A model generated the notes under the pieces. It made no database searches, had not been told where the DNA came from, and saw only the letters and a list, made by a program, of their open reading frames with translations. Shown one piece after another: positions 1-64,000 of a stretch of 64,000 nt of DNA. The number at the start of each line of letters is the position of its first letter. Position 1 is the first letter of the stretch. The position numbers and the translations under genes are program-made. Source of the DNA: Chrysoperla carnea (lineage: Eukaryota; Arthropoda; Insecta; Neuroptera; Chrysopidae); assembly GCF_905475395.1 (NCBI RefSeq), contig NC_058338.1:94845435-94909434 (forward strand), read 5' to 3'.

Positions 1-436
1 TAGAGCATGAAATATTATCTCAATGAATGAAGCATAAATTTGATGACACCACCCAAATTTGACATAATTATTTTTTTATAACCTGAATAATCATAGTGTG
101 GGTCTACCTGACACATAAAACAAAGACGTAATAACCAACTGCAATTTATCTAGAAAAAGTAATTTATTTATGTACCTTATCCAGTCTCATTTTTGATTCA
201 CAGGGGAAGCGCAAAGTCCGTAAACGTCACACAGAAAAGAAAATCCTATTTGCTATATATTTTTTCTTTCGAGAAGGGAAGTACAATTAATTTAAAACAA
301 AACGCATGCTTTTTAAAAATTAAAAAAAAAAATCATTCCTTGCAGTTTTTCTATTCTAGATTTGATTTTTTTTGGACTATTTTATAGCAAAAACTAAAAA
401 AAAAATACAATCACAGCCACATTTTTGAAAATTTAC

Positions 437-3400
437 CTGTACAGAGCCATGTCTATCTGCGGGTGTTAAATTGCCGAGTGTATTTTGTTTTGGTATATCC
501 GTCCAGGCTGAAACACCTTTATTACCTCCACTTGTATACTATAAAAAGCATTTTCAAAAAAGAAAATTCATAACATTAAACGTTAATCCAAAAAAAAAAT
601 AAAAAAATAAAATAAAAATCGTAGCCAAAAAAATTATGTTATTAGGACACACAAGAAAATGCTACAAAACTATATTCTGAAAATGGAGGGGGATTTGTTA
701 TGTTAGTTTACAAAAAAAAATATTACACTACATCAAATACCGGGTGGTCCCCTTAGTGACGGATTTATAAATAAAATAATGTAACAAGTGTTGGGGGGAG
801 GAGTTAAGTGTATTCATTTACAACTCAAGAGTTGTTCGTAATTTTTAAAAGACCGTATTTGAAATCGATGAAAATAGGTCCGTGATAAGGACGTACATTA
901 ATGAGACGAAAAAATGTTACAAACAAAAGTTGTTTATTTTTTATAAGGAACATTTTTTACCCTTAACTTTTTTCTATCTATAACGATTTACAAGATGGGT
1001 AATACAAACCCAAAACCCAATTGAATTATGATGCTCATTAACGACCTCAACTTTGCTTTTACGCAAAAATCCATCATGAGCTTTGTCATATTCAAATCGC
1101 CAATCTTTTATATGGGAACTTTGTTGGGGTTCATTTTACGTCCCCTATGTAAATCTGACGCGATCAATTTACTTTTTTTTTTTTAATTTTACACCTACAC
1201 CGCCCAAACCGTTAAAGTCTTTAATAAACAATTTATAGGTCTATACCTCATACAGGTTAAAGGAAAGTCTAAGTTCAATGGAATAAGTGATATTTTCTTC
1301 TTAAACTCATTTAAGCTACAAAATCTTATAGGTTTTGATGACGTTCGAATAACTACACATTTAGCATCGCTCAGTTCAATCGAAAAAGTGAGAGAGACAG
1401 ATATTTACTGCAAATTCAAAGTCTCTTTTAAGGCCGTCATAAACATTCTTTAAATTAACTCAAAATCCGTCACTGGACGAAAGTCGAAAGTACTAAATGC
1501 ACCTCGGTACTGATTTAGTTAAATATTACTTTAAAAGATATTTCGATTTACTACAGGTTGAAACAACAAACATAAAATACTAAAGATTATTTTTTTTTTT
1601 TAACATTTCTTGGTTAAAAGCAAAAAAAAAAAAAAAAAAAAACAACAAAATTGATTAGAATCAATTTGGAAAACTGCTTTTCCAAAAATAAATAAATAAA
1701 TAAAAAATTGAAGTGTAAAATGAGAAACACATACCTTTCGATCTCTATTTAGCTCTTTATTTGGTGAGACAACAATTTCATGACCCGTTTGTAGTGAACC
1801 AACAGGTGTTGACTAAAAAAATAGATCATTTTATAAATTTAGTGTTTTGTTTTCTTTTCAGGTGCCAATTTTTTTTAATGGTTACAAACGTTCAATATTT
1901 TTTTTAGTAAAATCTAATTGCCCTGGAGCTCGTGACAGTAAAATTGCACTTACACTGATTTTGAAATTACGCATATGAATCAATACTATTTAACGATAGG
2001 TACATCATTGTAAATAGGAATATATGGACTAGATAGGTGTGCAGGGTTTATCCTAGCAGAAATATTTTTTGGTAGAATTTTTTTATTTTTAACTGGTATG
2101 ACAGATATTTTGGTCATATTTTGAGCTGTCACATCGAGATATTTCGAAAGTAGAACTCAAAACGAACAAATTAAATACAAAAAAAAAAGTAATTTCGCGA
2201 TAAGGGTAAAATATTTTTGGCTTTATATACTAAAAATTGGTGTGACAGACCTTTCTGCCACGATAAAAGCTGTCACACCAAATTTACTTGAAAATAGACA
2301 AAATTTGCAATAAATTGGTCTCTTATAAATTAATTTCCATGAAAATGCAAAATACTTGTAATTATTAAATATATAAAAACAAACGCTTATTAATAAATTA
2401 TTGAAAACAAACTCGTTGTGCCCGATCAAGGATGTATGAGCACGGCAGTGAGGACACTTTGGAAAAATAGACTTTTTCAATTTTGATGATGAATTATGTT
2501 ATAACTTGACTATATAAGACGAAAAGTAAGAATAAAATTTTTCGATATCTGAAGTAATTTTCAAAATATCGAACATTGAAAATTTTGTTTAATTATTTAG
2601 CTTCTAATATTTCGAAAAATAAGGTAGATATCGAAAAATTGTATTTTTATTTTTCGTCTACATTCATGAAGTTATAACAAAAATTCATCATCAAAGTTGA
2701 AAATGAAGTACAAATAATTTCAAACCTAAATTTAAAATTGCCTTGGTGCTCGTACTACCTTAAGTATATTTCGAAAAATCAAGACTTTCCGAGTAATTGG
2801 TGATTGAAATTCGGAGTATTTAATGCCAAAAAAACTGAAAAATGTTTTTTGAAAAAAGTATATCGTAAACTTTTTAAAGTACTATAAAAGACCTTGAAAA
2901 TGAAAAAGTTTCAATTCATTTCACGAAAATTAACGGAGCTATAATGAAAAAAAAGTTTATCGTACCTTTTTTTATTTTTTATTCAGCACAAAAACTGATG
3001 AATTAACCACGGGAACTAAAATTAACGCTTGTTGCTTTCCAATTTACTTTATTTAAGCACTGACAACATGTATAAAAATTTTTAGCAGTTTCGGACATAT
3101 ATTTTTTAAAATTTTTGAAACAAAATATGTCTTTTTGGCGATGTTGATGGAAATATTATTCTTAATTGACGTTATCTCAAGAGAGATTGGCGAGATAGGT
3201 GTTTCTCAAGGTTGAAAAATACCCATCTAGAATTCCAATCGGAATTGCCCAACGTTTTTAAAATATCGAATAAAGTCAATTAAGAATAATATTTCCAACA
3301 ACTTCTGTTTAAAACTTATTTTGAATTTTGAATATTCATAAAGATGTATCAAAATTAAGTTTGAGAAAGCTGATGTAGAAACTGTTTTTTTTTTTTTTTT

Positions 3401-6400
3401 TTTTGGTTTTACGACTAAATCGTAATTGAAAATGAAAAATCAAAATTAAAAATCTCATTTTTACTAAAATTTAACCCTTTTCAAAAAAATATTGAACGTA
3501 AATAACCGTAGGCTATTTTTTAAATTTTCAATAATACCGAAAAAAATATTAAAATATTAAATCATGCGTACCTTATCCGATTTTGTTTTAACAATATGCG
3601 AAGGAGGAAAATTACGAACTTGTCTCAGAGCAAAAAAATTAGCAGGCTTTTCATTTTGTGTGTATATTTTATTAGTAAACAAAAAGCGAGCGCAGCATGC
3701 AATAAATTATTATTTAAAAACAAAATAAACAAAAAAAAACACAAATAATATTTGAACAATTAATATTTATTTTAAAACACCAGGTCAATAGATAAAAAAA
3801 GATCCAAATTTAACTAATAATTTTTCAAAAAAATACAGTCATGTCTGGTTTCAGAGTGAGTTTTTTAGGTAATTTCAGAGTATACCTCCTCTTGTGGGCT
3901 GCTGAAGAGGAGAAAAACAATACACAATGATAACCATCTAAAAATGAACAGTTTCTTAGATACGTGTGGCTCAAAATGTTGATAAAGTGGTAATTTGGGG
4001 TGTAGTAACTTCGGGGTCTGAAAAAGGTTGAATAACTTGAATAAACGGGATTATAATAATAATAATAATAATCTCTCTGTGCTCTATTTGAACACCCCGT
4101 CATCCGAAGACGAGACGTCTTCGGGTAAGAGATACTATTAAAATCAGATGAAGCTACAGGATTCTGTCGAGGGCAAACGCCACTCAAAAAGCCTACAGCT
4201 TCTCAGACGAAATCTCTCCCAGGATTGATGGATCCAAGGTTTCGGACCCGAACATTCTGAGTCTGACGCCCTGCAGATTTCTTCATGTATGGAGGTTTCG
4301 TCGCCCTCCATACAGATACTACAAGTACTGAGATCATCAGAGATCCCCATATTATGAAGGTGATAGTTCAATCAACAATGTTCTGTCAAAGAATCTCACC
4401 ACTCTTCTCAACTGTGCTCTAGCGAAAAGCCGGGATGAGGATAGAAATTTTTTAAAAGGATAAAAATTACCCGAATTATTCAATATTTATCAAACCGTTC
4501 CGTATCTCTGAAACTATCCATTTTCTTTCTTGGTGAACGTATTTTTCGATCAAGATGGATGAGGGTACATGACATCATTCCCACTTTTTTTTTTTGTTAC
4601 AGGTGTCTTTTTGATGGAAAATTTCGTGACCTCATAAACATTCTTGATAAAATAGGTCTGCTTTTCTTATTCTGGTCACTGTTACCCAAATTTGACTGTA
4701 GGTACATGATTAGTTAAAATTGGATTATTTATAGAAAAGAAAAAAAGAACCAAAATTTGGTGTAAACTGGCTTATTACTTTCAGAAATGCGTTTGTTTAA
4801 AAAACGAAAAAACTTTTTAATTGATGACTTTGAACTAAGTTGGAGGATTTTTAAGCTAGATTTATTATCTTTAATTCAGTCTAATTAAATATGAAAAGGG
4901 TTTGAACGCTGCATCAAATTAAGTAATTTGGTTTTTTTGATATGTTGTTTGTAATAAAAAGGCAATATTAAATTCAAGTTTTCGAGCTTGGAAGACGATG
5001 TGGTAGTTCTTAAAAATAAAACAATAATTTTGCCCTTATTTCAGTTTTTGTTGATTTTGGGATAGGCTGGTTTTTCATCAAAGATTGTGAATTCATTTTT
5101 AAAATTGGTTAGATTTGCTATAATTTGAGACTCGAACAGCTTTTCAAAATTTGGAAAATTTTTCAAGTTCCACGATTACTCATCAACAGATGGCATGTCA
5201 AAATTGTCAGTGCCCTTCTGGATATTCTTGTAATCCCCCTGACATCTCAAAATATGACGTCATGAACAAACCAGGTCTGTCAAAGCGGACAAAGTTTGAT
5301 TAAAATAAACACATTATCAAAACTGTAAAATTTGACTATTTCCCATTCAAGTTTTTGAAGACCTCCTCTCCCTTCCTCTTAGTTGACTCTCTTGGGGGCT
5401 TAGAGGACTTTAATGTGACTCCCCTTAACCAAGAAAGTCATCTAAGAGAAAGGAAGAGGATTTCATTTCAGGGAAGACTTCAGAAAATAGTTTTCAGGAT
5501 GTATTTATTTTGATCAAACTTTGCCCTCTATGATGGCCCTGGTTGGTCGAAAACTTCGACTTTTGATACGTCTGGAGGGTTTTCAAAAATATCCAGAGGG
5601 GCAGCGACAATTCGTCGTTTACTCCATTTTCATCTGCCATGTCGTCCGTGTATGAGTAAATCGTGTAACTTGAAAAATTGGCAAATTTTGAATAACTGTA
5701 TGTTTCAAACTATCGGTCCAATAAAAATCGTTCTGGCTTCAAATTGTTGCAAATTTAACCAACTTTAAAAATGAATCTTTAATGAAAAAACCAGTTCTTT
5801 CGAGAGAAAATGAACAATTCTGAAATAAGGTAAAATTTTTGTTGTTTTTTATTTTTAAGAATGACCCGGGTATTCTGGCAAGTTTGTAAGGTTGTATTTA
5901 ACATTCCCTTTTCATTACAAAGAACAAAAATACCTGATTTGATACAGTATTCAATGTTTAATTTTAATGAATTACATCTTCTATCCTAGCTCGTAGAAAA
6001 TGACCCCCGACTTTTTAGGCGAGTTCAAAAATATTAAATAAAAAATCTCACACTATTTGAATAAAAATTTATCAGATTTATGCATGTTAGAAAATAACTA
6101 AGGCCACCAGACCAAATTTTAGTGGCTGATTAAAATCAATAAAAGTTTTCGGTGAAAAATTAATGAAAGAAAATGGAATCGTCCACAAAATAACAAAATT
6201 TTATTTTGTCATCAAAATAAAATACAAAAGTAATTCTATAAAGTTCTGTTTTAAAGATTTGTTGAATTTCTTTTGTTTTCGAGGTTAACACACTTTCTTT
6301 ACTTTCTCTTCATTTATGTTTTCGATTTAACATTTCTTGGACTTTTTGAATTAGTCGATTCCTTATGATGAAAAATTTTATATATTTACGGTATATAATA

Positions 6401-9400
6401 GCTTTAGAAATGAAAAAATTCAAAAATTTTAGCTTTTTTTTTTAAATGTTAGAATTTTTCCATCTTGTATGATGAAGTAGGGGAGTGTTTATTCTCGTAC
6501 TCTTTCCACCCAAAGTAAATTCGACATTATTTATACTATAGTTCAACTGTGGAAAATTTTGATGAACGTAAACTCGTCCGTTCAGTTGGTAACCTAATAA
6601 TAATAGTCGTTTATATTCTGGCTCGAAATTTTTCAATATTTGAGTCAAGTAGTCCGCTAACTTCACCGGTAATCATCGACAAGACCGCCGAAACTGTTGG
6701 GATGGAGAACTCTTCGAAAACCTTTCCGAAAAAAAGTATTTAGCCAGGAATAATTTTTTTCCTAATAACCAGGCAGATAATAGCCTAGTTATCTGGTTTT
6801 TTTAATACAATAAAGTTCATAGACCACAAAGCCCACGCAAAATTTTTCGGGTGAAATAACCCCCTAGGAAATATATTGAAAAAGATGCTTCTATATGTTA
6901 AAGTACAGGTAAAATATGAATTTCACACCCCTTGGTATCTCACCCCTGTAACAGCAAATATGTACGGCTTTGCTGGATACTAACTGTGCATAAATATTCG
7001 AAGCGAATAAGATAAATGTCGTACAGAAATAAATACGTAGGGCTTCGCAAATTGACGCGAAATCAAAAGTTTCAGAAATAAACACGTCACACCCCTTAGT
7101 ATCTCACTGTACGACATTTATGTTATTCGCTTCGAATATTTATGCAGAATTAGTATCTTACAAAACCGTACATATTTGCTGATGCAGGGGTGAGATACCA
7201 AGGAGTGTGATATTCATATTCTTACATGTACTCACCTGTACCGCTCAAAACTGACGCCAGGGTGCTTAAACTTTCTTTTACATATAGGAGCATCTTTCCA
7301 ACATGTTTCCTGATGGGTCATTTCACTCGAAAAATTTCAGCATAGGCTTGTGGTCTATTAAGCTCCGAGCCGAGTTACTAGGTTTTGAATTATTCGAAAT
7401 GTTCTGGACATCCTTTCGTTACTTCTCGATAGATGGTTTCGATTATTTCTAGATTTTCATCTCAAGTTGGATCTTAAATTTTGTTTGTTTGCATTAATAA
7501 TTAGTAGAGTTAAAAGAGGTTGTATTTTTTGTAAAGCAAATGACTTTTGGGCTGGGAATTTATAACTAGAAGTTTTCCATTAGCAAGGTACAATTTTTTC
7601 GTAGCTTTTATACAAATTCAAAAATTCCCTTACGGCACTATACAAATCGTATGCTTGCCTAATATTTAAGCAGAAATTTCTATTTTTGAAATGTATACAA
7701 AAAAATAAATCTATCCAAAATTGTGGACGAGTCCATTTACACATACATGTACACAAAACACACTAACATTAATAAAAAAAAAACTACCCCACCACAACCA
7801 GTTTTAATAAATAAATAAAGTGTTTCAAGTTATGTGAGAATGTGAGTTAAGTCAACAAAATTTGAATAAATTCAAGTGCCACACAAACATTTCCACATAA
7901 AATATGGGTGTAAGTTTCCACATATATGTAAAGTTTAAAAAAAAAAATGTTTACCATAGTTTTTCCTGTCCAATCAAATTCACCATCATCAACGTAACCT
8001 TTTTTATCAAATAAATCTTGGAATAAACGTCTTAAATATTCATAATCAGGTGTTTCAAAAAAATCTAAACGTCTTACATAACGTAAATATGTAGCCATTT
8101 CTTCAGGTTGTCCTTCGCATAATACCTACGGAAATTAAATTTATAAATTTAGATTTTCGTATAACAGTACTCTGAAATTGAGCTTGATAGCTATAAATAA
8201 ATTAATGTTTAATTTCGTCGCAATAGCTCATTTGAAAACTTGTTCTTTCTATTTTTGGAATAATAATAATAAAACATGAGGAACCTCAAATGGGTCTCTA
8301 GAATCTAGACCAAAGGTTCCTCTGTCCCCTCTTTGAAAACAATCTGTCACCCAAAAGCGAATCATCTTCGGGTAAGAGATGCTATTTTAAGCAATTGAAG
8401 GTATAGGGTTATATCGAGGCCAGACGCTACGTAAAAAGCATAAAACTTCTCCAAAAGATGGATCCAAGGTTTTGGACCCAAAAATTCTGAACTTGAAAGT
8501 TCTGTAGATGTAAATAAAATGGATGGAGGTTTCGTTGTCCTCCTAAAAATGGGATCATCTGAGATTCCCATGCTGTGAAGATCAAGTTCAATCAACAACA
8601 GTGCCCTGCTCCACTTCTCAACTGTGCTCTAGTTCTACTTTTGGAATCTATTGTTCAAAAATTGCCGCTTTGTGGAGGGTTGAAAGGGTGAGAAATGTTA
8701 TCCCTAAATTTTACGTAAAGTTTAGATGTGTATCAAAATTTTAAAAATTATTTTAAAAGAAATTTGCTGTCCACTCGAAAGTTTATTATTTTTGAAAATG
8801 AGCTAAAAACAATTCCCGTACAAGCGGGAAAGTCCTGTCTCTTCTGAAATAATCAACGCATTGAAATTGGTCTCATATCATTCAAAAATTGAAATTGCTT
8901 TCTTTACATATTGTCCTTACATATGACATATAAAATAATATGTAAGTCCTTACATATATTCAACACAAGCTCGTACGGGAATTTTTAAAAGCTCATTTTT
9001 TAAGAAAACTACACAAACTTTCAAGTGGTTTTATCAGCTTTGTTATAAAATGATTTTAACAATTTTGGTGCACTTTTAAACTTTATTTAAAATTCAGGGA
9101 AACATTTCCCGCCCTTTCAATCCCCTGTAGAAAGCGGTAAAAGATTGAATTTTTGAGCAATACGATTCCAAACCTAAAAAGAACAAGTTTTCATATGAGC
9201 AATTGCGTTTCCAAATTCGATGATTTTTTATGAACAGATATAGCTGTTTGAAATTTTGAGATTTTAAAATTTTCTTTTAATACTTTTGATGAGTATATAA
9301 TGTGAATATTAGAATTGATACTCTAACCCTTTTTTCAAATGTCTCTCACATTTTTACCCGGAGAGAGATGATTTTTGTAAAAGGTCACTAAATTAGCTCT

Positions 9401-12400
9401 TAATGAAATTTTTCTTAGATGATTATTATTTCAGAAAGATAAAAATGTTCATATATCGTGTAAATATAAATATATCGCTTATGATGACTATCGGACATAT
9501 CGACCATAATAATAAGACCTTTAAAGTCATTAAAACCAATTTTGAGAGTAATTATAAATTAAAATAATTGAATGCTTACCTCAATAGGTGTTGCTCGTTT
9601 GGTATCACCAATTTTTTGATATCGTTCTTTTAACGTATCCGCTTTTAAACCTTGCCATGGCAATGAACCACGCAAGAAATACATAAACATGTGTCCTAAT
9701 GCTTCTAGATCATCACGCCGTGATTGTTCTTTACCTAAATGTGTGTTTATACTCATGTAACGCGCTGTACCTGTTAGTGATTTGTGTTCTCGATATGGTA
9801 TATGTTTATTTGTCTCTAAATCAATATACTCTTTTGCTAAACCAAAATCTGTAACAAAAAACAATCAAATATTACAGAGTGTTCCAGTCAAATAACATAA
9901 ATATATGTATAATTATATATAAAAGGCGTATCGCAAATCCGTCACCAAGAGGCCAGACGTCTCCGGGTAAGAAATGCTATTTTGAGCAGATTAAACCATA
10001 AGATTCTATCAAGGTCGCAGATGCAAATAACATATATGGAGGTTTTATCGTCCTCCATACAGGGCCTAAAAGTGAGATCTTCAGAGATCCCCATTTTATG
10101 AAGGTTGCCACCACTCTTCTCAACAATCCTCTAGTGAGTTTTAACTTGTCGTGCCATTCCTCGATTCGGTAAATACGGAGCATCTTGTTGTAGGAAAGAC
10201 AGGCTTGTGTGAAAGGAGCGTTTGAGACGAGCACTTTCATACCAATAAATCCGATATTTCATGCCCTTTAACGCCAAAGTGTCCAGGTACCCAGATCAGC
10301 CTGCCTGTTTTATTCAGAGTCAGGCGATTCAGTTTTTCGAAGCATTGGAAGCACTATCTTTGATTTGAATCTTGACGGAAGGACCCGAAGTGCGGCTTGA
10401 CTATCTAAGAAGATGCTGATATGTGAGTAATCGGAAAAAATGGATCAAAAATTTTATAGACCAGGAGAATTGTTGTAATTACGAGTTGGTTGGGTTCTGA
10501 AGTTTTTAGCCCTTGCGATCAAAAATGGGACACTATTATACAAATTTGTTTCGGTCTATTTTTTCCTAAATCCAATATGTGCCTCATTTTAATATTTCGC
10601 GATTGAAAAACTGTCGCATATTAACCAAAAGGAATTCCCCTCCCGTACTTAAACCCATCCGTATGAAGGTATGATCCGGGAGGTAAATGTATGTATACCA
10701 AATCTTAAGGAAAAATCATTTCAGCGGAAGTGAATGAATATAATTATTTCTCAGAGCTATTTTAGGGTAAGCCATCTAACTTGCAAACATAAACATCTAT
10801 GGATTATAAAATAAAATAATTTTCTTACCAATAATATGAATGATTTTATCTCGTTTTGTAGTATTTCTTCCAATAAGAAAATTTTCAGGTTTTACATCTC
10901 GATATATAAGATGACGACTATGTACATATTCTATACGATGCAACTAAAAAAATAAAACAACCGTTTATTATGTTAATTTACTAATCAAAAATAAATTGTC
11001 AAGTATCTGAAAATAAAACGAACTTTGTTTTAAAGCAAGGGTCTGATAAGTAGAAAGTTATCTGCCCGCACCGGATAAGCAATCAATCAGCCAGCCAGAC
11101 CGACGTGGCATCTATGGTACTTTAGTCGACGCAGACAGATTACTTTCTTATTTTTATTACATGCTTGATACTCAGGCATAGAAATCTGATAGGAGATAAG
11201 AAAAAGCCAGCAAAGTATTTTCAATTTAAAGAAAATTGCTTGAACTTGTTTTTTTACAAGTAAAGGGACTTCACATGTTTACGAAATTAGCGAAAATTGA
11301 TTGAGTGTATAGTAGGCCTGAAGGTAAAAACAAATAATCTTTTAGACGCGTCGAGTCAAAAATTTCTACAAGATTACAACCCTTTACAATCAATATTTCG
11401 AATCCATAGCCTTTTCGTATCGATTTATATTTTTCCCGAAATTATAGACATTTTTTTTAGTTAAAATAGTTAATTTTCATGAGATGAATTAGAAGTTGAG
11501 TAAATCTTTCTAGGCAGTAGATTAAACAGCTGATATATAATTTGGGCAAATCGAGTGTTTAAAAACTTTTTCCAGAGCCAAGATTTTTCTAAAACAAGTG
11601 TATTTTCGGCTTATTTATAAACTGATGAGCGAAATGCGTACTCACGCTTACTAAATAGAATAGGCCTTTGTCCTAAAAATTTTTTATTGTCTCAATTGAC
11701 GTTCGTTATCGAGCCAAAACATCGTGTGAAATCAATTTTTGAATAAAATCAAAAACTACGAAAATATGAAGGATTTAATTGTATAAATAGAAAAAGAGGA
11801 AAGTAGCACGTGTTGACGTCATAACTTGACTGCCATAGATAATTTATTACATGTCAATAATATTATTTCGAGGAAAATGTAGATACAATTATTTAGTTAC
11901 TTATATCTTTCATCTTTATCAATCGATTTAAATTTTTAGTTAGGATCTTGTCATCTCTTCTCGCATATTTTCAAATTTTAACATAAGATTTTGGTCACAG
12001 CCACCCGAATATCGGCCAAGTGGGAATCAGATTATGAACTCTGCTCATGATCGATATAGTGCATTTCTAAAAATGAGATGTTTACAAAATATATGACGCC
12101 CTGACCAAGATTTTGAACAGTGTATATAGTTCCTCGAGGGCAAAGTCTTGGGTCGAACATTAGTAAATTAATAAACCACCAAAAAGGAAGAGGGCTCGAA
12201 ACTTTGAATATTCGCACCCGGCGAATATCTTTTTTCCAATACAAGCATTCATGTGCCAAAAAGAAACAAATATATTGTCAAAAATGTGACGTGTCAGTAC
12301 ATCGTCTATGATGTCAAGTATTTCGCGGCGTTCCGAATCAAGCAGGATTCATTTTTTTCTCTTATTTTTATTAATGAATTGGATATAATATCATCAGCCT

Positions 12401-15400
12401 ATCGATTTCAATAGACCGTGAAAATGTGACGTCACAAGTCTATTAGAGTTACGAGCAGGCCCATATTGCTCAAAGGTTTTATTTGATTAATTCTCATAAT
12501 TCAGCGCCTCTGAAACTCGGTTGTGACGATGAAATTATTATCGTGGGAATTTAATACAAAGTCATTTAAAAAATAAAATACTTTGCTATCTTTAAATTCT
12601 CGATTTGATCTGTGGGGGGTTCAATTTTATTTTCAGATACCTATTATAAATGAATCAAGACTTTTTTTTGTTGATAAAATGGACGACGCGATTTCTAAGT
12701 AAACCTAAACTCTACAATCTAGAATGTAAATGATGCTCAATTTATTAATTATCTGGTATCTCAATAAAATACTTACAAGTTGAATTGCTATCAATAAAAC
12801 AGTTTTAAGTGAAAAACGTCTGGCGCATAGATCAAATAAATCCTCAAGACTAGGTCCAAGTAATTCCATAACCAAGGCATTATATTTTCCACATGGTCCA
12901 AAATAATGTACTTCTGGTATTCCTTCTGTTTAATTTTTTTTTTTTAGGGTAGCAACCAGAAGGGGGAAAATGTGGAAAATGATGTGAATTTTTTTTTTAA
13001 GACACGGGAAAAGGGGATAACAGTCAAAAGGATAGGAAGAGAAACAAAATATATTAGTATTTTGATTATGAAATTAAAAAGAATTCTACTTGTTTTTTGA
13101 AGTGTCATTATTGGAGCCAGATTTCGAAGTATTTTGAAAAAAATAAAACAAAACTTGTTCGTAGAATCAAATCGACATTCGAATAGGGAAGATGCATGCA
13201 ATGGCAGTTTGAAATTATTGTATTACAGAAGGAAGGTCTAAAATACAAAATCAGAAGTCTTCGAAATTCTATTTCTCAAAATAAATCTGCATGAATTTCT
13301 TTCTGATGAAATATCCCGTTATATTCCATTAAATTTGAGTCAGGAAATTCAATTTCGGAAAAATTGAAATGACTTGTTGATTGGAAGCAATTCCAGAGAA
13401 CACAAATGTATCAATTTTGTTCGGTTTCGCTTTGCTGGTGCTCATACCAGCCTTTTCTTTGACGGTCGAGCCCTTGAGGCTTTAATATTTCATTCAATTA
13501 TAGTCTATGGTTTATTCGCAAAACTTATTAATTATTAATTCGAGGCCAACCGAACCTGGGATTATTGTATCAACATGCTTCGAAATATTTTAAATTCAGG
13601 AATGGCAGCGATGATCTTATCTTGGTAACTCACAGGGAATCAGGTATAAAATTTTTTGACTCAAAACTGTCACCTGTCAGGAGCATTTCTATTAATGTTA
13701 ATTATTCTGTTGCAACCAACGAATGGCTACGATAAGCCAATCTTGATTACTGGGATTCTTGGGCAATTTTGCAGCAAGCCAAACTTTGTATATGATTATA
13801 CAAAGGTCAATTGACTGTAAAGCAAGGTCATTTGACTGCACTCGCCTGAAACTAGAATATGAAAGCGCTTAGAAGAAGGCAGTTTCAGTTTTAAAATGAA
13901 ATCAAACCTCGTACGGAAATTTTTTTTAGCCCATTTTCAAGAAAAATTAACAAACTTTTGAGAGGTTTTAGCAAATTTGTTGTAAAATAATTTTTAAAAT
14001 TTTGGTACGTCTCTAAAATTTATGTAACAGGAATAACATTTCTCACTCTTTCAACTCTCCCTACAAAGCGAAATGCACTTACGCTTATGTACAAAGCGGC
14101 AATTTTTGAACAATACATTCCAAAACTAGAACTAGAGCACAGTTGAGAAGAGTGGTGGAACTTTTAACAAGTCACTGTCGGTTGAACTACCGACCCTTCT
14201 CTGATGATCCCATTTTTAGGGCTTGAACGGGGAAAAAAATGAAACCTCCATACCTGTTTGCACCTGCAGAAATCTACAGGGCGTCAGATTTAGAATGTTT
14301 AGGTCCAAAGCCTTGAATTCATTAATTCTAAGATAAATTTCGGCGGAGAAGTTGTGTCCTTTTTGCGTGACGTCTGACCTCCACAGATCCTATATCTTCA
14401 TCTGCTTAAAATAGCATCTTTTACCCGGAGACGTCCCGCCTTCGGGCAACAGGTTGTTCTCAAGAAGGACACAGAGGGTACTCTTATATAATTATTCTTT
14501 TACAGAAAGGCAATCGAAATAGTGCTTTTTAAATTTCCTGACTATTCTTGATTAAGAGAATAATTCTATGAGCCTTTTTTACTCATGGTTATCCTGACAC
14601 AATTTTCAAGTCGGATTTCCTTGTTTCTCAGCAAAAAAATTCGAGTTTAATGATCATGCAAATTTATTTTGAGAGTGTTTAAACTGATTCGATTCAAAGA
14701 ATTTATTATTTTAGACATCAAAAGCATTTTTTTTTTTTTAAAAAGCTCATGCATCTTCCCTATTTTAAATTTTAATAAACTGAGCATTGCAAATAAAAAA
14801 ATATTTGTAATCAAAATCACAAAGCTTGGATTCAATCACGCATCTTAAATTGTAGTAAAAAAAATTGAAAGAAATAAATAAATATGATGAGATAAAAAAT
14901 ATTCGAACTCACTAATTGATTTGCAATCATTAAAACAGTTTTTAATTTAAAATGTCGATTACATGTTACAAATAAATCTTCAAGACTGGCTCCTAATAAT
15001 TCCAAAACCATTGCATTCCAACGCCCAGCACATGTACCCAAATAATATACGCGGGGTATACCTTCAATAACTCCATCTATACATATCAATATTTTTCGTT
15101 CAATAAAAAGGTCTAGTAGTCTGGGAGCCCGCTGTCGTTTTTGGTCCCTAATCGAGCAAAAGAAAATAGACCACTTGGCAACTGGTATTTTGCAACACAC
15201 CGTCGAAAGTTTGTCGATATTTTCAACACTAGGTCCCTCAATAAAGCAATTAGTTAATATTGTAAGCAATCTCAAACTGAATCATATTACTCCAGATATT
15301 TTTCGATATCTAGAGTAATTTTCTAAATATCGAAAATTGAAAATTTTGTTTAATTATTTAGCTTTCGATATTTCGGAAATCAAGGCAAATATCGAAAAAT

Positions 15401-18188
15401 TTTATTCTTATTTTTCGCCCATATTCATTCAAGTTATAACAAAATTCATCATCAAAGTTGAAAATAAGGTACAAATTTCAACCACAAGTTTAAACTTGCC
15501 TTGGCGCTTGTACTACCTTAACTTTGGTATAATTTCTTTATGAGACAAACATTAATCTATTGCCCAACAACCACTTCAAATCAGATTCTCTCAATGGCGG
15601 CGGTGTGTTGCAGACTACAAGACAAATGTTTCCATGAGGTCCATTCTCTATTGCTTATTAGTGATCAAAAACGACAGCGGGCTCCCTGACTAAACGGTTT
15701 CAAGTACTATTTGACAGTTATTACAGAACGACTTAATATGGCAACGCATAAAATTTATGGGAATTGGCTCCCAGCTAAAGTGTCTGAATTTTTTTGTTAT
15801 AGTTGTAAACATTCTGTATATATTTACCCGACTGCACTAGAAGGAGGGTTGTATGTAACCTAATTGACACGGCGTGATGGATTTTAGCTTGAGATATGTG
15901 ATTAGATTCGTCTTAATTGTAAGATCGACACTGTTTATATCAAAATTATAAAAATGATGTATGTATGCATACCTCTGTGTCATAAAAAAGTTGTATACCA
16001 AATTTCGATCTGAGGCCTAATTTCCGAGATAATTAACCAAATCAATTAATAAATTTAACCAATGAAGGAACGCATGGAAATGGAATAATGTCTTTATTGT
16101 GACTGGGTGGGGGTTTAATAAAAATTCAAAAAAGATAGATAGATAATATGTTAATATGATAATTAAATGCAACGATAAAGACATCTTATATTTCTAAGTG
16201 CTCTGTCATTAGATAGTTTTTAATAGTTTTTGCTAATTATCTCGGAAATTAGGCCTCAGATCGAAATTTGGTAAATCACTTTTTCGACCGTCTTTATAAA
16301 TAGATTATTTAAGAAGTTGAGTTCTGCTTGTTCCTTTGTGGCGCTCTAGAGATCAAACGTATAGGCCGATTTTAATGATTCTTACGTCAATCGATCTTGC
16401 GAGTGTCACTGAAGACATGCCAGTAATTAAATTATCGTCTTTATAAATAGATTATTTAGGAAGTCAAGAGTTCTGTTTGTTCCTTTGTGGCGCTCTAGAG
16501 ATCAAACGTATAGGCCGATTTTAATGATTCTTACGCAATCGATCTTACGAGTGTCACTGAAGACATGCCAGTAATTAAATTATGTTAAGCGGGGTATCAA
16601 TAAATAGGTATTTGAAAATTCCAACAGAAAAGTGTAAAATGAAAAAATAAATTTAAAGAATCAAAAAAACCCGTCTGCTACTGAAATAAAAAACAAGTTC
16701 GGTAGTTTACATAGCGAAATGGTATGCAGTTTGTAAAATGTGTAATAACTCCAAACCTGTATATTTATTTTCAACATATCAAAAATTCAGACAATTTAGT
16801 TGCGAGCCATTTCCTATAATGGTTTGTGCGTCGTAGATAATAGAGGAAAAACTTTTAGGAACGACTATTTCAATCGTTTTGAAATGACTGTCAAATGCAA
16901 CCGCCTGAACCTTGACCTCTATAATGAATGAATGCTTTTAATTAGAGGCTATTTTTTGATCTTTGATAAAGTGTAGGCTTCATCAGAGATTCCAAAATAA
17001 AAACAAAAACTAAAAAACAAAAGAAATCATAAATAGGTAAAATAAAAGTGTTATACTAACCATGTGTTCCCAATAATTTATAAAATCTATATTCTAGATG
17101 TAATTGTGGAGCCTTTGATTTCATAGGCTCCATTTTAATTGCTACATGTTCATTATTATACAAATTTTTTCCTAAAAAAGAAAATTGACAAACAAATTTG
17201 ATTAGTAATCTTTCAAAAAAATTTTTAATTTTTTATACATACGATGTCTTTTTTTCCCACGGGTTTATTTTTTAGGTACTTCTTAGAAAAAATCATGAAC
17301 TTTTTTTTGTTTTAGAATTTGATAAAACTCAGTTGATACGACAAATTTAGCCCAATAGATTCAAAAAACGAGTTAAATTTACGATTGTGCGAGTAATTTT
17401 TGAAAAAAACCACTTCTTGAATCAATTTTTGACGTTATCTCGAAAATTAATCGTCTGATTGTTAAATGAACCCATCTTTTGAATTTTTTGGGTCAAAATT
17501 ACTTTGCATACCTACTGATTTTAATCGAAATCGGAAATCGAAAATTTGTCTCGATTTTTTGCAAATTTCTTAAGGGGGCCCTTTAGAAAAAATCGAAAAA
17601 ATCATTACCATTTTTTTGTTTCGGAATTTGATAAAACTCACGTTTATAAAACAACATTACTCCAAAAAATTCAAAAATCGAGTTATTTGACGATTGGGCG
17701 GGTAATTTTTGAAAAAAACGCATTCTCCAATCAATTTTTGACGTAATTTCGCCTTAAAATTAGTCTAACTAGGCTAATTACTTAGCAAATATCTAAAGTC
17801 CACTGACTGTTTTTTCATAATTCCAATATTTATTTACAATAACAATAATTATATTTTCAGGTTTTTTTTAGAAATGAAAGAAATTCTTCCAGAAAAAAAG
17901 AGCATCGAATGTTACAAGGATTATTCAAAATGAAAAAAAAATAAACATACCTAAACGTAATTCACCAAAATTTCCACAACCAATTTTTTTACCAACACGA
18001 AAATTAGGGCCGACCATTAGGACGCCCGAACTTGAGCTAACAGAATGACGTGATGAGTGCATGTTTGTGCCAGAGATGAGCCCGTGACGGGCAGTGGCAC
18101 CTGTAGCTATTGCTCCGGATACACCGTGTGTCAAACGTGATATTTTTTTTGCGTCCGCTAGCTCGCGGGTTGGCCCAGCTTTTTGCAT
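437..18188 (-). CDS. gish: Casein kinase 1 gamma (gilgamesh), 8 exons, 3' end outside window
   Basis: Membrane-associated Ser/Thr kinase of the CK1 gamma group, known to phosphorylate Wnt co-receptors (LRP6/Arrow). Exons in transcript order: 18188-17951, 17171-17061, 15061-14913 or 12925-12777, 10943-10829, 9848-9580, 8125-7955, 1812-1735, 538-437. With one alternative exon used, they total 1233 nt (411 codons) in one frame. Visible motifs are the glycine loop GCGNFGEL (about residues 70-77), VAIK with catalytic K92, RDVKPEN with D182, and DFG at 205-207, the last split over a junction. The CK1 signatures [13 protein letters not shown] and [12 protein letters not shown] are present, followed by the gamma-type tail [11 protein letters not shown] and [11 protein letters not shown]. 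The start is the first ATG after an in-frame TAA. The last exon or exons, with the expected cysteine-rich palmitoylated C-terminus, lie left of base 437. Introns are loaded with repeats. Family assignment is very secure and single splice sites are inferred. Confidence 0.95.
845..1010. repeat. Dispersed repeat, inverted relative to 34590-34760
   Basis: The block around 850-960 (ATAGGTCCGTGATAAGGACG, then AACAAAAGTTGTTTATTTTT and TAAGGAACATTTTTTACC) is the reverse complement of a block at about 34660-34745 in CEP120 intron 1. It is a repeat family I cannot name, lying in a gish intron. Confidence 0.6.
2080..2282. repeat. Two related small hairpins
   Basis: At 2238-2280 GGTGTGACAG is followed about 20 nt later by CTGTCACACC, a hairpin. 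A diverged copy (GGTATGACAG, then GCTGTCACATC) lies at about 2095-2140. They abut the TTAA element that starts at 2430. Confidence 0.6.
2430..2759. mobile_element. TTAA-type miniature element, copy 1
   Basis: It begins GGATGTATGAGCACGGCAGT and ends GGTGCTCGTACTACC, roughly inverted. The right end is followed by TTAA; the left flank is TCAA, a decayed target duplication. The interior is AT-rich with repeated TTTTCGATAT motifs and no coding capacity. TTAA target sites are typical of the piggyBac superfamily, so I infer a non-autonomous piggyBac-like element. Confidence 0.65.
3572..3646 (-). other. gish: Possible extra in-frame cassette exon of gish
   Basis: Between the exons at 8125-7955 and 1812-1735 there is a 75-nt stop-free stretch that starts after an AG (GAAAAG|CCTGCT) and ends at a good donor (GATAAG|gtacgc). 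In phase 0 it would add 25 residues ([10 protein letters not shown], then [12 protein letters not shown]) without shifting the frame. CK1 gamma tails are known to vary by splicing in this region. The upstream pyrimidine tract is poor and I do not recognise the peptide, so this is only a candidate. Confidence 0.3.
4051..4071. repeat. (AAT)n microsatellite
   Basis: A run of about seven AAT/ATA units in the gish intron, next to a LINE 3' fragment. The same A/T-rich trinucleotide tail (AATAATAAT) follows other LINE fragments, for example near 8262 and 42710, which suggests that it derives from the LINE 3' tail. Confidence 0.8.
4075..4440 (-). mobile_element. LINE 3'-end fragment (RNase H-bearing non-LTR family)
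   Basis: On the minus strand, frames carry [20 protein letters not shown] and then GDETSIHEE, the Cys/His tail found after the RNase H domain in I/R1/LOA-group non-LTR retrotransposons. The copy is frameshifted and 5'-truncated, and is followed by an AAT-repeat tail. Confidence 0.75.
4750..6115. repeat. Long imperfect palindrome (foldback element)
   Basis: The left arm (about 4750-5400) is mirrored by the right arm (about 5420-6115). Matching blocks are ACCAAAATTTGG, ATCAAATTAAGTAATTTGG, GTTCTTAAAAATAAA and CCTTATTTCAG on the left, with their complements on the right. The centre holds a tighter hairpin around CTCTTGGGGGCTTAGAGGAC. No gene is seen inside. Confidence 0.75.
6790..7390. repeat. 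Palindrome (foldback element) in gish intron
   Basis: The arms share CATAGACCACAAAGCC, GATGCTTCTATATGT, CACCCCTTGGTATCTCACCC and CGAATAAGATAAATGTCGTA on the left, with reverse complements on the right (for example GGTGAGATACCAAGGAGTGT). Arms are about 290 bp with a short centre. Confidence 0.8.
8265..8640 (-). mobile_element. LINE 3'-end fragment
   Basis: The minus strand reads [18 protein letters not shown] followed by [16 protein letters not shown], the same Cys/His tail region as at 4075-4440, with the cysteines lost. It is decayed and 5'-truncated. Confidence 0.7.
9935..10440 (-). mobile_element. LINE 3'-end fragment with RNase H part
   Basis: The minus strand contains [15 protein letters not shown], the conserved C-terminal RNase H block, followed by a decayed EEWW tail region. 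Several frameshifts and stops are present. Confidence 0.75.
12777..12925 (-). CDS. gish: gish alternative kinase exon C2 (VHYFGPC type)
   Basis: A second version of the same kinase segment: [33 protein letters not shown], and ending [10 protein letters not shown] before the donor CTT|gtaagt. It is closer to the vertebrate CSNK1G form ([24 protein letters not shown]) than C1 is. The acceptor is a CAGAAG tandem (NAGNAG), giving exon ends at 12925 or 12922, and both keep frame. The acceptor lacks a pyrimidine tract and is preceded by an A-run on the transcript, so it looks weak. The lack of stops and the strong conservation argue for a functional exon. Confidence 0.88.
14130..14490 (+). mobile_element. 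LINE 3'-end fragment, plus strand
   Basis: The plus strand reads [17 protein letters not shown] and continues into the same 3' region as the other copies, but with opposite orientation. It ends near a TTATATAATTATT tail. Confidence 0.7.
14913..15061 (-). CDS. gish: gish alternative kinase exon C1 (VYYLGTC type)
   Basis: This exon codes for the kinase segment after beta-3/alpha-C, starting [17 protein letters not shown], through [12 protein letters not shown], and ending [10 protein letters not shown]. The donor is TTA|gtgagt. It resembles the Drosophila gish version ([17 protein letters not shown]). The acceptor used here is TTGAAG|GTATACC. An alternative acceptor 15 nt upstream (TATAG|ATGGAG, exon end 15076) keeps frame and adds a DGVIEG stretch, so the exact 5' edge is uncertain. 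It has the same entry and exit phase as C2, so either one can join exons B and D, while joining both would duplicate a structural segment of the kinase. Confidence 0.88.
15123..15686. repeat. Foldback palindrome next to gish exon C1, containing a TTAA-element remnant
   Basis: The left arm GGGAGCCCGCTGTCGTTTTT, then GCAACACACCG, is mirrored on the right by GGTGTGTTGCA, then AAAAACGACAGCGGGCTCCC. Between the arms lies a left-truncated copy of the TTAA miniature element (about 15285-15517) ending GGCGCTTGTACTACCTTAA. The palindrome starts about 50-60 nt upstream of the C1 acceptor on the transcript. Confidence 0.8.
15998..16275. repeat. Inverted repeat with near-identical arms
   Basis: The left arm ACCAAATTTCGATCTGAGGC, then CTAATTTCCGAGATAATTA, is matched in reverse complement at about 16230-16272. 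The arms are roughly 45 bp and almost perfect, with a spacer of about 190 bp. Confidence 0.8.
16289..16583. repeat. 147-bp tandem duplication
   Basis: Two adjacent copies (16289-16435 and 16436-16583) begin CGTCTTTATAAATAGATTAT and end GCCAGTAATTAAATTAT. They differ at only a few positions, so the duplication is recent. Confidence 0.85.
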
Positions 18189-18293
18189 GCCACTTTATGT
18201 CACCCTGCATTCAGAACATTGCGCTACAATTTGCTTTACAACTATTTTCCTTATATTTACAACTTGATGTGACGTTTTCAAATCTTTTAGTCC
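18189..18293 (-). other. gish: gish 5' untranslated part of first coding exon
   Basis: Upstream of the gish ATG the transcript strand has an in-frame stop. Further up is a good acceptor, a T-rich tract ending TTTTTAG|GGACT, with the exon edge at 18293. This suggests that the coding exon is preceded by at least one noncoding exon somewhere in 18294-32000. I could not place that exon or a promoter. Confidence 0.5.
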
Positions 18294-18739
18294 CTAAAAA
18301 CAAATTAAACAATTATTCCTTAAGCATTTTCATTTAAATTTCTTTTTAAAGTTTCGTACATTTTATTTTGTACATTAAAACTTTTTAATCAATTTATTTT
18401 GAACTTTTTTTTTATTTTCGAGCTTCAAAAGTATTTGAGCATGCAAATTTTTTAATATTTTTTTTTTTTTGAAATTTTTTTGAATAAAAAATACGACTGA
18501 AAAATCAGTGAATTTTATTTTTATTTATTTACGAAAAAAATTATAATAAAAAAAATTGAATGTATCTTGGAAAATGTATTGATAATTGAAAAATATTTTC
18601 ACAAAAAATTTTATATAAAAATAAAAAGTACAGAAACACACACAATGGTTACTGTCAAATTATTAAATTTATACAAAGTGATCTATTTATGTTCATACAA
18701 AATAATTTTGTAAAATTTTGTGGCCTTTATCCTTACCTA

Positions 18740-19460
18740 CTTATTTTATAAAAGCGAAAGTAACTCTGTCTGTTACGCAATCACGCCTAAACAACTGAAC
18801 CGATTTAAATGAAATTTGGTACAAAGATAGCCTAAAGCCTGAGAAAGGACATAGGCAACTTTTTTAAATGCGAAGATTTTCTGTAAGGGGTATGCTTCAA
18901 AAACTCAAAAAGTTCTGCATCGATTAAGCTCAAATTTTGACAGCTTCAAAGATTGTTTTATCTATTATTAACCTTCCTGGGGTGGAAGGTTGGGATGAAC
19001 AAACGAATATTTTCAAATATATCCAAGTGGGGTATATGGAATAAAACCCAAATACCCGAGTGGGACAAAACTGTAACCTCTTTGAAAAGGGGATATGTGG
19101 GGAGCAGGTGAAAGTGAGGATGAACGATCGAATATTTCCAAATATACCCAAGCCTGATATCAAATAAAAGAGCATGATGTGTACATCACAAAACTGTAAG
19201 TTACATGTCAAAGTCAGTTCAGCCGTTTAAAAGTTGCGAACTCTTTTATCGGGGGTTTATCAAATTTCATAAAATTTACTGTATATTTATGAACCTGAAG
19301 TTGGCGTATATTTTTCATCTATTTTTATGCAACCATAATGGCAAATTAGGGCAGAACTTTGGTGTTCATTGTCTCCAAAACTATAAAAGATAGGCACTTA
19401 AAATTTGCACGTAGTTTCAACTAAGTAGTAATCTTCTAAAAAATTCTAGAAACTTCTTTC
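18740..19460. repeat. Dispersed repeat with AACTGAACCGATTTAAATGA block
   Basis: It starts near TATAAAAGCGAAAGTAACTC and contains a block of the type widely seen in insect interspersed repeats. Related starts occur at about 26425 and 59440. A Helitron-like origin is possible but not shown. Confidence 0.4.
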
Positions 19461-20431
19461 GAAAACCAAATAAACGGGAGCCGAAAGGCCGGTAATAATT
19501 TTGAGTGTAGACCAAAATAATGAAAAATTAAAAAATGCAAATTATGTCATGAAAATCAGTATATGGGTTTAAAAAAATATTCTAAGCAACTTTTTCAAAT
19601 AATTTTTTTCGATACCTCTAACCCTCTCTGACGCTAGGCGAAATTTTAAGAATCGGTCGTATTTGTCAATTTGTAGTAGGCTGAGTTTTAAGTTCAGATT
19701 TCGGTTAAGTATCTTAAAAAACGTAACCCATCACCCTATATATGATTGTGCAAAATTTCAAATCGATATTCCTATAAATAACAAAAATATGAGGCTGTCT
19801 TCATCTTAAATGCAACACACTATAGAATAACGAATATTCTTAGTGTATATATACTTAATGCATGTGTTTCACCACTATAAGTGACATAGCTATAACATTA
19901 TATATGAATTACATATACTGTTATAGTAATATCACTTAGAATGATTCAACTTTTGCGTTTATTTTGATTTAGACTGTATTTGTTTATAATAGAAAAAAAT
20001 TACTACACTATACAAATGACCTAATATATTCAGAAATTATGCTCCAACCTTACTCAATTTATGCAGGACATAGACAATGGACGGGGGGTGGGGGTATTTA
20101 AAGTAAATTCGGCTCTGTTTGAACCTGAGTTATTATAAACTTGTGTATTGAGGTAAAATTATTCACGTCAAAGGTACAATTATTGAATATATACCAGTTT
20201 ATTTAAAAATATGGCTTCTTTAGATGTCTACTGTGATATGTCCAGTATTGTGTGGCTCTCTTTATTATTTCAATAAATATAAAAAATTTAAATATCACAA
20301 TTTTTTTTTATCAACAAATTCTTTAATATTTAGCAGCTTTTTTCGAGTTTTTTGAGCTATTTTGAGCGTTTACTATTGTCTACAAATTGAGTTTTGTTAG
20401 TTTTTACAGATGCTCTCCTAATACTCTAGAT

Positions 20432-21923
20432 TAGTGATGGAACGAATGCGAGTGCGTATGTTAAATTCTAATATTCGCGAATGCTAATTTTCAAATGAAG
20501 CGCCCACAAATTCTAATGTATTAACTTAATTAATCCTTATTTCTCCAGCATGTTTTTTGTGTCCTATCCTTATCTTCCTTATTCCTTTATCAAATTTCAT
20601 GATTCACCCCTCACTTTCTAGCTTATCATGTTGGCTTCTGACGAAAAATGGAAAATATATTCACGGACTAAAATTGTACCGCTTAGGAAAAAATAGGCTA
20701 GACAAAAATAATAAATAATTTTAACGCAAACATGATTCAAAGGTAACAGTTTTTATAGACTGTAAATAAAAAGACTGTATAGACTGCAACTGTAATAATA
20801 TTTCCAATGAAACTATTTTTAATACATGTTCTCCTAATATTAATTTAATAACTCTTGATTTTTTTCACCACTTTTCTACGAAATTTGTTGTTGTATTTTA
20901 GTCACGAACGGCGTAGCATGGGTTATGGTAGCCACGGAAGCGGAATTCCGCAGGAGTCGAGCTAGTCGGATATAATCCGTCGTCCATTATAAACAAACCA
21001 TATAAGTCCATTAAAAGCAAAATTCAGTTTTTTTTTATTTGAGGTTACTTTACTATAAATGCATGTGTCCAACATTCAAATTGAACAGTGATTAAAAACA
21101 TTGATTTATCTAATGGATTATTTTGCAATTTATGATTCAAAATATGATGATGTTTTTTGTCAAAAAAAAAAAAAAAAACTTTTAACAATAAGAAAACCGA
21201 CTTCAAAAGAAAAACTTTTCCAAAATAAATTAAAATGCACTAAAAAGTAAAAAAATAACGATGATATAATGTAGTTAAAATTATTGTTATTTTTGGAGTC
21301 GGTGTCAGCCAAGCTAATGTAGAAAACTGTTCTGTCAGAGTTGTTTCCTTGGCTGACACCGACTCCAAAAATAACAATTATTTTAACTACTTTATATTAT
21401 CGTTATTTTTTTACTTTTTAGTGCATTTTAATTTGTTTTGGAAAAGTTTTTCTTTTGAAGTCGGTTTTCTTTTTGTTAAAAGTTTTTTTTATTTTGTGAT
21501 TCTTAGTGAATCTGAACTAATTTGTACACAACACAAACTAATTTGTCACTAAAAAAAAAAATCATCGAAGTGTTATTGAGTTATTCGTCCTCTTATCGTG
21601 CACACTTAATGCAAATTTAAGACTTTAATGATTTTCTCATGGATGCCGTTGTCAGAACTGGACCAAAAATGAAATGGGACCAAACGGGTGGCTCCAACTT
21701 CCAAACAGATAAAGAATCATCAAAATCGGTTCACACAGTCAAAAGTTCTGAGGTAACAAACATAAAAAAAAATACAGTCGAATTGATAACCTCCTCCGTT
21801 TTTGTTTGAAGTCGGTTAAAAACATTCGCATTGTTTTTTGCGAATGCGAATGTTAAAAAATACGCGAATATTCGCGAATGCAAATATTCGCGAATGCGAA
21901 TGCCAATATTCGTCCCATCACTA
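20432..21923. mobile_element. Non-autonomous hAT-like element, 1492 bp
   Basis: Termini are TAGTGATGGAACGAAT and, inverted at the right end, TAGTGATGGGACGAAT. The flanking 8-mers CTCTAGAT (20424-20431) and CTCTAGAC (21924-21931) form an 8-bp target duplication with one mismatch, as expected for hAT. Subterminal regions are rich in GAATGCGAAT/ATTCGCG repeats. It contains a nested palindrome (21178-21490) but no transposase. Confidence 0.8.
21178..21490. repeat. Near-perfect palindrome nested in the hAT element
   Basis: The left arm (21178-21314) runs from CTTTTAACAATAAGAAAACC to GGAGTCGGTGTCAGCCAAG. The right arm (21348-21490) is its reverse complement with few differences, and the loop is about 33 nt. 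Confidence 0.85.
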
Positions 21924-21936
21924 CTCTAGACATATA

Positions 21937-22105
21937 ATTACTATTTTTAATACATGTTCTTCTAATATTAATTTAAGAACTTTTCATTTTTTTCATCACT
22001 TCCTACGAAATTTCTTGTTTGTTGTTTTTAGCCACGGGTACAGGACAGGATAGAAACGAGTTACGGTAACTACGCGAACGTAATTCCGCACGAGTCGAGC
22101 TCGTT
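21937..22105. repeat. Sequence duplicated inside the adjacent hAT element
   Basis: Immediately right of the hAT target duplication, ACTATTTTTAATACATGTTC and the following 160 bp, to CGAGTCGAGCTCG, resemble 20812-20972 inside the element. That includes CATCACTT/CTACGAAATTT and AATTCCGCA-GAGTCGAGCT. Confidence 0.7.
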
Positions 22106-22324
22106 TATGTTATTTGGAAAAGTTTGAAAAAGTGGTATACTTCTATCGATCTAAAATTGTGAAATTCGACTTCTTTTTCCTAGCGAATTTAAGCTTTTAG
22201 CCTGTTAGAAAATTGATAAGTCGCCATTTATTATTCAAGCCTACTGCATTCTCCATCGAATCCAAGAAGAAAATTTTTCATCTTTTATTGTCAGAATTTT
22301 TAAAGTTTTCTAGATTTTCAAATA

Positions 22325-22692
22325 CAGTCAAACCTGGATAAGTAAGAGTTCAAGGGAGCAAAATCTGATTTTCGCTTATAGAGGTTTCTCACTAACCCGA
22401 GTTTCTCGCTAATGCAGGTCGTCCATGGGTAGCGTTTCTCTCTTATAGAGGTACGCAGCAATAACAAGTCACAGCAAGTACAAATGTAGTAAATATGTCT
22501 CCTAAATAATATAAATAAATAAAGCTCGACTGTCGCTTATAGAGGTATAGATAAGTAGCAGTCTCACTTACGGAGGTCCATGAGGGAAAAACGACTCTCT
22601 CCTACAGAGGCTTCTGTTTCTCGCTAATAGAGGTTTTGAAAGCTTAAAATGACGGGTCCTGGCTATTACTCTCACTTACACAGGTTTGACTG
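22325..22692. mobile_element. pogo/Tigger-like miniature element, 368 bp
   Basis: Termini CAGTCAAACCTG and CAGGTTTGACTG are perfectly inverted and flanked by TA on both sides (22323-22324, 22693-22694), the Tc1/mariner-pogo hallmark. The interior repeats CGCTTATAGAGGT-like units at least five times. Confidence 0.85.
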
Positions 22693-23324
22693 TATTGTAA
22701 AAATCAGTGACTATGAGGTACAGTAAATAAATAAAATACTTAGGAAATAGAAAAAATAGATCAATAAACAAAATATACGTAGAGTGTTTTCAACCACCTT
22801 TCAATTTCATTCATATAAATAATAAATTAATGTTTGCTATCTTAATAACCAGTTGTTTGTGGAATAACTACCCCACTAGCTACACTTCTAGTATCTATAA
22901 CTACCTACTACAAGTACATGAGCGTAATCAAAGTGGGGGTGTGAGGGGGTATTATCTAGTACCTACTTAAAATTATAAATTTATAAAACAAATCTTTTTA
23001 ATTTTCGTTATCGTGAAAATAGTTTTATTTTCTAAGTACATCATATATAATCAAAACCTGTTATAGCGACACATTAAAAGGATACACAGAATAACTCGAA
23101 CTTACGCGATAGTTGGTATCGAGTTGTAACCGCGTAAGTCGAATTCGCTTATGTCGAGGTATACATCGTTGTATGAGAGATTGTATAAAATAGAAAGATT
23201 TAGAAATCACGTAAATCGAGGTATTACTGAACAATTTTATGGTCGTTACAAACCCACCTTGATTACTAGAATTTTGCTCTGTTAGACCATTTGACTGTAG
23301 AGATTTTAAGCTTGAAACTGATTA

Positions 23325-23705
23325 GAATACAGTTTAGAAGGATAGTGGATCTTTTGACAGGACAAAGTCGATTGAACTACCATTTTCATAACTTGGGGAT
23401 TATGGATTATCGCACTTGCAGGGCTTATATGGAGAACGATGCTTGCTGGGCTGAATAGCCTGCAGAGAGTGTCAGGTTTAGAATATCTGGGTTCGAAACT
23501 TTGAACTCATTAATCCTGGGATCAATCCCAGCAGAGCTTTGAGCTATGGACTTTATACGAAGCCTCTGCACTTGACAAAATCCTTTAACTTCATCTACTA
23601 ACATTTTTTACCCGAAGGAAAATACGATTTATTTTCGAGGAAAGTACAGAGGACCCTTTGGTCTAGATGTTGGGGATCCTTTAGCGGTATCTTTCTTATT
23701 ATTAA
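23325..23705 (+). mobile_element. LINE 3'-end fragment, plus strand
   Basis: The plus strand reads RRIVDLLTGQSRLNYHFHNL followed by the shared 3' region, decayed. The consensus His-Cys before RLNY is changed to Gln-Ser. Confidence 0.7.
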
Positions 23706-24417
23706 TACTAAAACTCTTCTAAATAATTATCATTCAGAAATTTGGAGCAATTATGAAAATAGGTAACTATTTCATACTAAATAGAAATTCGAAAATTTAT
23801 TTCTAACAACAATAAAAATTAACAACTGTCATTTACAACAGTTAGCTCTATGGTTAAGACCTCACTGTCTCAAAATAAAATAAATACGACACAATATTAA
23901 GCGAATAATGGATGGTCGATATAACCGATAACATGCCTTCAAACTTGAACTTCAAAAATGACGGAGTTTCGTACAAACTGTCATCCCCTATTTTACCCTC
24001 TTAAACCAGGAGGGTACATATATATATAGCACATATATCAATTTTAACATTTCTAACTTCAAAAGTGGCAAAGTTTCATATAAACTTTCACCCTCTGTTT
24101 TGGCCCTTTGAAGAATGAATTTTTTTAAAATAATCATACATTTAACTTCAGTTTTGAACCATGAACTCATACATAATTTTTTTACGTACATACTCACTAC
24201 TTTGTGATACCTCATTTGAAAGAGCATAAAAAATTCTTTGTGATACCTCACTTGAAAGAGCATAAAAAATTCTCCCATTGACCATGATTAAAAAAAATAA
24301 AATCGATCGATTGGTTCTTAAAATAGACTACCCAGAAGATTGAATTCACACTCTCCATCTTCTGTGTAGTCTATCTTAAGAAACAATCGATTGATTTTAT
24401 TTTTTTATCATGGTTAA

Positions 24418-24840
24418 GGATGTATGAGCATGGTAGTGGGGGCACAAATTTAAAAATAGATATTTTCAATTTTGATGATAAATTTATATTATTACTTGAC
24501 GATATAAGACGAAAAGTAAGAATAAAATTTTTCACACTGACACTTAGTTTTTTTCTTTTCTAATTCATTGCTAATATGTTTACTTTCTATTAAAAAGTTT
24601 TTTTTAAATTTGTTTTCATTCGTTCCAAGTGAAAATTATCAAAAACTTCCAAAATATGTCGTTTTTTGAGATTCCTCCATAAGAGCCAACGTATTTTATA
24701 TCGATTTTTAATGACTTTTTTCTTAAAAATTTGCACGGTTACCTAAGCTGAAATTTTAACCACATATTCTTTGAGTAAAAGACACCTACAAACAAATTTT
24801 GAGCCTTTAATTCAAACATTGTTGTCATGCTCGTACATCC
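24418..24840. mobile_element. TTAA-type miniature element, copy 2, intact ends
   Basis: It begins GGATGTATGAGCATGG, ends CATGCTCGTACATCC, and has TTAA on both sides (24414-24417, 24841-24844). The interior is AT-rich without an ORF. It is the cleanest single copy of this family in the window. Confidence 0.8.
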
Positions 24841-25325
24841 TTAAAGAGAGAATTTCAGAGAATTTCAAATGAGTTCTCACAAAATAGGAATATTTGAAAT
24901 TTCAAAGTGGGGTTGAAGGAACGAAACCTAAAATTTTCTAGGTACTATTTTTGAACTTTCTCGTCGATACCTAAATCGATGTGTTTTCACTCAAAACAAT
25001 ATTCACAACAGTCAAGAGTTCAAGAGTTACTAAGAGTGGATACTTTTGAAATGATCACACTGTATATCAGGCATGGACAAACGTGGCTTAGAGAAGTCCT
25101 TCGGACTCCTAACTTAACATACGAGTAAGACAGTGACAACCTAAAATACGAGTAAGACAGAGAGATAACATTTTTTTTCTATCTATCTCATTACTATTAG
25201 AGAAACTGAGATAGGTAGAAGAGTCGTATATCCGTCTCGCTTCTTCCTCTATGAACAATGCGGACTTGAATAAAGAGACACACAATAGTTTATGACACAC
25301 AATAAAGTTATAACAATGGTGATTT

Positions 25326-26060
25326 CAGTGATGGATTTAGGCCTAGACCCGTGAGGCCCGGGCCTAGGGCGGCAGAATTTGAAGGGCGGCAAAATTTATG
25401 AAATGTCAAAATTTTAGAGTCACAAAAAAGTAAAGACAATCAATTATAAAAATTGGTTCAGAATAGTTTTTATAAAAAATTTTCGATAGAAAATATTATA
25501 ATCCAATTCATTAATCTACTTCTCAATCTGTGTGGGTAAGATGTTAATTTTTTAATCGATCAATGATATTCTTTATCGAGTAATGTTCTTTACTTTCTGT
25601 TCCTTTAGTGAGATTAATCTCACGTGTATGAAGCATTTTGAAATTATTTAATCCAAATGACTTCTCAATTTGGTTTTAGTGTGAAATAAAAATAACGAAG
25701 ATTTGTATGTCCCTGATTAAAAAAAAAAAGTTTGGAGACAAAGAAAAAAGTATTGAATGAATATTCACGGAATCTTCGAGATGTTTATCCGAATGTGGAC
25801 ATTGCTTTCCCCTATTTTTTTGAGTATTCCGGCTACAAGTTGTTCAGGCGAAAGATCTTTTTCTACTCTTAAAAGAGTAAAAACCTATTTACGCGCAAGC
25901 ATGGGCCAAGATAGACTTAATGCACTTGCATTACTGTCTATTGAAGCCCAACTAGTCCAAGAAATTAATTAAACTAGTCCAAGAAATTAATTATGACGAC
26001 ATAATTGACGTTTTTGCACGAACCAAAGCCAGGAAAAAGAAATTTTCAAATTGATTAATA
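25326..26060 (+). pseudogene. hAT transposase remnant (C-terminal dimerisation region)
   Basis: The frame from about 25785 to 25972 encodes a hAT C-terminal segment: SIPATSCSGERSFSTLKRVK, then the stretch with RLNALALLSIE. It is interrupted by a 22-bp tandem duplication (25951-25972 and 25973-25994) that creates a stop. After the duplication the frame resumes with YDDIIDVFARTKARKKKF. The left part starts with a hAT-like terminus CAGTGATGGATTTAGG at 25326. The N-terminal and catalytic parts are missing. Confidence 0.75.
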
Positions 26061-26781
26061 TTAAAAGAAATATTTTACCAATTGACATGACGTAATAAAC
26101 TCGTGGTCGTTAAAAGCGATGTCACAATAACTGATTTTGAGTGTATCCTATTTTTATATAGTACTAATTGTCTAGTTATTGCCAACCCTTATAACCTATA
26201 TTCACCTGTTCACTCACTACCTACAACCTACAATGGTTGTCGGTTTCTCTACCGTTTGTACTCACCCCATTCGGATTCTTCAGCAATAGAATCAACATCT
26301 ATGAGTACGTTACTAGTGTACATATGTATAACATATTCTGTATGTTATGTTATGTACTTTTTCAAATATTAATAATTTCTCCATTTTTTTTATTATCAAA
26401 AAGGTGGATAAGAAGATTCATCCCTATATATTATAAATGCAAAAGTAAGTATGTTTGTTTGATTATTTATTACGCTTTCACACGAAAACTAATAAATGGA
26501 TTTAAATAAAACTTAAAAATTATATAGCTCATACATCAAAATAACACATGAGCTATAATTTATAAATACATACTTATTAAAAAAAAACAAGTTCAAAAAG
26601 TTAATTTTTATCTGACATTTTACTGCTCCATCTATGATCATCATTTTGCATCATGAATTAAAGATTTCTGTAAAAATTTAAAATAGTAAATGTCAAACAA
26701 TTCATGGCCATCTTTTTTGATATACTTTAAAAAATTGAAATTAGTGTATATATTTTAGCTCTTTGAGGAGCAACTTGCCGT

Positions 26782-27162
26782 CAGTGCCGGATTTACGGAC
26801 GGGGCCCCAAGCAACCTCAGGTTTTTGGGGCCCTCATTGTAAAATACCCCCCCCCCCCGATATTTCAAAATAATGAATAACTAGTTAATTTTGCATAATC
26901 AATATATTTTACAATTAACTTATAATTTACTATCTAAATTACAACTTTTTTCTACTTTTCTCAGTCGCAAATTGATGAATGACATCATCAAAGTCAAGTT
27001 TGGATGGAATTTTGGATGGATTTTTTTTTTTTTTCATATGTTATTTATTTCTTTTTTTTCAAATTTTCGAATGTGTATTGAAAATTTTCCATTTTTTGGG
27101 GCCCCTGTCCAAGCGGGGCCCCAAGCAATTGCTTCCTTTGCTTCCCGGTAAATCTGCCACTG
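26782..27162. mobile_element. hAT miniature element, 381 bp
   Basis: Left end CAGTGCCGGATTTAC and right end GTAAATCTGCCACTG are inverted. Flanking 8-mers CTTGCCGT (26774-26781) and CTTGCCTT (27163-27170) form a target duplication with one mismatch. GGGGCCCC-rich stretches occur at both ends, with a C11 run near 26848. No transposase is present. Confidence 0.85.
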
Positions 27163-27164
27163 CT

Positions 27165-28175
27165 TGCCTTTGCTAATGGAACTCCCAGATGTCTGTTGAT
27201 GCTTGTGTTCGGCAGCTTTGCGCCAGCTCGTTTAAAGACATTCGGCAGTCCAATGCTACCTTTGCCTATATTAAGAAGCTGATAATTTAATCGACAGTGT
27301 TCTGTCAAGAGTTCCACCATTCTTCTCAACTTTGCTCTAGTGAGTTTTAGGTGAGCTAGCTATGATTTTGGGGCCATCCATAAATTACGTCAACCAAATT
27401 TTTTTATTTTTGGATCATCTCTGTCTTCAAGTGGTCACATTTGTAAGCCCCCCTCCTCCCTGATGTGACGTAACATATTTTTCAATTTAATATTTAGAAA
27501 TAATTAAATTAAAACAGCAATTTCAAAATTCTTTTGTCCCCGCCTTAAACTTACATAAATCTTATAAATATAAATCGAATTATTAATATTTAAGTCTTTT
27601 GTTTACGTATAAATTTTACGGTTTAAAATTTTAGATTTTGAATTATAACTTCACAAGGCTTTTGAACCGCCCTGCCTCTTGTCACACAATGTCACCGTTG
27701 ATTTATTCTACCCTCTTAACGTGTGACGTAATTTATGGATGGTTCCTTTTACACAGTTTGGTCTGTCGCATGCCCTCCGCAAAGTCCTAGTAATCAAGAA
27801 GGGATTGTCGTAGCCTTTCCTTGATTTAGTAAATTACGGAACATTTTGCTATGGGAAAGGCAGACTTTAGAGACTTCGCTGCTTCATTCTCTTTAACGCC
27901 AGAGTGGCCCGCTACCCAGATCAGCCCGCGTTATTCATTGTCAGGCGGTTTAGTTCCTCAAACAATCATCGACTATCCTCGATTGAAATCTTGACGCCTC
28001 AAGGGCTCGAAGTGCGGCCTGACTGTCCGATGTGTTACAGATCTGGACACCTCTCAGCATGGCGAAGATTTCTTATTGAATAATAGTCGCATATTGATCA
28101 AGAGGAATCGATTCCTTTATTCTAGGTCCATAGAACCTCGCACCGAAACATGTCTCTATTAAATTTGATTAAAAA
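27165..28175 (-). mobile_element. Two LINE fragments with RNase H region
   Basis: Minus strand. From about 28050 down the frame reads TSDSQAALRALEASRFQSRI, the RNase H Asp motif. At 27265-27329 it reads RMVELLTEHCRLNYQLLNIG. Joined to it at 27165-27265 is a segment of a different family (FKRAGAKLPNTSINRHLGVP, also RNase H C-terminal). The copies are decayed. The hAT element at 26782 inserted at their left edge. Confidence 0.75.
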
Positions 28176-30639
28176 TACTATGGTTCTGTATTTTACCATT
28201 TTCCAATAACTTGTTTTATATAATTTGGACTCAGATACATTTTAAAATCATAAATCCTTCATAGAGGGAGATATTCGATATTTAAAAACATTCTCGAACG
28301 TGACTTCCTTTTGCATGTAGTGTCAGTCACATATGGAATCACACTGCTTATCATTTAAGGGTTATGGGTTATTATTTAAAAAATAAGTTAAAATTGCTTA
28401 GGTAAATAATCTAATATCAAAATATTACGATAAAATATGGCCCAACATAAAATTATTAAATGACAATTAGAAATAATAAACGTTTGTATAATCATTTGTC
28501 AAAACAAAATAAATAAATAGAGGAACAACCTGTACTTAATACAATAAAAAAATCATCAGATTATTAAAAAAAAAAAAAAGATTAATTGAGAATTATATGA
28601 AAATAATTTTGTACATTTAAATATTTAATAACCCACCCCAACCGGCTTTCACAACGAAATGAGGTTACATACCCCGAAAATTTTTTATCAATTTATTTTC
28701 AAGAAAGAGCTTTTTATCTTGAATCATCACCTACAAAGGAGTTAGTTAATAAAATACAATCAAACACTTCCTTTGACAACTGAATACATAAATATAAAAT
28801 GGTGTAAATTATCTGCCATTTTAATCAATATTTTTCAAAACTTAACTATAAAATATCTTAGATCACTCTGTACACGAATAAAAAAAATATAACAACTAAA
28901 ATTTAATATAGATCACTTTGTATAAATAAAATTTTAATTAAAAAGTTAGCTACCTTGAATAACTCAAAAACCGTCTATTGGGCAAACTTCCTGAAGAAAG
29001 TTTCCAATTACACATATAATATTAATTAGGTAATCCTAATTCCAAAATTATCAAAAAATTTTGAGGTGTGGTAATCACATCTTTTAATCAAAATACTCGA
29101 AGATAAAACTAACCTTGTTAGAAAAAAAAATTGTTCACGAAAGTTGAACGTCTTTTTCTTTTTTGAGTTCGGTGTCACAAAAATCAAAATCACAATTTAT
29201 CACAGCATCACTCACAATAAGATTAAAACACAAAAAAAAATTTCGCACACTTAAAAAAAGAGAAAAATCAGTTTTGTAATAAATTTACCAATTTTCTTCG
29301 AAAAAGGTATTATCTATGGGGATATTATTTTATGTAGGGTATTAAACAGTTTTTGCACAAAATAAAAAAATTAAAAAAAAATTAGGAACAATTTTTTTTT
29401 TTAATTGTTTTGGAGAAGTATTTATTTTTTTCGAGGGGTTGTTGATTTAGTTTCAATTTGTTGGGTGCAAAGAACAATACACATAACTACACGCCATTAT
29501 TAAAGTTGTACTAGTATAGACTTTATATAGTGCAAGAGCCCGGTCAAGAAGACACTACCCTCACTGAATACATATCGACATGATATTTTGTATGTTATAT
29601 GAGGCACAATTTCATTAATTTATTACATATTAAATACAATTTAAACATTTTTTTGTTGTAATTTGGTGTACATCGTTTTTCGGTTTTTTTTTACAACGTT
29701 TATTTTGATTTTTTTTTGTTTAAATTTTAATAATTTTTTTTTATATGATTATGAGACACGTACTAAGAACTATTTAGTCAGCAAATAGCTATGAAGTATG
29801 CTGCTGCTGGTTGCTTACATTCAATCAAGTTAGAACATGCATAGACGAGTTTGCGCTATATGTGCATTGTTCATGATATACCTCTGTATGTATCCACAAA
29901 ATGCTGTTTTAATACGATTCATTTATTATATTACGTTAATGGCAGCCAACCGACTTAACTTCCCTCGACAATGTCAATTGTAAAAAATCACCTTTCTTGC
30001 CCTCACCTATAACTCCTCCATATCACTCGAAATATATGATACTTTTTAATAAGAAACCAAACTCTTTAGTTTTAAAATTAAAATTGTGCAGCAAAATAGG
30101 CGGGTAATTGCTAGTTTAAAATAAAAATAGTCTATGTTACTTCTTATAACATCAACTAACTGTCAGTGAAAGTCTTGTCAAAATCGCTTGAGCCGTTTCG
30201 AAGATTTGCTGGAACAAACAGACAGGTAGACAAAAATTTTAATTATTATTATTATTATTTTTTTTTTTTTTTTTTTTTTTTGTATAAATGTGCCTAGTGT
30301 TAACATTAAAAGTATGAAGGGTAAAGATAAGGAGAACCAAATCTGTATATAAAAAGTGTCCATCGAAAAGCAGCAAATAAGAATGGCACTGCTGTAGCAA
30401 AAGTGTAAGTTTTAAAAGAAGTACTCAAAGTAATAAGAGTAAGATAAAGATCTAAACAAGTTGTTAGAGAAGAATAAATAAATTCACATCAAATATTATT
30501 TGCTACTTTTAGATGGATACTTTTTCACTTTATTTTCTATTAAAATGGTCATCTTTACCTCTACCCTTCATAATCAAAATTTCTTATCTTGATATTACAA
30601 ACAGACACTTGATTTTTTTTTATTTGTATAGAATAAAAC

Positions 30640-30740
30640 TTGACCGGAGGCGTTGCGTCTCCGGATAGCAGGCTATTCTCAAGGAGGGCATAGAGGACTC
30701 CTTGATCTAGATATTATAGACCCATTTACGGAACCCCTCT
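30640..30740 (+). mobile_element. Very short LINE 3' remnant
   Basis: GCGTTGCGTCTCCGGATAGC and the following 80 bp match the last part of the LINE 3' region seen at 14430-14490. Only the extreme 3' end survives. Confidence 0.55.
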
Positions 30741-32325
30741 TCAATATACTTATTAGCTTATTAGGGTAATGCAATTTTTGAAAAAAAATTATTGTAAAAA
30801 TTGTAAAATGGCTGTATAGAAAAATTGCAAAATTTTCACTTAATATCCCAAGCCATAATGCCCCAAGGAGATTTTTTAATACACTCTTCCACAATTATCT
30901 TAAAAATAAAACCATTAGGGTAATAGTAACAACATAACTCGTTAATGTTATTCAATATGAACTGTATTCACAGTAGTATAATAATTCGTAAGTATTCGTA
31001 ATAAAAATCCAACACCCAAATTTGAAAAATATTTTTATAAAAATTTTTCTGTATAAAATTGATAAATATATTTAAATAAAATTATTAATTAATATTTATT
31101 GATAATTAAATTTCAATAAAAATTTCTAATGATAAATTTTTATTATCTTTTATATTATTTTTGTTTTGTTATTATCTTATTTTTATCTAAGAAGATAAAT
31201 AAAATACCATCATGTGACTTCCATAAGCATACGTATCAACTTAACTTCGTACTAAAGGACGATATGTTATAATGATAAGAATTCTTATCTGTTAATTTCA
31301 TCTTTTATCATTTACAGAATGTTTCAGGAAAAATGATAAACACTTAGGGAAACAACAGTAATAATAATTTTTAGTTAAAAACCTCTTATAAAAATAGATC
31401 CAAAAATTCTTATTCAATAAAAATTCGAAAAAGTTTTCTTTTCTCGATTTTTAGCTGTTCCTAAAATATAGATAGTAAAAATTTTGAATCATTCGTATCT
31501 TTTTATGAGTATCGATAAAATCCTAAAAACCAGATAACGATAAAATCGAAAATCTTTCCTAGTTTTCCCAATTTTCCCTAGTTTTCAGGCACTTTGTTTT
31601 TCAAACTTAGTACCTATATATCCTTAATTTTCTTGTCTTTTTGCACAGTAAATAAATTGTGTGATACTTGAAATTTTTAATTATGGAAGTAGTATGAATC
31701 ATACAATTTGTTACTAACTTCAAAATAAAAAAAAATTTAAATATATTTTCCCGCTTAAAAAATATATTCAAAAATATTTAATAATTTTCAAAAATTTTCA
31801 TCTGGTCCCAGTTAGTGTTCAATTAAAATTTATATAAGTTATGTTTATTTAAAAAAATATGTTAATTATTTTCAATTTTATCCATAATTATTTCAATAAA
31901 AAGTGATAACACATGATCAAGTCATACTATTTTGAATCATACTTTTTTTGACTTTCTGTTTCAGTGTTGTCATAACAACCGTAGATCATTTCAGATGTAA
32001 ACAAAAACAAAGTGACGTTTCTATTAATTTTTATTAAAATTTTTGTTGATTGAAGGCTTTTTGAGTCATTTCAATCATTAATTTATTGAAAAATATATCT
32101 TTTATTTATTTTATTTGAAAAAAACCAAATGTTTTCATAATATTCGTGTTATGAGTTGATGGTGTAAAGTATTTTAAGGTATTTTAGAGGTTATGATACA
32201 TCGTTTTGAAAACAATTGAAATAATTTGGAAAGAACCGGAGGCAAAATATGAAAAATTTATTTAATAAGCAAAATTTATATACCTATAAATATTTTTTAT
32301 TTATTTTAGCCATAAAACAAAAAAT

Positions 32326-35300
32326 ATGGATGAATTAATTGGTCCAAATGTGAAAATTGTCTTGGAGGTTATTGAAGGTAATTTTTTTAGACTCGATAAA
32401 GAGTTAATAGGCTTAATAATCGATGTAGAGATAAAAAGCGCAGATAGAAATTTTTGGTAACCCGTTTACAATCTTCAATTTTACGGTGACATTAATTTTT
32501 TAATAACAGTCCCACTCGATTAACCTGATAATATTTTGAAATACGTTAAAGGCTACTTTCGAATCAACGAAAACGAAATATTTAATAGAAAAATATACCT
32601 GAATACCTTATTGTATTGAAACAAATTGCAACGAAATCGTTGAAACGGACACACAAATTGCTGATTAAACCGGAGCCAAACCGGCTCATCAGGTTTATTT
32701 TTCTCATTTCTTAAAAACGATTATTTTTATGAAGAATCTTAAAATTTAAAAAGACATTGACTAAGATAATATATAAAGACTAGGTATCCCAATCATTCAT
32801 ATGGTTGCGCCGCCAAGAGTGTGCCAAGCATACTATCTGACAGTTAAAGTACTTCCATACTAACTTCCATAATAATTAATATATTTTTTAATAATTAATT
32901 AGTGACTAAAAAAATTAACATTAGATTGATAAACGTATATTTTAATATTCGAATATATATAATTATAACAATAATATATTCGAATATCTGCGTCAAAAAA
33001 TTAAAGAGATTCATTGTTTAGTTGATGAAACACAATATATCATCGAAATACCTGATAATTGTGAATTAATGGAAATTACTGTAATATCTTTGTGGTTGGG
33101 CAGTATTTGTTTTGTCCTCTGATTGCGAAGTATGTGAAAGAGCAATTAATTCTCCAGTACCTTTATCAAATGCAAGCTCTGACTGGACAGATGTAGTAAA
33201 TCGTGATCACTTAAAGCATCCTAGTAAGCAGTATATCAACTTCTGAAAAGTCGAAAAAGTTTTCACTAACTATGGAAAATCAGTATTGCATCTACAGAAT
33301 GTTCATGAGCTTTTAACAAGAATTATTCAGGAATGCTGTTAAACATTCACTATCCTGAATGCCACAAAATTCGCGAGAAATTTTTGGAGAAATTCATTTT
33401 CTTACGGCTTCACATTCTTGCTAAAGAACGGTGCAACCAAAGAACCAAATTTTTGTTGTTCTTAGTTCTCGAAGTGCATATATGCGTACGTTACTAATTT
33501 ATTTATTTAAGCGTTACTAATTTATTTATTCTCAGTATTAAGAATACTTTAGATATCCATAAAATATAATAAAATATTTATTATTAATATGGGAGTAATG
33601 AGAGTTAGCATGAAAGTACTTTAGTTGACAGTTAATATGTCAAACGCTTGACACATTTCCCATCATGCATTGCATGATTAGAATGCCCCTCTTGTATTTT
33701 GTCCTAACATTGACGATTTACAGGGTGAGTAGTTGAAAAATAAATTTCGATTTTTGCCCCAATTTCCTAGATCAATTTTTTGTATTATATAAATACGTAT
33801 TTCGACTACCAAGTAGTCATCATCAGTATAAATTAGCTAATCGTAATTACTCTTATTGTGTATGTTACTCGTTGCTATTTGGTGGCAGACTGCACGAAAT
33901 TAGCATCTGAGAAGTGATACGCCAAATAAGTATTTCGATTTTTGATATAAGTTCGAATTCACTAAAATATTAGACTCAATAAGAAAAACGGAAATCTATT
34001 GACTTATTGCGCATGTGTCGTAGATGGTTCATCGAAATTCAAAATACTAAAATGTTTAATGATAAATTTATTTTATAAATAGGATGACTTAAATCAATAA
34101 GACTCGATTCTGAAAGAAGTTGAGTTTGCAAAATAAGATTACGAGATCTGCTCACTGATTCAGTACTTTCAGGAATCCAAAAACCCATAATGCTAAATTG
34201 AAATAATATTAAATAGCATTAGTTCCTGTCATCACAGTTTCGTATTGTGAGCAGTGGGCTAGCTGCTCATAAAATATTCTCATTGTCCCCCCTAGCCATA
34301 CGTTTATGAATAGAAATTACTCGAGCAATTGCTAAATAATTTTTTTATTTTTTGAGTCTAAATAGACCTTTTTCATGCAAAATTGAAATGCTTTTTGTTA
34401 ATTTTTATACCATGTATATATGAAGTATATTATACCATGTATATATGAAGTATACATAGTATATTAAGTTTAGTCCCAAGTTTGTAACGCTTAAAAATAA
34501 TGATGCTAGGAAAAAAATTTTGTCACAGGTGTTCACTAAATCACCTAATTAGTCCATTTCCGGTTGTCCGTCCGTCCGTCCGTCTGTGGACACGATAACT
34601 CAAAAAAGAAAAAAGATATCGAGCTGAAATTTTTACAGCGTACTCAGGACGTAAACACCGACCGTTAGAGATAGAACAAAAGTTTAAATGTAAAAAATGT
34701 TCCTTATCAAAAATTAAACAACTTTTGTTTGAAATATTTTTTCGTAAACATCACTGTTTACCCGTGAGGGCGCCAATTAGGCGGAAATTTTATAATATGT
34801 ACTATACTTGATTATCAGTTATGTATGTGTCACATGTTTGTATGTGTAATGTGATAAAGAAATCAAAACTGACTATACATGGTATTTCAACAATTAACTT
34901 AGTCAATTGTTTGTTTTCACTTGTTTTTTATGAAAATATAGGTCGAGTAGAACCTGTAACTCGAAAATTACGCGTTTAAAAAAAATAAATGTGGTCGTGA
35001 ATTCTTGTTTGTTGCATAACACGTTTATTATTAATTTTACACGAAAAATGGTAATTTTCCAAGTTATGTGAAATTAAATTTCATACATTTTTTATCTTTA
35101 TCAATTTTTTCTTAAGATCGATATTTTTCGATTTAGACCTAAAATGAGATGGTCATGAATTTTTATTTTTTGCATTATTCGTTTATTTTTAAGTTTACGT
35201 GAAAACTGCTTATCACCGTAGTTTTTAGGAATTAAATTTCCTACAATTTTAGTCCTCATCAATTTATTCCTAGGATCGATATTTTTTTTCGGACCAACTG

Positions 35301-38300
35301 TCAGAATAATTTAAATTTTTAATTCTTTTCAAAAATGAAAGAAATAAATTTGCATTTTTCATTGTAAAAGTTATTTCAGTTACATCCTCCTTTCTCTTTA
35401 AAATAAGCGTGCATCAGAAAAATATGAACTTTACAAAAAAAAAGGCGGCATCAAAGTTATTGCAATCTCAATTTTCAAATTATTAGTTTGTCATCGTTTA
35501 TACTAAAAAAATCAATGATAAAGAACATATCAGAATAATCGATCCTATGCAAAAATTGATGAGGACCAAAATTGTAAGAAATTTAAATCCAAATAACTTC
35601 GGATTTCCCCACCTTTTTTCAGATCTAAATAAAAAAAATATCGATCCTAAGAAAAAATTGATGAGAATCAAAATTATAAGAAATTTAATTCCTAACAACT
35701 TTAGTAATTGCTATTTTTAGCGTAAAATTAAAAATAAACGAGCTATGCAACAAACAAGAATTCATGATCACCTTTTTTCGGGTCTAAATAAAAAAATATC
35801 GATCCTAGTAAAAAATTGATATAACCAAAATTGTACGAAATTTAATTTCAAATAACTTGGAAAATTACCATTTTTTGTGTAAAATTGATAATAAACGAGC
35901 TATGCAACAAAGAAGAATTTACGACCACCTTTTTTTAGGTCTAAATCGAAAAATATCGATCCTAGGAAAAACTGATACGAACCAAAATTGTAGAAAAATT
36001 TAATTTCTAATAACCTGGAAGATAACCATTTTTCGTGTAAAATTAATAATAAACGAGTTATGCAACAAACAAGAATTCACGACAGCCTTTTTTTAGGTCT
36101 AAATCGAAAAATAGAGATCCTAGGAAAAACTAATATGAACCAAAATTGTAGGAAATTTAATTTCACATAACTTTGGTTCTGACCATTTTTCGTGTAAAAT
36201 TGAAAATAAACGAGTTATTCATTAAACAAAAACGCAAACTATGCCAAAACAATATTTTAAAATATATAATTCTTGCTTTCCGGATCGTTTTCGCCAATTT
36301 GAATTTTAATGATTTTCATTGTTCGTTTTTTCGGTCATTTGGCTCAAAAAAAATCGGGGGAAAAAATTAGCCCATTAATCAAGACATTTATTTTCATTTA
36401 AAAAAATGAAAAAAAAAAGTGTGAAAAAGGTCTATTGCTATATTGGATCAAAACATGCATTTGGAACTTTTGGCACCCCCAAACGGCTCATCCTAGACAC
36501 TAATTAAACTCGACTTCAGCTCAATTTGAGGAGGCTATACTGAAGAAGTTTCAAGCCATAAAAAGACGAAAAAATTGGTTACCCCTTGAGAATTATCCAA
36601 ATTGCTATAATCTGCCCCCATTTATCCGTAGTAAACAATTCTACATATCGAATTTCCGCTAATTGCTAAGATATCGGCCAAAATTTTGTAGAAAGAGCGA
36701 TTTCTCGATTCGATTTCAGATAGTTTCTTTGAAAATATTTATCTACTAGCCAAATGAAGTGAACTCTCGTTACATTTGGGTTTTTTTTCAGACAACCGAT
36801 TAAATCGATTTTGATGATCCCAATCTTGTGATCCCGTTAGTGACGGATTAACCATTAGTAACCATTAGGGGTCCCCGGGAAATGTCAAGACAGGAAAAGT
36901 CAAATTTGTACGAGTAGGGCGCCACAAGGCGGCCAAGGTGATATATTAGGACTAAAAAGTTGATTCTGCTCTGATTTGCATTACCTAGGCGCCCCAGCAT
37001 AGGTTCTCCATAATTATTGAAATGAAACATTTTTGTAATTATTTTAGGTCAGCAATTTGGATTTTTACAGAATCCTGTGTATGTTTTAGCCAGTCTAAAT
37101 GGCTTTATATTAGAATCAAATTCAGTTGGACCATGTGATAACCCCGCATTTGGTACAAATTTAATATGGCAAGCGGATAAAAAAGGACTTCGATTGTAAA
37201 TCTAATGTTATATATTTTGCATAATTTTTGGTCGATTTTTAAAAATTGTTAACTTTTTATTTTTGGATTGTAGAATGCGTACGGGTAATATTCCATTAAA
37301 AGTTGAATGTTTTACAACGAATCAACAAAATTGTAAAGAACGAATTGGATATTTGTTGCTGAATTTAAGAGCTATACAAATATTACCTTCCGGCAAGGCA
37401 TCACAAGTAAGTTTGCGTAGATGGGGGTGGGTGTTCTTACTGAGTCGGTGAAACAATACTTATCTAAAACAGGAGAAAACATGAAAAAAATATCATTACA
37501 ATATTTTCTCTTCAATTTCTATACATAACTTGGCTAATTTTTTAAAATTTATATGTCGAGATTCTAATATCCTATTTTTTCCTAAGCGGTACATATTTAG
37601 ATCCTGAGTCTATTTTATGTTAGCAGCCAAAACGATAAGCTTCAAAATGAGGGATAAATCATGGATTTTGATAAAGAAATAAAGAAGATATCGCTTGGAC
37701 AGGAAAAAACAGGCTAGAGAAATAACATATATAAAAATAATAATACGTAATAGTGGTACAACAAATGAGTGTCTAGCACCTCTACGAAGGGGTCTTGTGT
37801 GTCCTTCTTGAGAACAACCTGGCACCCGAAGGCGAGACGTTTCCGGGTTTGAGATGCTATTTTAAGCAAATGAAGCTATAGCAATCTGTCGAGGCCAGAT
37901 GCTACGCAGAAAGTTTACAGGTTCTCCGCTGGAATCTCTCCCAGGATTGATGGATGCAAGGTTTCTTACTCAAACATTAAAAGTTTGACACCCTGGAGGT
38001 TTCTGCAGGTGCAAATAAAATGTATGGAGGTTTCATCGTCCTCCATACAGGCTCTATAAGTGGGATAATCTAAGATCCCAATGTTATGAAAGTAATAGTT
38101 CAATCGACAGTATCCTGTCAAGGTCTCATCACCCTTCTCAACTATGCTCTAGTGAATTTCATGCGAGGTCTATCTGTGTGTAGCTCTATCTGTATCTAGC
38201 TCTATCTATCTGTGTTTATACACAGTTTGGTCTGTCGCATGCCATGCGTCTCAGTAATCAAGATGAATTTATCGTAGCCTTTCGTTGATTTGGTAAATTG

Positions 38301-41300
38301 CATTAAAATCTTGTGGCAGCCATTTTACACGAATTTTTCTCAAATATCTCACGGACTATTAGGCTTGAATCTGCATTTAAAAATTTTAATTCTTTTATTC
38401 AATGCGAGTTTAAGCTCAAAAATAAAAGTTAAATGTGCTTATTTTTAGATAAAACAAAGTTGGAATAAATTAATGGGTGTTAAAAATGAGGCAAAAGCAC
38501 ATCGACCAGAAATATTATTATCATTTTACGTTGAAGATGATGATAAACTTGAGGCTGTAAGTTTTAATTTTTTAACAACTTGAAACATCGATTATTTTGG
38601 ATGAGTTTTTATCTTTTTAATTTTAGGAGGAACCTTGCTGTGAGAATATAACAAATATTGTTCCACCATCTGCAATAAATGCAGTCTCACCACAACGTGG
38701 TGTACCAACAATTGTACCACGTTTATGTTCGGAGGAAGGTCTTATACAAATCGGTCCAGAAGATACTTGTACAGATATATTTTTGTTAAGTATTTTAATT
38801 GGGACTGCTGCTAATTTAGATATGGTAAGCGCATTTACAGAATATTTCAAAAGTTTGAATGAAAATGGTCTTTATAGAAAAATAAACCACCCTTATTGTA
38901 TTTATTAGATTTCGTAGAAACAATTAAAACAATTTTGAGTAAAACTTTTTATTCCGTTTTTGCCTAAACTTTACGGTTTGCGAAAAATGTTACTTTTTTA
39001 TCAATAACAACTTTCTAATTTAAAGTTTTCATCTATCGATTACCAATTATGGAGTTGATTTAGCTTAAAAATCTAGGTAAAGTTTAATGTCTGCGCAAGA
39101 TGTGCGCTTACACATCCAACATTTTTCGTTGAAGCATTTTATCGATAAAAGTTTTTTTACGAGTTTCAAGCATATGTCAACTTATAAAAGATACGCTGTA
39201 AATGATCCGATAGCTTGTACTTTCTAGTTTTTGAATCAATATCTCAAACATTTTTATCATCCTTAATACTTTTTGTGTAGAGCTGAAACGCTGAGAAAAT
39301 TTATTTATTAATTTAGTATGAATTTAAAAAGCGTGCACGGGGTGCATAAGTATTTATATACAGTACAGTAACTTTTACGGAACTTTTTGTATTTAGAGAC
39401 TTTTGGTCGTTCATTTTTGTTGATAAATTAATTTTTTAGATTTATTGTTTCGTTGTAGCAATATTGATTTGACAGTGAATAACTCAGCCAAGAAAGCTTG
39501 TACGAGGTTAAATGTAGCGAGATTTAAAGAGAAATGAGCAAGCTTTCGACCTTTTTTATTAGATTTATAAAGAACTTTTAGAACCCCGTGTACCCGTTCA
39601 CAGTTTATAAATAATTAGAAAAATTTTTCTCACAATTTGAAACTTTTTTTTAACTTTTGTTACAAAAATCTGAATGAGTTCAGGTATGGTCATTTCCGTA
39701 TGGTCATTTTTTGAAAAAATATGACAGTTTAATGTGAAAAGTGTCTATTTTGTTTTGTCAGCGAATAACTCGTTCTTAGAAGCTCGTATAAAGATCAATA
39801 TAATCGGCAATCGCATTTTATGCAGAAATAAACAAACAGTCAATTTCTTTATAAATACTTATGCACTCCATGCAAACTCTAAAAATTCATATCAAATTAA
39901 TAAATTTTCTAAACGTTTTAGGCCTGCGCATAAATTATTTAAGGATGATAAAAATGTTTGAGATATTTATTCAAAAACTAGAAAGTACAAGCTGATATAT
40001 TTCATACAGATTCAATCATTTTTCGCCGAGAAAAACCTGTTAACATAATTTGAAGAAATTTAGAAATCAGTCACTTTTTTAAGGTATTCAGTTTGCAGGA
40101 GCAAATAATTATTCTCACGGTGCATGACTCGACTACATCGACTCGATCACATAAAATATAAACTTGAAAAAGATGAATAAAAAACTATACTTATAAATAA
40201 TATTTTTAGCTCCTCACAGATTCCCAACAACAGTCTGGCGATGCAACAGAATCAACAGGAACTTATTCATTTTGGTATTCAATATTTGGACATTTCATAC
40301 AAACAAAACCATTTAATAAAAATTTATCTGAACCGTGTACACTAAATGAGAAAATTGTTTTACGTTTACGTAGTTCATTACGTGTATTAAAAATCTATTT
40401 TACTGAAGTCTCTTTAATGTTTTTGAAATTAATATGTGGCACGAATGAAATTGGTTATGCAAATATGGAATTAAAAAATTTAGTACCAACAGAAAAATTA
40501 ACAGAATTTTTTACACTTTATGCGATTAATAATACCGTTACACAGAATCAACGATGTTATTTACATACAACACATGGAGGTCGTACACCAACGGACATGC
40601 ATGGACGCAAACCATTTATTAATATGGAAGTGAAATTAAAATATGTTCAACCACCAAAGGTATTTGATTACTTAATTCACTTTGAAGAGTTTCAGAAATA
40701 GATAATTATTTCGAAGAAATGGAAATGCACTTTTTTTAAGATCAAGGTGGCTGGCGCCCGAAGTTTCTTTGCTTGAGCTTCTCTTAGGTTCGGTGTCTAG
40801 AATCCAAACTTTCTGTACTTGACTTTTTTTAGGCTATTATAGATATAAATGAGAAGAATTTGCATAGTCTTCCGTATTTGCCCTAAATCTGAAATCGTCA
40901 GACACCCCCAATGTGATACAAATGCGTAATTAAATCGATAATACGAAATGGAAGAGTCGCTATCTTTCTCAACTGTGTCCTAGGCTGAGAATTTTCATAT
41001 TGAAAAAAACCCGTTCGGTTATCCAACGCAATAATTAGGATACAATTTTTTTATTTAGGATACATACAATGGTGATACAATGCGTGACGTGACATTACGT
41101 AGCACAAGTTTAACTGGTTTGGAACCGAAAGCAGTTAGCAGTTGTTATCAGGAGCCTACACCACGGTAAAATTTAAGTAACAATATTTGCAAGAAAGTTA
41201 ATCTTATTCAGGAATATTACATATTAGTATAACTTTAAGAAAAGTTTTAAACAAAAGTTATTGTAGATCGTTTACTCCAAATATTCAAGATGGCGACCAC

Positions 41301-44300
41301 TCCTTTTGGAATCCGAGAAGAGAATTTAGAGAAAGTTTTCTCATACACAAGATTTCACCAGTTTTAACACAAGCCTAGCCCATTTTGCGATTATATTACT
41401 GAATTAAGGTAGTACGAGCATCAAGGAAATTTTAGATTTAGGGTTGAAATTATTTTAACCTTATTTCCAACTTTGATGATGAATTTTATTATAACTTCAT
41501 GACTGTAGACGAAAAATTGGAATAAAATTTTTCGATATCTGCCTTGGTTTTCGAAATATCGAAAGCTAAATAATAAAACAAAATTTACTTCATTTTAAAA
41601 ATTACTCCAGATATCGAAAAATTTTATTCTTACTTATAGTTATATACATAATTCAGCATCAAAATTGAAAAAACATATATATTTTAATTTGTGTCCCCGC
41701 TACCGTGCTCATACACCCTTAATTAGTCCGGCACAAAGGATTTTTTTTCAATAATTTATTAAGATTTTAACTTGAATTTAGTTTTTTTTTAATTTCCACC
41801 GACTAGTTTTGGAGAAATTTATGAAAACATATCATCCATCTACCGTTTTACCATAAAACCAATGTTAAATATTCCTACTTTTGAAGTCATTTATTTATTT
41901 AAATCGGATAACCCCCCCCCTAAAATTATCATGATTGTTTTTGACTTAGCCCAACATCATATAAAAAAAATCAAGCTTTTTATTTAAAATTGCCTTGGTG
42001 CTCGTACATCCTTAATTAACAATTGTTTTTTAGTGTATTAAACGAAGGTGGCGATTATAATCCAACAAATTTAACGGTCAATGCATTCAACAAAATCTCA
42101 CCAAAACCTCCAGGCGCATCATCTTCTGCATCAACTGGAAATATTTTAAATCCTAAGGTCAATGCTAACTTTCCACATGTAACACAATCAACAGACAGTG
42201 CCTTAAAACCAGGTCTCGTCGGTGGTTTAACTCTATCACCACGAACAATCGCAGAAACACATCGTGATCAACTAGAAGTCTACCATCATTACGGATTAAA
42301 CATCGGTGTCAAATCGCTTACACTCCAGAACAATGCTAAGTGCTTGAATAAACATATCCAGTTAATATTTCATCATCCAAAAGCTGCTGAAGTGATATAT
42401 TCCACACATCCAGCCATATATGTTACAGATTTCCAGGATTCAATACACTTACATGATAATGTTAAATGTCGTATTAATTTTGTATCAACACCAGAAGAAA
42501 TTGGACGTTTATTGTTGGCATGGCCTCCAAAAATTTCGTTATGCGAACGAAGTTGTACAAATGATACAAAATTTCCTACATTATTAGGTAATTACTTTTT
42601 ACTGGTCCAAATTTTATCTCTACCTCCAGAAAGTGTAGGACTTCGATTAATGCTATTAAAAGTATAAAATTAAATCGACCGCCTGGTTTACCTATTATTC
42701 GCTTACTAATAATAAGAATAATACACAACAGGGGTATCGCAAATGGGTCCCTAACATAAGACTGAGGGGTCTCTCCTGCCTTCCTTTAGAACAACCTATC
42801 ATCCGAAACTGAAACGTTTCCGGGTAGAAGATTCTATTTTCAGAAAGCAAAGGTGGTAGTTCAATCGACAATGTCATCTTAAGAGTCCCACCACCCCTCT
42901 CAATTGTGCTCTAGTGAGTTTCAGGCGAGTTTCCTTCATACTTGCTATGAGAAAGACAGGCTCACATGACAGGAGCATTTATGACGACCTCTCTCGTACT
43001 GAGATCAGCCTGAATGTTATTCAGTGTCAGGCAATTCAAGTCCTCGAAGGATTTATAGCTTGTCGTAGCCATTCCTTAATTCGATAAATTACGGAGCATC
43101 TTGCTATGAAAATGACAGGCTCAGGTAAAAGGGGCGTTTGAGACGACCAATCTCGTTCTGGTACCCAGATAAGCTTGACTGTGTTATTCAGTGCCAGATG
43201 ATTCAGGTCCTCGAATGATTCATAGATTATTCTTCCATTTCTGATTAAAAAACCATCGCATATTGACCAAGAGAGATTATTTTTTAAGTCCATAAACTGC
43301 AGGGCCAGATTGTTATCCGCTTACGAAAGAACTTCAATTTTTCTGCTTTTAATAACGTCTGCTTAGTATGACATGTTTGTAACTTTAGATTAACCAAGTT
43401 TTTATCGAATATCTTTCAACAGGTGAAACGTCATTAGATACAAGTTTACTCTTCCAAGAAGAGGCGAACGTAGACTACACTGCAAATTTATTAGAGCCAA
43501 TAACAAAAGCTATCGTTGGAGAAATAAAAATTGCAATGTTCATCGAAGATTACGGTGTAAAAGAGAATAAAGATATCGTAAATTCCGATCATGTTTTGGG
43601 ACCACCAATCTTAGATGAGCGGATCGCGTATAAACTTGTGGAAGAGTTGGAAGATTGGAAAGAACGTCAACAAGAAATGTTTAAAGTTGAATTAAAGCGG
43701 AAAGAAGAATCTCGATTATTATTGTTAAGTACTGAATGGAATGTTCGCCGGGCTGAGCTGGAAGCAAAATTAAGTCATGGTGTTGAAAAATGTCGTATAC
43801 TTGCTTCGAATTTATCAAAAGCAACGGAAGAACAACGAATACGATCTGTTAAACATTTAGAAGCTGAAAATAAGGTACTTATTTATTATAATTCTATGGA
43901 AAAATTTCTAAGAAGGCTGACGTCAAAGTGCTATAAGACGCCATTTTGGTTGCATTTTAAATACTACAGGTTTATAAAAATTTTCCAGTTTAGAAAATTG
44001 AAAGAAGAATTAGAACAAAGTTTCGGAATGAAACATCAAGATCTTCGAGAAGCCACTCGGCGATTGGATGATGAATATACTCATAAAGTAAGTCAATTTT
44101 GATAAATTTATTTAATTTTCGTTTTCTTCAAGGACATTCGCTGTAGTTATCGCCAATAAAAAAGTCTTGGCAAAAACATTTTGTTAGAAAACACACAGAC
44201 GTTTCTTTTTATTTAAAATTTAGTTTTGGTAGTTGGGTTGGTTTAGATTGGCTACCTAGAGATGGGACACACTTAGATCATAGAATCGATTGTGATACCG

Positions 44301-47300
44301 CAAACAGAGTTACCCCATCTCTGGCCACTATTTCATGAACAATTTGGAGTTCTTGATATTTCTAGTATGAAAGTACTTGTCGACAGATTTGGCCTATTTT
44401 TTCACTGACTCAATATAATGTTAGCTGTGAGATACCGAAGTTAGTAAGCTCATTGGCTTTACAATTCCCTGGAATACATTCATTTGTTCCATCAGCTCAT
44501 TTAAGAACTTTCGACAGTCCTGTGCCCCCTTGGAATTTTGAAAATAAATTTATTTGCAAAAACAAAAAAACACACTTGTATGCTTATTTAGCTCGAATTA
44601 TTTTTTGTTTCCGCAATTGAATGCGAATAATTAATAATTTAAGATAACCCAATTATGGTTAAGAAACGCTATCTTAGATATAAAGAAACGCTATCTAAGA
44701 TATATCTTTGATTTAATAATTATATTAATAAACATTTCGAAAATTTTTAGTTAAATGTAATAAAAAATGAAAATTTAGAATTAACAGTGAAAATTAGTGC
44801 ATTAGAACGTGAAAATGCATTACTGAAAGATACAATTAAAAAACATGAAGCACAATTAGATGATTTACGAAAAACAAGTTTAACCAAAGATCAAACCTCA
44901 ACGTTATTACAAGAACAGGTTCGTATCTACTTAATTTTTTTAACTTATAATTTCAATGGATGTGATTATAATAAAAATTGATAATTAAACACCTTTCTGT
45001 CCTGTCTCTATGATGATAGCAAATATTTGTTGAGTATTAATGCTCAAAATTCCGATTTTTTTTAAAGAAAAGTCGATGAAAGCAACCAGTGCTTTTATAT
45101 GTAATTGATTCGGAAACCACTTCTAGGGCTCTGAAAAACTGACAGTAATCTGATCCTCCCTGATATCTTATAGCATCTAGCATGAATGTATAGCCTTGCC
45201 TTTCTTTTGCCAGAGATTTTAGATCTGTAGCTTCCCTCCAAACCGTACATAATTTTTGTTATTTCAGCAATTAAAAAAGACTGAAATAACAAAAACGTGG
45301 TTAAAAACAGGCTAGAGAAATTATGTAAGTAATAATTTACTTTCTTTTTATTTATAGGCAGTTTTATTACAGATATGATATACAAATTACATAATGAATA
45401 AAATTAAATCTTAATATTATGTCTCTAGCCTGTTTTTTCCTAAGCGATACAACACGATGAGCTTGAAAATGAGGAATTATATATAAGATTTCATTTTTTT
45501 CGAAAATAAAAAAAAATTTATAAAAATCAATATATTTTCGAATTAGAGAGCATTAGAAGAGAAATTAGAAGCGAGCACTAAATCAAAAGCATTTTTTAAA
45601 GAAGAATGGGGTAAAGCTGTTCGAGAAATTCATCGTATGAAAGCTGAACATCAAAAACAGTTGCAAACACAAATACGTCTTAATAAACAAGAATTGTCTA
45701 GTTTAGGGTAAGTAACAAAATAATAGGGAGTGAGGAAGGATGCGGATTGTGTGCTTTACATAATTTTAAAATATTTCTTTTTAAATATCAGATTAAAGAA
45801 TTTCTTAAATGAAGAGGAAGCGGAACTGAAAAAAGATCGAAATGTATTGTCACAAATTCGATCTGATTTACAAAATTTAAAAATGTCTGAACAAAATATT
45901 CAATCTTTTAATTTTAATGACGAAAATATTAATTATACAACAAGCAGGTAAGGATTGTACAGAGTGCACGGGTAATATATAATAGATTGTAAGATAGTGA
46001 ACAGATTTTGTTGCTTCACTTTCTCACTTCTGCCTCGTAGGGAGGTAAAACAACTAGTTGCAGTAGGGACTAGTGTCTAGGGCGGAAAAATTTGGGAAAA
46101 AGGACCGCTTTTAAGTCTTGATGAAGGAACGATATTCACCTTCCGATCTTTAAAAACTATTGCATCCAACGGCCTATTATTTGCGTTCTACGTTGAACGA
46201 AAATAGGTTAAATAGCTTAGCCATTCTATGTATCGAATCAGATTTGTTTCAACATTTAGATTATGAAGATCTAATAGATCAATTTGTAAATCAAAAAGTC
46301 AGGGCGAATATTCTTAGTCTCAGTACTTGGTTATAAAAAAAAATTTTCAACTATAGGTGACGTTCATATTCGATCCAATACTCATTTTATGAAGGATATA
46401 GGTAATGGGGCGGTATTTTCACGGTGCTAAAGGGTGGCACTAAAGGTAAATCCGGCCCTGCCTGTAAAAAAGTATGGTATAATCTTGGTAGAACTAGACA
46501 AGGTATGCTCGATGTAGGACGAGTTTTGGTTCAGTAGGTGCATGTATCCAATCGACGCCATTTTAGCTTTTTCCCGCTTCTTGATTCGAATATTGTAAAA
46601 AACATGAATACGTTTGTGTGAAAAAATAGTTCCTGACAATGAATAAATAATTAATGATTAATGAACTTTTTCCGCCTCAGATTTTTTCAATTTTTAATAT
46701 GTAAACAAAACATTGACCAATTTGACAGCTCAAATGGAATAGTGAAGGCGCTGAGTACTTACAAAAAGATTCTTAAACTAGAACAAATTTGCAATTCTCA
46801 TAATAATGTGGAATTTTCTTTCGCTAAGGGCTCGCTATCGACTTATAAACTAATAATGGGCCGGAAAAATGATGAAACTTAATAATTAAAATCGTGCTAG
46901 TTTCGTTGCTATTTCATAAAACGTATTATTATGTGCATAACATTAAAATATAGACTCATACCTTTAAAATGAGTACCTTAAAGTACAAAAATATTTTTAA
47001 TTAGCCAATCTACGGCCGTTTCAAACCAAGCGCTTCGGGCCGATCTCATGCATTATCATTTTTGTTTACCATTTTAATCATATCTCCGGTTCTATTTGTC
47101 CTATCAAGACGAATAAAAAAAGAAAATATTTGCTTTTACATGTTTGAATAAAATAATATTTGTATACTAAATTTTCTTAGGAGCTATGGCCGTATAAACA
47201 ATTTATTTGTTTATAACAAATTTCTCCCCCACTTTGAGCTATAAGCATGCTGAAAATTCAGATTCAGCGGGTCAAAATACGTCGATACAAAATACAATAC

Positions 47301-48193
47301 ACTGCTTGTTCGGTAGGACCTGTAAATGTATACAAAACATACTCAGCGCTTACACTATAAATGAATAAGCAATATGGCGCTGACTGGATACCGTGCAAGA
47401 GAGTGAGAGAATGTCCCCATCCTACTCCTACCTACAAAAGAGCATACCTTGTCTAGTTCTACCAAGGGTATAATGATTTTCTAACAGAAGGAAAATGATT
47501 AATTTAAAAAACTAAGCCTAGCTTGTGGCAAATAAATAACAAATTGTTTTTAATCGTTCAACGTTATGACCAAATTTCTTACAATAATTACGATATTCGA
47601 CCTACTAAACGGGACACTATAGTGTAATAAATGGGTCAAAATTTCAGTATACCAGTCTATTTTGCAACTCTTTTACGTAAATAATTCTAAAATTAAATGA
47701 AATTGATAAATGGTAAGTAGCCTGGTGGTCTAAATTGGAACTATTCAAAAAGTGGGCCCACTTCCTGTTTTAATTAGTACGAATTTGTATCGCTAGTTGA
47801 CAGGATTTATCTTATTTGAATATTTTGATTGGCCTTTAAAAATGGTACGTACAAGTATTGTCGTCTGGTAGTCTAAATTGAAACTACTGAGATCAGGCCC
47901 ACTTCTTGTTTTAATTATTAGTATGAATTATTATCGCCAATTGGCGGGGTTGCAACTCCCAGATATCATTAAACAGTGAAATAAAATCCAAATTAACTGA
48001 ACTTTTTCTCAAATTAATTTATATTTTATTTTATAGACCCGATTTATTAGAAATGGATTCCGAAGAAAAAATTGCAATGTTAATTGAAGAGCGTGATGCA
48101 TTGTTACGTACAGGAAGTTACAGTGAACAGGATCCAGTGATAATAAAATTAAATCAAGAATTACAACAAACAATAAATCATTTAAATCGTTAA
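32326..48193 (+). CDS. CEP120: Centrosomal protein CEP120, 14 coding exons, 980 aa
   Basis: Daughter-centriole protein needed for centriole elongation and ciliogenesis in vertebrates, where it works with CPAP, SPICE1 and TALPID3. Exons: 32326-32377, 37048-37195, 37274-37406, 38449-38556, 38627-38824, 40210-40659, 41059-41165, 42034-42587, 43423-43874, 43989-44087, 44751-44918, 45547-45707, 45792-45947, 48037-48193. They sum to 2943 nt in frame. The 980 aa compare with about 986 in human. An N-terminal C2 domain (residues about 8-145) contains PAFGTNLIW and RIGYLLLNLRA. A second C2-like part covers about 190-375. A third ends in EIKIAMFIEDYG (about 617-628), matching the human TLEDYG block. 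A long coiled coil runs from about 650 to 930, and the C-terminal IEERDALLRTGSYSEQDPVI matches human EERDTLMRTG. An in-frame stop-free intron lies between exons 9 and 10. The 5' UTR has an acceptor at 32309, implying an upstream noncoding exon. Confidence 0.93.
32975..33480 (+). pseudogene. P-element/THAP9-like transposase C-terminal remnant
   Basis: In CEP120 intron 1, shifted plus-strand frames give CEVCERAINSPVPLSNASSD, then a stretch with HPSKQYINF and KVEKVFTNYGKSVLHL, then IHYPECHKIREKFLEKFIFL and RLHILAKERC. This spacing of Cys, HPSK and a terminal FxRLR-like helix resembles the C-terminal region of P-type/THAP9 transposases. Several stops and frameshifts make it dead. No terminal repeats were found. 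Confidence 0.6.
34370..34790. repeat. Dispersed repeat with (CCGT)n block
   Basis: A near-duplicate ATACCATGTATATATGAAGT at about 34410-34455 is followed by GTCCGTCCGTCCGTCCGTC at 34565-34585 and GGACACGATAACTCAAAAAA. The right part is shared, inverted, with 845-960. It is an interspersed repeat that I cannot classify. Confidence 0.6.
34940..36230. repeat. 158-bp tandem repeat arranged in opposed orientations
   Basis: Direct units with TCGATCCTA landmarks start at about 35641, 35799, 35956 and 36114 (spacing 157-158), with a short unit near 35542. Each contains GGTCTAAAT, ACCAAAATTGTA and AATAAACGAG. At 34940-35300 two units run in the reverse direction (landmark GATCGATATTT at about 35116 and 35272). 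The whole forms a large inverted array in CEP120 intron 1. Confidence 0.8.
37740..38335 (-). mobile_element. LINE 3'-end fragment in CEP120 intron 3
   Basis: It shares the diagnostic stretch GCATGGCATGCGACAGACCA (complement at 38225-38245), the CCATACA/GAGGACGA block and the CTCGCCTTCGGGTGCCAGG block with the other copies on the minus strand. Frames are broken. Confidence 0.65.
38915..40075. repeat. Foldback element, CEP120 intron copy
   Basis: A palindromic unit with the left arm TAGCTTGTACTTTCTAGTTT, TTTATCATCCTTAA and GCACGGGGTGCATAAGTATT, and the right arm TACTTATGCACTCCATGCAA, then AAACTAGAAAGTACAAGCT. The same family occurs at 56160-57970 in a NOL6 intron. Confidence 0.75.
41408..42011. 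mobile_element. Composite of two TTAA-type miniature elements (CEP120 intron 7)
   Basis: Unit A (41408-41718) starts after TTAA with GGTAGTACGAGCATCAAGG and ends CGTGCTCATACACCC. A second TTAA (41719-41722) separates it from unit B, which ends GGTGCTCGTACATCC before TTAA at 42012-42015. A mirror-image arrangement is found at 50452-50904. Confidence 0.75.
42705..43330 (-). mobile_element. LINE fragment with RNase H motif in CEP120 intron 8
   Basis: The minus strand reads FEDLNHLALNNTVKLIWVPE, the RNase H segment before the GH(S/F)G block, with a second partial tandem copy of the same region. It is 5'-truncated and frameshifted. Confidence 0.7.
44430..44535 (-). mobile_element. Short LINE RNase H fragment, second family
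   Basis: GAACAAATGAATG and ATGAGCTGATGG on the minus strand match the fragments at 55160-55340 and 27165-27265. This is the region around the RNase H 'wvpgH-gN-AD-lA' block. It is too short to say more. Confidence 0.45.
46484..47466. mobile_element. DNA transposon, 983 bp, 27-bp perfect TIRs, 8-bp TSD
   Basis: The first and last 27 bp are perfect inverted repeats (beginning CTTGGTAGAACTAGACAAGG). They are flanked by identical 8-mers GGTATAAT at 46476-46483 and 47467-47474. No transposase is recognised; a 73-codon frame at 46661-46882 has no known motif. The 8-bp duplication fits hAT, P or Merlin types, but the terminus does not start with the usual hAT CAG. It sits in the last CEP120 intron. 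Confidence 0.85.
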
Positions 48194-48225
48194 TTTATTA
48201 TTTATTTATTTTTAATTATTATAAA

Positions 48226-48231
48226 AATAAA
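48226..48231 (+). terminator. CEP120 polyadenylation signal AATAAA
   Basis: An AATAAA hexamer 33 nt after the CEP120 stop codon and before the NOL6 stop region. It is the nearest canonical signal, though the AT-rich context makes chance matches likely. Confidence 0.5.
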
Positions 48232-48253
48232 ACAACAAATACATTTTTGTACA

Positions 48254-48259
48254 TTTATT
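48254..48259 (-). terminator. NOL6 polyadenylation signal (TTTATT on plus strand)
   Basis: On the minus strand this reads AATAAA, 31 nt past the NOL6 stop. Cleavage 10-30 nt further on would put the NOL6 mRNA end at or beyond the CEP120 poly(A) hexamer, so the two 3' UTRs probably overlap tail to tail. Confidence 0.5.
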
Positions 48260-48289
48260 ATTAAATAATTCTTTTTGTTTTCTTTCCTT

Positions 48290-51200
48290 CTACGTCGTGA
48301 TTTCTTCAACAGATTCAATTAAACCAGCGCCTAATATTCGAAAATCATCTAAGATGGCTTCTTTATTTACAATTAAGCTAGCTGTATCTTCTTGTATAGA
48401 TAATTTTCGGCCATTTATATGAGAGACCTGAAAAATAAAAGTGTAAAAATGTAAGGCTAAATTATATTTTTTTTAAATCAACATCATTTACAAATTTTGA
48501 AAACTTCCTCAGTTTGGAGAATCTATAGAGGCACGCAAAGCATTGAAAACTTACAGGGAGATACTTTGACAAAAAAAAGGAGAAGGGAGTTGGAAGAAGA
48601 GAAGGCAATTCCTTGACACTCAACTTAAATTTTGACCTTCTAAAAAAACATATTTTAACATAAAGGCGCCATTCCACGGAGATAAGTTTTAGGCAACATG
48701 TAGCAAGCGGTATTGATGCATGCTACATACTTTCAATAGAAGGAATACAAGCGACAAAAAATGTTTCCTTGCCGCATTCTACAAGTTGACTGTTGTCGAT
48801 TGCGCCATCTCTCGACATAATTCAACGTGTCGAATAGTGTCGTCGTCTATCCAACAATCAACGGATCAGTACGGCAAAGTTCGTACATGCGATGTGAGGC
48901 AACATTTCCGCATGCGACATTTATTTGAATTTTATGCCACATAATCGGACGCCTACAATAGGCAACACTAGGACACAAATATCAAGCCCCATGTCGTTCA
49001 GTGTTGCCTCATTAGAACAGCGAGAAAGGAGTTAACAACCCAAGAAACATTAATTTGAATTACGCCCAAAAAGCGGTTTATTTCGAATGTCCTTTGTTCA
49101 TTTTAGCCATTTCTAAATACGATTTTCGGCGATACATCGATAAAAGTGAACACAATTATCGTATTAACTCCAATTGCTTACCTTAAATTCACGTTCCTTG
49201 AATGCTGGAGGTTTCCATAAAACTACTATAGAACTGCCACCATGTGGATTATAGAAGAATAATGCGTACTCATCATAAAATTGTCGTAAATCGTTTAAAT
49301 ACGATTCAATTGGATTTGTAGCAATTATTGTATTATCTTTAAAATGATTCATTTGAGAAACGGATGTTGATGCTAGCTTCGATTTTTGTTTTAAAATCGT
49401 TGCTTTTAATTTAATGATAACATTGTAACCGCTTAATGATGCCTTAAATAATCGCTAAAAAAGCAACAACAAAAAATAGTATAAATATTTAATCTTTTTT
49501 ATCTATCCTAGATTAAATTTTGTGTACATTAATATTTTAAATAATAGCTGCTTTTAGAAATAAAAGGGCGTCCAAAATATGGTATCTTTTAAAGAAAATA
49601 ATTTTTTTACAAAGGACTATAATTTCGATTTCAAATTTCTTCATCCATGCAAGGCAGGATTAATCATTAGACAGAGTAAGCAACTGGCTTGGGTCCCTGC
49701 ATTGACCAGGGTTCACTGAGGCTATAGAGACTTCAAATGGCAATGGATGTGAATACTTACTTCACAATTGTTGTAAGACCCTTCTGATGAATCATAAACA
49801 TAGTTATTCATAAATTCAAGTGTTTGCTTCGCTAATACTTGTAACCGTAATAATATATTTAGTGTGGGCGCTTCTCGTGTCCATATTGACTTTCCTTGAT
49901 CGTACGGGGTAATTATAAACATTGGTGGCAATGTTTGTCGGGTTTTTGTAAATGTTGTATGGATTTCATTAATTTCTGTACCTAAAATCAATAAGACAGC
50001 ATGTGAAGCCAATTCTTGTTAAAGTATTTCCAAAATACAAACTATTATTAGGTTGTCAAGAACTTCACGAAATTCACAATATAAGTAAAATGAATTCTCA
50101 GAAATCAACTGATTTTTTTTTTGAGAATTTATCCCTATGACGTTTTTTATCTTTATAAACATGGTAATATAAAATACACGATTCCGACTGTTACTCGAAC
50201 TCTCTCAATATAGTCACGGTTGTTCTGAAATTCGACACAAACTTTCCTAAATTCCTTAAAATATGCCCATTTCAAAAAATGTATGTAGTCATACAGTTTT
50301 TGAAATTTTTCCATAAAAAAATAATCATTTTCAGTCTTATTTTTCTTAAAAAAAAAAAAAAAAATTGTTGATCGGTTACTACCCGATCAACTGTTTGGAA
50401 ATACCATAAGTTTTTAAGTTAATTTTCCAGAAAATTTATCCTGCGTCTTAAGGATGTACGAGCGCCAGACCAATTTTATATAAAAAGCATAATTTTTTTT
50501 TATATGAAGTTGGACTAAGTCTAAATCAATTCCGAAAATTTTAGGGATGATTCCCCGATTATTTAAACAAATAAATGAGTTCAAAAGTAATCATTGATTT
50601 TATGGTAAAACGGTAGATCGATGATATCTTTTCATAGATTTCTCCAAAACTAGTCGGTGGCTTTGTGCCCGACTAATTAAGAATGTATGAACACTGTAGT
50701 AGGGACACCAATTTTTTCGATATCTGAAATAATTTTCAGAATATTTAATTATGTAGCTTTCGATATTTCGAAAAATTTTTATTCTTATTTTTCGTCTAAA
50801 ACTCTAAATTCATGAATTTATAACAAAATTCATCATCAAAGTTAAAAATAAGATACAAATAATTTCAACCACAAGTCTAAAATCGCCTTGGCGCTCGTAC
50901 TACCTTAATTTCAACTTACTTGTTAATTCATTATTAAAATTCACAATGAATGGATCCGTTTGCCAATCGGTGGTAACCATTTTTTGTAAAAATCGTATAA
51001 ATGCAATTTGTGGTAATTTCGGGACATCATATGGTTCAGGAGTGACATACAATGAAGCGATTATTAAATCAGTCACCACATCTGGAATATGACCATTGTC
51101 CAACAGTTGTGAGCATAACCAACGTTTCGTTAAACGTGCTGCTGAACTGTACGATACGTATTGACTGTGTAAACTGTAATACAAATTATTTTTAGTTATA

Positions 51201-54200
51201 TACAAAGAAAATTACGGAATTACGGTCAAGCCCAAGCCCGTCTTTTCCACTGGAGACACTTGGCACTGACCCAAAGACTTGCGATCGACAAGGGCTTCGA
51301 CAGTCATTTTTTATAACATTGATGATATTGATGACTAAAAATTAATTGGTTGTCAAAACTATTTTGCTGTTCTTGAACAGTTTCAAATGGGATTCAAAGG
51401 AAAATTGTTGGGGACGTATCAGTCATTCTTTCCCAATTTTACAAAGTATTCTAAAAGCCCCACGTCTATGTAAGTAGATAGCCAACCATAGCAGGCTCTT
51501 ATTTTCCACTGGGTACTAGAGCTCAGGGTCGCGCAATCAACAATGTCTCCGGCTAGCTCTAAAAGAAATCATTCTTCGCAACCTTCGTTCCATTTTACGC
51601 ATTAAATACACGATTCAGTGACAAAATAATTTATTTTCAATTCGATTTTCGAAGTTTCTAGCCCCAAACTTATGAAGTATTAGCATTATGTTTCTTTTAT
51701 TGGTTTTATATAATTTAATTAGGTTCAAAAGAACATTGATAGTAATTCGATTTGCCAACTAATTAAATCGAATAACTTAATTCTAAGTAAACATAAATGC
51801 TAATATTTTGTTTTTCATGAACAGAAAAATGAGAAAGGCGGTCCTATCACTAGCTGATGTAAATTGGTCAACCAATGTAAGAGTATCTCAGCTTTCAATC
51901 ATTAATTCGAGTATAAAGTTGTTTTGTCTACGGTCTTAAATACTTTAAAGCTATTTTTTCTATTAGAAATTCGTACAGTTTGAAGTCATACAACAGTTTA
52001 AAGTTAGAAAGTAGAATTTTATAGCCAAATAAATTTGATTTTTGTATTTTTCATCAAAGAATTTAAGGCGGTATCTCGAAAATTGTACTAATTGTCTTAA
52101 ATATTGATTTTTATCTGAATGGAAAATAAATTTATTATTTTTTTCGGTTCCTGAATTTTTTGAATTAATTAAGACCTAGAAATCACGAAAATTCAGTTCA
52201 TTTAACACAAATTTTATGATATACTCTGGCACAAAGAGTAAACCTGTATATCAGTAATGATGTAACCATAAACATAGAAAATGGAGTACGTTTTCGACCT
52301 AGCTGTCAAATGAAGTTTTAAAAAAAAGAGGGGGCCTCAAAAGGTTAAAGACGGTCCTGCTCAAACTGTACTTCATGAAACTTACCCTAGTAGAGCACTT
52401 GTTAATTTTGGTAAATGTATTAATTGCCGTTCCATTTGTAAACTTTCTTCAGTATCACGATATTTTACAAGACCCGCTTCGTCGGTATCCACAATTTTTT
52501 TCATTAATCCAATTTCTTTTGTAATTAAAAGATATAAACGAAACACCCAATCATCATGTACAACATCCAAATATTTTGTATGGACAAAACATTTGATTTT
52601 ATGTCCGGTTTCTAATTGTTTAGCAATTTTTAAATAAAATGCCGCTTTTAAATGTCGTAATGCTTGTAAATCTTGTGGCCATTTACCACTTAACGCTAAA
52701 AATAAAAATCAATTAATAATCTTTCAAAACTATTTCGATTTTGATAGTATGTGTAGGAATTCTAGTATAGTTATAAATAGCTAACCAGGGGCGTAGCTAC
52801 TGTAGGGGCCCCCCAAGGCGAGCTACGCCACTGTAGGTAACTATATGAAATTTCCTATTCACACCATCGAAATCGAATTTAAGTAGCGCTTTAAATATTT
52901 AGAGAAGAAACGGAACACAAAAATAAATGCAAACTTACCTAAATTTAAAACAACATCGAATGGTTTAATGCTTTTGTAAGTTTCTGGTTTCATTTTTTTA
53001 TTAATTTTGTTAAATTTATTGTGTTTTGGAAGAATTTTTGTAATCGTAGCACCAGGATTTACGTCTGTATAACTATAAAATAAATAATATTAAAAAAATT
53101 AGTAATTTAAGCCTTATGGGCCAAGAATAATTATAACACATAATAAGGGTATCGCAAATGGGTCCCTAGCACCCAAAGCAATGAATCCTCTGTGCCCCCC
53201 TTGAGAACAATCTGTCATCTGAAGGCGAGACGTCTCCAGGTAAGAGGTGCTATCTAAATCAGATGAAGCTATAAGGTTCTGTCGATTCAAGACACCACAT
53301 AGAAAGCCCACAAATTCTCCGCTGGAATTTCTCCTAGGATTGATGGATCCAAGATCTCGGACCTAAACATTCTTAACTTGACGCTCGCAGATTTCTTCGA
53401 GTGCAAATAACATGTATGGATGTTTCATCGTCCTACATACAAGCCCTACAAGTGGAATCATCAGAGATCTCCATGTTATCAAGATGTTCAATCAGCAGTG
53501 TCCTATCAAGAGTTCTACCACCCTTCTAAACTGTGTTCTAGTGAATTTCTGACGTGCACAGGCGAATGGCCTAGCTGTGATTATACACAGTTTGGTCTTT
53601 TGCATACCCTACGCAAAGTCCCAGTAATCAAGATCAACATGTCGTAGCCAATCCTTTTTCGCCAAATTATAGAGCATCTTGCTATGGGAATGACAGACTC
53701 AGGTTAAAAAGACCTTTGAGACGACCCCCTTCGTGCCAAAGAGTCCACTGCTTCATTCTTTTTAACGCCATAGTGGCCCGATACTCAGATCAGTCTGACT
53801 GTGTTTTTCAGTACCAGAAAATTAAGTTCCTCGAAGGGTTCATATAGATTATCCTCAATTGGAATATTGACGCCCCAAGGGCCCCAAATACGGCCTGATT
53901 ATCTGAAAAAATGCTGATCAACTGTGGCGTGGCTATCTGAAAAGATAGATAGATGCTGATATGTGCCCAACTGTAACCTTTCCTGTTACAGATCTGGGCA
54001 CCTCCCAGTATGGGGAGAGTTTTTGATTGAAAAACCGTCGCATATAGACCAAGAAGGAATCGATTCCTTTATTCTAGGTCTATAAAACCCACGCCTTAGA
54101 TAAATCTCCAGACCTTGACCCACCCGTATAAAGGGTAATCGGAAAAAATAGACCGAAAATTTTATAGGCCCGAAGTATTGGTGTAATTATGAGTTGGTTG

Positions 54201-57200
54201 GGTTGAGTTTGTCGCCTATAGAGGAGTTGATTGGGTTCTGAAGTTTTTAGCGCTTGCGTTCAAAATGGGACGCAAGGTGATGAAATGTTACGTAAATCTC
54301 GATCCCATTCTTCACGGAAAGGAACAATAACCCTCAGTTTCCGATCAAAGAATAATCTTAGAATAAGTAAAAGGTACGCTCCTTTATATTATCCTCAATT
54401 CAATTTTAAAAATAAAGATTTACCTGAAAACACTTGAAGCACCTTGGGCCGCTGTTATATCCAATGGTAAATTCTGTAAACTACGTAATTTTTTCACTAA
54501 ATTATCATACGATTGTATTATCCTTAAGGATAAATCATCATCATCCTCCTGTGAATCCTGTACATCTAATTGCATAAATTCATCACAAATATGTTGAATT
54601 CTCTCCGATTTAATAAATAATTTCGACTCTAATAAATAATTAATAATTTTCGTACAAATATCACGACGTGTTAACTTATTCGAATCACTTGAATCCCAAA
54701 TAATACATTCCATTATTGAGCCATCATTAAAACGACGTAATTCCGTTTTATTTTTACCCCAAAATTCACGAAATTCAATTGCTTCCGGTAAATTTGCAAT
54801 AGGTCCTTTTTCAATTTTATTAAATGCTTTTTCTTCGTTTAGATTGAAGCCAATTATAATCGAATTTATTTCATCAATTGTTGGTACGGATTCATTTATA
54901 TCCCATTCGGGTGGATCATTTAATTTTGGACATAATTGAGTTAAACGATCTGAAAGACCTTTCTTTAAAACGTTTGTGATTTGTTTTAACCATAATGGAT
55001 GCTTGAAGGTCATATAATCTAAGCGTTCATGACGCTCGATTAATGTATCGTAAAATTTAATATTTTTTATATTTACTCTAAAACAAAAATTTGAAAATTT
55101 TTTTTACAGTTAATAAGTTTTTGAAAGTAGCCCATAGACGTTTAATAATATCCCAAGGTTGCAATTCTCAAACGATACTCCCGGATGAATATGAATGCTT
55201 GTATCTGACAGCCTTGAACCATTTCTAGCAAACTCGTCGGTTTCACAATTTCCTGGATGTCCCTGTACCTCGGTACCCATGCCAGATTTAGATTCATTTG
55301 TTCCGCCAGCTCATTTAAACATATATATGGTCTAAATACAATCGTAGGAGTACCGAAGATCTTATATCACTTCAAAGGACCACAATAAAATTGTTGCAGC
55401 TACTACACTGGCTAGGCGGTAGGCACGCTGAACGCCTAGCGGCGGCAGTGTGTCGCAACTATTGCAGGAGCTGTCACAATGGGGAGGAGGAAGAAACAAT
55501 GCCTAACCTTCTCTGTCTTTCCATGAGAAGATAAATTCAATTGAGCCAGTTTTTCTTTGACGACCTATCCGACTTAAATCCGCTAACGTAGAAGTATTCT
55601 TGCTGTTCTTAAACAGCTCCTAATGGTTTATCTAGTAGTGACCGGGGATGAACCAATTCTTTTTCGTTATCACAACGGACCCTTTGGTCTAAGTGTGTCT
55701 CACCCCTAATTATTGAATATCAAATCAAAATATTGAACGTCTATAGGCTACTTTAAAAAGTTCATTTTATTTTTAATTTGATGTATATATTAACTTACTT
55801 TACAATTTGATCATATTGTTGATGAAAAAGCATTTTTTCGGTGAACAAATGTCGAAAATTATTAACATTAAAAGTATCATCCAAATATTGCACAGCTTTT
55901 TTACACTCTGTACAAACTTTTAAATAAATATGTGGATTTAAAAACGCGGCTAAATTATAGAAACCAGTAACGTCAACAAAAACAACTGGAAAATGATCAT
56001 GGAATTCATTCATATCCGGTTGATTCTCTTTTTTAATATTCGATAGTGTAATTCCTTGACCCCGTTCTGTCCAATGACTATCTCCTATTTACGGGAACAC
56101 AAATTATTTTACATTCTAAGTGTAAAAGTTTTATTTTTCTTAAATATACTGACCCGCAAATAAAAAGTGGCGCAGATATATCTCGGCGAAAAATGATTGG
56201 ATCTGAATCGAAATAAATCACATCCGATAGTTGCACTTTCTAGTTTTTGAATCAATTTCTCAAACATTTTTATCATCCTCAAATATTTTATGCGCAGGGC
56301 TGAAACGCTGAGAAAATTTATTTATTAATTTGGTATGAATTTTAAATGTTTGCACGGGGTGCATAATTATTTATACAATAAATTGACTATGTTCAACCGA
56401 AAGCTTGTTTATTTCTCTTCAAAACGCGTTTATTTTGCTCTTTGTAAGAACTTCTAAGGCCGAGTTTTTCATCGACAAAACAAAATAAAACTTTTTACTT
56501 TAAACTGCCGTATCTGCTCGAATATAGAACTTTTAGAACTTAGAGAGTTTGGTTTTTTTTGTTAAAAAATTGATTTTTTAGATTTACTGTTTTTTTGTAG
56601 CAATTTTGATATGACAATGAATAACTTAATCAAAAAAGCTCGTACGAGGTGGAATAGTAGCGAGTTTTAAAAATAAATGAACAAGCTTCCGAGTATTTTT
56701 ATTGGATTTATAAAAAAAAAAAAAAAAAAAAAAAAGTATTATGATCCCGTGATAAGGAATGCAAAGTGATAAGGAATGATATATATTCTTTAGCTTTTGT
56801 TTCAAAATTTTGAAACTATTTTCGAAATTATTCAACTTTAAAAAAGAAAGTATTATGACCCCGTGATAAGGAATGCAAAGTGATAAGGAATGATATATAT
56901 TCTTTAGCTTTTGTTTCAAAATTTTGAAACTATTTTCGAAATTATTCAACTTTTGAATAAGTTTAAGTTTATTTCTGCAAAGCCATTATTTGAGGAGACA
57001 GCAGTTTGATGTGAAAAGTGTCTATTTTGCTTTGTCGGAGAATTAATAGATCTTAAAAGCTGGAATAAAGATCAATATAAGATCTTTTTAAAGAGAAATA
57101 AACAAGCTTTCGATTGTACATACTTAATTTCTTGCATAAATACTTATGCACTCCATGCAAACTTTTAAAATTCATATCAAATTTAATAAATTTTCTCAAA

Positions 57201-59291
57201 TTTTCTTTTAGTCCTGCGCATAAAATATTTAAGGATGATAAAATGTTTGAGATATTTATTCAAAAACTAGAAAGTACAAGCTATCGGATCAAACAGGGTG
57301 TCTTTTTTAAGTTTACATATGCCTGAAACTCGAAAAGTAAGTTTTATCGATAAAAATGCTTCAAGCAAAAAATGTTGTGTCTAAGGCGCATATCTACGCA
57401 GACATAGCTTTTCAAGCTCAATGAAAATCTCACTCTACTACATAACTGGTAATCGATAGATGAACAATTTAAATTAGAAAGTTATTGTGATTAAAAAAAT
57501 TACATTTTTTGTTTGAAACATTTTTCCGCAAATCGTACAGTTTAAGCAAAAACGGACTGAAAAGTTTTATCCAAAATTGTCATTTCATATAATTGTTTCT
57601 GCGAAATCTAGGCACTCTTCGAAAAGAATTTTCCAAAAAATTCAATAAAAGTGATTTGTTTTTCCATAAAAGCAATTTTTGTTCAAATTAAATGAACAAA
57701 CGCACCAAAAGCTAAATTTTTGCTATCAATTACTAACTAAACTATTCGCTTTACCAAAAAATGTTTCAAACAAAAATTTTTTTTGCGTATTTATAAAGAA
57801 CTACTTTCTAATTTAAAGCGTTCATCTAATGTTTGTCTCACATTTTTCGTTTGAAGCATTTTTCTCTATTGAATTTATTTATCGATTTTCAAGCATATTT
57901 CAACTTAAAAAAGACATCCTGCATATATTTCATTCAGATCCAATTATTTCTCGCCGAGATAGAACTGTTTGAAAATTCGATGAAATTTAAAATATTTTTA
58001 ATGCTCGTTTATATTCGATAACTTACCTAAACTAACCCAAACATTTCGTACAACTTGATAACTACTCATCGCATTATTCAATTTCTTCGTTTTAATCAAA
58101 TAAACCACAAACATAGCCATCAACTCCGTTGTAAACCCTCCAAAACCAACATCCAAGCCACGCTGTCTCAACCACACTTGTAACAACTTTAAGCCATCTT
58201 GAATATTTTTCGAATCTTTTAAACTTTCATATAAAACTTGATTATTCTCCATCGAAGTTAAATCTTCCAGAATACAACTATTATAAAATGGGGTCGAAGA
58301 CTCGAAATTATCATCATGTTCGAAAAACCAAACCCCATGTACATTATTCTTTAACGGATTAAATTTTGAATATTTTAATAAATTCGGTTCAACTGCTACA
58401 TGAATTCGAAATTCGATATGTGAATTATATCGAATTAATAATAATGGTTTTAAAAGATTCCCATTTTGAAATGTGTAACGCATTGAAACGCGCTCGGTAC
58501 GGAATTTTTTATTTTCACGTAATTTCGATGCTAAATATCCCAAATAAATCGCACGTTTTAATAAAAATCGTCCATTTACCGCGTCAGTTTTATGGAAACA
58601 TTTTAAAGGTGTTTCTAAATTAATATCAATTGTTATTTCACGACGCCGTAATATCGTACATTTCGTTTGATGTAATCGAAATATTTCAACATTTTTCGGT
58701 TTAATAAATTTAAAAAATCCACGAGTTTGTGTTGGTAATTCAAACAAAGGTAACTTAATTTTGTACTTATCCAAAAAACTTAAATCACTTAATTGATACT
58801 CATTTGAATCGGGAATTTCTTCAACGAACTTTTTAAAATTATTAAAGAAACTATTGATTTGTTGTTCATGTTTATGTTCGAGTGTAATTTCTTTAAGAAT
58901 TTCTTCGATTTGTAATCGAAATAAATTCGAATTAAATAAATTTTCTGTTTCACGTAATTCATTTAATTCTTCTACGGTCGGTGGTTGAAATAATTTTTTA
59001 TTTTTCTTTCTAGAAGTTGTTTCGTTTGTGGAATCTTGTTTTCGTTTGGAGCCAATCTTTACAGGCTCTTCTTGATGTGTTTCTTCAGCTGATTCATCAT
59101 CAGATTTTCCTATCGACTGGAAATAAAAGAAAATTATTATGGCACATCTTAGGAAAACCTTTCGGAAGTAACCTAAATAAATTAAAGTAGGTAAAAATAT
59201 CGGGGTTTAGAATAACTTTATTAAACAAAAATAAAAAGAAATAATTACTTACATCGATATCACTATCTTGTGTACTAGCTTTCCAAGTCAT
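48290..59291 (-). CDS. NOL6: Nucleolar protein 6 (NOL6/Mat89Ba/Utp22), 10 exons, 1132 aa
   Basis: SSU processome subunit (UTP-C module in yeast, as Utp22) acting in 18S rRNA maturation in the nucleolus. It has Nrap repeats derived from a nucleotidyltransferase fold and is thought to be catalytically inactive. Exons in transcript order: 59291-59253, 59116-58027, 56084-55799, 55077-54424, 53072-52939, 52695-52386, 51173-50920, 49981-49761, 49454-49182, 48427-48290. They sum to 3399 nt including the stop. The 1132 aa compare with about 1146 in human. Basic NLS-like clusters SKRK (36-39) and RKKNKK (49-54) lie near the N-terminus. Diagnostic blocks are VVFVDVTGFYNL, EFREFWGKNKTELRRFNDG, LTSALLGLHSQY, FIVNFNNELTS and ALFFYNPHGGSSIVVLWKPP, each with a clear human counterpart. 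The start ATG has an A-rich Kozak context. The last exon ends in LGAGLIESVEEITT and the stop at 48290-48292. Confidence 0.95.
50452..50904. mobile_element. Composite of two TTAA-type miniature elements (NOL6 intron)
   Basis: Unit B (50452-50676) begins GGATGTACGAGCGCCAGACC after TTAA. TTAA recurs at 50677-50680, then unit A (50681-50904) begins GAATGTATGAACAC and ends GGCGCTCGTACTACC before TTAA. The order is that of 41408-42011 reversed. Confidence 0.75.
52786..52833. mobile_element. 48-bp micro-element with hAT-like ends
   Basis: Left end CAGGGGCGTAGCTAC and right end GAGCTACGCCACTG are inverted around GGGGCCCCCC. Flanking 8-mers TAGCTAAC and TAGGTAAC match at 7 of 8 bases. It is almost entirely terminal repeats, in a NOL6 intron. 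Confidence 0.7.
53105..54245 (-). mobile_element. LINE fragment, about 1.1 kb, in NOL6 intron
   Basis: The longest copy of the LINE 3' region. It carries the Cys/His-tail DNA (complement of ATGTATGGATGTTTCATCGT), the RNase H region at about 53650-53900 and a GTTGGTTGGGTTGAG stretch at 54195. Frames are broken throughout. Its orientation is the same as the host gene NOL6. Confidence 0.7.
55160..55700. mobile_element. Rearranged LINE fragments of the second RNase H family
   Basis: The minus strand of 55180-55330 gives an RNase H block (NLAWVPRYRDI in one frame, GN/ADE-like residues in others). The plus strand of 55400-55520 gives a decayed Cys/His tail with a GRRKKQCLTFSVFP-like frame. The two parts point in opposite directions, so this locus is an inversion or two insertions. 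Confidence 0.5.
56160..57970. repeat. Foldback element, NOL6 intron copy, with internal 114-bp duplication
   Basis: The left arm GCACTTTCTAGTTTTTGAAT, ATTTTTATCATCC and GCACGGGGTGCATAA is mirrored at about 57140-57290 by TTATGCACTCCATGCAAAC and CTAGAAAGTACAAGCT. Outer arms with TTTATCGATAAAA and GGTAATCGATAGATGAA match the CEP120 copy. Centrally, 56733-56846 is repeated at 56847-56951 (period 114) after an A-run of 24. Confidence 0.8.
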
Positions 59292-62200
59292 TTTCTTTAA
59301 AATAATTTCCACTCGTTTTCACGTGTTTTCAAAACTTGTAATTTGTAAACATGAGTTGTACTCACAGACTTTCATAATAACATAATATAAGTCTGTGGCC
59401 AGACCATCTAGACTGCAGATTTTATCAATCTACACTAATATTATAAAGAGGAAACTTTTAATTTTTTTTGTTTGTTTGTAATAGATTAACTCAGAAACTA
59501 CTGAACCAATTTTTATAATGTTCCTATTTATAAAAAGCTACATTATCAGCGAGTAACATAGACTGTATTTTATTTTAAAAAAAATTAAAATCTTGGTGTT
59601 CTCTACCAAGAAAGGAAAATCTATGAAATTGTGATAAAAGGGGGAGACAATGTTAAATGAGAGCAAGGAAATTGAAGGCTATAATGGGGTAGTCGTTAAT
59701 TAAATTAAGCGAAGCGGGTGAATAACTGCTTGTAAAGTAAAGAAAAAAATTTGTGTATATCCCAACGCAGTATTTAATTTATGTCAGATAGTAAACTGGT
59801 TACAAAAAACCACTCCAACTAGAGCCAACTTAACATGTATTAACGAAAATCTACTCATTGCGTTATATTAAGTTGGTCTTGGTAGAATTAGCACGGATTG
59901 GGGGGCTTTTTGAAACCACAATAAACGGTGACATATGTTATAAATCGGATGATTTTTGAAAAAATTTACTCCGAAATACCAAAAGACCAACTTTTATCAG
60001 TCCAATGTTTATTTATGAAGTTTTTAAGTGTTAACTGGTAGAGCGGGAAAATTAAAACTTGAGAGACCTGTCTTAATTGATAATTGAAATGATTAAGAAG
60101 TTTTACTTAATACCCAATATTATTTAAGATAAAATATTTAATTTTTTTCATAGTTTTCGAAAAGAGCTAGTGAATATATAATTTGCGAATAAAGTAATTG
60201 AAGCCTTGTTTTCAAAACCTGAATCATTTTAAATCTCAAAGTTTCATCGAAATTAATATTCTAATTTTTATTTAATTCGCATTTTAAAGTAAGTATAATA
60301 AAAGCATTAGAAATAAACGGTCCGAAACATCGGACAAGACTTTATTATATTATAAAATTGATATATTATTCTTGTAATATTTTTATTGAAAGCAGCCAAT
60401 TGTAAGAATTATTTAAAAACAAGGAAAAGCTTCAGTTTCTTAACTTCACTAATTTAGCTTAATTAAGTTTTATTTATTAAGATGACCAAGTTACAAAAGT
60501 TACATAAAAAAAAAAAACTCGTCCCCTCCAGCTCCACGGCTCCAAGGGGAGGGGTCCCAGACGGGAGTTATATCAAACCTAGGACCTTGTTGATATAAAC
60601 CCTGATACTAAGTTTCACTGCTATCTCCTCAACCTCTTTCTAGAAAATCCCATTTTCCTTTGTTTGGAAAGGTTTTCCCTAGGGTGTAGGCCTTTCCGAA
60701 TTTTCTCGGATATGTGGCTTATACCAATCCTAGGAACACTTTAAGGTCTGTTCAAAAATCCTGTTTTGGCCTAGAGGAAAGTACCCTTACAAAAAGGCCT
60801 AGGGAAAAAATGAAAAAATCGTGTGGAATTATGACCAAACTACACCTATGTACCGAGTTTGAGAAAAATCGGTTGAAAATTGAAGATATATACCGACATA
60901 CCGACGTACGCATTTTTTAAAAACCACTTTTTTGGAATCAGGTACCCTCAAAACGTGTATTTCCGTTGAAACCCCGATACCGATTTTTTTTTCGATTACA
61001 ATAATTTTTTTTATTTTTAATATAATAAAGTAAAAATATAAGCTTTACAAATTAAAAATTATACAAATGTGTTCCATATTTTTTCAATGATTTATTATTA
61101 AATTGAATAAAAATACCTATTGATAATTTAAAAAATGATACAAAATTAAAACGTAGACATATATTGCCATCTAGTATGGAAAACATGAATTACAATGTCA
61201 CAAATGTGGCGTGCGTTGTATACAAAAGTTATTCTCATTTATAATATCAAAAAAATTTTACCTAAATACTTTTTTATATAGAACAAAATATAACAAAAAT
61301 GGATGCATATAATATTTATTAAATCAATTATCAATTAATTATGGTGTAAATAGTTGTGTGTTTATTCGAATTTTTAATCAAAAATATTATTTATTGCTTA
61401 AATGCTAGGCTTAAGTAAAGTTATTCAATCTACTCTTTCACATTATTAATATAAAAAAAAGTGACATGAAGAACCGACCGAAAGATTATTAAATTTTTTT
61501 TTTGTTTAAGCAAAAAAAAAAACTGAAAATGTTATCGTACGTAATTTTTTATTTATTTTTAGAATATATTTTTTTGGGGCTTTGTGATATCCTTTTATCA
61601 AATATTGTTTTTTTTTTGTGGTGAAATAACGTGTTTAAGGTTAGGTGATTGAGTTTTGTTTTAATATAGAAGTGTTTTTTTATTTGGAGATCTCCTTTAT
61701 TTTCTTGGAAACACATTGTTTTTAATCGTACCATGATCCAATGGGAAATTTTAGTCAAATAATTGACATTCAATCGTTTATCGAGTGCTTCAGACGGTAT
61801 TGTCTAATATTTTGGTAAAACTTAAATTTTGATCATTGCAGATAAGTTACATCTTTATACAAGATTCGAATACATTTCTTAGTTACGTTATTTTCATAAA
61901 ACTAAAAATCCGAATTTATTCTTAGATAATTTTCCGTATGGAAAATAGGCTTTTGTGGAATATAATGAATTTATGATATAAAACTTCTTATTACAAGCTT
62001 TAAACTAGAATAATAGGCTTAAAGCTTCTCGTTTTTGGTACATGATTAACCAACTCTTACAATTTAAAGTTTAGAAAACCATTAAAGTTGGATATTACGA
62101 TTGTTGGAGCATAATTTGCTGATGCAATAACTTAAAGTGCATCAAAATATCTTAGAACATTTTTGTGTGTTTGTCAATCTGTCTAATTTTTGTGCATGTT

Positions 62201-63038
62201 GGGGAAAATAATCACCAAATTTAAAAAAGATAAAAAATATAAGGCTGAGAATACATTTGTTATGTGAGGCGTCCCGTAACGACTGTATTTGGAAAATATA
62301 CAATATTATAGGACACTAATTTTATAATAGGATTAAGCGATCGCCCATCACTTGAAATTTTCGTACAGTTCGCGCTAATTTAAACATAAATTTTTTATCG
62401 ATTAAAATCTAAGCAATTATTTTTATTGATTTCATTTTTATTTATTTTATTATTCTTCTCGTGTGAAAATTTAAATATTAATTCGTTAGAAATAATTTAT
62501 AAATCATAAATAATAACATTAATTACCTTGATAACGTAACCTTAAAGAAGGTTTATAAAAAGAAAACAATATAATTTATAGATCATAATTAGATATTAAT
62601 TATTAAATACAGATAAACTTACGGTTAGCTTGAGTATCTTGGCAGCGCTATACTCGAAATCAACTACCAGACTTGTAAGAGACAGAACGCCGCATTTATT
62701 TTAGTCCCAGGACAGTTAAATCAAATATCTAATTTCGAGAAATAATAATTGGAATAAATTTTGATGTAATGAATACTAGAATATTTAAAATATGTTGTAC
62801 ATTTAAATCCAGCGCCGCGCTTATCACGCGATAGACGGAGGGTTAAGCAAATTAAAGCGTGATAATAAACAGACTTATTATATAGCAAATGTATTTCCAG
62901 CCAAAAAATCCCCTAGAAAATTAAAGTTAACTTAATAATATAAATTTTTTCATAATTTCATAGCATTTTACCATCTACTGAAATGGATTGCCAAAAACTG
63001 GAACAGTCTTCATAATATTATTTAACGAGTTCGATAAA
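59292..63038. other. Spacer between NOL6 and pygopus 5' ends
   Basis: These are divergent 5' ends with no coding gene visible between them. At about 59440-59570 there is a dispersed repeat (TACACTAATATTATAAA followed by a CTCAGAAACTACTGAACC block). The stretch from about 60510 to 60930 contains a GC-richer segment of unknown nature, and the rest is AT-rich. A less AT-rich patch at 62630-62850 (GCGCCGCGCTTATCACGCG) is the best candidate for pygopus promoter sequence. An AG acceptor at 62961-62963 could begin its coding exon. None of this is firm. Confidence 0.4.
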
Positions 63039-64000
63039 ATGGCGCACATGGCGCCATACCGGCTGTCAGGGCCGGCTTTGGAGCCACCACCAAGTGCAAA
63101 GAAACGACGAAAAAATGCAAGCAATAGTGCAGCTGCAGCGGCTGCAATAGCAACTCCACAACAACCTCCGCCTACAATGCAAGATCTTTTACCCCCCGCA
63201 CCAACTGGATACGGTGATACGGTTGTCGCGAGTAATCCATTCGACGATACACCTGTTGTACAAAATACAAATAGTATGATGTCGGCGGCACACCATAACA
63301 TGATGCGTGGAATGGGACCCCCACCAGGTATGGTTGGGGGTCCACCCGGTATGAATCAAATGAGCCATCATCAAATGGTTGGAATACCCTCACCCATGGG
63401 CGGTGGAGGTGGTCCAATGCGATCACCTGGTTTAATGGGACCAATGAGCCCAATGCATGGAATGGCGCCAATGGGTTCTCCGATGAGTTCCAGTGGTGGC
63501 GGTGTACATTGTGGACGACCATTAAGTGGTGGCCCAATGGGCTCACCAATGAATTCTATGGTCCCACCAATGGGTAGTCCCATGAATATTGCCCCACAAT
63601 TACATAGTCCAATATCAATGAATAGTAATAATGGACCGCCTCAACAGATGATGCAACATGGCGGCGGTCCAATGGGTGGACCTGGCGGTGGAATGTCAAA
63701 TAATAGTCCAATGGGTGGTATGCAATCAGCACATATGAATAATGGTCCAATGCAAATGAATGGCCCGAATGGTCCACAGTCATCCATGTGTATGGGACCG
63801 AATATGAGCAATGGACCAATGAGTGCAGCGAATAGTCCATTAGGTATGATGCAAAATAGTCCATTGGGACCACGAATGAATAATGGCCCAATGATGTCAA
63901 ATCAACCAAATTCTATGGGTCCCAATGGGCCTTCAATGATGAATATGGGCGGTCCACATAATCATCATATTGGACCTGGCGGACCGAGTCCGTCACATCC
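63039..64000 (+). CDS. pygo: Pygopus, N-terminal part, cut by window edge
   Basis: Nuclear Wnt co-activator that binds BCL9/Legless and, through its C-terminal PHD finger, methylated histone H3K4. The open frame runs from ATG 63039, preceded by an in-frame TGA at 62979, to the window end without a stop (320 codons). The N-terminal homology domain is clear: a nuclear localisation cluster SAKKRRKN (residues about 23-30), a seven-alanine run, then TGYGDTVVASNPFDDT with the NPF motif that serves transactivation, as in human PYGO2 (KKRRK, then VASNPFEDD). From about residue 85 onward the protein is a low-complexity linker of Gly-Pro-Met-Asn-Ser repeats (GPMGG, NNGPM, SPMG). The PHD finger should lie right of the window. 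I considered SSDP-type Gly-Pro-Met proteins, but they start with a LisH domain, absent here. Confidence 0.88.
   Translation, partial: MAHMAPYRLSGPALEPPPSAKKRRKNASNSAAAAAAIATPQQPPPTMQDLLPPAPTGYGDTVVASNPFDDTPVVQNTNSMMSAAHHNMMRGMGPPPGMVGGPPGMNQMSHHQMVGIPSPMGGGGGPMRSPGLMGPMSPMHGMAPMGSPMSSSGGGVHCGRPLSGGPMGSPMNSMVPPMGSPMNIAPQLHSPISMNSNNGPPQQMMQHGGGPMGGPGGGMSNNSPMGGMQSAHMNNGPMQMNGPNGPQSSMCMGPNMSNGPMSAANSPLGMMQNSPLGPRMNNGPMMSNQPNSMGPNGPSMMNMGGPHNHHIGPGGPSPSH

Follow-up and report, generated by a model that had tools for sequence, protein, structure and literature searches.

Results

A CK1 gamma gene with two homologous neighbouring exons

The window analysed here, a stretch of 64,000 nt from Chrysoperla carnea, carries on its minus strand a kinase gene whose coding exons we rebuilt from the raw sequence, with GT donors and AG acceptors. 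The best solved relative of the encoded kinase was Drosophila Gilgamesh isoform I (PDB 4nt4; 553.6 bits), followed by human CK1 gamma 1-3 (517-524 bits), with CK1 delta at 356 bits or less. Judged by this CK1 kinase domain, which is nearest to CK1 gamma, the gene is CK1 gamma (gilgamesh, gish). Its exons in the window are as follows.

17951..18188, minus strand: first visible coding exon, with the glycine-rich loop; begins at the first in-frame Met, which need not be the true 5' end
17061..17171, minus strand: constitutive exon B, phase 1 at its end (..LLGTH + G)
14913..15076, minus strand: alternative exon C1, 164 nt, of the type seen in fly Gilgamesh isoform I, with a gtgagt donor and a weak acceptor
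12777..12925, minus strand: alternative exon C2, 149 nt, of the type seen in vertebrate CK1 gamma, with a gtaagt donor and a long AG-free zone at its acceptor
10829..10943, minus strand: constitutive exon D, with the catalytic loop; joined to C1 or C2
9580..9848, minus strand: constitutive exon E, with DFG and the activation segment
7955..8125, minus strand: constitutive exon F
1735..1812, minus strand: constitutive exon G
437..538, minus strand: exon H, the last in the window; the gene continues past the window start

CK1 gamma has a C-terminal cysteine-rich tail for lipid attachment, and here that end falls beyond the window. Neighbouring genes carry a Cep120-type domain (40210-40701, plus strand) and Nrap/NOL6 domains (54420-59206, minus strand). 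As Mat89Ba, an Nrap relative, presumably lies near gish in Drosophila, the gene neighbourhood may be old. A Pfam scan of seven stretches returned families in three (a Cep120 domain in one, Nrap/NOL6 domains in two) and no family in the remaining four, including the C2 exon alone. A viral-contig scan returned one locus, a 13-residue match close to the contig end.

C1 and C2 encode the same stretch of the kinase. Their DNA is 75% identical over 111 nt, and 34 of 50 aligned residues are identical, with one gap in addition. Both exons open in phase 1 and both close on a whole codon, so that in tandem they show what is expected of an exon pair: they are neighbouring, homologous, similar in length and identical in phase. 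A sequence-only reading of this DNA had described two exons encoding the same stretch with the same phases; both were indeed found on the minus strand with GT and AG sites, and the peptides quoted for them were correct. When the C1 peptide was searched against the window, C2 was matched at an E value of 3e-18. The next-best match elsewhere reached only 0.12, and we therefore see no third copy of the exon in the window.

Of the boundaries proposed in that reading, those of C2 (12925-12777) were retained, while the start of C1 at 15061 was not. An acceptor at 15076 adds an N-terminal stretch to C1 to which an insertion of fly Gilgamesh isoform I aligns, and the AG at 15061 comes just 7 nt after another AG. 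On these two grounds an exon of 149 nt (15061-14913) was set aside for one of 164 nt (15076-14913), the start at 15076 being the more likely from the sequence.

The reading frame favours the use of one exon at a time

The lengths of C1 (164 nt, or 149 nt if it started at 15061) and C2 (149 nt) all leave a remainder of two on division by three, so the frame is shifted when both exons or neither are used. In the translated model, inclusion of both led to a stop at position 217 and omission of both to a stop at position 126 (positions counted from 0). In contrast, with C1 alone or C2 alone the frame stayed open through the end of exon H. This agrees with the earlier description of intact donors and no stops, as either exon gives a joined frame without a stop. 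Breakage of the frame by joining or skipping both exons is common, although not obligatory, in mutually exclusive pairs: a human survey, which cites the fly survey of Hatje and Kollmar, counted 377 clusters (60%) of mutually exclusive exons with lengths not divisible by three (PMC5740500).

Mutually exclusive use, as claimed in the sequence-only reading, is thus supported at the level of gene anatomy, by the same phase, the same protein stretch, frame-shifting lengths and weak acceptors. In the mechanism that we propose, exon B would be spliced to either C1 or C2, and whichever exon is chosen would then be spliced to exon D. Products with both exons in or both out have early stops and would be expected to be cleared by nonsense-mediated decay.

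The C1 and C2 acceptors are poor in pyrimidines

We compared the splice signals of eight acceptors of the gene. The pyrimidine fraction at positions -5 to -24 was 0.35 for C1 and 0.30 for C2, against 0.60-0.80 for the six other acceptors, so that the alternative exons have the poorest pyrimidine tracts of the eight. C2 also has the longest AG-free zone, 160 nt, with the following motif ahead of a pyrimidine-rich stretch.

13053..13059, minus strand: TACTAAT, candidate branch site for C2, with the branch A at 13054, 129 nt ahead of the exon

An AG exclusion zone of at least 100 nt whose 5' part holds a branch motif is the layout of a distant branch point, and C2 shows it. In the distant-branch-point exons of tropomyosin, alpha-actinin and OGDH (4a/4b), a long zone free of AG likewise has the branch site and the pyrimidine tract in the part away from the exon (PMC1431707, PMC7969005). 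Such features are not special to C2, since the AG-free zones of exons E and H, which we take as constitutive, measure 112 and 123 nt, and TACTAAT also occurs ahead of exon B, at -31. The zone of C1 is 36 nt long. A CTRAY motif inside the AG-free zone was absent at five of the eight acceptors, that of C1 among them.

These signals suggest that the weak acceptors of C1 and C2 would both require activation, that C2 is probably spliced from the distant branch site 129 nt upstream, and that a regulator bound to the pyrimidine stretch between this site and C2 would set the choice of exon. Exclusion by simple steric hindrance was considered and rejected. Distant-branch-point exons that enforce exclusion have their branch site close to the upstream donor (PMC1431707, PMC7969005), and the steric limit is a distance under about 50 nt (PMC5740500), whereas the C2 candidate lies about 1.86 kb from the C1 donor. 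Exclusion through incompatible spliceosomes would call for a U12-type donor, and by eye, against the U12 consensus, none was seen among gttagt, gtgagt and gtaagt.

Selection on the pair and the state of C1

Over 50 codons, the pairwise comparison of C1 and C2 gave a dN of 0.27 and a dS of 0.74, a ratio of 0.36. Of the 34 residues identical in both exons, 22 share the same codon, against 16.3 expected from the AT-rich usage of the gene, which hints that dS is not fully saturated or that some conversion has taken place. The earlier claim that both exons are under selection rests on the open frames and on a dN/dS of 0.36 that describes the pair and not each exon.

Two elements with parts that recur in the window lie ahead of C1 and in the C1-C2 intron.

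15117..15692, unstranded: element with 36-nt terminal inverted repeats (92%) and TA at both ends; ends about 40 nt ahead of the C1 acceptor
13905..14500, unstranded: dispersed repeat lying within the C1-C2 intron; the window has several copies

The inner part of the first (15298-15521) recurs elsewhere in the window. Copies of the second lie at about 8.3-8.8, 37.8-38.2, 53.2-53.5, 4.1-4.4 and 23.3-23.6 kb, with shorter ones elsewhere. In the B-C1 intron, at 16289-16583, a unit of about 148 nt occurs twice in tandem, the copies being 95% alike, and adjoins a foldback with 68-nt arms at 15985-16284.

The nearness of the terminal-repeat element to its acceptor raises the alternative that C1 is a fading exon, formerly alternative and now seldom or never spliced in. 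The acceptor itself is low in pyrimidines and has no CTRAY motif, and some conserved positions have changed in C1 alone, for example from P to A, Y to W and D-L to V-T. However, C1 retains 55 open codons, a gtgagt donor and an intact ELLG hinge, the C1-C2 dN/dS is 0.36, and the acceptor of C2 is equally poor in pyrimidines. We consider a fading C1 quite unlikely.

A possible stem in the C1-C2 intron

Mutual exclusion could also be enforced by RNA structure, as proposed in structural models for other insect genes, if a long stem in the C1-C2 intron brought the exons together and hindered their joining. A possible stem of this kind has the following arms.

14654..14764, minus strand: possible stem in the C1-C2 intron, 5' arm
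13182..13294, minus strand: possible stem in the C1-C2 intron, 3' arm (complementary blocks of 17/17 and 20/21 bases)

The three strongest ungapped pairings of the intron are nested (14764-14748 with 13198-13182, 14674-14654 with 13294-13274, and 14543-14529 with 13352-13338). An equally strong nested pair arose in none of 300 shuffles, the duplex of the arms scored -98.1 against -53.5 +/- 6.1 (0 of 100 shuffles), and neither arm recurs elsewhere in the window. Other measures did not set the stem apart: the best single pairing, at 45, stayed under the top of 47 from 30 shuffles, a looser chain score was matched by 15 of 200 shuffles, and a gapped alignment of the arms scored 109, while 300 shuffles reached up to 112. 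Moreover, the nested-pair score was exceeded by 5 of 32 plain segments of the window, three of which likewise had arms that are single-copy in the window, one of them being a clear terminal-repeat element. For a docking and selector arrangement, in which a single intron site would pair with one or another partner next to each exon, the best pairings between different introns were no better than shuffles. Together, this leaves a stem within the C1-C2 intron as a possible feature in a window with many foldbacks, and enforcement of exclusion by RNA structure as an unlikely mechanism.

A similar stem in the C2-D intron, built on two nested pairings, was rejected, as its chain score was reached in 102 of 200 shuffles and none of the nested pairs passed the further test. 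Elsewhere in the window, strong foldback units lie at 34998-35764 and 56231-57279, with arms that recur at other places.

C1 leans to the fly exon and C2 to vertebrate CK1 gamma

The sequence-only reading had called one exon fly-like and the other vertebrate-like. To score each against the PDB, we extended C1 and C2 with the 29 flanking residues that they share. The C1 query scored 136.3 bits with Gilgamesh isoform I and 111.9 with the best human gamma; the C2 query scored 138.9 bits with human gamma-3 and 123.1 with Gilgamesh. In the shared exons compared, the gene is nearer to the fly (202 of 217 residues identical) than to human gamma-3 (185 of 216), so that the leaning of C2 to the human protein stands as a contrast. 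Raw identity over the exon followed the split for C2 (42/50 with human gamma-3 against 34/50 with fly) and hardly for C1 (39/51 with fly against 37/50 with human gamma-3); fly and human gamma-3 themselves share 38/50.

C1 and C2 differ in 17 alignment columns. In three of these C1 agrees with the fly and C2 with human gamma-3 (L/F, T/P and R/K), and one is a one-residue insertion common to C1 and fly. In three others it is C2 that agrees with the fly, against C1, and at several otherwise conserved positions C1 has private changes. The longer N-terminal insertion is also common to C1 and fly Gilgamesh isoform I. The split is therefore upheld by the PDB scores, three diagnostic residues and two insertions, whereas raw identity separates C1 only weakly.

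In a tree of seven sequences, C1 joined the fly exon with a bootstrap of 73, and C2 stood beside the CK1 delta outgroup and not with human gamma. Among five topologies tested, the three without a pair of C1 and fly had AU p values of 0.028-0.029. As trees lacking this pair are disfavoured, the duplication that gave C1 and C2 probably predates the split of this lineage from Drosophila. The tests did not tell apart the two topologies with the pair, and so do not place the duplication before or after the split of insects and vertebrates.

If the duplication were instead recent and confined to this lineage, C1 would have come to resemble the fly exon by convergence. Under the SH and KH tests the three topologies without the pair had p values of 0.05-0.06, just short of exclusion, the raw identity of C1 to fly is hardly above that to human, and synonymous codons are more alike in C1 and C2 than expected. 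Against this stand the AU values and the three diagnostic residues and two insertions that C1 has in common with fly, and we regard a recent origin as very unlikely. Taken with the frame and the phases, the comparison makes it highly probable that C1 and C2 form a long-standing mutually exclusive pair in the insect CK1 gamma (gish) gene.

The exchanged residues lie on either side of the hinge

The swap had been thought to fall in the hinge. We found the hinge letters ELLG to be identical in C1 and C2, and the differences to lie at the preceding residue and at the one that follows the hinge Gly. The former aligns to Met82 of human CK1 delta, which we take to be the gatekeeper; C1, fly isoform I and human gamma have a Leu there, C2 and delta a Met. 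At the latter position C1 has Ala and fly isoform I has Leu; C2, human gamma and delta all have Pro. The exons also differ in the turn before the gatekeeper strand and in the stretch after the hinge. From their positions, these changes may give the two enzymes different preferences for substrate or inhibitor, or in the nucleotide pocket.

Discussion

Swappable exons are known in other genes, and probably in fruit fly gish as well. Within Ser/Thr kinase domains, exons 6a and 6b of JNK (MAPK8/MAPK9) are mutually exclusive and are said to alter substrate choice; they belong to another kinase family and to another place in the fold than the CK1 gamma pair. Drosophila gish, the CK1 gamma of the fly, presumably also has a C2-type exon. 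The C1-type stretch of the present gene has its match in the solved fly isoform I (PDB 4nt4). In RNA-seq of the fly CNS, gish appears on the list of mutually exclusive exon events, the exons being unnamed in the passages available (PMC11765297, 2025), and 12 isoforms are stated for the gene (PMC3737179). Among the matches listed, and in the portions of these sources available, a link between gish and mutually exclusive exons appeared in PMC11765297 alone. In the excerpt of PMC8055025, gish serves as a splicing control with a shorter isoform in the male body, and gilgamesh has a single mention in an article on CK1 evolution, whose main text as available lacks the words 'mutually exclusive' (PMC9794997).

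The exons of FynB and FynT offer a further parallel, being tandem, homologous, used either/or and reaching the ATP site of the kinase, with isoforms that are unlike in partner binding and tissue (PMC9741552). FYN differs from CK1 gamma in being a tyrosine kinase, in which the exchanged segment comprises the SH2-kinase linker together with the N-terminal portion of the kinase domain.

A fuller model would make insect CK1 gamma an old two-state kinase, in which splicing swaps the gatekeeper and the post-hinge residue, the choice depending on the distant branch site and on a stem in the intron that keeps the two exons together. As a whole this model is unlikely.

CK1 gamma acts at the membrane in Wnt and Hedgehog signalling. 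If spliced as proposed, one insect gene would yield two kinases, possibly unlike in their substrates and in their sensitivity to inhibitors. The C1/C2 pair would then be a small natural experiment, one kinase with a single exon exchanged.
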